A stretch of 64,000 bases of DNA from positions 33,659,883-33,723,882 of the forward strand of contig NC_088789.1 of NCBI RefSeq assembly GCF_949628265.1, given 5' to 3'. This stretch comes from Cloeon dipterum. Taxonomy: Eukaryota > Arthropoda > Insecta > Ephemeroptera > Baetidae. A program made the translations under genes and the position numbers. Below the pieces are notes generated by a model. It made no database searches. It had not been told where the DNA came from and worked only from the letters and a program-made list of their open reading frames with translations. Shown here piece after piece: positions 1 to 64,000 of this stretch (the first letter of the stretch is position 1; each line of letters opens with the position of its first letter).

Positions 1-33
1 AATACGGATCAGGAGGCACGATTGAGTTAAAAC

Positions 34-1811
34 CTTCAAAATTGTTCAGGCATTCCAATCCCTCGATAGAGGTCACTGTCAAAAGGGTCATGTTCAGCGC
101 CTTGCATCGCAAAGCTGCTTCGTTCCTCGTTGCCTAATTTCATAATTAAAATATTTCTAGAATTAAAATCACTAGTTCTTACTGTAGAGGTGGAAACAAA
201 ATACTCCAGGCTACAATTTGATGTTTTCTTCGTGCCTTTGGCTGAGATAATTTTAAAATATTTATTGTTTGCAATTTAAAAAACCTACTTTGCACTGCTC
301 CGAGGGTTGGGTTACTCTAAATTTTATACAATAAATATAATTTAAAATCGCATATTTGTTACTGGAGGCTCAAATTTTGTAGGGCAGCCGATTGAAACCA
401 GAAGAAATTTTACCTTCCTCACAGAAAATCCGCGGAATTTAAATGACAGTTACTTTTTGATCTGAATCAAAACTAGTGAATTTAACCCCAGTGACGCAAT
501 CAGAGGTTACGTGGTTTTGCTAGGTTTAGACCAAAATGCACTATGTATAACAGTTTTCATGTTTCGGCATGTCGAGTAAATCGGCGTCCTAACTTAATTC
601 GAACCTTCGGAGTCGATCAGTCGATTGTTGATGAAAAAAATCATACCGCAAGAAAACTGTTGTAAGCTGCACAAGATAAACTGCACGGAATGGGCTGTAA
701 TTTGCTGATAGTTAAATATCCACATGGTTTTAAAAAATTTAAACAGACTGTGGTTGTTGTAGTGGTCGTGGGTGTGGTTGTTGTTGTGGTCGTGGATGTA
801 GTTGTTTTCGTCGTAGTGGGTGTAGTAATTGTCGTACCCGTGGGCATAGTTGTTGTCATCCTGGGCGTTGTTGTTGTAGTTATAGCGGCAGTATTTGTTT
901 CCGACATCGTGGATGTATTTATAGCCATTATAGAGGGCGTGGTTGTTAAAATTTTGGGTGTTGTTATCGTCCTCATCGTGGGCGTGGTTGTTGCCATCGC
1001 TTGCGAAGTTATTGATGATAGTGAAGTAGGTCCAACTTTAGAGGAAATGGCGTCGATTGCAGTTGTCTTCTGGAAAACCTGCGTCGATGGAAAGGCCGCC
1101 TCGGTCGTAGGATTTGGTAATTTGGGGCCATCTTGCACCGTTAATATCACTTTGGTCGTGAACGTCAGTAATGGCCTCCTCCGGAACGCCAGTTGGAACA
1201 ACTGTCACATCGAGGGGGCGTGGACTGGAATCGTGACCTGAATTTTCGTCCGCTGAGCATAGATTTTTATATTTTCAATTTTATTTTACTCGTCTCTACA
1301 GTGATGGCATCCGTTGGTGCTGATGTTGATGATTCACCAGCGAAGCTTCCTGTCATGGCTGCCGTTTCCAACGAGGACGGTGCTGTTAGCATGCTAGTGG
1401 CCTGTTTTAAAACACATTTTAACTCTGATTTCAAGTTTTCCATCAATGCATATATACCTTGCTGGTTGGAGTTTTCTTTTTTACCGTTGCATTCGCAGTT
1501 GCCTGACATTTTTTAAATCCGCAACACGTGATGATATACCTTCTCCGATATTTGTTTTGCAGAAGAGATTTTGGGATTTTAATTGGACCTGATTGGAGTT
1601 TTAGTTATTTATTCTTTTTCAAACCAAAACGCCTACCAGAATTCTGTTTGTTAAATGTGATTTTGAAGGTTTTAATTTTGTTTCCCTGCAAGACATTTTA
1701 ATCAAAACTTGAAGCAGGCAGTTGATTTAGGAATGTACTTACTTGTTTTTTTGCATGCCCGATAGTTTGAAGAGCAACAATCACAAGCAACGTCCAGAAA
1801 CCAAAATTCAT
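34..1811 (-). pseudogene. Copy A, 5' part of CTLD-mucin-OBP gene (cut by window edge, frameshifted)
   Basis: Only the first exons are in the window. Seen, in reading order: signal-peptide exon 1743-1811 (ATG at 1811, hydrophobic core, donor GTAAGT), 49-nt exon 1637-1685, basic exon 1458-1588 with CCGFKKC, Thr-rich exon 1401-749, the PIPCSLSC linker exon 647-694, and the first three CTLD1 exons 289-316, 183-241 and 34-133. All borders and phases match copy B. The Thr-rich exon is not open throughout. An early indel is removed if the 52-nt AT-rich stretch 1238-1289 is spliced out. One extra T near 1164, compared with the same site in copy F, still shifts the frame and leads to an early stop. 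The copy is therefore a young pseudogene, a polymorphic null allele or carries a sequence error. The rest lies to the left of position 1. Confidence 0.72.
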
Positions 1812-1905
1812 TTGGCTTTCTGCGATGATGGTTTTTATCAAACTAAAATTTATTTAATATTTTAGCTTGGCAGTGTGCGACCATATGCCTCGCCGCATCA
1901 GTTCC

Positions 1906-1932
1906 AGTGACGTCCTATCCTGTTTCCTCTTT
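1906..1932 (-). promoter_or_regulatory. Conserved upstream module of copy A (CRE-like + GGAA core)
   Basis: On the gene strand this reads GAGGAAACAGGAT, then AGGACGTCACT, about 95 bp before the ATG. The same block sits upstream of all seven copies. GACGTCA is a CRE/ATF-type half palindrome and AGGAAAC an ETS-like core. Function is inferred from conservation and position only. Confidence 0.5.
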
Positions 1933-2500
1933 CAAATAAATAATTTCATGATTTTCGCTCTATAATGCTTCATATTTGAAAATGTGATGGTAGATTTTTC
2001 TGATTTATGCGCAGTTATTATGCCTTTGAATTTATTATACAGTTTCTTTTAAATTTTTAACTCTACTTCCTCCAGTTAATATTAAATTAATGCATTTTAA
2101 CTAATAATTGTTAACATCATTATTTAAAATTATACACTCAATCAGCCATTTCTACTTTATTGCCATGGCTTCAGTTCATCTCTAGCTGCGACTTACAATA
2201 CCAATAGGGCATGATTTTCTAACTATACAGAAAGTTGTAGCTGTTTCTCTGCTGCTGACTTCCGTTGGCGAAGAGAGAACCGCGTCCCCGCGTCAGCAGT
2301 GCAGTGCATCCTCTGGGTCCCGGTCTGAAATATGGTTATACCGGAAAAAACAAAGGCCTCGCTGGCGTATATTATTATTCTCGGAAAATTGTTTGCATTC
2401 TGTTTGACGTCATTCTTGTAGCTTTCGCATTTTGGGCCAAGGGGAGCTCTCATTAATTTGCATCCAAATACATGCATGGTTCTATCGATTTTTCTTTTTA

Positions 2501-2700
2501 TTACCTCCACCGTGGGTCCGGGTTGCGATCTGTGTTGGTTTCCCGCCGGTCAAAAGTCAATATGGCGTCGAAATCACGGAGGCCAATCAGGAGACAGTCC
2601 AGCGGCCAATCAGCAGCGTTAGAAAAAGGGGCGTGCCGGCCTAATAATTTCTATCCCGCGTATTTTTTAACATTTCCATCGGCCTGATGTGCCATCTAAC
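2501..2700 (+). repeat. Dispersed ~200-bp repeat, copy 1
   Basis: Contains GGTTGCGATC, a TATGGCGTCG core, GGCCAATCAG (inverted CCAAT box), GGGGCGTGCC (KLF/Sp-like box) and CATCGGCCTGATGTGCC. The same string of motifs recurs at 2997-3197 and inverted at 61190-61385. It may be a non-autonomous element or duplicated promoter DNA. Confidence 0.6.
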
Positions 2701-2996
2701 ATTCGATTCGCCAGTTACTGGGCTGATCAGCTGTTATAGTATAGAAATAACAAAAATATTCACTGCGTGCTGGAGGTATTTTTCATGATATATCAATGAA
2801 GGATTGGAGGATTTCAAGGTGCTTAAATTAACTTTTTTATAGTTGTTTGAATATATTCCCATTTTGAAGCTGCGCAGTAAACTTCTGCGCATGTTGAGCA
2901 TGCGCAGTATGTTCAGATCGCTTCTTAATCTCACAGGGAGGTTAAAACTCATCACTGCGCATGCGTGAACCGAATCAAAACCTTCTGCGCAGTTGT

Positions 2997-3197
2997 TTTA
3001 TTCCCACCGCGGCCTGGGTTGCGATCAGTGTTCAGAAGTCAATATGGCATCGAAATCACGGGGGCCAATCAGGAAACAGTCCAGCGGCCAATCGCCAATC
3101 AGCAGCGTTAGAAAAAGGGGCGTGCCGACTGAATAATTTCATTCCCGCGCATTTTGTTACATTTCCATCTGCCTGATGTGCCATCTAACGGGCAATT
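2997..3197 (+). repeat. Dispersed ~200-bp repeat, copy 2
   Basis: Direct repeat of 2501-2700 with the same order of motifs (GGTTGCGATC, GGCCAATC, GGGGCGTGCC, CTGATGTGCC) and small indels, including a doubled GCCAATC block. Confidence 0.6.
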
Positions 3198-3729
3198 CTC
3201 CAATTACCGGGCTAATGATCGGTTCGTGAAGAAAATTCAACGTGCTGAATCTATTTTCATGATAAATTTTCCAAGCAAACGTTTGTTACTATCCCGCCGT
3301 ACTTTACCTGAAGAGTCGCGCGAATCCGGACCCCGTTGATTAGCTCTTCAAAATTTTTAGCAACCCTGACTAAATTCTAAAATACATAAACAGTCGCTTT
3401 TAAAATGGTAAATTATCTGCTTTTCGAGATTAGCGTTTTTTTTTGCGGTTCCACCTCAACCGCACATTGGTCTACAGTGCAGGTCGACTTTCCGTCTCTA
3501 AAAATGAAATGGTCCTCCTAAATAAAGGTCCGCTGCCTGTCCGCGCAACTCTATATTTATTCTCTTTATTAGGAAAAAGGTATGCAACCTGCACGTCTCT
3601 TATGAACACGTGCTTGCATAAGTTTTTCAAATTATTTGAAATGTTGAAATATATTAATTTTATTGGTTTCTTTCAAAATAAAAGAGTTTTGTGTCTCGCA
3701 CTTCAAGCACGAGAATTTCTATTTTTAAT

Positions 3730-5405
3730 TTAATCGTTATAAATGTAGGACTTTGCTCCGATCGCTGCCCTGACTAATTTGAAGTCCTTGTCCTCCTTGA
3801 CCAGCATCCAAAGGTTTTCCAACTTGTCAAAGGAAAACGTGATGTACGGGAAATTGCTCAGGTTTTTGTTCTTCAAATAAAAGAGATGTATAAAATATCT
3901 TGAAAAGAAACCATAAATCTACCTGGTAAACTGGGTTTTCCCTGAAGGAGAAAGCATCATTCAACGAGTCCCAGGAGTCGACGACCGTTCTAGCGCGCAG
4001 ATGGAAGTACAAGATTCCCTTGCTGTCCACGGCGATTCTCCACACGCTAGACGGCAGCTTACTAATTTCTGTCACTGTCAAATTTTCGCTTTTTGACCGC
4101 AGCTCGGACACAGGCACTGCCAGAAATTCCTAAAAATAATATTTTGGTGATAAAGTCCGTCTTTGACGAGGTTTCTGAGCCCACCAATCGATTCTCGAGG
4201 GTCGAATTAGGTAAAACGGATATTTTTCCGTTAAAAAAGTGCAGCGCGACGTGCGAACTTTTTTTCCCGCCAAAACAATAGGAATCTGTTTGCGGCGAGA
4301 ACTGCGCATGCGTCAGAGCTGGCTGGATCTGATGAAGAAGTCATTCACACAGGCGGTTTCTCTGCAATGGCTCAAACCAGCTCTGACGCATGCGCAGTTC
4401 TCGCCGCAAATAGATTCCTATTGTTTTGGCGGGAAAAACGTTAGCACGTCATGGTCGGAAAAATATCCACTTTACCCAATTCGACCCTCAAGAATCGATT
4501 GGTGTGCTCAGAAACTTCGTCAAAGACGTTTTTTTCGAACAGATTGTTAATTTTCGGGTACTTTAAGTTTTGGCGGGAAATTTTTAAATTTAACGACAGC
4601 CAAACACTAACTTTGGAGCTTCTCCTGCTGAAATAGAGCAAATTCCTGTTGCGACGCGGCGAGAGGGCGAGCGTGGTGACGCCGTCTGCCGAGAACATGT
4701 TGGAGGCGCTCATGGCCTGGTGCTGGACGCGCCACGCCCTGTTTTTGATCGCACTCAAGACGATGAGGCCGCCGGACGCGTCGGCCACGTACACAAGCAG
4801 GTCGTCGGACGTCCTGTCGAGCACCATGTCTGCCAGGAAGCTGATGCCACCCTTCCAGACCGAGTCAGGGAATTCGTAGGTGAACGAGAGGTCGTTCCTC
4901 AGGTTGAACACCAGCACCTTTCCCCTGGCGTTTTCAGGGTCGTCCCACCTGCCGCTGTCCAGCACCCAAAGGCAGCAGAGCGTGTCCACCTGCAGCGCCT
5001 GGACGTTTTTCAGGGCCTTCCTCGATTCACCCTGATAAATTAATTAATTTTAATTGGGTTCCATGATGAATATTCATGATTAACACATTTTAAACAATTA
5101 ACCTGCATTTCCATGGAGGGATAGGGTTGAAGTTTGGGTGCGGTGGGGGTTGCGTCGTGGTCGTAGGGGAGGTTGAAGGTGACCAGGGTGGCTGGCACGG
5201 TCATGCCAGCGTTCTCGAGGCCCATGAACACCCTTTCCCCGTCCACAGCGATGCTCGTTGGTACTAGGGGTGAGTTTTGTGAGGCTTGGTCGCCCTGCGG
5301 CAGCTCGAAAACCACCCTTTCCCACTTGCAGACGACCCGGAAGTCGAGCGAAATTGCAAACGGCAGCATTAGCACCACGCAAAACGGCAGGGAAAACGAA
5401 TTCAT
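3730..5405 (-). CDS. Yellow/MRJP-family secreted protein (yellow 1)
   Basis: Four exons join in phase 0: 5405-5103, 5031-4612, 4129-3923 and 3870-3730 (TAA), giving 356 aa. Borders are GT-AG (for example ATGCAG|GTTAAT and TTTTTAG|GAATTT). Residues 1-20 form a hydrophobic signal peptide. Family signs are the N-terminal block with AVDGERVFMG, LWVLDSGRWD, the ADASGGLIVLS block, GVTTLALSPRRNRNLLYFS, then WRIAVDSKGILYF, and ENLWMLV near the C-terminus. These are typical of the MRJP/yellow beta-propeller fold. Yellow proteins act outside the cell in cuticle pigmentation and related roles; the substrate here is unknown. The length is slightly short for the family, but no domain block is missing. The second intron holds a foldback element. 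The copy at 36.6-37.6 kb is a relative, not a close duplicate. Confidence 0.88.
4140..4550. mobile_element. Foldback (MITE-like) element in an intron of yellow 1
   Basis: Two inverted arms of about 150-170 bp, roughly 4143-4318 and 4379-4545, surround a loop of about 60 bp. Shared arm motifs are CGTCTTTGACGAAG/GTTTCTGAGC, CAATCGATTCT, TTTTTCCCGCCAAAAC and TGCGGCGAGAACTGCGCATG with its reverse complement. It has no coding capacity. Its terminal motif (a CAATCGATT/TCGACCCTC block) recurs at many points in the window. Confidence 0.75.
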
Positions 5406-7429
5406 CCTCCGGAAAAATGGGTTTAGGTTTAGAAAGGGTTAAAATAAATAATTATTTACCTTCTTTTGAACGCTCGTCAGTGACGACTGTCGGAAGAGTG
5501 ATAAAAATTAAATGTTTCATGAAATCAAAAGCAATATTTGGTTTTATCTATGCTGCGCAGTGCTTTGACACACAAATTTAATCATTTATTTGATTAAAAA
5601 ATTCTGTTTCATTAATATTTTCATGAATTGTACAATTTTTAAGCTGTTGGAATTCTAATTATTTTTAATTAGTGCTCGTCTACAAGCTTCTGTGTATCGC
5701 AGAGGAGAAAATAAAAGAAAAGCTGATAATTAACCAGACCTGATTGCGTGTGACTCTGTTCCCGACACAAATTTTTAATAATAATTCTGCGGCAGTAAAA
5801 TTATATTTTTTTAACACTTTCAATAAAAACACTCGGATTAATCTCATACATTCTTTTAATAAAATATAATCTTTATTTGTTTTATCTTACATATTTCGGT
5901 AATCGGCCCGCGTCGGCCTCGCTCTTCACAGAGTAAAGTCTTAACACGTTTCATTTCTTTTGACAAGTCATTTTATGTGATGATTGAAAAACACTGTTCA
6001 CTTTTTCAAGTTAGGACAAACAAACATGATTTAAGAAAACATTTTTATCTATTCTGCCTGTCGACTGGCGAGTGAAATGAATCGTCCTACATGAATGACG
6101 GTTAAATTTCGTGAAAATAGAAATAGCAATTCAGAAAATGTCAAAACATGCTCGGATTTTATTCGCATTATATTTTTATAAATAAGCCATATGACCGCTC
6201 ATGTTGTATGTATAAAGCTTTAATAAAACCGCTTTAATAAAAGGCAGGAAACTGTTGAACTAAATCGTTTTGGCAAACAGCCGGCCACGACGAATCACTC
6301 ATGCGGCGAGGTTGGAAAAATCGGTTTTCCGGTTGTGCACGAGCGTTGTCACGCGTCCAAGCAAATGAAACACTCGCACGGATTTTTTTGTTTCATTCGC
6401 GGCGCTGCGTATAAATGGAATGCCTTTATAATGCGCCGGGAAAAAAGAAAAATTACGCAACCTGCGCTGCAAATAAGTCGAACCGGTTGCATAGTCTCAA
6501 GGTTAGAATCGGAGTGGACGTGCGGCTCGTTACTTCCTCTCGCTCTTTATTCCGCCGTCATTTCTCCAACAATATTTAATAAGGTTCACACTTTGGCGAA
6601 CCATCCCTTCCTTCCCCAAAAGTAAGTCAACGTTCCAGGGGATTTTCAAAGGGACCCCGAAATAAAACGCTTTCCTATCTTCCAGTGTAAAAATATCGCC
6701 AAAAACGTCAATTTCGGGCGATTTTTTTCAGTTTCGGTACTCACGGCCCCCGCGCGAGGGATGTGTGGCTTCTGGGGTCTTGAAACTCGAGATTCGGTTA
6801 GTGATTGTCGAGACAAAGGTAACGGTGTGCGGAAATCCGAATTTGAGCCCTATTAATTGGGAAAATTTGCCCATACTTCGCCCTTAGAACCTTTCTTCGA
6901 GGATGGCGTCGTCCCTGGGTAAATATTAAAAATAAGGACCAAGTTCATCGATGCGCAGTTTAGTTTCGATCACTCTGCGAGCCGTAGGAGACGAGTTATT
7001 AATTTTTAAAGGTGAAAAAACAACATGGTAAATGGTAAATTTCATCCCGTTTCAGCGAGTGATCTCACCGGGGAAGTTGACACAAACTCAAATCTCGAGT
7101 TTTATATCCTTGGGACCTTTGTAAAAATTAATCTGATGCGAAATTTAAATAAAAAAACGAATTTATTTTTCCCGAAATAACTTAACAAGGTGTGAAAAGA
7201 GCCATAAAAAATGGGAAACATTATTAAAAATGACATATTGTGGAAAAAAATTAATTAAGAGCAAGTCAATTAGTTGAGCCGAAATGCTCGTCTGCAAGCG
7301 CCTGTGTATCGCAGCCAAGAGGAGAAGATAAAAGAAATGCTGATAAATAACCAGACCTGATTGCGTGACTCTTTTCTAGATACAAATTTTTTATATTTAT
7401 TTCTATAAATTCTAATGTTCGGATCCGCT

Positions 7430-7640
7430 TGTTGACTGGCGAGTAAAATAAATCGTCAGACACGGCGAAACGAGAGCAGGATGTTGACGGATTATTAGAG
7501 CTTTTGTTGTGGCGGCAGCGCTGATAGAGCGAGAGAGATAGCGATGACCTTGCGCCGCGAGATGATTATATATAAAGGCATTCATTCTCAGAGCTAGAGT
7601 GTGTTTTGGTAGGTTAAGGTCAAGTAAACGATTAAAAAAT
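7430..7640 (+). repeat. TATA-containing segment, copy 1 of 3
   Basis: It shares GGCGAGTAAAATAAATCG, ACGAAACGAGAGCAGG and TATAAAGGCATTCAT with 16420-16620 and 36205-36410. The TATAAAGG followed by CATTCATTCTCAG looks like a TATA plus initiator. No ORF follows in any copy, so it could be the 5' end of a non-coding transcript or decayed duplicate DNA. Confidence 0.45.
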
Positions 7641-7789
7641 ATGTGATACAGCCAGGAGAATCGCGATGAATCATCAGGATTGTGCTATTTATTCTACTAA
7701 AAAATTTTAAAAACAGGAATTTTCTAAATTATTTTATTTAAAAAACCAACATTGTTGTTTGAGGTTGAGTTGTGCTCGCCTTTGAGAAG

Positions 7790-8190
7790 AAGGAGGACAA
7801 AAGGACTCCAAATAAGTCAGGGCAGCGATCGGAGCAAAGTCATTCATGAATCACGATTAAATTATTAGAAAATAGAAATTCCCGTAATTGCAATGCGAGA
7901 AATTAAATTTTATTATTTAGAAAGAATTCAATAATTTTTTATAAAATGTCATTTACAATATTATGAAAAACTTATGCAAGCTCGTGTTCATAGGAGACGT
8001 GCAGGTTGCATACCTTTTGCTAAAAGGAATAAATAATATTTTAGTATGGCGCGGACAGGCAGTGAGCTGGGCTGTGGCGCTGTGGCCCTACACGCTGCTT
8101 TTTAGACCTCTATTCAATTATTAATTCATGTTTAGAGACGGAAAATTGACCAGCAGAGCATTGTGCGGTTGCGGTTTTGGTCCAAAAACC
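7790..8190 (+). pseudogene. Inverted partial copy of the yellow 1 3' end
   Basis: On the plus strand, 7791-7850 reads as the last exon of yellow 1 (AAGGAGGACAAAAGGACT, then GTCAGGGCAGCGATCGGAGC) with changes. The following 330 bp mirror 3443-3730 (CGTGCAGGTTGCATACC, GCGGACAGGCAG, GAGACGGAAAATTGACC). Only the C-terminal coding piece is present, so it cannot encode a protein. Confidence 0.65.
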
Positions 8191-8264
8191 GCAAAATCCA
8201 CAAAATTTACCATATTAAATGCGACTGTTTCTTTAAAAAATGATATTTTTCGACTTTTTTGGTT

Positions 8265-8900
8265 TTTAGCACCTCCAAATCTTAGGTTCTAACCAACAGA
8301 ATTGCAAACAATACCCATCGTTAGACTCGCCTCGACCTCCGCTAAACAGCCAAAGTGTTTAGGGGGTGCTTACCCTCATCCCCTTTCAACCCCATGGCTA
8401 CAATTTTGATAAAAAAATTTAAAATTAATTTCCAAATATTTAAAATTATCCTAAATGCCTTCTAAATTATCCCCCATCCCTTCTTTCCAAACACTAAAAC
8501 TTAAAAATATTTATAAATTAAATATAAATTAATAAAAATATTCAAAGCTAAAATATTTTACATTTTTCGAGGGGTTTGAAGAATATAGAAAGTTATGGGT
8601 TGAGGGTAACCAACCCTACACCCTTCGGTAGCTCAGGGGAGGTCTATACGAGGCAAATGGTGGGTAGTTTTTGCATTTCAGATGCCTAGAACCCGAGATA
8701 TGGAGTTGCATATAAATTACAATTTTGAAAAATAGCAATTTTTCTAGATTTTGTATTCTTTGCACCTCCAAATCTTAGGTTCTATCCATTAGAATTGCAA
8801 AAAATACACTGTTAGACCCGTCTTGATCTCAAATAACCAACGAAAGTATTTAGAGGGCGCTTACCCCCATCCCCTTTCATCCCCATAGCTACAATTTTGA
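8265..8900. repeat. Dispersed AT-rich repeat, two units
   Basis: The block with GCACCTCCAAATCTTAGGTTC, ending TTACCCTCATCCCCTTTC, occurs at about 8268-8400 and again at 8758-8890. An inverted relative (TGGGTAGTTTTTGCATTTCAG, ACCCGAGATATGGAG) lies at 8655-8710. Related pieces are at 18414-18626, 38600-38740 and 40310-40500. Confidence 0.6.
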
Positions 8901-9724
8901 TAATAAACGAGCGCCTTTCCTCTGCCACCGCTCTCTGTTACATAGTTCAAGCTGTAAAGGTTTTTTCCCACTGTCAGGATAGGAAAACAACCAATTTTTA
9001 GGTTTTATTCAGAGTAATTTACAAATTTTGACGAGAAGAATAAAAAAATTGACAAAACCACGCATATATTTGAAAAAAAATTGACAATTTAAAAGAAATA
9101 GAATGCAAATTAAAATACTGCTGACATTAAAATGCATTAAATGTAAAAAAGGCCCTGAATATCTGGTCCAGCAGGCGCGCTCAAGCAATGAGATGAGTTT
9201 AAAAATCGGGTTCCACTCGGGCAGCAAAAATTGTGCCCGATGAACGCACTAGTGCCTAGCAACCAGTAGAACAAAAAGGCAAAACTACAGAGGATGACGT
9301 CAAACAGCAACTAAACAAATTTCGGAGAATATTGAATGCGTCAGCCAGCAGGCCTTTGTTTTCCGGTGAAACCAACGCGGGCTAGAAAGCATACAGCGCT
9401 GCTGATGACGCAAATGGTTCTTCGGCAACGGATGTCAGCGACAGAAAAATCAAAGCCGCGGAAAATGAGAACAGAAAAGCGTCGTAAAAAATAATAATTT
9501 ATTAATTCTTAAATGATGTTGACAACTTATAAAGATGCATTAATTTAAATTTAAAAAAAGTACAAGACTAAGAAATGATGTACAAGCTGCAATAAGACAT
9601 AGATTATTTAAAGGCAGTGCAAAAATTGGAGCAGAAAAAGATGATATTGATGCGCTGAATATCTTTAAAATCGTCCACCACAGTTAAAAAATGTACAGCA
9701 AGAGTTGACGATATTCGTTTTTTG

Positions 9725-9751
9725 AAATAGGAAACAGGATGCGACGTCAAT
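9725..9751 (+). promoter_or_regulatory. Conserved upstream module of copy B
   Basis: Reads AAATAGGAAACAGGATGCGA followed by CGTCAAT, 85-110 bp before the ATG at 9836. It is the forward form of the module found upstream of the minus-strand copies, with one base changed between the GGAA core and the CRE half-site. Confidence 0.5.
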
Positions 9752-9835
9752 GAAACAGACTCGAAAATCGTATAGCCACACTCTATGCAGAGTGAAAATT
9801 TTAGTTTGCAAAAAGTGATCAATGCGGCAGAAGCA

Positions 9836-9904
9836 ATGAATTTCGGCTTCTGGACGTTGCTAGTGATTGTAATTGCTCAGACAACAGGGCATGCAAAAAA
9901 ACCA
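9836..9904 (+). other. Copy B signal-peptide exon
   Basis: Encodes 23 residues starting MNFGFWTLL with a hydrophobic core and GHA just before the expected cleavage site. The donor is CCA|GTAAGT. The same 69-nt exon begins every copy. Confidence 0.85.
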
Positions 9905-12900
9905 GTAAGTACACTCCTTAATTAATATTTGGTATCGATTTTTGCCTAAAATGAGAGTTATATATAGGGAAGCAAAATTAAAACCATCAAAATCACATTT
10001 AACAAACATGATTCTGGTAGGTTTTAAGTTGAAAAAGAATAAGTAACTTTAATTTCAAACAGGTCCTATTAAAATCCCAAAATCTCTTCTGCAAAACAAA
10101 TTTCGAAGAAAACATATAATCAAGTGTTGCGGATTTAAAAAATGTCTGGCAAATGCTACGGTAAAAAAGACCACTCCGACCAGCACGGTATATGCATTAA
10201 AGGAAAATTTGAAATCAAGTTAAATTGTGTTTTAAAGCAGACCGACAGCATTCTGACAGCAACTTTCGCGTTGCCAACGGCAACGATGGCAGCCATAACC
10301 GGAAACTCTGACGGTGAACCATCGTCAGCGGCACAAACGGATGCCATCACGGCAGCGAGTAAAATAAAAATTCGAATAAAATTCGATGCTCAAGCGTTCG
10401 AAAAATCAGGTCACGATTCCACTCCTAGCCCCCTTGATGAGACAGATGTTGCACCTGACGGGCCGGTTGAGGCCACAAACGACCTTAAAACTGACGTCAC
10501 GATGAAAGCGACCGAAATGGCGCAAGATGGCACAAAATTGCCGACTCCTTTGATCGATGCGGACTTTCCATCAACGCAGGTTTTCCAGAAGACAACTGCA
10601 ATCGATGCGATTTCATCAAAAGATGGAATTATTTCACTATCATCAACAACATCGCAAAGGATGACAACAACCACGCCCACTATAAGGACAACAACAACAG
10701 TGCCCAGAATGGCAGCAACTACGCCTACGACGACAACTACGCTAAGGACAACAACAACAACAACCACAGTCCGTTTATAATTTTTCTAAAATCATAAGGA
10801 AATTTAACAGAAGAAAATTCCAGCCAATTCCGTGCAGTTTATCTTGTGCAGAGTCTAAAAATTTTCTTGCGGTATGTTATATATTCTTTATTCTTGATTT
10901 GAGCCATCAATTAAATCCTGAAGGAACGAAAAGGGTTAGTTGGCCGATTTACTCAACATGCCGAAACGTAAAAACCGTTACCACAGTGCCTTTTTGTCTA
11001 AACCTTAGCAAATAGTGCTATAAATCGAGCTAGGAGATGGGAGCGACGCAGCGATAGATAGAAAAATTAATAAGAGACAAGGCTGGCAAATGCGGCACTG
11101 TAAGAACAACATAATGAACGGTGTTAATTACGCTCCCAGTCGAACGCGAACGGTCCAAAAATTGCCAGACTGCCAGAGGACCAGATTGGACATTTTTTCC
11201 GACCGTAGTTGACGAGAATTAGTCTGTCCGCGCGCGACTTGGGATTAGGAGCGCGCGACGCGAGGTTTCGGACCGAATGATCCCCTTCATGGACCATTTT
11301 TGCCATACTGTCTCGGATTGTTCGATCTACACAGAAACAAAATTTATCGGTCCCTTCAAAGAGTGATTTTGCTCGCCGCCAAAATCGGTGCTTTGAATTT
11401 TTCAATTTTAAAGTAGATTTCGATGGCTAAAATTATATTTTATTCTATTTCTGGCTTGAAGGTTAAAAAGTAACTGTTTTCCAAGGCACGCGATAGGTCA
11501 AATTTTCATCCGTATGAAATCGGCTCCTATTCCACATTTGAACCTCCCATACAGCAACAATTAATAATCGTAACTTTATTCATTTCTTTAATTTAGAATA
11601 ATCCAACCCCAGGAGAGCCAGAAAGTAGGTTTTGTTTAACAAAATAACAAATTACGTCTAATCTTAAATTAAACGCAGCAAAAGGCACGAAGAAAACATC
11701 AAATTGTGAATTGGAGTATTTTGTTTCAAGCTCTACAGTGAGATTTTTTATTCTAATTCAGGATGATTTTTAAATACAAAATCAGGCAACGAGAAATGAA
11801 GCAGCATTGCGATGCAAGGCGCTAAACATGACCCTTTTGACCGTCACATCTGTCGAGGGATTGGAATGCATGAACAATTTTGATGGTTTTAACTCGATAG
11901 CTTTTGTTACGTGAACATTATTAATACTCTTAATCAAGCCAAAACGTACTCGACGAGCGGCTCAAACGAAGACGAAAACTGCAATGTGGAAAAAAAGTAC
12001 GCTTGGTGCTCGACGGGCTTCGATATGTCGAAAGAACTAATCGAATCGGAAAAACTTTGGTTGGCGACCAACAACACGATCCCTTCTGCCACGGAGCGAT
12101 GTTTGGCCGTTTCTTTATCCACAGAATCCTCGAAACAGGGTTTGGTGCACAAAAAGTGCGACGACGCCCTGCCCTTCATCTGCCAGTATTCCGTCGACTG
12201 CCCAAAGATCTGCAACCGAAACGTTCGGTCTTGAAAACATACAAATTCATTTAGTTAAGTCAATTCCATTTCAGAACTCCTTATTTGACTCCTCAGGAAA
12301 TTTAAAAGGTATAAAAGCATTTTTAAGAGTGATCAAAAGATAATTTAAGTAAATATGGAGACAAAAAATCCTTCGGAATTTGGGTTGACATCGGCAACTA
12401 CACCTATCTCTTGGGGAACAAACCAGTTTGTATCCGAGTCTAACATAACTGCAAAGTTTGATTTTTTGCTTGACAGATGACGTGGATAAACAGTTACCAC
12501 CAATGTTGCGCTTTGGGAATGGAGGCGCTCAACATTGACAACGTAGCCGAGCAATTGGGCCTTACTGCCATGACCGTGGCAAATAAAGGTTAGACCTTTA
12601 ATTTAATAATCAGTCCATAGAAATATTTTGGAATTTCAGACAACTGGACTGCGAATTTCAACTACTGGACTAGCGGCACGTGGAATGGGGCGCCTGTTAA
12701 GCAGTGGTCGTGGTGCGAGCCAAATGGACCAAAGGTTTTCCCAAAAGGTCTTGTTTGGGAACCCTCTCAGCCCGACAACAAAGGAGGCAACGAGAGCTGC
12801 GTGCATTTCCGCTTTAACTTGCCTACTAGAGGGGCCTTCATGACAGACCGCAGCTGTTCCAATAAATTAATTTTCGCGTGCAAGGTATAAAGACTTGAAA

Positions 12901-15900
12901 TTAATTTCGGCCCAAGTTAGGATTTAAAATTTCAGAGCGTTCTAAAAACCACCCCAAAACCTTGCGTTTCTTCCTGCCCAACTGAGAAGTGCAATAGAAA
13001 TGTAGAAACTATATCTTTAAAAGATGAATGGATAAACTTAGCATTAAATTAAAATCTAGGATGACCTATTTAGCCCGGACTCTTCGAATCGGCCAATTTT
13101 AAAGGGTATATAGTTAACTTCCTGTTGTTAAAAATAAACCTTGTAATTCTGTATTGATATCAAGACTATTTCTCTTATGGATTCTGGTACGATGGATGTG
13201 GTCGGAACTTTCTGATTTACAATTCTAAATTTGTGAGACATCAAATAATTTTTAATAGTTAAAAAAATATTAAAAAAATGATCAACAGTCGAACTGGACA
13301 AACGCCCGTAACAGTTGCTGTGAAATTGGCCTCACTCTGACCTCAATGGAATCAGCGGGCAAGTCGAGTTGCTTTTCCAGAATAGTCTCAAGTACTAATA
13401 AAAATTAAAAGAGTGACAAAATAAAGTTTAATATACAAAACCACTCAAGAATTTGCTCCGGCGACCTATGGAGACTTCTGGCTCTCCGGTACAGATCTGG
13501 GGTGCGATTCAAAGTTCCACTGGTGCACCCTGAGCCGGGACTTCGTCGACCCTGAGGTCAAATGGAAGGAGGGACACCCTAAGCCTGGCCTGGACTGCGT
13601 TTATCTCGAAGTGAGAAATGGATCCTTGTTGCTGGCCACCGATGACTGCGCCCAAAACAAGAATTTTCTCTGTGAAGTGAGGAAGAAGGGTACCTTCGGA
13701 AGGGCCATGCAGACCGAATGTGCAGAAACCTGGGACATCACCGTTGGTAAATGCCCGAAAATCATTTTGTTTAGAATGGCTAAACGGGAAGTTAATTTCA
13801 TGCAGAACAAATCGATCTTCTTATGAACGTGAGCGCTTTTCTCGTGGCAACTATTTCGCACAATTTGAAGGTTGGACAGAAATTTGTGAACATTTCAATC
13901 CATTAATTAAAATATGCATTTTCAGTGCTTCTTGAAATGCGTCGGAGTGGAAATTGGAATGGTATTAAAACATAATTGAACGACAAAATATAAATCTCTT
14001 TTTCATGGTTTTTAATACGCTTTTGCTTTATTGAAAATTAAAATTTTAAATCATATATGACAGCCTCATAATAATTGTTATCCTTTAGTTCGGCATTGGG
14101 GGATTGGAAGCCTTAGCAACGCTGCGACAAATAGAACTCGTGTCCCAGGAGGACCCCGTGGAATTGGAAACAGGATTTGTGGCTTACGATCAATGCAGCG
14201 GCATCAGTCTGTGTTTTCTTTTTGTAACATATTGCCAGAAATTAATTTTTAAAACAGAATCCGACGACGAGTGTGTGATTGCCCACGAAACTTACAAGTG
14301 TGGCCAGGAAAAAGCGCCAAATTTGGTCTCAAAAATCATCACCAACAACTTCGATAACCAGACAATGGTTTGATTTAAAAATTAATTAGTATTCTTGTTT
14401 CAACAGCATTATTCTTGCAATAGTCAATACAATAAATACACATTGAATGGAAATTTTAAAAGCACGAAATGGCGAACAGTACTAGCAAAATAAAGCTAAA
14501 ACGATTCTTTGCAAAGTAATATCACGCCGTACTGAGCCGCAAATTAAAATTTTATCACTGATCACTATCACTTTACACTTGCCACCAGAATTGAAGGATT
14601 GAAATTTTTTCTTCTTAAAGCTGATACCACCAACTCCTTGTGTTCCGGTGCGCCGAACTTGTTGGCTTTCGAACACTTTACCTTGCGTAAAAAATGTAAA
14701 TTCATTTATTAGTTTTCAGGTCATATCATTTATGATTTTCTTTAAATTGTAGCAAACCTTGATCGACCTGACCAATTATACTGGGGCTTGTAATTAATTC
14801 TTTACAAATCTACTGAAACTATAATTTCATCTGCTCCAATCCATATTCCTCAGGGTCAAAATAGATATGATAATCAATAACATTTAGGATCGAAAAATTC
14901 GTTGTGCGCACCGGAAAAACGTTCGTTTTGCTTTTTGCGCCTCTGGCAGGTCTGCTCTCGCGTCACCACCACACCCATTTTGACCCTTAGTAATTATTAT
15001 TCATTATTATTATTATTCATTTTATTGGACACCATCGGTGTACAACTAAAGTCAATTACAAATTTATTTATTATAACGGAATGCTTGTGATAAAGTTAAA
15101 GGTTTTTTGACACAGTCTAGTAAATGGTACATACTAGAAAGCAAAGAATCACAATAAATACATTTACAATTAGCGGTGACTTCGAGATGAAAACATTTAT
15201 GTGAACAGAGACGAGGAAATGATAGCCATGAAAAGAATATCTAGTGACCCTTAGTAATAGATTGGAATAAAAAATGTGGTTTCTAGTGGGAATTGAATCT
15301 CATGAATAATTCTAATTCTACAAATCAACAATTTAGACAAACCGGGAAATTTCAAGACGGTTGACAACAGGATATTTTATTTTGCATATGATCCGAACGC
15401 AATTCTTGTAAATAATATTTTCACCATATTTGGCTGTTGAACTCTACGCTCTTGCAATTTTAGACTCCATATATTGCCTACACTCGTTGCTGCGAACTCG
15501 GAATGAATCTCGTAGAACCTCAGACGCTTGCAGATTATGTATTACTCACAGCAAACTTTGGTATTCCATGTTATTTTCTTTAAAATTAAATTAACCATTA
15601 CAAATATAACGATTTTTCACATATTTGATTCAAATATTTTAAACTTCACTGTCCAGGAAGGTCCACACAAAAATAATAAACCTTCTTTTGTTTCACAAAT
15701 TGACGCACACGATGTTGATAAGGAATCTAAATTCATGTATTTGGTGCAGCTGGCTATTCTCAAATGATGTTGGGCGAGACAGAATTCATCAACCAGACGC
15801 ACGAGGTGTGGTGTCGCAGCCGCACCCTTTTGCCGGATGCCTTGTATGAAGCGGCTTCAAGATACCAATGCGGTCCGACGTACCTCAGAACGATACATAG

Positions 15901-16033
15901 CATAATTTATACCTACCCAGTGGAAATAAATGACCCCAAGACCTCTGCTAAGACCGTAGTCACCGGAGCAGTGTACCCTGACCCTTCCAAAGTGGTTTCC
16001 GATGTGCAGACGTATATCTGCGAGAAACCCTAG
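9836..16033 (+). CDS. Copy B: secreted CTLD-mucin-OBP fusion protein (~28 exons)
   Basis: Reference model. Exons: 9836-9904, 9968-10016, 10063-10187, 10241-10358, 10410-10768, 10824-10871, 11597-11624, 11679-11737, 11786-11885, 11939-12222, 12275-12308, 12361-12425, 12477-12588, 12640-12884, 12936-13001, 13060-13105, 13165-13232, 13289-13391, 13450-13746, 13806-13870, 13926-13961, 14089-14206, 14258-14367, 14621-14695, 14753-14789, 15337-15407, 15464-15560, 15750-16033 (TAG). All phases agree and the frame stays open: about 1,055 aa, or 1,072 if the 51-nt intron at 10359 is retained. Order by residue: signal peptide 1-21, basic Cys segment 24-81, Thr-rich 82-240, CTLD1 257-413, CTLD2 414-565, CTLD3 588-735, OBP 740-868, CTLD4 894-1055. 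No transmembrane segment follows the signal peptide, so it should be secreted. It is the only copy on the plus strand. The weakest donors are 12223 (GTTCGG) and 10769 (GTCCGT), both supported by conservation among copies. Ligands are unknown. Confidence 0.82.
9968..10187 (+). other. Copy B basic, cysteine-containing N-terminal segment (two exons)
   Basis: Exon 9968-10016 (49 nt, phase 1) and exon 10063-10187 encode a Lys/Arg-rich stretch ending in IIKCCGFKKC and a Thr-rich tail. This frame is open in every copy despite substitutions, whereas the other frames contain stops. Inserting the 49-nt exon is what fixes the phase. No known domain was recognised. Confidence 0.7.
10241..10768 (+). other. 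Copy B Thr/Ser/Pro-rich mucin-like segment
   Basis: It encodes a low-complexity region that ends in ACA/ACG/ACC threonine runs, the typical target of dense O-glycosylation. A 51-nt AT-rich stretch (10359-10409, GTAAAATAAAA...AATCAG) behaves as an intron in copies A and C. The segment probably forms an extended stalk between the N-terminus and the lectin domains. Confidence 0.7.
11597..12222 (+). other. Copy B CTLD1 module (4 exons)
   Basis: The exons are 28, 59, 100 and 284 nt, with junction phases 1, 0 and 1. Lectin-fold signs are ATRNEAALRCKALNMTLL (helix 2 with Cys) and CDDALPFICQ at the end. There is no EPN/QPD or WND, so calcium-dependent sugar binding is unlikely. A DCPKIC linker follows. 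Confidence 0.78.
12275..12884 (+). other. Copy B CTLD2 module with QPD motif (4 exons)
   Basis: Exons of 34, 65, 112 and 245 nt. Signs are CCALGMEALNI, YWTSGTWNGAP, QWSWCEPNGPKVF, QPDNKGGNESCVHF and an ending IFACK. QPD is the galactose-type determinant of Ca-dependent lectins. At the WND position the sequence is MTD followed by R-S-C, so the site is only partly canonical. It is the one CTLD likely to bind sugar, and QPD is retained in all six copies that reach this far. Confidence 0.82.
13060..13746 (+). other. Copy B CTLD3 module (4 exons)
   Basis: Exons of 46, 68, 103 and 297 nt. Signs are NSCCEIGLTLTSME, YGDFWLSGTDLGCDS, WCTLSRDF, GLDCVYLEVRNGS and DDCAQNKNFLCEV. HPKPG stands where EPN/QPD would be. 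The last exon runs straight into the start of the OBP domain (first OBP Cys at 13719-13721), so the two domains share an exon. Confidence 0.8.
13719..14367 (+). other. Copy B odorant-binding-protein (PBP/GOBP) domain
   Basis: It spans the end of exon 13450-13746 and exons 13806-13870, 13926-13961, 14089-14206 and 14258-14367. The six cysteines have spacing C1-X30-C2-X3-C3-X42-C4-X8-C5-X8-C6, within the classic OBP pattern. Diagnostic pieces are CFLKCVGVEIGM (C2-X3-C3), VAYDQCSG (C4) and DDECVIAHETYKC (C5-X8-C6). OBPs are helical, disulphide-locked carriers of small hydrophobic ligands. The same six Cys occur in C-G. The call rests on the spacing, the CFLKC and EC...YKC motifs, and the helical character between them. 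Confidence 0.82.
14753..16033 (+). other. Copy B CTLD4 module (4 exons, C-terminal)
   Basis: Exons of 37, 71, 97 and 284 nt with the phases of the other CTLD modules. Signs are AYTRCCELGMNLVEPQT, INQTHEVWCRSR and the end VVSDVQTYICEKP-stop. There is no EPN/QPD. It is preceded by the Cys-rich linker exon 14621-14695 (PPTPCVPVRRTCWLS...PCVKN). Confidence 0.75.
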
Positions 16034-16198
16034 AAAAAAATTTGTCAAGATGAGCACCATTTTTTTCTTTTTGGGTGACCACTTTTGAGTTTTCTTTTTG
16101 TGAAAGCAGAGAGTGTCAGTTTGCAATATTGAATTTTGGCTATTTAAAATTCTATATTTTATTCTGTCAAGGAGTTGATCTACGTTGTATTTTGAACA

Positions 16199-16204
16199 AA
16201 TAAA
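16199..16204 (+). terminator. Polyadenylation signal of copy B
   Basis: AATAAA lies 166 nt after the stop codon, followed by a second AATAAA. Confidence 0.5.
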
Positions 16205-16329
16205 TGAATAAAAAGTAATATATGTTATTTTTATTTTAGTATAGCTAATTTCGTGGCAGAAAGAGGCGCATACAATTTTTATATCTAGAACTTTTTACAC
16301 TTTGCATATACGCACACTTTAACAAGTCA

Positions 16330-16860
16330 AAACTAATTGAATCTCTTGAGATTAACTTCACGTTCTGTTTTATTCGTGTAAATTTCTAATATTTTTAATT
16401 TCAAAATTTTTCTGCCTGTTTACTGGCGAGTAAAATAAATCGTCGGACACGACGAAACGAGAGCAGGCTGTTGACGAATTAGTAGAGCGTTTGTTGTGGC
16501 GGCGGCAGCGCTGATGGCGAGAAAGAGCGACGTGCGACCTCTTGCCGCGAGATATTTTTAAAAAAAGGCATTCATCATCAGAGAGTGTGCGTGGCTGTGG
16601 GTGAAGGTCAAGCAAACGATTAAAAATTTAATATTTATATCCACTGAAATATTTTTGTTATATATAGGAAAGAAAAACTCTCAAGTTCCCATAAACTGTG
16701 TTTTAATTTGAACAAACCAACATTAAAAACGAAAACCAGTATAAAAAATCAAGAATTATATCAAATAGAGCCAAAAGCTTCAGGAGAATTGCCATAGATC
16801 GTCAGGGTTGAGTTATTTTTCAACTAAAAATGTTTAAAACAGGAATTATTTAATTTATTT
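16330..16860 (+). repeat. TATA-containing segment, copy 2 of 3, with flanks
   Basis: Closely related to 36110-36600: shared AAAACTAATTGAATCTCTTG, GTTTACTGGCGAGTAAAAT, AGAGCAGGCTGTTGACGAAT and GAAAGAAAAACTCTCAAGTT. Both copies lie beside yellow-gene sequence, so one larger segment was duplicated. The TATA box here is degraded. Confidence 0.65.
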
Positions 16861-16876
16861 TATTAATAAAAATTAC

Positions 16877-17230
16877 TTATTTGTTGTTTGCACTTGACTT
16901 GTATTCGCCTTTGAGAAGAAAAAAGCGGCTGCTTGCGTCGTGCGAGAGCAGCCAAAGGTTATCAGCACGGTCCAGGTCAAAGTTAATCGAGTCCACGTCC
17001 GAATCGAACTGAAACATCGACTCGTATTTTATATTTCAACCATTTTTTAAGGTTTTACCTTGTGCAGTAACTCCTCCTTGAACAGGCTTTTCGTGTCCCA
17101 AGCGGTAACCCTTTTCTCCTTCTCCTGGACAAAGTACAAAACTCCCTTCGTGTCCATTAGCATCCCTTTCGATTCGGAAGACAAAGCGCCAATTAGCGTG
17201 AGGGTGGTTGGCGCCGTGGAATCGTCAGCG
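16877..17230 (-). pseudogene. Truncated yellow/MRJP copy (3' end only)
   Basis: The last exon 17008-16877 (132 nt, stop TAA) and the 3' part of the preceding exon (to 17059, donor CACAAG|GTAAAA) match the yellow 2 locus almost base for base. The coding that remains is open (DSINFDLDRADNLWLLSHD and the SESKGMLMDTKGVLYF block). Similarity stops at 17230, so the signal peptide and most of the propeller are missing. Confidence 0.8.
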
Positions 17231-18413
17231 AGAAAATAATTTGTAATATTTGTAAGATTCTTCGAAGGTTAGGGTTGTCATTGTCAGAGCTTGTTTGGGT
17301 GTTGAATCGCGGGACCTGTGCTGTTCGACCCTTTATTCTTCTCCACTCTTGCACCTTTGTTCATGCAGCAGCTGCTCTCTCGTGACTTCGTGAGAAATCA
17401 CAGCCTATTCCCACGCTACCAACAACACGTCCTCTTTGTTCAAGATACTTTGACTCTTTCACCTCTTGAAAAATACTTCACGTGTGGTCGAGATCAAATT
17501 TTTATGCTCTCTCGAGAAAACTTTGGTTCTTATCTCGTCTTTTCGATGAAAACAGTTTTAAAATCGTGAATATCGCCTTACAGCAAGAATAATCATTAAT
17601 TTTAGTCGGTCAATAAGCCCGCGTTGTTTGATATTTTTGGTGTTTTTCTTGGTCTAAGGGTGCCACGCTGGAAGGCCGAAAACACCTTTTGGCACGGCAG
17701 TGATTTAAATCGATTAAGTAAATTCATAAAAAATTTATTAAAAGTCATTATGATGAGTTCCTGACAAACAAAATGTCGATTTATAAGTAGCAGCAATTAT
17801 TGCTATACGGAAAATTTCCGGAGAGAAAAATATAATATCACATCAACGAGAGCATTGTTAAATTTTAAATGGTTTGGTTCCAATAATTTTTCCTGGTTTA
17901 TTTTAAGACTAAAACAAGGGGGTCTGTTCCCGGCCAGCCACACAAGTAGCGGGCATTGAATTATGAGCCTGCCTGTATCAAACATTTACCAGCTCAACCC
18001 TCTGTCAGGGTGAACGCGAGACAAAGACACTCCACGCATTCCAAACTCTTTTGTGTATTTCCCTTAGAATGCAACTGCGCGGGAGAATGAGTGAAAATTT
18101 TATTTTTTCTCGTGCTCCAAAAATATATCTACTCCGCCTGCTGCGCGTTTGCAGCCCCAACTTACAAAAATAGGTAAGCTGATTCCAGAATTAAAAAAAA
18201 AAATCAAACAAACAATATGACGGAAGAAAAATTCACCAGAAAATGAATGCAATGTATAAGAAACATTAACGTAAAAATAAAAAGTAGATTGGTACAATTT
18301 AAATTATTTACTTGCATGTGACTCTTTGAAATTGATGTTATAAATAATTAATATCAAATAACACGTGTTGTGTCTTTGCTCAACTTCACCCCCTATAAAT
18401 CATTCAGCTGCTA

Positions 18414-18626
18414 AGAAGAGGTTAAGACAAGTTTAAGGGGGGTAGTTCTTGCAATTGTGATGCTCAGTACCCGAGATATAGAGTGGCAAATTTTTGAAAA
18501 ACGCGGAAGGAGAACAATTTTTTTCACTTTTCGAGATTTTTGCAAATCTTAATCTCGGGTGTTAACTGTCAGAATTGCCAAAACTACCCCCCGTTGGACT
18601 TGTCTCGACCTCTTCTGTTGCACAGA
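18414..18626. mobile_element. Foldback repeat
   Basis: Inverted arms: GAAGAGGTTAAGACAAGTTT, GGGGGGTAGTT and ACCCGAGAT at the left pair with ATCTCGGGT, AACTACCCCCC and GACCTCTTCTG at the right. The loop is about 60 bp. It is related to the dispersed repeat at 8265-8900. Confidence 0.65.
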
Positions 18627-18774
18627 AGGGCTAGACAGTTTACAGAAATATAAATAGTCAGAACATGTATACGTTTCCATTAATTATTTTTGGTTTTTTC
18701 ATTGGAATAATATAATTATGTTCTTGAGAATACTGGAACAAAGAATACAACCAGCTTGCCAGTAAAATATATTT

Positions 18775-18780
18775 TTTATT
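18775..18780 (-). terminator. Likely polyadenylation signal of copy C
   Basis: AATAAA on the minus strand, 261 nt after the stop. The signals of D, E, F and G lie 225-250 nt after theirs. Confidence 0.4.
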
Positions 18781-19040
18781 TAAATAAAATTCTTTGCAAA
18801 GCTCACCACACTGATTCTGAAGTAGTTTTTATCAGTTTATATATTCAAAAATGAGGTTTCTGCTCCGTGTAACAACTCTATGGTTGAATATTATGAATAT
18901 AATTTTAAATGGCCACACTAAACACACACTCTGCATAAGCAAAACATGAAAACTCAAATTTGATAACCCAGAAAGAAACAATTTTTAGGAGACAAACGTG
19001 CGCTTATCCTGATTGTTATTAAAATTCCATTATATTTTTT

Positions 19041-22000
19041 CTAAGGTTTTTCGCAGACAAACCGCTCTACATCCGTAACCACTTTAGAGGCGACAGGGTA
19101 CACTGGTCCAGTGACTTCTGTCTTATTATTCGTCTTGGGATCAATTACGAACATTTTTTCGACCAAGAGAGTACTCTGATAGACATTCAATCTGAAATAG
19201 GACGGATAGCATTGGTATCTTGTATTCGGAGCGAACATGTCATCTGCCAAAAGGGTGCGGCTGCGACACCAAACCTCGTGCGACTGGTTGATGAACTCTG
19301 TCTCGCCCAACAACATGTAATATCTACCACCTGCAAAAAATAATACATGACTTTCGATTCCTCATGTGCGCATCATGTGCGATGAAATCTTTGTCAAATT
19401 AAAAAAGGTTTATCTTCCCGATCGGTTAAGAATAATTAATTTCAATCAACAAATCAACAAATGTCAATATTTGCATAAGCTTAATGGTTTTTGGTTAAAT
19501 TTTTAAGGAGATATACAACATTGAAAAGTGCATACCCACGGTTGAAATAATAAATTTAGAATCTTCAAGTGTCTGAGGTTCTATGAGATACATTCCAAGT
19601 TCGCAGCAACGAGTGTAGGCTTCATACGGAGTCTAAAATTGCTAGAGCGTTAATTTCATAATTTCCAAACTTGTTGATTATTTACTGGAGCTGTTGAATT
19701 GCCGGTAATATAAAATGTTCTATTTCCAACTTTCTTGATGAATCCGAATTCGTCTATTATATTGTTGATTTGTGATACATCATTTTTTATAGCTTTAAGG
19801 TCCACTTAATATACATTTTCGTATGTTCTAATCGATCCCTGTGGGTCGAAATTGATGGGGTAAATGCTTTTTCTAATCTAATAAAATGTTTTGCGACCTG
19901 CGAGCAGAGGCGCAAACCCAAATTTTAATAATGCATGTTGTTTTAGATATATTTGCAATGCATATGGAAATGTTGGTAGCGACGTCTGTGCAAGCGTCAC
20001 CCCTCTGACGTCACAGCCGTGATTTGTGATTGGAATTGAAACCAATACTCGCACATAACAAAATATTTCATCGGAAAAAATATTTACGACCAATAGGAAT
20101 CGATTGAAACAAACGAAAATTTGGATTCAGCGGGTGTTTAGATAAAAATTACCTGTCCCGTTTATATTCAATAAGTCGATTGCCGTTTGCTACAATTCAC
20201 ATAAAATCTTAATTAACATGTCCTGAACACCAAAGACTAAATTTACGTTTTTTACGCAAGGAACAGTGTTCGAAAGCCAACAAGTTCGGCGCACCGGAAC
20301 ACAAGGAGTAGGAGGTATCAGCTTTCAAAAGAAAAAAGTCACTCATTTTATATTAATGATTTTTAAAGCATACCATTGAATTGTTATCGTAGTAGTTCGT
20401 GATGATTTTTGAGACGAAATCAGGTGCTTTTTGCTGGCCACACTTGTAAGTTTCGTAGGCAATCACACACTCGTCGTTGGATTCTATTTTAAAAATTAAT
20501 TTCTGGCAATTATTTAAAATTAAACATACTGATGTCACTGCATTGATCGTAAGCCACAAATCCCGTCTCCAATTTCGCGGGTTCCTCCTGGGACACGAGT
20601 TCTATTTGTCGCAGCGTTGCTATTGCGTCCAATCCCCCAATGCCAAACTACGGAATTTACATTAAACAGGATCGAGTATTAAAATATCCACGAGAAAAAA
20701 TTGATCTAACTTAAATCTTTAAATTCTGTTTAAATACCATTCCAATTTCCACTCCAATGCATTTCAAGAAGCACTAAAATACGCATTTTGTTTATGAAAT
20801 GGAAGGATTACAAATTCCCGACTTACCTTCAAATTTAGCGAAATTGTTGCGGTGAGAAAAGCGCTAACGTTCATTAGAAGATCGATTTGTTCTGCAAGAA
20901 ATGGACTTTCCGTCTTGTCATTTTCAAAGGAATTATTTCCGGGCATTTACCAACGGTGATGTCCCAGGTTTCTGCACATTCGGTCTGCATGGCTCTTCCA
21001 AAGGTACCCTTCTTTCTCACTTCGCAGAGAAAACTCTTGTTTTGGGCACAGTCGTCGGTGGCCAGCAACACGGATCCATTTCTCACTTCGAGATAAACGC
21101 AGTCCAAACCGGGTTTCGGGTGTCCCTCCTTCCAAGTAAGCTCAGGGTGGACGAAGTCCCGGCTTAGGGTGCACCAGCGGAAGTTTGAGTCGCACCCCAT
21201 ATCCGTGCCGGAAAGCCAGTAGTCACCAAAGATCGTCGGTGCAAATTCTTCAGTTGATTTTGTTAAAATTAATTTAGTCTCTCAGGTTTAAATCGTACTT
21301 GAGACAATTCTGGAAAAGCAACTCGACTTTCCCGCTGATTCCATTGAGGCCAGAGTCAGCCCAATTTCACAACAACTCTTACGGGCGGCTGTCCAGGTTG
21401 ACTTTATTGATCATTTTTTAGTTCTTTTGTAAAACTGAATGAAAAATTGGTTCACGTCTCACCAATTTTGAGGTGTAAGTCAGAAAGTTCCGGCCACACC
21501 CGTCGTACCAATTCCCATAAAAGAAAAAGTCTGGATAACAATACATAATTACGTATTATTTAAAAATGGGAGTAAATTATACCCCGTAAGACTTTCTCAT
21601 TAGAGATGGTGTCAAAGAGGGAAAGCTTTATTTTAAATTAATGCCACATTTATCGATTCATCTGAAATACACATTTTACATTTTTTTCGAAGCTCTCTAT
21701 TGGGCAGGAAGCAACGCATGGTTTTCGGGTGGTTATCAATGCACTCTGAAATTTTTATATCATAGTTGTTGCCTAAAAATTAACAAATCTTTACTTTGCA
21801 CGCGAATATATATTTATTGGAACAGTTGCGGTCCGTAATGATGGTGCCGGTTGTATTTAAGGTAAAGCGGAAATGCACGCAGCTCTCGTTCCCTCCGTTA
21901 TTGTCAGGCTGGAGGTTTTCCCAAACAAGACCCTTTGCGAAAACTTTAGGTCCATCGGGCCTGCACCACGACCATTGCTTCACTGGCGCCCCTTTCCACG

Positions 22001-25000
22001 TGCCACTGGTCCAGTAGTTGAAATTGGCAGTCCAGTTGTCTGAAATTTTAAAATATTTCCTAGGAAACTATTTTATTTTTATGACACGACCTTTATTTGC
22101 TCCAACCAGGGCAGTAAGGGCCAATTGCTCAGCTGCGTTGTCGATGTTGAGCGTCTCCATTCCCAAAGCGCAACACTGCCTGTTACTATCCAACCACGTC
22201 ATCTATCATGCCAAAAAATCAGACTTTTGTCCCATGCGAGTGTCGGTTACAAACCGGTTTGTTCCCCAAGAGGTAGGTGTAGATGCCGATATCAACCCAA
22301 AATCCGTAGGACTTTTTATCTTAATATTTAATAAGATTAAAGTTTTGATCATTTTTTCAATTTCTTTTATATACACACCTTTTAAATTTCCTGAGGAGTC
22401 AAATAAGGAGTCCTGGAATGGATGAAACTTAATTTAACGAGTACCGATTTATTATAATTCGAACGTTTCGGTTGCAGAGCTTTGGGCAGTCGACGGAATG
22501 CTGGCAGATGAAGGGCAGGGCGTCGTCGCACTTTCTGTGCACCAGGCCCTGTTTCGTGGATACTGTGGATAGAGAAACTGCCAAACAACGTTCTGTGGAG
22601 GACAGGTTCGCGTTATTGGTCGGCAACCACAGCTTTTCCGATTCGATCAGTTTTTCCGACATCTTGAAGCCAGTCGAGCACCAAACGTACTTTTTTTCCA
22701 AATTGCAATTAGCATCTTCGTTCGAGCCGCTTGTCCAGAAGGTTTTGGCTTAATTAAGAGTATCAATATTTATCGTTTAGCAAAAAAGTGTGAGTTTAAA
22801 CCTTCAAAATTGTTCATGCATTCCAATCTTTCGAGAGAGTTGACGGTCAAAAGTGTCATGTTTAGTGCCTTGCATCGAATTGCTGCTTCGTTTCTCGTGG
22901 CCTAATGATTTATTGATTTAAATTTGCTCAGAGTTAGAATAAAAATAATCTTACTGTAGAGCTTGAAACAAAATACTCCATACCACAATCAGAAGTCTGC
23001 TTCATGCCTTGGACTGAGTTAAAATGAAATTACTTAATGTATCCTAATTTCGTAAAAAGAAAACACCTACTCTCCTGTGATCCTGAGGTTGGATTATTCT
23101 AGATTAAAAATACATATCTTATAAGTTTGGATTTTTGATGCCTGGAGGCTCGAAATTTGGTTCGGCTGCTGAATCACTCCAATTGAAAATTCGACTTAAA
23201 TAACGTGCCAAAAATACTAGGAAGAGTAAAAACAGTTTTTTTTGGTCGTAATAACCTAGCAATATAAACACGAGTGACGCAATCAGAGGTGTGTGGTTCT
23301 CTGATTGGCTTTTTAACGTAGTAGCAACGGCCACATAGTTCCTTGTCTATTATGCTGTGTCACAGTCATCTCGATATAGCACCCCTGCAAGAAAAATGAT
23401 GTCAGTGACGTGAAAATGACGAAAAATTTTGTATTTTCAAAAGGCTTTAAATTTTGATTTTGAACAACTAAAAACAAGTTTTGTTGGTTTTCCATTGAAT
23501 TTTGAGCAAATTTGGAAAATTTTCACATTCCTTCAATGACGTCACTGAGACATCACTGTGATATCACTCACGTCACGGTTGCACTCCCGTAGAGACGAGG
23601 AATGAAAATGATGTCAAAATGATATCATATTGACATACCCACGGTGACCAAACGTTTTAATATTTTTCCGTTGATATACCAAAGAAATCAATATAATATC
23701 TCTAAAATTTTCCAATTTTGGAAAAAATTCAAAAAATTTAAAAATCAAAAAAATATTTTTTGTCATTTTTTCATACTTTTTTAAATTATATTATTGCAAA
23801 TGGGGCCTACAATTCAGGTGTGCCGGGTCACGATTCGATGTGATGTCAAAGTGATGTCAAAGTGATGTCAAAGTGACGTCAAAGTGACGTCAAAGTGATA
23901 TCAATATGACATGCTCAGCGTGATGATTTTTTGAAATTCTGGGGATGCGCGTGATATCAATGTGACATCAATGTGATGTCCCAAAAGAATTTGAAACAAA
24001 AAAATTTGAAATCTTTGCTGATCATTAACATTGAAATTAATTAATTAATTTCATAATTTTTTTGTTTCAAATTCTTTTGGGACATCACATTGATGTCACA
24101 TTGATATCTAGCGCATCCCCAGAATTTCAAAAAATCATCACGCTGAGCATGTCATATTGATATCACTTTGACATCACATCGAATCGTGACCCGGCACACC
24201 TGAATTGTAGGCCCCATTTGCAATAATATAATTTAAAAAAGTATGAAAAAATGACAAAAAATATTTTTTTGATTTTTTTAATTTTTTGAATTTTTCCAAA
24301 ATTGGAAAATTTTAGAGATATTATATTGATTTCTTTGGTATATCAACGAAAAAATATTAAAACGTTTGGTCACCGTGGGTATGTCAATATGATATCATTT
24401 TGACATCATTTTCATTCCTCGTCTCTTCGGAAGTGCAATCGTGACGTGAGTGATATCACAGTGATGTCTCAGTGACGTCATTGAAAGGATGAGGAAATTT
24501 TCCAAATTTGCTCAAAATTCAATGGAAAACCAACAAAACTTGTTTTCAGTTGTTAAAAAAACATCGTGACGTGAGTGATATCACAGTGACGTCACAGTGA
24601 CGTCATTGAGGGAATGGGAAATTTTCCAAATTTGCTCAACATTCAATGGAAAACCAACAAAACTTGTTTTTAGTTGTTAAAATAAAAATCGTGACGTGAG
24701 TGATATCACAGTGACGTCACAGTGACGTCACAGTGACGTCACAGTGACGTCATTGAGGGAATGGGAAATTTTCCAAATTTGCTCAACATTCAATGGAAAA
24801 CCAACAAAACTTGTTTTTAGTTGTTAAAATAAAAATCGTGACGTGAGTGATATCACAATGATGTCACAGTGACGTCATTGAAGGAATGGGAAATTTTCCA
24901 AATTTGCTCAAAATTCAATGGAAAACCAACAAAACTTGTTTTTAGTTGTTTAAAATAAAAATTTAAAGCCTTTTGGAAATACAAAATTTTTCGTCATTTT

Positions 25001-26863
25001 CACGTCACTGACATCATTTTTCTTGCACTTAAGTGCAATTGTGACGCGAGTGATATCAAAGTGATGTCACAGTGACGTCATTGCAGGGATGGAAAATTTA
25101 ATGCTTGAATAAGGAAATCAGTAAATATTTTTATTTTATAAAATGGAAAAAACTCGATGTTTTCGATTGGTTGGAAACGCAAATAATTTGCGATGGCTGG
25201 GAGATTAAGATTATTAAAATAAAAGTGGCAAGCGTGACGGGGCTACTTTTTCCGCTGACGCTCATAACGGTGGAGATTCCTTACACTCAGAATTATATTG
25301 TATGCGATGTATGTGACAATAAAAAATAATTCATATGCGTGTTCTTCGTTCCTAATCAAAAAATTAATTGAATTTTCCAGGAAAAAATATAACTGTGATG
25401 TCATATTGATATCACCAGGGTGACGTCAAATTGACGTCACTAAATGTCCGTCACAATGGGATCATATTGACATCATTATGATATCACGACCAAAAAATTT
25501 TTCCCAGAAAATTATTTTTATTGCATTTTTAAAACTTGAGGTTGAAAATGCTATTAAAATGATTTAAAGAAAATTTTCTGGGGAAAATTTTTTGGTCAAG
25601 ATATCACCTCAAGTGACGTCAATATGACGTCATATTGACGTCACTCCAGGTTGGAGCTCGGAATACGGATCCAAAAACTGTCAGTTTTGAAAATGCTATT
25701 AAAATAATAGCATTTGGGGAAAATTTTTTGGTCGTGATATCATAATGATATCAATATGATCCAATTGTGACGGACATTAAGTGACGTCAATATGACGTCA
25801 CCCGGGTGATATCATGTGACATCAATATGACGTCACAGTGATATTTTTTTTCTTGCAGGGACTCTTTGCTATTTAGTTAATTATACCAAAATAATCACTA
25901 GAGAAGTAGTTAACGCTTTCACATTTCAGCTTGTCTAGTGATTCAGCCACTTGAACTAATTCGACCCTCAGAAGTCAATTGATGGCACAAAACATGAGTA
26001 AAATAAACATACCGCAAGAAAACTGTTGTAATCTGTACAAGATAAACTGCACGGAATCGGCTGTAATTTTAAACTATTTATTAATACCTAAACGGTTTTA
26101 ATAAAAATTCATATGCAGACTGTGGTTGTTGATGTTTTCGTCGTAGGTGTAGTGTTTGTTGATGATTTTGAGGTAGTAGTTACAACTTTTGATGAAATCT
26201 TGTGGACAACCTGCGTCGATGGAGAAGGATGATTAATAAGCGATTTAATTCCATCTTGCTCCGTCGCTGTTTCAGTCTCATCAACGTGACCTGATTTTTC
26301 GACCGCTGTGAGCGTCAATAATTTTTCTGAAATTTTATTTTACTCGGTATAGTGATGGCATCCGATGGTGCCGATGCTTCACTAGCAGAAGAGCTTCCTG
26401 TCATGGCTGCCGATGCCAACGAGTACGTGACTGTTCGGATGCTTGTGGTCTGTGTTAAATCGAAATGTTACAACGATGCCAAGTTTCTATAGTTTAAAGC
26501 ATATACCGAGCTGGTTGGATTGGTCTTTTTTACCGTTTCATTTACAGATGGCAGACACTTTTTAAATCCGCAACACTTGATGATATGAAATCTCCGAAAA
26601 TTGTTTTGCAGTCGAATTTTGGGGATTACATTTGGACCTGATTGAAATTTAAGTTATGCTTTTTCTTTTTCAAACTAAAACTTACCATAATTCTGGTTGC
26701 TAATTATGAATTTGATGGAATTTATTTTGCGTCCCTATATTATGACATTATAATCAAAACTCTCTCCCGGGAATTTATATAACAATTTACTCACTCGATT
26801 TTTTGCATGCCCTATTGTCTGAAGAACAACAATCACAAGCAATGTCCAGAAACCGAAATTCAT
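19041..26863 (-). CDS. Copy C: secreted CTLD-mucin-OBP fusion protein
   Basis: Same exon plan as copy B. Key exons: signal peptide 26863-26795; Thr-rich 26449-26121; linker 26060-26013; CTLD1 last exon 22748-22465; CTLD2 last exon 22039-21795 (QPDNNGGNESC); CTLD3 last exon 21247-20951; OBP exons including 20773-20738 (CFLKCIGVEIGM), 20647-20530 and 20483-20374 (ECVIAYETYKC); C-terminal exon 19330-19041. Lengths equal those in B except the last exon (+6). The Thr-rich exon is the shortest of the family. It is frame-broken if read straight through, but in frame when the internal GTAAAATAAAA...ATCAG stretch is spliced out, so the gene is probably functional. The intron between linker and CTLD1 is about 2.9 kb because of a palindromic satellite. 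The linker after CTLD2 has lost a Cys. Confidence 0.78.
19905..20100. repeat. Dispersed GACGTCACAGC repeat in a CTLD4-region intron of copy C
   Basis: Contains GAGGCGCAAACC, CAAGCGTCACCCCTCTGACG and GTCACAGCCGTG. It is related to elements in the equivalent intron of F (48780-49000) and G (55560-55800) and at 62510-62720. Confidence 0.5.
23320..25860. repeat. Palindromic TGACGTCA/GATATC-rich satellite in an intron of copy C
   Basis: A large inverted repeat is centred near 24040 (AATTAATTAATT). The left arm, about 23330-24035, and right arm, about 24045-24530, share CAGAATTTCAAAAAATCATC, GTCACGATTCGATGTGATG and TGGTCACCGTGGGTATGTCA as reverse complements. To the right is a tandem run of four to five units of about 140-165 bp (24425-25000), each starting CGTGACGTGAGTGATATCAC and ending in ACCAACAAAACTTG. 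A second inverted pair lies at 25380-25860 (TTTTTTGGTCRWGATATCA / GTGACGGACATTA). The region is dense in TGACGTCA and TGATATCA palindromes. No protein or transposase frame was found. Confidence 0.85.
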
Positions 26864-28580
26864 TTTGCTGCTATCCGCATTGATGGCTTTTTGCGAACTA
26901 AAATTTAAATAGCATTTTGCTCTGCAGAGTGACTATACCTTTGCGAATCTGTTTTATAGTGACGTCCTATCCTGTTTCCTCTTTGAATGTGACAAATGCG
27001 TCATTATATGCTCTAAAATTCTTCATATTTGAAAATGTGATGGTATTTTTCAGCGCAATTTCATTAAAATTTTCAAGCCTTATTATTATATTAACTGTTT
27101 TGCATTCTCTATAATATTAGTCTCATACATTCATTAAATTAAATGAATGCATCTTGATAAATAGTTAACATCTTCTTAAATTTGACACACTTGAATCAAT
27201 AATACACACAGATTAAATTGTCTACTTTTTCGACCTAGGTTCAGTACTCAGCGTGCGATTTACTGTGCCAAGACGGGCAGGGTTTTTTTTTTCAAATAAT
27301 AATACAGAATATTCTAGCTCGCTCTCTGCTGCTATAGCATCCGTTGCCGAAGAACGGTCCCCGTCAGCAGTAGTGCAGTGCTTTCCAGGCCATTATATGG
27401 TTTTACCGGAACCAAAAATGTCCGTCCTGACGTATATTATGCTCGGAAAGTTGTTCAGTTGCTGTTTGACGTCGTCCGTGTAGTTTTCGCTCTTTTGCGA
27501 TTAAAATTCTGCCGTTAAATGAGTTCCAAGCTTTCTTGCAGCCACCAATCGTGTCACACGTCAGGTGGCGTGACCTGACGAAGGTCGGTGAAGGGCGAGA
27601 TGCATACATTTTGGCTGAGTAATATATAATGTGTGCTCGATGTTGCTGAAAAATCATCAAAAGCAGACTCAACAGTGGATCTCTGGTCAACTACCCTGAA
27701 AAAGGTCGTCAGGGTATGCCAGGTTAAAGCTTTATTTCCGTGAACTGTCCAACGAACGGACGAACATTTACAAAAGCATGGCCAAATGTGCTCGAAACTG
27801 CAGAAAAGCTGCGGAGATGATCTCAGGTCGGGGTTCCCTGAAAAAGGTCGCCAGGGTATTTCCCATTAAAGCCGAACCAAATACCTATCTGATGAGGGGT
27901 CGAGGTTGAGGATTGGACGAGCTGTAGGAATTAAATAAAAATAAAACCATTTTCGCCTGTGCACATTCTGAGTCATAAGGCGAAAATCCCGAAAAAAATT
28001 AATTTTAATTTTTATGTTGGCTGCTTGAAAAATCTTGAAGACCGGCATTGGTCCTCCACGTAAGGTGGAACAGGTGGGAACCCATTAGCTCAGATGGCTA
28101 GAGGAGGCATTACCGGAAAAAATAAAAGTATGAAAATATCGACTTTTACCAAAAACCAGCCATTTCAAAAATCGTAGTAATTCGAAAAATGGTCCAATTT
28201 TGAAAATCTGCACACGAGCGGACGTGCCCTACCAAGGGACATCGACTGGTGCCAGAATAATCACCCTACGGCCCACAGGGCCCCAGCTGGGCCCCAAAAA
28301 CGAAAACTTTCTTATGTACCATATCATGTTTTTTCAGCTTTAAAAAATAATGAATCGGCTTCTATTGGTTTCAGAGGCTATAAATAATGATTTTTAGACT
28401 TGCTATAAAATTCTGCATCAAATGACCCCTTTAAGTGGTTACCGTTCACCCCCGCCACCCCCTAAGCCCTGAAAACCCGCGCTAAAAGACACATATTTTC
28501 TTTTGATTTTTATTTTAATTCATCTTTGGGCCCGGGGGCTGATTTTGACTGCATATCGACACTTCGTTTCGAACCGAGAG
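26864..28580. other. Upstream region of copy C and repeat DNA
   Basis: 26958-26984 is the conserved promoter module; about 27290-27490 is the shared upstream block. From 27540 the DNA is unrelated to the other copies. CCCTGAAAAAGGTCG occurs twice (27705 and 27837) with CAGGGTAT behind it, suggesting a dispersed element. At 28090 a pol III box A-like TAGCTCAGATGG occurs without a convincing tRNA fold. Confidence 0.5.
26958..26984 (-). promoter_or_regulatory. Conserved upstream module of copy C
   Basis: AGTGACGTCCTATCC followed by TGTTTCCTCTTT (plus strand), 95-121 bp upstream of the ATG at 26863; identical to the module of copies F and G. Confidence 0.5.
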
Positions 28581-29650
28581 GCGTCGGTTGGTTGGGTTTC
28601 GTGTCGATATTTTTTGCGTTTTGAGCCATTTTTTTACACGGGAAAATAGGGAAGCGTTTTGGCTCGTTTGGAAATGCTTGACTATCGACGCCAGTGGAGC
28701 CAACGCCACGCTTTCCACAGAGTTTTGCGATAAAAATTTACAATTTATTTGCAAAGTGTTTTATGGGACATTTTTTTAAATTAAATTAATTAAATTTTAA
28801 ATCAGGCTAGGGACACTTTAAACGCGTCAACCCACGGAAGAGCTTTGAAAGACGAGTGTGCTGCGAATTTCAACATTTCGATATGTTTATCCATATTGAT
28901 ATTATTAATTTAATTAACTACAATTTTTTAAACCAAAAGTCGAGCAGGACAACATTTTCAACAGCACAAAATTTGACATCAAGATTAAACCAATTTTCGC
29001 ACGAATGGGCGTATTAAATTAAATTTGTTTTAGAATTAATAAATAAAATTGGGTCAATTTATTTAATAGCAACTACAGACGGAGACTTGATTGCGGAAAT
29101 TTGTGGAACGCTATCTCATTGGAAATAAAATAGTGTACGCTTTAATTTTTAGAAATAGAAAGCCTATATGAAATCAAGAATTTTGGACTTTCGTTCGAGA
29201 AGCCGCGTCTTGGTGCGCTGCCAGTACGGATTAAATCTCGTTTCCCTCGAAACGGTTGAAGAACTGAAGTGCATAGTAGATGCACTGTTGGGTGATTTTA
29301 TAAAAAAAAATCATTCAATGCCACTCTTTTTGTTTTAATTTCAATAAGGAGGGATGTATACAGGCCGATGGGACTTTGGCTTTCAGGAAGCAGAAAAGGA
29401 ACGGCGAACAATGGCTCTCGTTGGTGCACGTCGAACGCCGATCGAATTCAATATTTCGCAGTGGGCTTGGTTCGGAATCAATTTTATTATCCCTTCCTCT
29501 CCGTCTTTTTTACTATCGTCAATTTATTAACCTTGAGGGATGAACTTCCATAAATATCCAATTTATTTTGACTTGCTTTCTAGCAAAAGTGTGCGGATAC
29601 CAATGTTTGCAAAGTTAAAAAAAGTTTGGAAAACGAAATCAAGAAAAAAA
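28580..29650 (+). pseudogene. Decayed CTLD/OBP gene relict
   Basis: Several exon-like pieces in the family's style lie in one direction. About 28655-28757: WKCLTIDASGANATLS, then FCDKNLQFICK, a CTLD ending. From 28806: THGRALKDECAANFNIS, matching the CTLD3-OBP junction. From 28942: EQDNIFNSTKF, matching the helix after OBP C1. About 29190-29289: RCQYGLNLVSLETVEELKC, a CTLD helix-2 exon with a phase-1 end. From 29345: LWLSGSRKGTANNGSRWC, a CTLD3-like core needing a frame change. From 29584: KCADTNVCK, a Cys linker. Exon order is not that of the intact genes, and no signal peptide or CFLKC exon was found. It is probably a rearranged pseudogene, or possibly part of a diverged gene. Confidence 0.5.
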
Positions 29651-29686
29651 TTTAGCAATTTTAAGCCTCCACCACGAAATTAACTA

Positions 29687-29692
29687 TTTATT
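29687..29692 (-). terminator. Polyadenylation signal of copy D
   Basis: AATAAA on the minus strand, 230 nt after the stop, in a block (CCTCCACCACGAAATTAAC) conserved downstream of D, E and F and, slightly changed, G. Confidence 0.5.
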
Positions 29693-29921
29693 CTCTTCAT
29701 ATTATTGATACATATATATATCAGTTTTCAAAACTGCAGTTTGTACAATTTTTAAAGAACAAAACATAGCATATGAAATGTGCGATCATATAAATTGATT
29801 ATTTCATGTTACAAACCAAACAATTTGCATTCAAAATAAGAAAAATCAATCAAAAGTAATCAAACATATTTTAAGAACAAGCAATGTGCGCATCTTGATT
29901 GCTTTCAAGATTCAATTTTTG

Positions 29922-32900
29922 CTAAGGTTTCTCGCAGATATACCGCTGAACATTCGTAACAACTTTTGAAACGACAGGGTACACATCTCCAGTGACTTCT
30001 TTCGGGATGTATATGTTCTTGGGATCAGCTATACGAAGTCCTTCAGATAACAAATTATACGCCCATGCATTTGGATCAATTCTGAGGTGTGATGGATTGC
30101 AGTAGTATCTGTATAGCGGATCGTACATGTCATCTGCCAAAACAGTGCGGCTGCGACACCAAACCTCGTGCGTCTGGTTGATGAATTCTGTATCGCCAAC
30201 CATCATTAAAGAGTAATAACCTGCACAAATCAAAGGTGGTTTATAATTATTTTCGTGTTTGACTTTATATGACATGATGTTTGTGCCGTATAATTGTTAT
30301 TATTATTTTTAAGGATATAAAACAAACAAACCATACCAGTAGCTAATGTTATAAATTCAATATCAGCTTTTGTCTGAGGTTCTATGAGATACATTCCAAG
30401 TTCGCAGCAATGAGTGTACGCATCATACGGAGTCTAAATTTGCAAGAGTGTTTAAATTTCAATTGGCAAACATGTGGCGAATATTTACCGGATTTGCATT
30501 TTGTTTGGTCACATAAAATGTCCTGTTTGATCCACCAGGTCTCGCAATGGTTCCAAATTGGTCTATATTTAATGTTGATTTGTAAAACCAAATTTTTCAA
30601 ATCAAGTGTCACTAAAACCACATTTTTGTAAGATCCGATCGATTCCTGAGGATCGAAATAATTGAAGAAAAAGATTTCTCACCTATTTCGCACCTCAGGA
30701 ATCTCGAGAGGAATTTATAAAACGCGATTTCAGTGCGTTTGTAAAGAATTAATTACCTCCACCATCTTTATACAATAAGTCGATTGCGGTTTGCTACAAT
30801 GAACATGAGATCTTTAATAATACGTCCTGCAAACCAATGAGTGAATTTACGTTTTTTACGCAAGGAAGAGTGCTCGAAAGCCAACAGGTTCGGCGCACCG
30901 GAACACAAGGAGTTGGTGGGTACAGCTTTAAGAAAATAATCAAAATCTTGATTGAAATATATTTAAATCAGACCATTGTCTGGTTATCGAAGTTGTTGGT
31001 GATGATTTTTGAAACCAAATCAGGTGCTTTTTCTTGGCCGCACTTGAAAGTTTCGTGGGCAATCACACACTCGTCGTCTGATTCTATTTTAAAAATTAAT
31101 ATCTGGCAAGAAATTAAAAAGAGAAAACTCAAACTGATGCCACTGCATTGATCGTAAGCCACAAATCCCGTCTCCAATTTCTCGGGCTCCTCCTGGGACA
31201 CGAGTTCTATTTGTCGCAGCGTTGCTAAAGCGTCCAAACCCCCAATGCCAAACTAAAGAAAAATAATTGTTTAGAATCTGTTTTACATGAATTAAAATCC
31301 AACAGGAGATTGGATTAAAAAAGAACATGTTGCAATTTTCAAATTTGTTTTCAATACCATTCCAATTTCCACTCCGATGCATTTCAAGAAGCACTAAAAT
31401 GCGTATTTTTATTTATGATATGTATGACGAGCGTTAATTTTTAACCAACCTTCAAATTAAGCGATATAGTTGCCGTGAGAAAAGTGCTCACGTTCATTAG
31501 AAGATCGATTTGGTCTGCATATAATTGGTTTTCCATTCAATTTCAAAGGAATGAATTCCGGGCCTTACCAACGGTGATGTCCCAGGTTTCCGCACATTCT
31601 GTCTGCATGGCCCTTTGGAAGGTACCTTTTTTTCTCACTTCGCAGAGAAAACTCTTGTTTTGGGCGCAGTTATCGGAGGCCAGCAACGCGGATCCATTCC
31701 TCACTTCGAGATAAACGCAGTCCAGACCGGGTTTCGGGTGTCCCACCTTCCACTTCACCTCAGGGTCGACGAAGTCCCGGCTCAGGGTGCACCAGCGGAA
31801 GTTTGAGTCGCACCCCAGATCAGTGCCGGAAAGCCAGAAGTCTCCAAAGGTTGTCGGAGCAAATTCTTAAATTATTTAACTTTACTTTATCCCTCTCGGA
31901 TTTAATTATAGTACTTGAGACTATTCTGGAAAAGCAACTCGACTTCCCCACCGATTCCATGGAGGCAAGAGTCAGACCAATAGCACAGCAACTGTCACGG
32001 GCGACTGTCCAGTTTGACTAATGATAATATATTTAGTAACTTTTGAAAAAGTCAGTGACAGTTAATTCCATATTTTACCATTTTATAGGTGTAAGTCAGA
32101 AAGTTGCGGCCACATCCATCGTACCAGTTGCCATAAGAGAAATAATCTGGATGACAAAGTACAGAAATCAAAATTTTTGTAACCTAAATTAATATCCATA
32201 CTCCGTAAAGTTTTCTCATTCGTATTTAAGTTTGTGTCAAAGAGAGTATCCTAGAGTTTTGATTGATGCCATATTTATAGATTCATTTTTAATTAATATA
32301 TAAAGATATAGATTTTACATCTTTTTCGCATTTTCCTATAGGGCAGGAAGCAACGCAAGGTTTTGGGGTGGTCCTTAATGCACTCTGAAAATTAAATTCA
32401 TAGTTTCAGACCGATTTAAATTTCAAGCTATACTTTGCACGCGAAAATATATTTATTTGCGCAGTTGCGGTCTGTCATGATGGTGCCCGTGGAATTCAAA
32501 GTAAAGCGGAAGTGCACGCAGCTCTCGTTCCCACCCTTATTGTCGGGCTGAGGGTATTCCCAAACAAGTCCGTTTGCGAAAACTGTCGGTCCGTTTGGCT
32601 CGCACCACGACCACTGCTTCTCAGGCGCCCCCTTCCAAGTGCCACTGGTCCAGTAGTTGAAATTCGCAGTCCAGTTGTCTGTAATTTCAAAATGTCACTT
32701 TAGACTGTTTTTAATTCATGGCCAAATAACCTTTATTTGTGCTGGCCAGGGCAGTAAGGCCCAATTGCTCAGCTGCGTTGTCAATGTTGAGCGCCTCCAT
32801 TCCCAAAGCGCAACACTGGCGGTAACTGTCCAACCACGTCATCTATCAGGCCAAAGATTAGACTTTGGAGCCATGCTAGTCTCGGATACAAACTGGCTTG

Positions 32901-35302
32901 TTCCCCAAGAGATATGTGTAGCTGTCGATGTCAACCCAAAAACCGTATGATTTTTTATCTACATTTTAAGGTTACACTTTTGATCATTCTTTAAATTTCC
33001 TATTATACCTTTTAACAGTCCTGAGGAGTCAAACAAGGAGTCCTGAAATGGGATAGACTTAATTTAATGATTTGAATAAGTTATTTAATTCAAACGTCTC
33101 GAATGCAGATCTTTGGGCAGTCGACGGAATACTGGCAGATGAAGGGCAGGGCGTCGTCGCACTTTCTGTGCACCAGGCCCTGTTTCGAGGATTCTGTGGA
33201 TAAGGAAACGGCCAAACAACGCTCCGTGGTAGAAGCGATCGTGTTTTTGGGCGGCAACCACAGTTTTTCCGATTCGATCAGATTCCTCGACACATTGAAG
33301 CCCGTCGAGCACCAAGCGTATTTTTTTACTAAATGGCATTGATCGTCTTCGTTCGAGCCGCTCGTCCAGAAAGTGTTGGCTTAAATTAAGATAAATAATA
33401 TAGATCTCACAGCACGTGTGATTTTAAACCTCCAAAATTGTTCATGCATTCCAATCCCTCGGGAGAGGTCACGGTCAAAAGGATCATGTTCAGCGCCTTG
33501 CATCGCATTGCTGCTTCGTTTCGCGTTGCCTATGCTTGTATGTTTTATCTTTGTTCCGAATTATAATAAAAATATCGTACTGTTGAGGTAGAAACAAAAT
33601 ACTCCGTGTCACAATTCGATTTCTTCTTCGTTCCTTTTGCTGAGTTTATTTTAAAATTATATATCCTTTTAAATTTCACAAAATACCTACCTTGCTGTGT
33701 TCCTGAGGTTGGATTGTTCTGAAATGAGAAAAATATATTTTAGATCGGGATTTTTATGTTGGAGATTAAAATTTGGAAAGGTAGCCGATTCAATCGGGTT
33801 GAAAATTATACATAAAACATGCCGAAAATACGCGGAAAAACAAGAACAGTAACATTCTGGACTGATGCTATAAAAATTAACACCAGTTGACGCAACCAGA
33901 GATGTGCTCTGATTGGCTCTCTGACGTAGCACCAATGGCTGCGACACAGCAGATAGCCTTGTCACTTTTAATTGCTCTAACTATCCCCGTGTCGCTATGC
34001 AATCTCTTTACTAGAAATTTAGACCAAAATTCGATTTGTATTTTTTTTACTTTCGGCATACGTCAAAAGTTATTCGGCAAAACCAAACCTAATTCGATCC
34101 TCGGGAGTCGATTGATGAGGCACAAGACATGAAATTAAACATACCGCAAGAAAATTGTTGTAATCTGCGCAAGATAAACTGCATGGAATAGGCTGTAATT
34201 TTCTTCTAGTTAAATTTCTCTAGGGTTTTAATAAAAATTCATTAACGGACAGTGGTGGTGGTGGTGGTGGTAGTTGTTGTTGTTGTTGTTGTTGTTGTTG
34301 TCGTCGTCGTCGTCGTCGTCGTCGTTCTTAGCGTAGTTGTTGTAATGATGGTCGTAGTTGTTGTCGCCGTGGGCTTACTTGTTGTAGATGTTGGTGTTAT
34401 TGTAGGAGTTACAACTTTTGATGAAATCCCATCGATTGCAGTTGTCGTGTCTTGGACAACCTGCGTGGATGGATCAGAGGCCGCATCGGTCGAAGGATTC
34501 GGCGATTTGGTTCCATCTGACACCGCTTTGGTCGTGAAGTCAGTTACGGACTCACTTGGAACGCCAGTAGTTGGAACAACTGTCACATCAAGCGAGCTAG
34601 GACTGGAATCGTGACCTGATTTTTCGAACGCTTCAGCATCGAATTTTATTCGCATTTTTATTTTACTCGGAATTGTGATGGCATCCGTTGGTGCTGCTGA
34701 TGATGACTCACCAGCAGAGCTTCCTGTCATCATGGCTGCCGTCGTTGCCGTTGGCAACGTTGACGTTGCTGTTAGAATGCTAGTGGTCTGTTTTAAAACA
34801 CAATTTAACTCTGATTTCAAGTTTTCCATCAATGCATATATACCGTGCTGGTTGGAGTTGTCTTTTTAACCGTTGCATTCGCAGTTGCCTGACATTTTTT
34901 AAATCCGCAACACGTGATGATATACCTTCTCCGATATTTGTTTTGCAGAAGAGATTTTGGGATTTTAATTGGACCTGCGATTGAAATTAAAATCGCTTTA
35001 CTTTTTTAAAAAAAAACCCCTACCATAGCCCTGTTTGTTATATGTGATTTTGATGGTTTTAATTTTGTTTCTCTGAAAATCATTTTAATCAATTTATGTG
35101 GAAATTCTTTGGGCTGTGAAATTAGAACATTTTTCTGCTTATTGCATGCCCCCCCCCCCCCCCCCCAATTGCAAGCTCAGAAGAAACAGTCGATTTAAAT
35201 ATCACAGCCAGAAAAATCGTTTTCTCTACTTACATGTTTTTGTGCATGCCCAATTGTCTGAAGAACGCCAATCACGAGCAATGTCCATAAACCGAAATTC
35301 AT
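29922..35302 (-). CDS. Copy D: secreted CTLD-mucin-OBP fusion protein
   Basis: Same plan as copy B, all checked exons in phase. Signal peptide 35302-35234; Thr-rich 34787-34251; linker 34192-34145; CTLD1 first exon 33718-33691 and last exon 33379-33096; CTLD2 last exon 32678-32434 (QPDNKGGNESC); CTLD3 last exon 31865-31569; OBP ends 30974 (ECVIAHETFKC); C-terminal exon 30220-29922. The Thr-rich exon ends in a long pure run of threonine codons (34250-34325), the longest of the family. CTLD3 has changed DDC to DNC. Its promoter module is at 35380-35405. Confidence 0.8.
34250..34326 (-). repeat. Trinucleotide run encoding poly-Thr in copy D
   Basis: A (GTG)n-(GTT)n-(GTC)n run on the plus strand reads as ACC/ACA/AAC-type codons giving about 25 threonines on the gene strand. 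Blocks of pure ACG, ACA and ACC indicate replication slippage. Confidence 0.8.
35149..35166. repeat. Poly-C tract in intron 1 of copy D
   Basis: Eighteen consecutive C on the plus strand, between the signal-peptide exon and the 49-nt exon. The length may be unreliable in assembly. Confidence 0.8.
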
Positions 35303-35379
35303 GTTGCTTTTCACATTGATGGCTTTTTCCGAACTAAATTTCGGAAAGTTTTGGCTCTGCAGAGAGTGGAGTCAGGCCC

Positions 35380-35405
35380 AGTGACGTCCTTTCCTGTTTC
35401 CTCTT
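35380..35405 (-). promoter_or_regulatory. Conserved upstream module of copy D
   Basis: AGTGACGTCCTTTCCTGTTT followed by CCTCTT (plus strand), 78-103 bp upstream of the ATG at 35302. Confidence 0.5.
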
Positions 35406-35915
35406 GAAAATTCATAATTTTATCATATTCGCTCTATATCACTCTTCATATTTGAAAACGTGCTGGTTGATTTTTCAGCATTCAGCGCAGTATCATTAAA
35501 GTTTTCTGCACTTATGCCTTTAAATAAGCTGTTTTAAAGTGTCTATATATACGTTACGTCTCATCCTTTCGACAAATAAAAAATGCATGCATTTCTTTAT
35601 GAATATTTAACATATTTTAACTATTTGAAAATAACACACGCAAACATTGTCATATTTAATTATTTTACAACCTGCGAATTAGAATTACAATTTGGGCATG
35701 CTTTTCTTTTTATTAATTATTACAGAAAATTCTATTCTCTCTGCTGCGCTGACATCCGTTGCCGAAGAACCATCCTCGTCAGCTGCGCAGTGCTTTCCAT
35801 GCCGTTGGTTACACCGGAAAAAACAAAGGCCTAGCTCGCTGGCGTATATTATTATTCTCGGAAAATTTATTAGCTGCTGTTCGACGTTGGCCTGACAGTG
35901 TTCGCATTTTATGGT

Positions 35916-35916
<1 letters not shown>

Positions 35917-35996
<80 letters not shown>

Positions 35997-36018
35997 TGAG
36001 AGAGAGAGAGAGAGAGCT
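35917..36018. repeat. (GA)n microsatellite
   Basis: About 50 GA units interrupted once by GTGTGAG near 35994. The open frames across it are artefacts of the repeat. Confidence 0.95.
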
Positions 36019-36109
36019 TTCAATTTGTTTCCAAATATGTTTCAAAGATGAATCGATTAATATGCGGCAATAATTTTACGCTTTGCACATATGTTTATCC
36101 CCACACTTT

Positions 36110-36596
36110 AGCAAGTCAAAACTAATTGAATCTCTTGAGATTAACTTCACGTTCTGTTTTATTCGTGTAAATTTATATTATTTTTAATTCCAAAATTTTT
36201 CTACCTGTTTACTGGCGAGTAAAATAAATCGTCAGACACGGCGAAACGAGAGCAGGCTGTTGACGAATTAGAGCGTTTGTTGAGGCGGCGGCGGCAGCGC
36301 TGATAGTGAGAAAGAGCGACGACCTTGTGCCGCGAGAGATATTTTTATAAAGGCATTCATCCTCAGAGAGTGTGTGTTGGTAGGTGAAGGTGAAGCAAAC
36401 GATTAAAAAATCTGTTATTTAATATTTACATCCACTGAAAAATATGTTATATATTTATAGGAAAGAAAAACTCTCAAGTTTCCCATAAACTGTGTTTTAA
36501 TTTGAAAAAACCAATATAAAAGTCGAATACCAGTATGAAAATCAAGAATTATATCAAATACAGCCAGGAGAATCGCAATGGATCATCAAGGTTGTG
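36110..36596 (+). repeat. TATA-containing segment, copy 3 of 3, with flanks
   Basis: Matches 16330-16860 along its length and 7430-7640 in the core (GGCGAGTAAAATAAATCG, TTTTTATAAAGGCATTCAT). It abuts the 3' end of yellow 2. Confidence 0.65.
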
Positions 36597-37646
36597 CTAT
36601 TTGTGGTTTGCGCTTGACTTGTATTCGCCTTTGAGAAGAAAAAAGCGGCTGCTTGCGTCGTGCGAGAGCAGCCAAAGGTTATCAGCGCCGTCCAGAGCAA
36701 AGTTAATCGAGTCCACGTCCGTCTCGAACTGAAACATCGACTCGTATTTTATATTTAAACCATTTTTTTAAGATTTTACCTTGTGCAGCAACTCTTCCTT
36801 GAACGGGCATTTCGTGTCCCAAGCGGTAACCCTTTTCTCCGTCTCGTGGACAAAGTACAAAACTCCCTTGCTGTCGATGAGCATCCCTTTCGATTCGGAA
36901 GACAAAGCGCCAATTAGCGTGAGGGTGGTTGGCGCCGTGGAATCGTCAGCGGCACTGGTAGCTGCACGCGTAACCAGTCTGATTTTTCTGCGGCGAAAAG
37001 CGCAGCCAAGCGAGGTCTTTGACCCACTGACCCTGATACGAATTGCCAGTCATCGGATCAGAGGGCATCGTTTTATTTTCATTCAACGCAAAACAGAAAT
37101 ATTTTCCAGTCCATTCCGAGACGACGGCCACTTTGTCGCCCACAACATCGGCAATCGCGACTATATTCCTCGGATTTCCCGCACAGAGGGTGGACGAGCA
37201 AAAGGGAGTCGTTGTTTTTCAGGTCGAAAATCCGAAAGGTCGGCGGGCAGTTTCGAGAACCTCCGTCCAGCACCCACAGCCGGCCCAATTCGTCCGTTTT
37301 TAGGTCAATCACGCTCTGCACACCGTCGCAATTTTCACCAATCTGCGGAAATAAAAATTAAACTACAGGAAATTTTTAAATATAATAATTTTACCTGTTC
37401 CTGAAGAGGGTGCAATCGAGGTGAAGGGTTGCTGTTGTTACCGCCAGGCAGCCACGCGAAAGTCAGACGAGCTTTAGTTCCGCTTGAGCTATTGTTCGGA
37501 AAGCCGAAGAAAATCCTGTCGCCGTAAACAACCATGCTGGAAGGCGCTTCTTTGGAAAATTCAGTTTCGTTCCACTCGTAGACTCGAGAGAAGGTCGTGG
37601 ACACGCCGAACAGCAGCGTCCCGATTATCAAGGAGGACAAATTCAT
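36597..37646 (-). pseudogene. Yellow/MRJP-family gene with frameshifts (yellow 2)
   Basis: Exon 1, 37646-37395, encodes a signal peptide and a propeller start (SSMVVYGDRIFFGFP), donor CAG|GTAAAA. Exon 2, 37342-36780, contains RLWVLDGGSRNC, GDKVAVVSEWTGKYF and KGMLIDSKGVLYFVHETEK. Exon 3, 36728-36597, contains DGADNLWLLSHDASSRFF and a TAG stop. Exon 2 is 563 nt, where a multiple of three is needed. Its family blocks lie in three successive frames, so there is one shift between about 37150 and 37195 and another near 36950-37010. It is therefore a young pseudogene or contains sequence errors; exons 1 and 3 are intact. The truncated copy at 16877-17230 derives from this lineage. Confidence 0.78.
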
Positions 37647-40600
37647 TTCCAGAGACGGAAAATCGACCTTCGCACTGGAAAAAATATTTGCGATGTTAAA
37701 AAAGAATTTTTATTATTATTAATATTTTATTTTTATTATTTTTTTTAATTCTATTAAGCGGTACAAACAAATATTAACGGATTTACCTTTGAAATGTTTA
37801 TTATATATTTCCAGTCGTGGCGTTTCGGAGCGACTGTGAAGAGAGCGAGAGAGCCGCAGTGACTGCAAATGATATTGATAACGTAATATTTTTGCGCAAT
37901 GGAATTTTTGAACTTTGCCCCAAGTAGAGAGACTTGCGCGATATCAACGATTTTTGTGTGAAAGCGAAGCTAAATAATAACACCACAGCACATTACATGT
38001 TCCAACAAAGCGATTTTTACTTTCACAATAAACTCATTTAACGACAGATTTTTTCCTAATTCTCTTTCATAAAGTGAAAACTCATTGCCTCATTCAATAA
38101 GGAGCTGCAGAAAGGAAAGCGCATAATATATTCCCAGTCGTATTGAGAGTTAATTTCACTTCGCAACTAGATGAGCGCATTGCAGACAGAGCCGACCGAG
38201 CTTTCATCATCAAACTTCCTGTCATCGCGCATTTTCACCGCTCCCTCCGTTCCCAGGAATTGCTCTTCATATCCTTTGTTGGATTTTTCATCCAGACAGA
38301 GCGACAGAGTGAAATCGTTCCTTATTTTCTTTAAAATAATTCACAAATTTTGAACTGAATATTCTGTTAATTGCAATCTGCAAATTTTTGCTGTTTAACC
38401 TATTTTAATTTTCAAAAATATATTGTATAATTTGTTAGAGATTGTAAAAATGCTCTTTTAATCGTAAGAGGAAACAATTTTTTTTCAAATCAAATAACGT
38501 GGGTTTAGAAAGTGTCAAAAAATAACTTATTTTCGCAACTTTTGCATTTAAAAGAGAAATAAGAGAAAAGTCATAAGAAAGTGCGTATCAAAAACCCTTC
38601 TGTCCGTCAGAGGAGGTTGAGACGAATCTAACGGGGGTTAATTATTGCACTTCTGATATTTAAAACCCGAGATAAGGATTCACAAAATTCACGAAAAGTG
38701 AAAAAATGCCTTTATTTTGCGTTTTACGAAGCTCCTAATAAAATCTATATATATTTGTTCATTTTTTGTTGTGGTGGCGCCTTTCCGCCACAACTGTCCT
38801 AGTAACTATAGTTTGTATCGCCAGGTGGCAGTGCAAAGGTGAAGCGCACCTTTGCTGCACCCCCACCCACACAGAACCAGCGTTTTGATAGACTGTGAGT
38901 GGGTTGTGTTTCAAGAAGAGCAGCAAAAAGGTGGAAAATGACGGCACCAACAGACCGAATGCCGGCACAATTACAGGTAACAGATAAAGAAACACCGGGA
39001 ACACCCGCCACCCCCATTTCATGCCCCAAAAACCCGCTCAAGTGCACCTAAAGTTCGGTAAGTTGGCCGCATGGTGCACGGGAAGACAGATCCCCGCTTA
39101 TTTATTTGTGATTTGTTATGTTGAGGTGCGGCGGCGGCCGGACAACATACATTATGTTTAATAGATGCGTTTTATTTGAGTTGTCATGTGTAAAAAAGGG
39201 TCTGGGCTCCCGAAAGGGTCCAAATGCGGAATAATTACATTGCAAAGGTTAAATATGTGACCCAATCCAAGATGGCGGCCGGTGACGCCAAAAGGCTTGT
39301 GAGTTGGCCCACCAGAGCCGGCCAATTAGAGAGCGGCGGGCTTTTCAAAGAGACCGTTAGGCGGTAGCGTCAGTGACGCCGCCGCTCGCTCTCTCTAGGA
39401 TTCCGGACGCGAGCAGACGTGTGTGAGCTCGGCTGCGGTTTTGAAGTGCTTCTGGTGGCGAAAGCAGTGGCTGGCAAGGCTGTTAAGGCAGAGGAATTGG
39501 TGTTTAAGCAAATAGAAGATAAGTCTGTGGTATTTATGTGCTTAATTTGGGTGCATGGAGTCAAAGTGTCTGACCAAGCACGCCGATTTTGAGGCCGAGA
39601 GTTCAGAGTTGAGAAGTTGTATTTGAATTGAATTGCTTTGTTAATTTGTTTAAGAATAATCATAGGTGTAATCCTTAAGTCTGAGATTTGAGTACAAAAA
39701 AGTGGTGAGAATTATAAGTTAACGTAAAAGTCTGAAATTGTTAATCAAGCTGTAGATTAAATATTTAAAGAGTCAAATAAGTTATCCAAGTATGTTCAAA
39801 GTTCTTAAGTTCAATAAATCCAAGTCTGACTATAAGTTGTCCTTCCCACTGCACAAATTTGTGGGTTATATTACTTGATTATTACCTGTGTTCTCATTAA
39901 TTGTTTAGTGCCACGATTAGTTGTTTCCTCCCAAGCGAATAGTTTCTCCCCCTAGACCACCGACATCCCTAGTAAAGTAAAGCAACCCCTAAGCGTAAGG
40001 CTGGTAAAAACTGGGATAGAGATTTCGTGCGCGGACATTTCTTGTCAGACCCAGACTACGAGGGTAAGAATTTATCTATCTATGCTTCTCTCCTAAATGG
40101 AAGCGATGGAAAATACTCATCATAACCTAGTAAAAAGTAAGCATGTTTAATGGAATTTAAATAGAGTTTAGAGACGTCACAATAATGGGCTAGATTTTTT
40201 ATTCTGATTCTTTGCTGTGCATGGTTTAGGAATTGTGAAGGTCCTATATATGCCACGGTAACAGATCGTAAAATAATAAATAAATTGCACTAATCTCCAA
40301 ACAACCCTTCAGGAGGTCAAGGGAGATCTGAACGAGTCCAACGGTGGTTAGTTTTAGCAATTCCGATGGTAAAAAACCGAGATCTGGAGTTGCGATATTA
40401 ACGCAATGTGAAAAATCTGCTATTACTCAAGAGTTTGTAATCTTTGCACCGCCAAAATCTCATCAATTGCAAACCCACCGTGAGACTAATCTCGATCTTC
40501 GTAGACCTGACTGGTTTGTTCAATTAACTGAACTCATTCTTTATTCTCTTATTGGCGTCAATTTTAATCATGAGGACAATTAATTTTGAATTGCTACCAG

Positions 40601-40679
40601 CAAAAGTGTACGGACATCAACGTTTGGAAAAAGCAATCAATAAAAATATAAAAACTTTAAGCCTCCACCACGAAATATA
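37647..40679. other. Region between yellow 2 and copy E
   Basis: No gene was recognised. Contains a possible LTR-like block (39118-39870), pieces of the dispersed AT-rich repeat (38600-38740 and 40310-40500), and from 40600 sequence duplicated from downstream of copy D (AGCAAAAGTGTACGGACATC against 29584). Confidence 0.45.
39118..39870 (+). mobile_element. Possible solo LTR / retroelement remnant
   Basis: Starts TGTTATGTTGAGGTGCGGCG. It has GC-rich promoter-like DNA, then ATTCCGGACGCGAGCAGACG as a possible transcription start, a long AT-rich stretch and AATAAA near 39812. This composition resembles LTRs of insect BEL or Gypsy elements. No second LTR, tRNA primer site, gag/pol frame or clear target duplication was found, so the call is weak. 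Confidence 0.3.
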
Positions 40680-40685
40680 TTTATT
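40680..40685 (-). terminator. Polyadenylation signal of copy E
   Basis: AATAAA on the minus strand, 226 nt after the stop, in the conserved CCTCCACCACGAAAT block. Confidence 0.45.
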
Positions 40686-40910
40686 CTCATCATATTATTG
40701 ATACATCATCAAATATGCAGTTCATACAATTTGAAAACTCTTTGACAGGACAAAATATAACATATGAAATGTGCGGTCAAATAAATTGATTATAAAAATT
40801 ATTAAAAATCAAACAAATTGCATTCAAAAAAAGAAAACTCGGTCATAAGTAGTCACCCAGAAAGAAAAACAATGTGCTTATCTTGATTGATTTTTTTAAA
40901 CCATTTTTTG

Positions 40911-43900
40911 CTAGAGTAGCTCGCAGATATACCGCTGTACATTCGAAATCACTTTAGAGGGTTCAGGGAACACTTCTCCAGTGATTTCTACTCGTAATTT
41001 GGTCTTGGGATCAGGTACGTCAAGTCCTAAGGAAAAAAAATAATAGGCATCTCTATTTGGATCAATTTTGAGGTACGATGGATTGCAGTAGTATCTTTGT
41101 TTCGGATTATACATGTTATCTGTCAAAACGGTGCGGCTGCGACACCAAACCTCATGCGTCTGGTTGATGAACTCTGTATCGCCCACCATCATTGTAGCAG
41201 CGTAACCTACACAAATCAAAGGTGGTTTATAATTATTTTCGTGTTTGACTTTATGACATGATGTTTGTGCCGTATTATTGTAATTATTATTTTTAAGGAA
41301 ATAAAACATACAATAACCATACCAGTAGCTAATGTTATAAATTCAATATCAGCTTTTGTCTGAGGTTCTATGAGATACATTCCAAGTTCGCAGCAATGAG
41401 TGTAGGCCTCATAGTGTGTCTAAAAATGCAAGAGCGTAATTTTCACTTTGCAAACGTGGTGAATTTTTACATAAGCTACATTTTTAGTAGTATAATAGAA
41501 TGTCCTGTTTCCAGCTTTTATCATGAGTCCGAATTCATCTATATCAATGAATTGTGTAATAGATATTTTACATTGGGGCGGATTACGGCAACGCAACCTT
41601 GAAAGAAAATGGCAACGCTGGGCATGAGGATAGCATTGTACAATGTTTCAAGGTCAAGTTAAAAAACAGTGCCGTAATCCGCCTCACTAAGATTAAAAAC
41701 TAAAGACCCACTGTAACCTTTTTGTAACGTACCAATCGATTCTTGATGATCGAGATAAATGGGTTAAGTGATTTTCCCAACTGTAAAATCATTTACCCCA
41801 ACTATTTCGACCATCTGGAATCTCGATATAAGACTTTAAATAAAATGTGATTTCAGTGGGATTTAAAAAAATTACCGTAGTAGTTTTTGAACATTAAGTC
41901 GATTGCGGTTTGCTACATTGAACATGAGATCTTTAATAATACGTCCTGCCAACCAATAAGTGAATTTACATTTTTTACGCAAGGAAGAGAGTTCGAAAGC
42001 CAACAAGTTCGGCGCACTGGAACACAAGGAGTAGGTGGGTACAGCTTTAAGAAGGAAAATTAAAACCTTCAATAAAAGATTTTCAAAGCAGACCATTGTG
42101 CCGTTATCGTAGTTGTTTGTGATGATTTTTGAGACCAAACCAGGTGCTTTTTCCTGGCCGCATTTGAAGGTTTCGTGGGCAATCACACACTCGTCGTCTG
42201 TTTCTATTTTAAAAATGAATTTCTGGCAACCAATTTAAAAAAAACACAAACTGATGCCGCTGCATTGATCATAAGCCACAAATCCCGTCTCCAATTTCAC
42301 AGGATCCTCCTGGGACACGAGTTCTATCTGTCGCAGCGTTGCTAAGGCGTCCAATCCCCCAATGCCAAGCTTCAGAACAATAATTAATTTGAGTCTGTTT
42401 GTTTTTGTGTGAAATATTATTTTTTATATAAATTAAACAGAAGGGAGATTTTTGTAACTTTTGTCTTTCAAATACCATTCCAATTTCCACTCCAACACAT
42501 TTCAAGAAGCACTAAGAAACGTAATTTTCTTTCTATTATAAGGAATTCAGGATTAAAATTTCCGAAACGACCTTCAAATTTAGCGAAATAGTTGCCGTAA
42601 GAAAAGCAGTAACGTTCATAAGTAGATCGATTTGTTCTGCAAGAAATGGACTTTCCGTCTAGTCATTTTCAAAGGAATTATTTCCGGGCGTTTACCAACG
42701 GTGATGTCCCAAGTTTCTGCGCATTCGGTCTGCATTGCCCTTTGGAAGGTTCCCTTCTTTCTCACTTCGCAAAGAAAACTCTTGTTTTGGGCGCAGTCAT
42801 CGGTGGCCAGCAACACGGATTCATTCCTCACTTCGAGATAAACGCAATCCAGACCGGGTTTCGGGTGTCCCTCCTTCCAAGTGAGCTCAGGGTCAACGAA
42901 GTCCCGGCCCAGGGTGCACCAGCGGAAGTTTGTGTCACACCCCAGATCAGTTCCAGAGAGCCAGTAATCTCCATAGGTCGTTGGAGCAAATTCTTGAGTG
43001 GATTTTTATATTAAACTTTATTTTGTCCCTTTCAAATTTAATTCGTACTTGAGACTATTCTAGAAAAGCAGCTCGACTTCCCCAATGATTCCATTGAGGC
43101 TAAAGTCAGGCCAATATCACAGCAACGGTCACGGGCAATTGTCCAGTTTGACTATTGATTATTTTTTAGGTGTCGTTTGTAATTCTTAATATAATAATTG
43201 ATAATCTATTTGACGTCTCACCAATTTTGTGGTGTAAGTAAGAAAATTCCGGCCACATCCATCGTACCAGTTTCCATAAGAGAAATAGTCTAGATAACAA
43301 ATACAGAAGAATGAAAAAACAAATTTCAACTCTATCCTATTATTTAACTCCGTAAAACTGATGTAGTAGGTGTAGTATAGACAGTGTCAAAGAGGGAAGT
43401 CTATATTAAATTAATGCCACAACATATATCTTTTCATCTTTAACATAAGATGCTACCTCAATTTCACACTTCTCTGTTGGGCAGGAAGCAACACAAGGTT
43501 TTGGGGTGGTTTTCAATGCACTCTGTAATTTCAAATCATTTTAATAGAGGCCTATTTACTTTTCAATAGCTACTTACCTTGCACGCAAATATATATTTAC
43601 TGGCGCAGTTCCTATCGGTCATGATGGTGCCCGTTGTGTTCAAAGTAAAGCGGAAATGAACGCAGCTCTCGTTCCCTCCTTTATTGTCGGGCTGGTAGTT
43701 TTCCCAAACAAGACCCTTTGCGAAAACTGTGGGTCCTTCGGGCTCGCACCACGACCACTGCTTCTCAGGTGCACCCTTCCACGTTCCACTGGTCCAGTAG
43801 TTGAAATTTGCCTTCCAGTTGGCTGAAATTAAAATTGTTTTGCATGGTTCCTTTCTAAACATCATCATGACCAATAACCTTTATTTGTCTTTGCCAGGGC

Positions 43901-46592
43901 AGTAAGGCCCAATTGCTCAGCTGCGTTGTCGATGTTGAGCGCCTCCATTCCCAAAGCGCAACACTGGCGGAAACTGTCCAACCACGTCATCTGTCAAACC
44001 AAAAATTAGACTTTGGAGCTATGTGAGTCTGGATACGTACTGGCTTGTTGCCCAAGAGATAGGTGTAGGCACCGATGTCAACCCAAAATCCGTAGGATTT
44101 CTTATCTTTATATTATAACATTAAACTTTTGATAATTCTTTAAATATCCTGTATACCTTTCAAATTTCCTGAGGAGTCAAATAAAGATTCCTAAAATGTG
44201 TTCAAATTAGTTTAATGATATGATTATTCTGTAATTCAAACGTCTTGGATGCAGAGCTTTGGACAGTCGACGGAATACTGGCAGATGAAGGGCAGGGCGT
44301 CGTCGCACTTTCTGTGCACCAGGCCCTGTTTCGAGGTATTTGTGGAAATGGAAACGGCCAAACAACGCTCCGTGGCAGATGGGATCGCGTTTTTTGGCGG
44401 CAACCAGAGTTTTTCCGATTCGATCAGTTTTCTCGACATGTTGAAGCCAGTTGAACACCAAGCGTATCTTTTTTCAATATTGCAATTTTCATCTTCGTTC
44501 GAGCCGCTCGTCCAGAATGTTTTGGCTTAATTAAAAGAATTATAGTGCATCACGTTACAAAAGTAAGCTACAACCTTCAAAATTGTTCATGCATTCCAAT
44601 CCCTCGAGAGAGGTCACGGTCACAAGGGTCATGTTTAGCGCCTTGCATCGAATTGCTGCTTCGTTTCTCGTTCCCTGCTTGTATGTGTTCTATCTCTGTT
44701 CCAAATTCTAATCTTAAAATCTCACTGTCGAGGTAGAAACAAAATACTCCATGTCACAGTTCGATATCTTCTTAATTCCTTTGGCTGAGTTGAACATAAA
44801 ATTATAAGATTTAAAATTGTTTTTCATTTTCGATATTAAGAAACCTACACTCTTGTATTCCTGAGGTTGGCATTTTCTAAATTAATAAAATAAATATGAT
44901 AAATATAATATAAGTATTTTCCACCTAAACCTCTAATTCTATTCTTAGGAATTGATAATTGGTACTTGGCACAAAAACTCGAATAAAATTACCGCAAGAA
45001 AACTGTTGTACTCTGCACAAGATAAACTGCACGGAATAGGCTGTGATTTTCTTCAAGTTAATTTTTATGCAGTTTAAATAAAAATTCTTAAACGGACTGT
45101 GGTGGTTGTTGTTGTTGTAGACGTTGTAGTTGTCGTAGTTGTTGTAGTCCTGGGTATAGTTGTTGTTGTCGTGGGCTTACTTGTTGTAGATGTTGATGAT
45201 GTCAATGAAGAAGTTACAACCTCTGTATAAAATGGAGAGGCCACATCAGTTGAAGGAGTAAGTGATTCGGTGCCATCTTGCACCGTTTCTGTCGCTTTTG
45301 TCGTGACGTCAGTTTTAAGGTCAGTAGTTGGAACAATTGTCACATCAAGGGGGCTAGGACTGGAATCGTGACCTGATTTTTCGCCCGCTGAGCATCGATT
45401 TTTATTATTCGCAATATTATTTATTTTACTCGGAATAGTGATGGCTTCCGTTGGTGCTGCTGATGATGACTCACCAGCAGAGCTTCCTGTCATCATGGCT
45501 GCCGTCGTTGCCGTTGGCAACGTTGACGTAGTTAGGAGGCTAGTGGTCTGTTTTAAAACACAATTTAAATATGATTCCAAATTTTTCTAAAATTCATATA
45601 CCACGCTGGTAGGAGTAGTCTTTTTTACCGTTACATTTGCGGGTGGCAGACATTTTTTAAATCCGCAACACATGATGATATGTTTTCTTCGCACATTGTT
45701 CTGCACAAGAATTTTGGGGATTTGTAACGGACCTATAATTTAATTTTGAAATATTTCTTTTTTTCCAACAAAAGACTTACCAAAATTTTGATTGTTAATT
45801 GTGATTTTGATAGATTTAATTTTGTTTCCCTGTAATTCATATTAATTAATTTATATAGAAATATTTCTAGGACTGTAAATTAGATTTTTTTTTTGAAATA
45901 GTTGATTATCTTAAGACTGTTAATCGGAGCAAAATAATCGTTTAAAGACTGGTTTTTAAGATATGATTTTTGCCCAATTAACAACTTTGAATTTTACCGA
46001 TGTTCTTGCCTAAATGATATTACAAATTTCATTTTCTTGAGGAGCAAAGATGCTCCAAAAGCATAAAACTCGCGACTTCAAATAGAAAATGTTTATCTAT
46101 AAATCTACAGTGGATAATTTACCCTTTACTCGGAGACACTCAAGCAAAAAGTTATTCCAATCGATTGTATTGAAAATTTTATGTTGCAGTATTTAATATT
46201 TTAGTTAAAGATGGGAATATTGTTGAAGGGGTGGTGAGCGGCGATTGAAGGGACGTCTGAATTAAACGGTGACGAAGAAAGCTTAATTTTTACTTTCTCC
46301 GCAAGAAAAATCGAAACTGGCGAAAATTTCTACTAGCAAAGCTCTTATCTACAGATTTTGAGTCAATTTAGAAGTGGTTTAAGACTGTCGGCCTGATCTT
46401 GTCTTAAAAGTGCAGGATTCGTGCTTTTCCTGCTCATTTGATGTTCCCGCAATGATTGGAAGCTCAGAACAAATAGTCGATCGTCTCAATTTCACAGCCC
46501 TAAAAGTTCCATTCTTTACTTACTTGAATTTGTGCATGCCCGATCGTTTGAAGAATAACAATCACAAGCAACGTCCAGAAACCGAAATTCAT
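40911..46592 (-). CDS. Copy E: secreted CTLD-mucin-OBP fusion protein
   Basis: Same plan as copy B, all checked exons in phase. Signal peptide 46592-46524; 49-nt exon 45831-45783; Thr-rich 45547-45098; linker 45040-44993; CTLD1 last exon 44525-44242; CTLD2 last exon 43822-43578 (QPDNKGGNESC); CTLD3 last exon 42992-42696; OBP ends 42094 (ECVIAHETFKC); C-terminal exon 41206-40911. The protein ends in CELL rather than the CEKP of B-D. Intron 1 is about 690 bp, several times longer than in other copies. A small inverted-repeat element sits in the intron before the CTLD4 exons. Confidence 0.8.
41574..41694. mobile_element. ~120-bp MITE in an intron of copy E
   Basis: Terminal inverted repeats GGCGGATTACGGCA and TGCCGTAATCCGCC, with inner ACCTTGAAAG / TTTCAAGGT also inverted. 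It is absent from the same intron of C, D, F and G, so the insertion is recent. Confidence 0.75.
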
Positions 46593-47768
46593 TATGTTGC
46601 TATCGCATTGATGGCTTTTTCCGAACTAAATTTTAGTAAGGTTTGGCTCGGCAGAGAGAAACCATGCCCAGTGACGTCCTTTCCTGTTTCCTCTTTCAAA
46701 ATAATAATTTTTATCATTTTTGCTCTATAACTCTTCATATTGATGGTTGATTTTTCGATTTTCAGCGCAGTATCATTAAATTTTTCTGCATTTGCCTTTA
46801 AATTAGCTGCGTTACATGTCATATCTCATCCATTATTTTAATTAAATCTAAATAAATGCATCATCTTGATAAATTTTTAACATCTTCTGAAAATGGAAAA
46901 TTTCACAAAAACAATGTCTAATTGTCTTTTTACACGGCTTTAGTTTACAGCCTGTGATTTACGATTTTAATTTGTTCGTGATTTTCTTTTTAATAATATA
47001 CAGAAAATTCTATTCTCTCGCTCTCTGCTGGTGACATCCGTTGCCGAAGAACCGTCCCCTCGTCAGCTGCGCACAGGGAATTCAGGGCCGTTGGTTACAC
47101 CGGAAAAAACAAAGGCATCGCTAGCGTTTATAATTCTCGGAAAATTTATTAGTTGCTGTTCGACGTCATCCTAACAGTTTTCACATTTTTGGTCAAAGAG
47201 GGCTCTTATTCTCTTTCCAAATCAATGAGCGGTTCTTTCGAATTCTCTTTTCCTTGTCAAAATTAGTAAGAATGAAGTTGTTCCTCTAACCTTGATTAAT
47301 AGATTTGGATTTAATTGCAATGCGTATTACATCTCAGTTTGGTTTCAATGGTGTTACTCACCTTTTATTTTCCACAATTTCAATTTTTCCAACAGCGAAA
47401 TCAGAATGAGTACATCTGCTTTTTATTAATTCTTCCAGAGATTGATATAACGAGGCATTGAGCATGCAACTGGTCTGACTCCTATGAAACGCAGGTTTCA
47501 TAGTTTTTACTTTTAAACTTCTATCCGCGCAGGCCCAAACAGAAACAGAGAGCAGTGACATTATTGATCGAAACCTAAAAATCTCATATTTCTTTCCCAA
47601 ATGGAAGCCACTGCAATGCAAAATACTCACCATCCTTTTAAAAGTTATCAGGTAAAATAGAAAATAAAATTTATTACAAAACAATTTTCTCCTAAAGGTA
47701 TTTTCGTAACTTATTTTTAATAAAACGATTACATTAAAAATTTTAATCCTCCACCACGAAATTAACCA
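46593..47768. other. Region between copies E and F
   Basis: Promoter module of E at 46670-46696; shared upstream block at about 47030-47150. From 47450 to 47680 lies the 3' flank shared with copy G (AGCATGCAACTGGTCTGACT; CCACTGCAATGCAAAATACTC against 54240-54440). An open frame at 47358-47777 (minus) overlaps this flank and is not conserved. Confidence 0.5.
46670..46696 (-). promoter_or_regulatory. Conserved upstream module of copy E
   Basis: AGTGACGTCCTTTCCTGTTT followed by CCTCTTT (plus strand), 78-104 bp upstream of the ATG at 46592. Confidence 0.5.
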
Positions 47769-47774
47769 TTTATT
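47769..47774 (-). terminator. Polyadenylation signal of copy F
   Basis: AATAAA on the minus strand, 226 nt after the stop. Confidence 0.5.
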
Positions 47775-47999
47775 CAAATCATATTAATACATACATATTA
47801 GTATTAGTTAGTTTATTTGTTCGAAAATTAGATTTCTACAAAGTGTAAACTGTTTGACAGGCCAAAATATAAAATTTTAAATGCGGTCACGTAATTAATT
47901 ACATATATTGCAAACCAAACAAATTGCATTCAAAAAATAGTGATCACCCAAAAAGAAAAATGTGCGCTTCTTGATTGTTTTTTTTTAAATTTCTACCTT

Positions 48000-50900
48000 T
48001 TACTTGTATTTCTCGCACACATACCGTTGCACATTCGAAACCACTTTCAAAGGGTCCGGGTAAACCTCTCCAGTGACTACTTTTGTGTCTCTGATGTTGG
48101 GATCAAAAACGCTCAGTACTTCAGCCCAAAGGTACATAAAATCTTTATTAATTCTGAAGAACGACGGATAGCAGAGGAATCTCTTTTTCGGATCGATCAT
48201 GTCATCTGTCAAAACGGTGCGGCTGCGACACCAAACCTCGTGCGTCTGGTTGATGAATTCTGTGTCGCCCACCATTATAGAAAAACTCGTTCCTGCACAA
48301 AATACGTGAATTTAGATTCCTTATCTGCGTCATGTACGTTGCTTTCTTTTTTAAATAAAAAACAGTTTAATATTTTTTCGATTAAAACTTTCTAGCATGA
48401 ATGAGTTTCAAAAATTTTAAAAGAAGCTATTAATTGATTTAATTTTCAAGAAAATAACAGAGAAAATTGCATACCCGCCACGGTGTTCATAATATATAGC
48501 AAATCATCACGTGACTGAGGTTCTAAGAGATACATCCCAAGTTCGCAGCATCGAGTGTAGGCTTGAGGCGCAGTCTAAAATTACAAGAGCGCAAAATTTT
48601 CAATTGCCAAACATGAAAAGAAGACTTTTTACTATAATTGCCGGAACATTGGATAAATAAAATGTCCTGTTAACTGTCTCCACAATGTATCCGAAATCGT
48701 CTGTGTCGTTCATTAGTAAAACATTATTTTTCCTAATACCCACTAAATCCACAATTTATTTCTATTCCAATCGATAACCGTGGGTAAACAATATTCTGAT
48801 CTAAAATTTTCGAGACTTTCCAACAGAGGTGCATTGCATGAATCTTTTGGTCGCTACAGCGCATGCGCCATCCCTCTAACGTCACAGCTATGCTTCGTGC
48901 TTGGCAGCTGTGACGTCAAAGTGGTGACGCTTGGCTGTTCGTCACGGGCACAAAAGCACCATGAATTTGGCTCTTACGTCACAAAACAATTGTTGATGAG
49001 AAAAATTATTTCGACCCTCGAATGTATTGATTGAAACATTGAACAACATGGATTCAGTAGGTCTTGAAATTACCCTTCCTAGATGCATTCAAAATGTCGA
49101 TTAAAGTTTGCTATAAATTTTAAAGGGAATCCATTAATATATATCCTGTAAAACGTTGTTGTAAATTAACGTTTTTTACGCAGGGAAGAGAGCTCGAAAG
49201 CCAACAGGAACGGCGAACAGGAACACAAGGAGTTGGTGGTATCAGCTTTTAAGAGAAAAAATATTAAAAAACTTTGAAGTAAAGATATAACTCAGACCAT
49301 TGTAGCGTTGCCGTAGTTGTTCGTGATGATTTTTGAAACCAAATCAGGTGCTTTTTCCTGGCCGCACTTGTATGTTTCATAGGCAATCACACACTCGTCG
49401 TCTGATTCTATTTTAAAAATGAATTTCTGGCAAGAAATTAAAAAAGGAAAAACAAACTGATGCCGCTGCATTGATCGTAAGCCACAAATCCTGTTTCCAG
49501 TTTCACAGGATCCTCCTGGGACACGAGTTCTATCTGTCGCAGCGTAGCTAAGGCGTCCAATCCCCCAACACCAAACTAAAGAAAAATAATTGTCAAGATT
49601 ATATCATATGAAGATGAATTTTGAAAATCTTTATATATACCATTCCGATTTCCACTCCGACGCATTTCAAGAAGCACTAAAAATGTGTATTTTTGTTAAC
49701 GAAAGGGAATGCAATTTTAAGTATCGACCAACTTTCAAATTTAGCGATATAGTTGCCGTGAGAAAAGCGCTGACGTTCAATAGAAGATCAATTTGGTCTG
49801 CATAAAATGAAATTTCCGTTTAGCAACAATCATCAGAATGATTGGTGGGCGTTTACCAACGGTGATGTCCCAGGTTTCTGCACATTCGGTCTGCATGGCC
49901 CTTCCGAAGGTTGCCTTCTTTCTCACTTCGCAGAGAAAACTCTTCTTTTGGGCGCAGTCATCGGTGGCCAGCAACACGGATTCCTTCCTAACTTCGAGAT
50001 AAACGCAGTCCAGACCGGGTTTCGGGTGTCCCTCCTTCCAAGTGAGCTCAGGGTGGACGAAGTCCCGACTCAGGGTGCACCAGCGGAAGTTTGAATCACA
50101 CCCCAGATCAGTGCCGGAGAGCCAGAAGTCTCCATAGGTCGCCGGAGCGAATTCTTTAGTTTTTTATTATATTTGACTTAATTTTTGTCGTAACTCTCAG
50201 ATTTTATTCAAATACTTGAGACTATTCTGGAAAAGCAACTCGCCTTCCCTGCTGATTCCATTGATGCCAGAGTGAGACCAATATCGCAGCAACGGTCACG
50301 GGCGACTGACCAGGCTGACTATGATAATTTTTTGTAAATATTCTTCCATAAGACTCAATGAAATTGTTTGATGTCTCACTAAATTTGCGGTGTTAGTCAG
50401 AAAGTTCCTTCCACATCCATCGTACCAGTTGCCATAAGAGAAAAAGTCTAGAACACAGTGAAAAATTGCTAAAATAATTTTAATTTGAAACTAATATTAT
50501 ACCGCGTAAAACTTTTTGTTGAGTATATTCGTCAGTGTTAAAAAGAGTACTCTATATTATATATTAATGTGTCTTTTATCGATTCAACTTTATATAGATT
50601 TTACATTTCGTTCGCAGCTCTTTATTGGGCAGGAAGCAACGCAAGGTTTTGGGGTGGTTTTCAATGCGCTCTGAAATTTTGATATCATTGTAAAGCGCCC
50701 TCTACAAATTTCATAGCTTTACCTTGCACGCGAATATATATTTATTGGCGCAGTTGCGGTCCGTCATGATGGTGCCCGTCGAATTCAAAGTAAAGCGGAA
50801 ATGCACGCAGCTCTCGTTGCCTCCTTTGTTGTCCGGCTGGGAAGATTCCCAAACAAGACCCTTTGCGAAAACTGTAGGTCCATTTGGCTCGCACCACGAC

Positions 50901-53292
50901 CATTGGTTCAAAGGTGCCCCCTTCCACGTGCCACTGGTCCAGTAGTTGAAATTCGCAGTCCAGTTGTCTGTTATTTCAAAATGTCACTAGACTGTATTTC
51001 ATTCATGACCAAATAACCTTTATTTGTCCTGGTTAGGGCTGTAAGGCCCAATTGCTCAGCTGCGTTGTCGATATTCAGCGTCTCCATTCCCAACGCGCAA
51101 CACTGCCGGTAACTGTTTATCCACGTCATCTGTTAAGCCGAAAAATTGTACTCTGGTGTCTCGCTACTCTCAGATACATACTGGCTTGTTCCCCAAGAGA
51201 TATGTGTAGGTACCGATGTCAACCCATATTCCGTAGGATTTTTTATCTAAATATTTAATAAAATGTATGTTTTTATCATACTTAAAATTTTGCTTATTTC
51301 AAATTGGACCTTTCAAAAGTCCTGAGGAGTCAAATAAGGAGTCCTAAAACGGGAGAGACTTAATTTAATGATTTGAATAATTTATATAATTCAAACGTCT
51401 CGAATGCAGATCTTTGGGCAGTCGACGGAATACTGGCAGATGAAGGGCAGGGCGTCGTCGCATTTTCGGTGCATGAGACCCTGTTTCGTGGGTACTGTGG
51501 ATAAAGAAACGGCCAAACAACGCTCCGTGGCAGAAGGGCTACTGGTGTTGTTGTTCGCCAACCAAAGTTTATCCGATTCGATCAGATTTCCCGACATGTT
51601 GAAGCCCGTCGAGCACCAAGCGTACTTTTTTTCCAAATTACAATTTTCATCTTCGTTCGAGCCGCTCGTCCAGAAAGTGTTGGCTTAATTAAGAGTATTA
51701 GCATGGATTATGTAGCCTCTGTGAGAGTTAAAACCTCCAAAATTGTTCATGCATTCCAATCCCTCGAGAGAGTTGACTGCCAAAAGGGTCATGTTTAACG
51801 CTTTGCACCGTAATGCTGCTTCGTTTCTTGTTGCCTGTTTTTTTTTTGTTTCAAATTTTTCCAGAATCAGCATCAATTAATCTTACTGTAGAGGTAGAAA
51901 CAAAATACTCCATGCCACAATTTGATGTTTTCTTCGTGCCTTTAGCTGATTTGAACGTAAAATTATTAATCGTTTGTAATACTGATAAAAAAAACCTACT
52001 TTGCTCTGTTCCTGGGGTTGGATTGTTCTAAATTGAAAAAATTTAGTTTAGTTAGGATTTTTGATGCTGGAAGTTCAAATGTGGTAAAGCGGTAGCCGAT
52101 TTGATTTTGATCGAAATGAACCCCGGTGACGCTTTATAGGTTTAGGATTTTTTGCTAGGTTTAGACCAAAAATCACTATGTGTTAACGGTTTTTATGATT
52201 TGGCATGTTGAGTAAATCGACCACCTAACCTGATTCGACCTTCAGGAGTTCATTGATGGCACAAAACATGAATTTGACATACCGCAAGAAAACTGTTGTA
52301 ATCTGCGCAAGATAAACTGCACGGCACAGGCTGCAATTTTCTCCTATAGTTAAATATCTATATGGTTTTACAAAAATTTAATAAACGCACTGTGGTTGTA
52401 GTTGTTGTCGTCGTCGTCGTGGTTGTTGTTGTAATCGTCGTCGTGGACGTTGTTGTTGTGGGCGTATTTGTTGTAGATGTTGGTATTTTAGTAGTTACAC
52501 CATTTGATGAAATCACATCGATTGTAGTTGTCTTCTGGAAAACCTGAGTGGATGTAGAGGCCGCAGTCGAAGGGGTTGTCGATTTGGTGCCATCTTGCAC
52601 CGTTAATATCACTTTGGTCGTGACGTCAGTTTTAAGGTCAGTTGTGGCCTCAACTGGCCCGTCAGGTGGAACATCTGTCTCATCAAGGGGGCTCGGACTG
52701 GAATCGTGACCTAAATTTTCGTCCGCTTGAGCATCGATTTTTATTCGCATTTTTATTTTACTCGGTATAGTGATGGCTTCCGTTGGTGCTGCTGATGATG
52801 ATTCACCAGCAGAGCTTCCTGTAATGGCTGCCGTCGTTGCTATTGGCAATGTAGACGTTGCTGTTCGAATGCTAGTGGTCTTTGATAAAAATCAATTATT
52901 GAGATTTATGATTCCAAATTTCTTGATTAAAGCAGATACCGAGCTGGCTGGAGTAGTCCTTTTTACCGTTACATTTGCATTTGCCAGACATTTTTTAAAT
53001 CCGCAACACTTGATGATATACTTTCTCCGAAATTTGTTTTGCAGAAGAGATTTTGGGATTTTAATTGGACCTGATTAAAATTAAAATCGCTTTTCTTTTT
53101 GTTATAAGAACCTACCATAGCCCTGTTTGTTATATGTGATTTTGATGGTTTTAATTTTGTTTCCCTGAAAGTCATTTTAATCAAATCATGCGATCCCCAT
53201 AATTTATTAAAGAATGTACTTACATGATTTTTCGCATGGCCTATCGTCTGAAGAATCACAATCACAAGCAATGTCCAGAAACAGAAATTCAT
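48000..53292 (-). CDS. Copy F: secreted CTLD-mucin-OBP fusion protein
   Basis: Same plan as copy B, all checked exons in phase. Signal peptide 53292-53224; Thr-rich 52879-52391; CTLD1 last exon 51683-51397 (one codon longer than the others); CTLD2 last exon 50967-50723 (QPDNKGGNESC); CTLD3 last exon 50153-49857; OBP ends 49298 (ECVIAYETYKC); C-terminal exon 48292-48000, ending CEKYK. It is closest to copy G: both share the CEKYK end, the DENLG variant in the mucin region and near-identical upstream DNA. Confidence 0.8.
48780..49000. repeat. Dispersed foldback repeat in a CTLD4-region intron of copy F
   Basis: Contains CTACAGCGCATGCGCCATCC, AACGTCACAGC and its inverse GCTGTGACGT separated by about 20 nt. 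A nearly identical element is in G (55560-55800). Confidence 0.65.
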
Positions 53293-54495
53293 TCTGCTTC
53301 TATTCGCATTGCTTGATGGCTCATTCCGAACTAAAATCTATATAATTTTGTGGCTCGGCAGTGTGCGAGCATACCTTTCCGAGTTCGAGTGACGTCCTAT
53401 CCTGTTTCCTCTTTCAAATAAATAAAATCATCATTTCTGCTTTATGATTTTTCATATTCGATTTTCATAAATTCGATGGTTGATTTTGAACATTTTCTGC
53501 GCAGTTTCATAAAATCTGGGGACTTTTAAGCCTTAAACAAGCTGTTCTGCATCTTAAATACATTATTTCTCACTCTCCTTCTTTCTATAATTTCAAAGGA
53601 ATGCATCTTGATAAATTGTTAACCTCTTCTAAGAATAGGAAAACCACACTTCTTCTTTTTTTAACATGGCTTCAGTTCTCATTTTAAGCCTATGCGAATT
53701 GGGCTTGAATTTTTAATTAATAACGAAAATTCTGTTGCTGACATCCGTTGTTGAAGAACCGTCCCCGCGTCAGCATTGCAGAGCTTTCCAGGCCGCTGGC
53801 TACACCGGAAAAACAGAGGCCTCGCTGGCGTATATTTTTCTCGGAAATTTGTTTAGTGATGTTTGACGTCATCCTTGTGGTTCTAGTGGCCGGGCGCTTA
53901 ATATTTTCCAGCACAAGAGTGGCTCTATCATAATTTCCCTTTTAAATTCTCCTTGTCAAAACTGATGGTTAAAATATTAAAATATTCAAAATAATACCTT
54001 ACAGATGTAATTTTGTTGAATAAAAATACTAAATATCCATATCAACGGGCTGGAAGGAGGCACCTGCTAATTTTTGGCACCTTTCCAGCGCCTTTAGGGA
54101 CAAATGAATGTCCTTGGCGTTTCAATAAAAGAACTCGGTGCGTGGGGAGCTGAAAATATGGCCACGGCTGGGCCCAAAATCTCCTCTGCTGCCCGGTGAG
54201 CTCAAAGCCCACGGGATGTGCTGATTGTGAGCAGAAAAAAGAGACTGATTTAGCATGCAACAGGTTCGACTCCAATGAAGCACAGGCTGCATAGTTTTAC
54301 CTTTTTAAACTACGAACCAGGCCAGAAACAGAAACAGAGTGGCAGGTATGTTGTTCGGAACCTAAAATTCTCATAATTCTCTTCCAAATGGCTGCCACAG
54401 CCATGCAGAATACTCTCCACCCCTTTAAAAAGTTATCAGGTTTTTATTAAAACGATTACATTAAAAATTTTAGGCCTCAGCCACGAAATTAACCA
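53293..54495. other. Region between copies F and G
   Basis: Promoter module of F at 53388-53414. The stretch 53640-54270 is a near-identical duplicate of 60480-61100 and includes a block (GGGCTGGAAGGAGGCACCTG ... GCTCAAAGCCCACGGGATG) not seen near the older copies. No gene was seen. Confidence 0.55.
53388..53414 (-). promoter_or_regulatory. Conserved upstream module of copy F
   Basis: AGTGACGTCCTATCC followed by TGTTTCCTCTTT (plus strand). On the gene strand a TATATAG box and a TTTTAGTTCGGAA initiator-like string follow, closer to the ATG at 53292. Confidence 0.5.
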
Positions 54496-54501
54496 TTTAT
54501 T
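54496..54501 (-). terminator. Polyadenylation signal of copy G
   Basis: AATAAA on the minus strand, 246 nt after the stop. Confidence 0.5.
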
Positions 54502-54746
54502 CAAATCATATTAATACATATATTAGTATTTATCAGTTTATTTGTACGAAAATTAGATTTATGCAAAGTGCAAACAAACTCTTTAACAGGCCAAAATATT
54601 ATGCAATTTTAAAATGCGGTCACGTAATTAATTAAATCTTGCAAGCCAAACAAATTGCATTCAAAAAAAGTGGTCAACCGAAAAGAAAAACATTTCAAGA
54701 AGAAAAAACGTGCGCAACTTGATCGTTTTTTTTAATTTCAACATTT

Positions 54747-57700
54747 TTACTTATATTTTTCGCAGTTATACCATCCCACATCCGTAACCACTTTAGAAGG
54801 GTCAGGGTAAACGTCTCCTGTGACTACTTGTGGGTTATTGCTTCCGGAACCATTTATGGCCAGTCCTTCTTCGGCAAAAAGGCAGTAAGGATTGATATTA
54901 ATTTTGAGGTAGGACGGATTGCAGAAGTATCTTTTTTCCGGATCAAACATGTCATCTGGCAAAACGGTGCGGCTGCGACACCAAACCTCGTGCGTCTGGT
55001 TGATGGACTCTGTGTCACCCACCATAATATAAGTAAACTTTCCTGCAAAAAATACGTGAATTTAGTTTCCTTATCTGCGTCATGTGCGTTGCTTTCTTTT
55101 GTCAAATGAAAACTGGTTTAATATTTTTACGTTTTAAACTTTTTAACATAAATGTGGTTTTCAAAAATGTTAAAACAAGCTGATTTGTTTAATTTTTATG
55201 AAAATAATAGAGAAAACTGCATACCCATAGTGTCCAAAATATATTTCAAATCATCACGGCTCTGAGGTTCTAAGAGATGCATCCCACGTTCGCAGCATCT
55301 GGTGTAGGCTTCTTTCACAGTCTAAAATTACGACAAGAGCGTACAAAATGCAATTGGAAAACATGTCGACTATTTACTATTGGATATGAAGGACGATTAC
55401 TGTATTGTGTATAAAATGTCCTGTTAACTGTCTCCACAATGTATCCGATATCGTCTATGTATCGTTTATTAGTAAAATAATGTTTTTCCTAAGGCTTCAA
55501 TACCCACTAAATCCACAATTTAACTATATTCCAATCGATTCCTAATTGGGCACACAATACATGTTCTGATCTATTATTTTTGTGACTTCCAAACAGAGGT
55601 GCTAAGCAAAACGCATGAGTCTCTTGGTCCCTACAGCGCATGCGCCATCCCACTAACGTCACAGCTATGCTTCGTGCTTGGCAGCTGTGACGTCATAGTC
55701 GTGACGTTTGGCTGTTTGACACGTGCACGAGAGCACCCATGCACTTTGCTTTAAACCTCTGCTCTTACGTAAAAATACAGATTTTTGACCGGAATTATTA
55801 TTAACCCAACCTATTTTGACCCTTGAATGTAAATGTATATCGATTGAAACATTCGACAGTAATATATGGATTCAGTAGGTCTTGAAAGGATATACAAATT
55901 ACCTCTCCCATTTGCATTTAAGGCGTCGATTAGAGTTTGCTGAAAAATTTAAATAAGTTCCTTTAATAATTGTCCCGACAAACTTAATAGTACAGTAAAT
56001 CAACGTTTTTTACGCAGGGTAGAGAGCTTGAAAGCCAGCAAGAACGGCGAACAGGAACACATGGAGTTGGTGGTATCAGCTTTCGCGAGAAAAAAAATAC
56101 AACAACTTTAAATTAAAGATATATAACTCTCAGACCATTGTAGCATTGCCGTAGTTGTTCGTGATGATTTTTGAAACCAAATCAGGTGCTTTTTCTTGGC
56201 CGCACTTGTATGTTTCGTGGGGAATCACACACTCGTCGTCTGATTCTATTTTAAAAATGAATTTCTGGCAAGAAATTAAAAAAGGAAAAACAAACTGATG
56301 CCGCTGCATTGATCATAAGCCACAAATCCCGTCTCCAATTTCGCGGGTTCCTCCTGGGACACGAGTTCTATCTGTCGCAGCGTAGCTAAGGCGTCCAATC
56401 CTCCAATGCCAAACTAAAGAACAATAATTGTCAAGATATATTTTATCATATGAAGATGAATTTTAAAAAATCTTTCTATACCATTCCGATTTCCACTCCG
56501 ACGCATTTCAAGAAGCACTAAAAACGTGCACTTTTGTTAATAAAATGTAGTGATTATAAATTCTCGGCCCCACCTTCAAATTTAGCGAAATAGTTGCCGT
56601 GAGAAAAGCGCTCACGTTCATAAGCAGATCAATTTGGTCTGCATAAAATGAAATTTCCGTTTAGCAACTATCACCGGAATGATTTTTGTTCATTATACCA
56701 ATTGTAATGTCCCAGGTTTCTGCACATTCGGTCTGCATGGCCTTCCCAAAAGTACCCTTCTTTCTCACTTCGCAGAGAAAGCTCTTGTTTTGGGCACAGT
56801 CATCGGTGGCCAGCAACACGGATCCATTCCTCACTTCGAGATAAACGCAGTCCAGGCCGGGTTTCGGGTGTCCCTCCTTCCACTTCACCTCAGGGTTGAC
56901 GAAGTCCCGGCTCAGGGTGCACCAGCGGAAGTTTGAATCACACCCCAGATCAGTTCCGGAGAGCCAGTAGTCTCCATAGGTCGTTGGAGCAAATTCTTGA
57001 GTTGTTTTGTATAAATTAAAATTTCTTTCGCCCCTCTCAGGTTTTTTCATATACTTGAGACTATTCTGGAAAAGCAACTCGTCTTCCCAACCGATTCCAT
57101 TGAGGCTAGAGTCAGACCAATATCGCAGCAACGGTCACGGGCGTCTTTCCACTTTGACTATTGATCATTAGGTTTCTTCTGAAACACTACGAGTAAACCT
57201 TTTTGACGTCTCACCAATTTTGAGGTGTAAGTCAGAAAGTTCCGGCCACATCCATCGTACCAGTTGCCATAAGAGAAAAAATCTAGACCACAGTATAAAA
57301 AATAACAAAAATTAATTTAAAAAATAGCTATTAACTATACCGTGTAAAACTGCTTGCTGAGTAGTTGCGTCGGTGCCAAATAGAGTACTCTAGAAACATA
57401 TTTTAATGCACCATTTACCAATTCAACTCTTAAGTATAGATTTTACATTTCGTTCGCAGCTCTCTATTGGGCAGGAAGCAACGCAAGGTTTTGGGGTGGT
57501 TTTCAATGCACTCTGAAATTTAATAACCATTGTTGGTTCTTAAAGAAATTCAAAGCTATACTTTGCACGCGAATATATATTTATTTGCGCAGTTCCTATC
57601 GGTCATGATGGTGCCTGTGAAATTCAAAGTAAAGCGGAAATGCACGCAGCTCTCGTTGCCTCCTTTGTTGTCGGGCTGCCGGTTTTCCCAAACAAGTCCT

Positions 57701-60156
57701 TTTGCGAACACTGTGGGTCCATTTAGCTCGCACCACGACCACTGCTTCTCAGGTGCCCCCTTCCACGTGCCACTGGTCCAGTAATTGAAATTCGCAGTCC
57801 AGTTGGCTGAAATTTCAGAATATTTTCATGGACTATGTATTAAATTAAAGGTCTAACCTTTATTTGCCACGGTCATGGCAGTAAGGCCCAATTGCTCTGC
57901 TGCGTTGTCGATATTGAGCGACTCCATTCCCAAAGCGCAACACTGACGGTAACTGTTTATCCACGTCATCTACGTTTAGCCAAAAAAAAAATAGATGACT
58001 TTATACTCTCACTATTCTCAGATACAAACCGGCTTGTTGCCTAAGAGATAGGTGTAGTCGCCGATGTCAAACCAAATTCCGTACGATTTTTTATCTTCAT
58101 ATATAATTAGATTTAACTTTTGATCATTCTTTAAATTCCCATATACCTTTCAAAAGTCCTGAGTAGTCAAATAAGGAGTCCTGAAATGGGATTAATATAA
58201 ACTAAATGAATTTGTATGTTTTCAAGACCGAACATTTCGGTTGCAGATCTTTGGGCAGTCGACGGAATACTGGCAGATGAAGGGCAGGGCGTCGTCGCAC
58301 TTTCTGTGCACCAGACCCTGTTTCGTGGGTACTGTGGATAAAGAAACGGCCAAACAACGGTTCGTGGCAGAAGGGATTGCGTTGTTGGGTGGCAACCACA
58401 TTTTTTCCGATTCGATAAAATTTCCCGTCATATTGAAGCCCGTCGAGCACCAAGCGTACTTTTTTTCCGCATTGCAATTTTCATCTTCGTTTGAGCCGCT
58501 CGTCCAGTACGTTTTGGCTTAATTAAGAGAATTATAGTGGATCACGTTACAGAAGTAAAAGCTACAACCTTCAAAATTGTTCATGCATTCCAATCCTTCG
58601 ATAGAGGTAACGGTCAAAAGAATCATATTTTGCGCCTTGCATCGCAGTGCTGCCTCGTTTCTCGTTGCCTAATTTTATATTTAAATGTTTACCATATATA
58701 AAATGGAAGAAATCTTACTGTAGAGGTAGAAACAAAATACTCCATGGCACAATTAGATGTCTTCTTCGTGCCTTTAGCTGATTTGAACGTAAAATTATTA
58801 ATCGTTTGTAATATCGATAAAAAAAACTACTTTGCTCTGATCCTGGGGTCAGATTGTTCTAAATTAAATATATAAGTTTAGTTAGTATATTTGATTCTGA
58901 ATGGAAGTTCAAAAATGGTAATTAGTGCGGTAGGCGATTTGAGATTAAGCGGAATTATTGCACCAGTGACGTAAGTTTTATATTTTTCCTAGGTTTATAA
59001 CCAAAAATCGCTATGCGGTGACTGTTTTCATGATTTGGCATGCTGAGTAAATCAGCCACCTAACCTGTTTCTATCTTTAGGAGTTGATTGATTGCACTAA
59101 ACATGAGTTAAACATACCGCAAGAAAACTGTTGTACTCTGCACAAGATAAACTGCACGGAATAGGCTGTAATTATTTTCTCCTAGTTTAATATCTATTTA
59201 TGGTTCTAAAAAATTTTTGATGTACTGTGGTTGTTGTTTTTGTCGTCGTGGTTGTTGAGGTTGTAATCGTCGTCGTGGACGTTGCTGTTGTGGTCGTAGT
59301 TGTTGTCGTCATGGGCGTAGTTGTAGGTATTGGTGATGGTATTTTAGTAGTTACAACATTTGATGAAATCGCATCAATTGTAGTTGTCTTCTGGAAAACC
59401 TGAGTTGACAGATAGGCCGCAGTGGTGGAAGGGGTTGTAAATTTGGTGCTATCTTGCACCGTTTCGGTCACTTTTGTCGAGACCTCAGTTTTAAGGTCAG
59501 TTGTGGCCTCAACTGGCCCGTCAGGTGGAACATCTGTCTCATCAAGAGGGCTAGGACTGGAATCGTGACCTAAATTTTCGTCCGCTTGAGCATCGAATTT
59601 TATTCGAATTTTTATTTTACTCGGTATAGTGATGGCATCCGTTGGTGCTGCTGATGATGATTCACCAGCAGCGCTTCCTGTCATCATGGCTGCCGTCGTT
59701 GCCGTTGGCAACGAGGACGGTCGTGCTGTTAGAATGCTATTGGTCTGTTTCATAGCACAATTTAACTTTGATTTCAATTTTTCCTTTAATGCATATTATA
59801 TACCGAGCTGGTTGTAGAAGTCTTTTTTACCGTTACATTTGCCAGACACTTTTTAAATCCGCAACACTTGATGATATACTTTCTCCGAAATTTGTTTTGC
59901 AGAAGAGATTTTGGGATTTTAATTGGACCTGATTCAAATTAAAATCGCTTTTCTTTGTGTTACAAGAACCTACCATAACCCTGTTTGTTATATGTGATTT
60001 TGATGGTTTTAATTTTGTTTCCCTATATTAAATTTAAATCAAAACTTGGGAGATCCCGATAATTCTTTAAAAAGAATGTAAACTTACATGATTTTTCGCA
60101 TGCCCAATTGTCTGAAGACTAACAATCAAGAGCAAAGTCCAGAAACCGAAATTCAT
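54747..60156 (-). CDS. Copy G: secreted CTLD-mucin-OBP fusion protein
   Basis: Same plan as copy B, all checked exons in phase. Signal peptide 60156-60088; Thr-rich 59744-59226 (donor ACA|GTACAT); CTLD1 last exon 58517-58234; CTLD2 last exon 57806-57562 (QPDNKGGNESC); CTLD3 last exon 56995-56699; OBP ends 56136 (ECVIPHETYKC); C-terminal exon 55042-54747, ending CEKYK. Near its end INQTHE is kept but FINQ has become SINQ. It is the rightmost copy; the array is not seen beyond 60.2 kb. Confidence 0.8.
55560..55800. repeat. Dispersed foldback repeat in a CTLD4-region intron of copy G
   Basis: Same element as 48780-49000 at the same intron position (CTACAGCGCATGCGCCATCC, AACGTCACAGC, GCTGTGACGTC). 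It was therefore present before F and G separated. Confidence 0.65.
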
Positions 60157-60246
60157 TGCTATCCACAATGATGGCTTTTGCCGGACTAAATTTTGTATAA
60201 TATTGTGGCTCAGCAGTGTGCGATCATACCTATCCGCATCAGCTCG

Positions 60247-60273
60247 AGTGACGTCCTATCCTGTTTCCTCTTT
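60247..60273 (-). promoter_or_regulatory. Conserved upstream module of copy G
   Basis: AGTGACGTCCTATCC followed by TGTTTCCTCTTT (plus strand), 91-117 bp upstream of the ATG at 60156. Confidence 0.5.
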
Positions 60274-60479
60274 CAAATAAATAAAATCATCATTTCTGCT
60301 TTATAATTTTTCATACTTGAAAATTCGATGGTTGATTTTTAAATTTTCTTTGCAGTTTCATCAAATCGTTCAGCCTTTGCACAAGATGTTTTGCAGCTTT
60401 TAAATTATTTATAACTCTGATTCTTTCTATATTTTTATAATTTCAAAGGAATGCATCTTGATAAATTGTTAACCTCTTC

Positions 60480-61100
60480 TAAGAATAGGAAAACCACACT
60501 TCTTTTTTTTAACATGGCTTCAGTTCTCATTTTAAGCCTGCGAATTGGGCTTGAATTTTTAATTAATAAAGAAAATTCTGTTGCTGACATCCGTTGTCGA
60601 AGAACCGTCCCCGCGTCAGCAGTGCAGAGCTTTCCAGGCCGCTGGCTACACCGGAAAAACAGAGGCCTCGCTGGCGTATATTTTTCTCGGAAAATTGTTT
60701 AGTGATGTTTGACGTCATCCATGTGGTTCTAGTTGTCATATGCTTAATATTTTCCAGTACTAGAGTGGTTCTATCAATTTCCCTTTTAAATTCTCCTTGT
60801 CAAAACTGATGGTTAAAATATTAAAATATTCAAAATAATACCTTACAGATGTAATTTTGTTGAATAAAAATACTAAATATCCATATCAACGGGCTGGAAG
60901 GAGGCACCTGCTAATTTTTGGCACCTTTCCAGCGCCTTGAGGGACAAATGAATGTCCTTGGCGTTTCAATAAAAGAACTCGGTGCGTGGGGAGCTGAAAA
61001 TATGGCCACGGCTGGGCCCAAAATCTCCTCTGCTGCCCGGTGAGCTCAAAGCCCACGGGATGTGCTGATTGTGAGCAGAAAAAAAGAGACTGATTTAGTA
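60480..61100. repeat. Segmental duplicate of 53640-54270
   Basis: More than 600 bp are nearly identical (for example CTGTTGCTGACATCCGTTGT, CTACACCGGAAAAACAGAGG, AAGAACTCGGTGCGTGGGGA). It marks F and G as the most recent duplicates in the array. Confidence 0.8.
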
Positions 61101-61189
61101 TGCAACTGGTTTGACTCCAATGAAGCGCAAGTTGCATAGTTTTGCCTTTTTAAACTATAAATATACTAACCAGGCCAGTAAGAGAGCGA

Positions 61190-61385
61190 CAGCTATATTG
61201 ATCGGCACATCAGGCTGATGGAAATGTAGCAAAAAAAAATACGCGGGAATGAAATGATTAGGTTGGCACGCCCCTTTCTGATGCTTCTGATTGGCCGCTG
61301 GACTTTCTCCTGATTGGCCTCCATTATTTCGACGCCATATTGACTTCTGACCGGCGGGAACCAACACTGATCCCGACCCCGGTGT
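61190..61385 (-). repeat. Dispersed ~200-bp repeat, copy 3 (inverted)
   Basis: Reverse complement of 2501-2700: GGCACATCAGGCTGATGGAA, TTGGCACGCCCCTTTC, CTGATTGGCC and CGACGCCATATTGACTTC in reverse order. Confidence 0.65.
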
Positions 61386-61859
61386 TACCAACCTTCTAAA
61401 AATAAGCAGGTTTATTGGAAATTCAACTTTATTTTGAAAATAAACCATTTTTCGTGCGTAGATTTTGCGATTTTTCCTTCAGTTTTTTTTTATTAAACGC
61501 TTTGAGATCAAATTACACGAGCCTGAGGGAGATATTCATCGCAAAAAGAGACAAAAATGATTAATTGTACAGCCGAGTGTTTCGTCAAGATTTTCAGTCT
61601 CGATTCTTCGCCGTCCAATATTTCCATCGCCACCTAGAAATTCAAACCATGCCCAAAATTAGTACAATTCAACAAATTACGGGCAAATTACCTGTTCAAG
61701 AAGCCCGTGCCTCGGGTTATTCTTATCTAACCGAGTTCTTCAACCTAAAAAAATCGTAATTTTTTTAATTATACTTCTTGCAACGAAAAGGGAAGCAGAG
61801 ACAACTTACAATTAGCCCGTCTTTGAGGTTTCCTCCTTCAAAGGGCAATTTATTGGCGC

Positions 61860-62395
61860 CCCATTTTGTATTTTAGGTCAAACGTGATGGTGTTTTTTTT
61901 TTCATTCCGCGACGTGATGTAGGCATTCCACCCGTCGGGTGTTTTGTTTAGTACTAGGTCGTGCAGTTTTTGATGGCAAAAACACAACTGCTACACGAGT
62001 TCGCGTTTATCGTTCTTTGGCATGTCGAGAATCGACAGTTTGGCCCTATCTCCATCGCAAAATTCAGTTCTATTTTTAAAAAGGGGCGTGGCAGTTGCGG
62101 AAAAATCAATTTTGAAGCAAGAAAAACTAATGTTCCCAGCCAGAAATTCGGACATCCTGCAATTTCTAGCCGGGTTGGTCCGCGATGGAAGGGATTGAGG
62201 CCAAATTATGGACTTTCGACTTGACAAACAACGATAAACTCGAACTCGTGCATCGGTTTTCTTGTCGCTATTTTCACCGCACGACTTAGTACTCGACGAA
62301 ACGCCGGACCGGATGGAATGCCTACATCGCGCCGTGGTTTGAAACACACATCATCGCGTTTAACCTAAAATCATGGAGGCGTCGGAGACTTGGGG
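61860..62395. pseudogene. Two inverted related coding-like fragments of an unknown gene
   Basis: Minus strand, about 61980-61880, reads HDLVLNKTPDGWNAYITS then NTITFDLKYK. Plus strand, about 62280-62385, reads LVLDETPD, then (after one extra base) GWNAYI and IIAFNLKSW. The pieces are clearly homologous, and each shows or is followed by a frame change. A minus-strand exon-like piece, about 61632-61560 (ATGGAAATATTGGACGGCGA), may belong to the same locus. The family is not recognised. Confidence 0.35.
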
Positions 62396-62509
62396 AAGTT
62401 TAGCCTTTTCTCGTTCACCCAAGAAACGACGGCATTCAAGAAAATGGCCATGGTGCAGCAGATCCAGAACTGAAAATAATAATCAAGTTAATTATTGAAT
62501 TTAATTCAA

Positions 62510-62720
62510 AAGTCCAACACGCAACGCATGAACCTCTGCATGACGTCACAGCCGCCAAGCATGAAGCACGGCTGTGACGTCACCGGGATGACTCATGCGC
62601 GATAAGGGCCGCGAGGTTCAAAGCAACGTGCGTGTTGCTTTGCGCTTCCGCTCGCACGTCACAAAATTAATTTTGACCGGACCAATTCTTTACCCCACCT
62701 ATTTCAACCCTTAGGAATGT
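62510..62720. repeat. Dispersed foldback repeat, intergenic copy
   Basis: TGACGTCACAGCC and GGCTGTGACGTCA form a stem around CAAGCATGAAGCAC. The flank TTTGACCGGACCAATT and TACCCCACCTATTTCAACCC also flanks the intronic copies in F and G. Confidence 0.65.
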
Positions 62721-64000
62721 GATTTCAACGGGTCTTTAATTTAAAATTTAATTTTAATTTCGTTAATTATATAAATTTCCATGTTTCCTTCATGAGATCC
62801 TCGGATTTGAGGTCATTTTTAGTTTAGAAATGGAAACCAAGAGTGCTAATATCGTTTTAATTTTAATAAAATCCCAAAAACTACCCCTAAGACCCACGGG
62901 GACTTGGAAAATGAAGTAAAACATCCCAAAATACTTTTAAATCATCAAATTTTCGTTAATATTCTTTCTAAATTACCTTTAACGTTAATTGAAGTATTAA
63001 AATACCACCGGAATAAACGAAAAAATAAATATTATTACTAACTAACCTCAGTGGAGAGATCGTTGTATCACAATCAGCGGCTCAAAGTGCAGTGCAGCTT
63101 GTGGAAGGCAGCGGAATTTGATAAAGGCGAGACGCAGACGGCGATAATAAATCTCAAACCAATGAGGCACCGCCGCGCAAGTCGCGCCAGACCAAAGGGA
63201 AAACAGATTACACGCGTGCTGCAGTTTATGACGCGCGTGTTGTTAAAAAAAAAAGGAAAAAACCATTCAAAACTCTCATAAAAAATACCCATCAATCCGC
63301 CAAAAAAGGAATTTTTCTCCTTAATATTGTTTTGAATTTAAATCGGTGCATTTAGAGCATATTTTTTACCAGAAAATAGTGCTACTTCATTACATTTTGT
63401 TTCCATCACCCAAAATATTATATTTTTTAGTCGATTAAGAATCAAATCATCGGTTTTCGAAATTTTAAAAATTTGTAAGTGCACATTGCTTAAATTTCAG
63501 TGGTTTTTAACAAACGTAGTATCGTTTTGAACGCTTTCAAACACTTAAAAACCATTTTTATTTGTTAAAATATACGAATCTTAACGATTAATGAGTTTTC
63601 AAGGAAATAATTGATTTTAAAATAGCTTGAAACTCATATTTCAGTCTTATTCGATTGTTTAAGCATCATCGCAACTCTCACAAAAAAAGAATCGCGGTCT
63701 TGCAAGTCTTTATTTAATTTTTATCTCGATTTCTATCATATTATTTTGGAAATTAGCAATTGCACGCACCTTCAAACGTGTTGAAATTAATATTTTTAGC
63801 AAAAACCAACTTGCTGCTCGAATTCTTTATTTGCTTTGCTTTACAGAGCTGCTGGCCTGCTTTTGTCGCATGTGTTTGCGGTTAAACTTCCGTCGCTCTT
63901 ATCGATAAATTTCCTGTTTCGATATTTCATGTTATCTAAATTTATCCGATTCAAATGCACGAACGGTGTAAATTTTTTCTATATATCACGTCGAAAACTA

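Follow-up and report, generated by a model that had tools for sequence, protein, structure and literature searches.

A predicted family of multi-lectin proteins with an internal odorant-binding-protein domain in the mayfly Cloeon dipterum

The forward strand of the window, the whole 64-kb stretch of Cloeon dipterum DNA that was analysed, carries at 9836..16033 a gene of 27 coding exons for a protein of 1077 aa, referred to here as the reference gene. Its hand-built spliced model was assembled from splice sites and phase tests, initially as 25 exons and then with two further N-terminal exons suggested by a homolog, P0003; in the resulting 27 exons every intron is GT-AG and there are no internal stops, and a splice-aware protein-to-DNA alignment from residue 651 to the end gave identical junctions. 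The encoded protein comprises, in order, a hydrophobic N-terminus, a Thr-rich stretch, three lectin-like domains (CTLD1-3), an odorant-binding-protein (OBP) domain and a CTLD-like C-terminus. As read from its sequence, the first exon (9836..9904) encodes the hydrophobic N-terminus, a likely signal peptide, by virtue of which the protein is presumably secreted. Two N-terminal exons of the spliced model (9968-10016 and 10063-10187) carry an IIKCCGFKKC motif, the like of which is present also in P0003, P0006 and P0038, and the exon at 10238..10768 is mucin-like in residue composition, with 45 Thr, 15 Ser and 12 Pro among residues 81-258 (178 residues). The exons of CTLD1 span 11679..12222 (PF00059 E = 0.014, below the cut-off), those of CTLD2, with a QPD motif, 12340..12884, and those of CTLD3 13165..13746 (PF00059 3.1e-7). 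The OBP exons lie at 13713-13746, 13806-13870, 13926-13961, 14089-14206 and 14258-14367, as assigned from cysteines, Pfam and fold; they are followed in the spliced model by Cys-containing linker exons at 14621-14686 and 14753-14789 and by the fast-evolving, C-terminal CTLD-like domain, CTLD4, at 15337-15407, 15464-15560 and 15750-16033. A check of the spliced translation against PF00059, as proposed in an earlier sequence-only reading of this DNA, gave 4.8e-10 for the whole protein (40.6 bits against a cut-off of 22.6, in two stretches); tested singly against PF00059, neither CTLD2 nor CTLD4 matches, and a Pfam scan of CTLD4 returned no match.

The sequence-only reading had described six in-frame cysteines spaced 30-3-42-8-8, with CFLKC and DDECVIAHETYKC motifs, and these are found exactly so in the spliced reference, the codon of the first cysteine (C1) being 13719-13721. 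The splice junctions singled out for checking, 13746|13806 and 14367|14621, are both GT-AG and in phase. Shuffling of the 1077-aa protein produced the exact spacing in 0 of 20000 trials, and the looser range of cysteine spacings that is classic for OBPs in 25 of 20000. The predicted match to PF01395 was obtained both with the OBP domain alone (5.1e-7) and with the whole protein (9.1e-9; 35.9 bits against a curated cut-off of 22), and at E<=0.01 the profile matches 32/32 fusion proteins, a set picked from those with the domain. A fold search of the entire protein was filled by CTLDs, and a shorter OBP-bearing protein, a close relative, was folded instead: its model has the predicted OBP helices, with cysteines in the expected ones, in agreement with the six-helix fold anticipated, and the solved structures nearest to it are OBPs. 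The central proposal, that an OBP domain has been fused into a multi-CTLD protein, is thus supported by the PF01395 match and by the predicted fold of the relative. The domain resembles classic insect OBPs (PBP/GOBP, PF01395) in how its six cysteines are spaced and placed, in its Pfam match and in its predicted helices. Stand-alone OBPs, however, are secreted proteins of small size with a single domain, while the OBP of the reference protein occupies residues 773-893 of 1077, is flanked by lectin domains and lacks a signal peptide of its own, so that the reference protein is not a small single-domain OBP of the stand-alone kind.

Given that the splice sites were inferred from sequence alone and that two C. 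dipterum models, P0049 and P0050, begin near the OBP, it could be argued that neighbouring but separate OBP and lectin genes were spliced together on paper. This is very improbable for the following reasons: first, the last CTLD3 exon, 13450-13746, codes both the final CTLD3 cysteine and OBP C1, and any transcript with this exon in the model frame therefore joins CTLD3 to the OBP. Second, in the 30 best-scoring CTLD3-centred loci, window copies included, the alignment crosses both domains in 30/30 and is free of stops in 29/30. The spacing 30-3-42-8-8 is exact in 24 of these loci and within two residues of it in five; in the one unmatched locus, L058, the junction intron was left unmodelled and the cysteine pattern was missed as a result. 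The single stop is in frame within the OBP of L056 (C1:37194761), possibly a decaying gene. Third, fused models are present in databases under two naming schemes in C. dipterum and also in Neocloeon. On the strength of continuous frames, purifying selection and these database models, the CTLD-OBP architecture of the gene family is close to certain.

The database records are themselves uneven. A looser six-cysteine pattern is matched by 38/48 database proteins; of the ten that lack it, eight hold OBP pieces and two (P0035, P0037) hold none, either through exons missing from the models or through real losses. Both Pfam domains were flagged in 26 of 38 database proteins, PF01395 without PF00059 in three and no PF01395 in nine, and the 26 carry names such as 'uncharacterized protein'; NCBIfam gave no match to P0006 or P0038. 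P0001 (1592 aa) looks like two fusion genes merged within a single model, and P0008, perhaps through an annotation join, includes the unrelated Pfam domain PF00884.

Further copies of the gene occupy the reverse strand of the window: copy 2 at 19044..26863 (OBP 20984-20374), copy 3 at 29925..35302 (OBP 31602-30974), copy 4 at 40920..46592 (OBP 42729-42094), copy 5 at 48009..53292 (OBP 49890-49298) and copy 6 at 54756..60156 (OBP 56732-56136). Of copy 7, also on the reverse strand and cut by the window start, the 5' part from the Thr-rich exon to the start of CTLD1 lies at 1..1204, and its CTLD3 and OBP, assigned by position, lie outside the window at C4:33658377-33657466 (locus L036). The OBP had been described as intact in six of seven copies; all six copies with an OBP in the window (the reference gene and copies 2-6) do have the six cysteines, spaced exactly 30-3-42-8-8, and no stop in the OBP, and with the outside part of copy 7 (same strand) also intact, 7/7 copies keep it. 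The single stop read in copy 5 falls between CTLD1 and CTLD2 within a 63-nt GT-AG stretch, which reads as an unmodelled intron. The N-terminal part of copy 2 (26863-26013) was aligned separately, past a repeat-rich stretch, and was not merged into a single model; tandem repeats at 23840-24962, several with TGACGTCA-like units, separate it from the remainder. A (GA)49 simple repeat lies at 35918-36016, about 0.6 kb upstream of copy 3. The reference gene and L021/L037 (C4:33749931), some 75 kb apart, have a near-identical CTLD4 and a common 253-nt intron after the OBP, for which recent duplication and gene conversion are the suggested alternatives.

Across the C. dipterum genome at least 112 loci link a CTLD3-type exon to an OBP, or at least 108 when four weak loci on C5 are set aside. 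These were counted with protein queries in place of the PF01395 profile, which found one locus only, probably since exons were searched singly. A query of CTLD3 plus OBP C1 returned a top group of 97 loci with E values of at most 6.8e-25, ahead of a following match at 5.4e-20; read by eye, 96/97 of these matches run as far as query residue 134-136, which covers OBP C1, the exception being C1:41342956, which ends at residue 125. At least 88/97, distributed over C1, C2, C4 and C5, have OBP exons in the same orientation no more than 2.5 kb downstream, and L061, among the nine without listed OBP exons, aligned intact. A second group, subfamily A, comprises 24 CTLD3 loci, 19 on C3 and five on C5, with OBP exon matches downstream in 24/24 when the two match lists were compared by eye; in four of those on C5 (25.57-25.60 Mb) these matches are weak, the best E per locus being 3.5e-4 to 0.06. 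Weak adjacent CTLD and OBP matches at C3:13735835-13779870, C4:1557431, C4:31179115 and C5:13175425 may be divergent further members. Among the matches listed in a database protein search needing shared five-residue words, Neocloeon triangulifer (Baetidae) has at least four fused proteins, of subfamily A, and none was found outside Baetidae. No close stand-alone relative of the fused OBP was found among 361 candidates, pre-selected by length and shared words and then scored; the three models it brought up, all from C. dipterum, were P0049 (CTLD3 end and OBP), P0050 (OBP and linker) and P0051 (partial OBP and linker).

The intron phases bear on how the two domains came together. In 11/11 aligned loci of subfamily A, representing nine distinct genes, the OBP is bracketed by two phase-0 introns, one after the CTLD3 end (FLCE|) and the other at the OBP end. 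Subfamily B is missing the phase-0 intron at the CTLD3 end and instead has a phase-1 intron after C1; the two subfamilies agree in the introns that precede C2, follow C3 and separate C4 from C5. L001 (C3:3625495-3625665, reverse strand) is a stand-alone OBP-like exon with C2 right at its start, preceded by a phase-0 acceptor; the fused OBPs have this boundary too. This pattern is as exon shuffling predicts for a phase 0-0 OBP cassette inserted at the CTLD3 end.

Selective constraint differs between the parts of the protein. Pooled over 15 pairs of the six window copies, with each CTLD except CTLD4 taken together with its linker, dN/dS is lowest for the OBP (0.15) and CTLD2 (0.17), intermediate for CTLD3 (0.29), CTLD1 (0.30) and linker 4 (0.31), and highest for CTLD4 (0.69); for the N-terminal region it is 0.45 over 10 pairs. 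No pair of these copies has dN>dS in any part (0/15 for CTLD4). A larger set, in which 11 of 30 OBP-centred loci were added to the six window copies, gave 0.17 for the OBP and 0.75 for CTLD4 (17 genes each) and 0.18 for CTLD3 (16 genes), with dN>dS in 0/136, 19/136 and 0/120 pairs respectively. Synonymous distances are similar (OBP 0.37, CTLD4 0.46, CTLD3 0.31), so age is not the reason for the difference between CTLD4 and the OBP. The other 19 loci were dropped as truncated at the locus end, duplicates of a gene already used or poorly aligned (L003); in L005, L014 and L029 a stop was read before the CTLD4 core, where exon ends are uncertain; of these, L014 corresponds to window copy 4 and L029 to window copy 2, and the window models of both copies are free of stops. 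All dN/dS values come from a simple counting method on non-independent pairs, among which gene conversion is possible (the CTLD4 of the reference and of L021 being near-identical). In the genes tested, the sequences show the OBP and CTLD2 to be under purifying selection and the C-terminal domain to be fast-evolving, a pattern that suggests a constant OBP core and a variable lectin-like end; with dN/dS below 1 overall, relaxed constraint is a possible source of the fast rate of CTLD4. The part that appears to diversify among copies is the C-terminal domain and not the OBP, a point absent from the earlier interpretation.

The proposal that glycan binding is coupled with capture of a hydrophobic ligand, as first put forward for this protein, is plausible, with a reservation regarding CTLD2. 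The calcium and sugar site of a CTLD is formed by EPN or QPD together with WND, and QPD is usually linked with galactose-type binding. The QPD of CTLD2 is present in 48/48 database proteins, and at its WND site 44 of the 45 proteins in which the site was located have T-D or S-D (in 3/48 it was not located). Since the asparagine of WND is replaced by T or S, sugar binding by CTLD2 may be weak or lost. The reading preferred here, held tentatively and with somewhat less than even confidence, is that of a secreted recognition molecule with several binding sites that acts at the body surface, for example in the epithelium or mucus of the nymphal gills and head. The protein would be anchored on glycans by its mucin-like stretch and QPD-type CTLD2, the OBP core would bind a single class of small hydrophobic ligands common to all copies (fatty-acid-like ones being a guess), and the copies would differ in target through the variable C-terminal domain, in the manner of a pattern-recognition repertoire. 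Because the OBP is constant among copies, a single shared hydrophobic ligand or role is preferred.

It is also conceivable that the protein is a chemosensory carrier, whose OBP takes up hydrophobic cues from the water and whose lectin domains retain it in sensillar or gill mucus; the family would then be an aquatic form of odorant transport. The predicted OBP fold is consistent with such a role, as is the occurrence of C. dipterum OBPs in nymphal heads and HRP-positive gill cell clusters reported in the cited parts of PMC7250882. However, copies that sort odours should differ in the OBP, yet the OBP is among the best conserved parts, and this role is regarded as unlikely. Strong constraint on the OBP is possible even without a ligand, and a structural or adhesive secretion, in which the OBP is a disulfide-locked spacer with no specific ligand in a multi-lectin glue, mucus or egg-coat, would suit the Thr-rich N-terminal region, 14 N-glycosylation sequons and 47 cysteines of the reference protein. 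Such a role alone, however, leaves unexplained both the fast C-terminal domain and the retention of the OBP fold in two subfamilies, and it is considered rather improbable.

Several known protein groups come close to the fusion protein. The mannose receptor, PLA2R and DEC-205, the best Foldseek matches of the whole model, also have successive CTLDs, but the fusion protein has in addition an OBP and a mucin-like stretch. The mannose receptor family is further distinguished by cysteine-rich and fibronectin II domains and a membrane anchor; the Pfam scan found neither of these two domains in the fusion protein. Mosquito long D7 proteins join OBP to OBP. With these (D7 structures) and with Drosophila Obp83cd and Obp83ef (PMC2258175), the fusion protein shares an OBP-fold domain within a multidomain chain; unlike it, Obp83cd and Obp83ef, as described in the cited parts of PMC2258175, join OBP to OBP. 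Lectin domains are absent from the Drosophila pair and from long D7 alike. The OBPs of another mayfly, Parafronurus youi (Heptageniidae), are alike in that 9/10 have the six-cysteine signature and unlike in that the 10 genes encode proteins of 135-252 aa with signal peptides, according to the cited parts of PMC13205551, in the main text of which the word 'lectin' is absent. No description of an OBP-lectin fusion was found in the open-access literature, and the family thus has records in databases already but no description found there. In the multidomain OBPs encountered otherwise, OBP is joined to OBP, whereas in this family it forms one module of a multi-lectin protein.

The family may alter the reading of the unusually large OBP set of C. 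dipterum. The cited parts of PMC7250882 report 191 OBP genes in 2020, the largest set at that time, with 121/152 of the clustered OBPs assigned mostly to nymphal or pre-nymphal clusters and with 82/167 OBPs in gills; OBP199, OBP219 and OBP260 are among those named, and the word 'lectin' is absent from the main text. Many of the 191 may be CTLD-OBP fusions, and fusion genes may be expressed in nymphs. By arithmetic alone, fusions would make up over half of the 191 if every one of the loci, at least 112 in number, corresponded to one of these genes. It is possible, albeit doubtful, that most of the mayfly OBP repertoire consists of lectin-OBP fusions that are not odorant carriers and that arose by baetid exon shuffling and diversified for surface recognition. 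If so, the 'OBP-expressing' gill cell clusters may be secretory or immune and not olfactory. With its pattern of a constant core and a variable end, the family allows the idea of a recognition repertoire to be tested directly in a winged-insect lineage that branched early.

Elsewhere in the 64-kb window, no RNA families were found at gathering score. A Yellow / major royal jelly protein-like gene lies on the reverse strand at 4441-5438; its part at 5040-5438 has no Pfam match, and that at 4441-5043 matches PF03022 at 6.9e-19.
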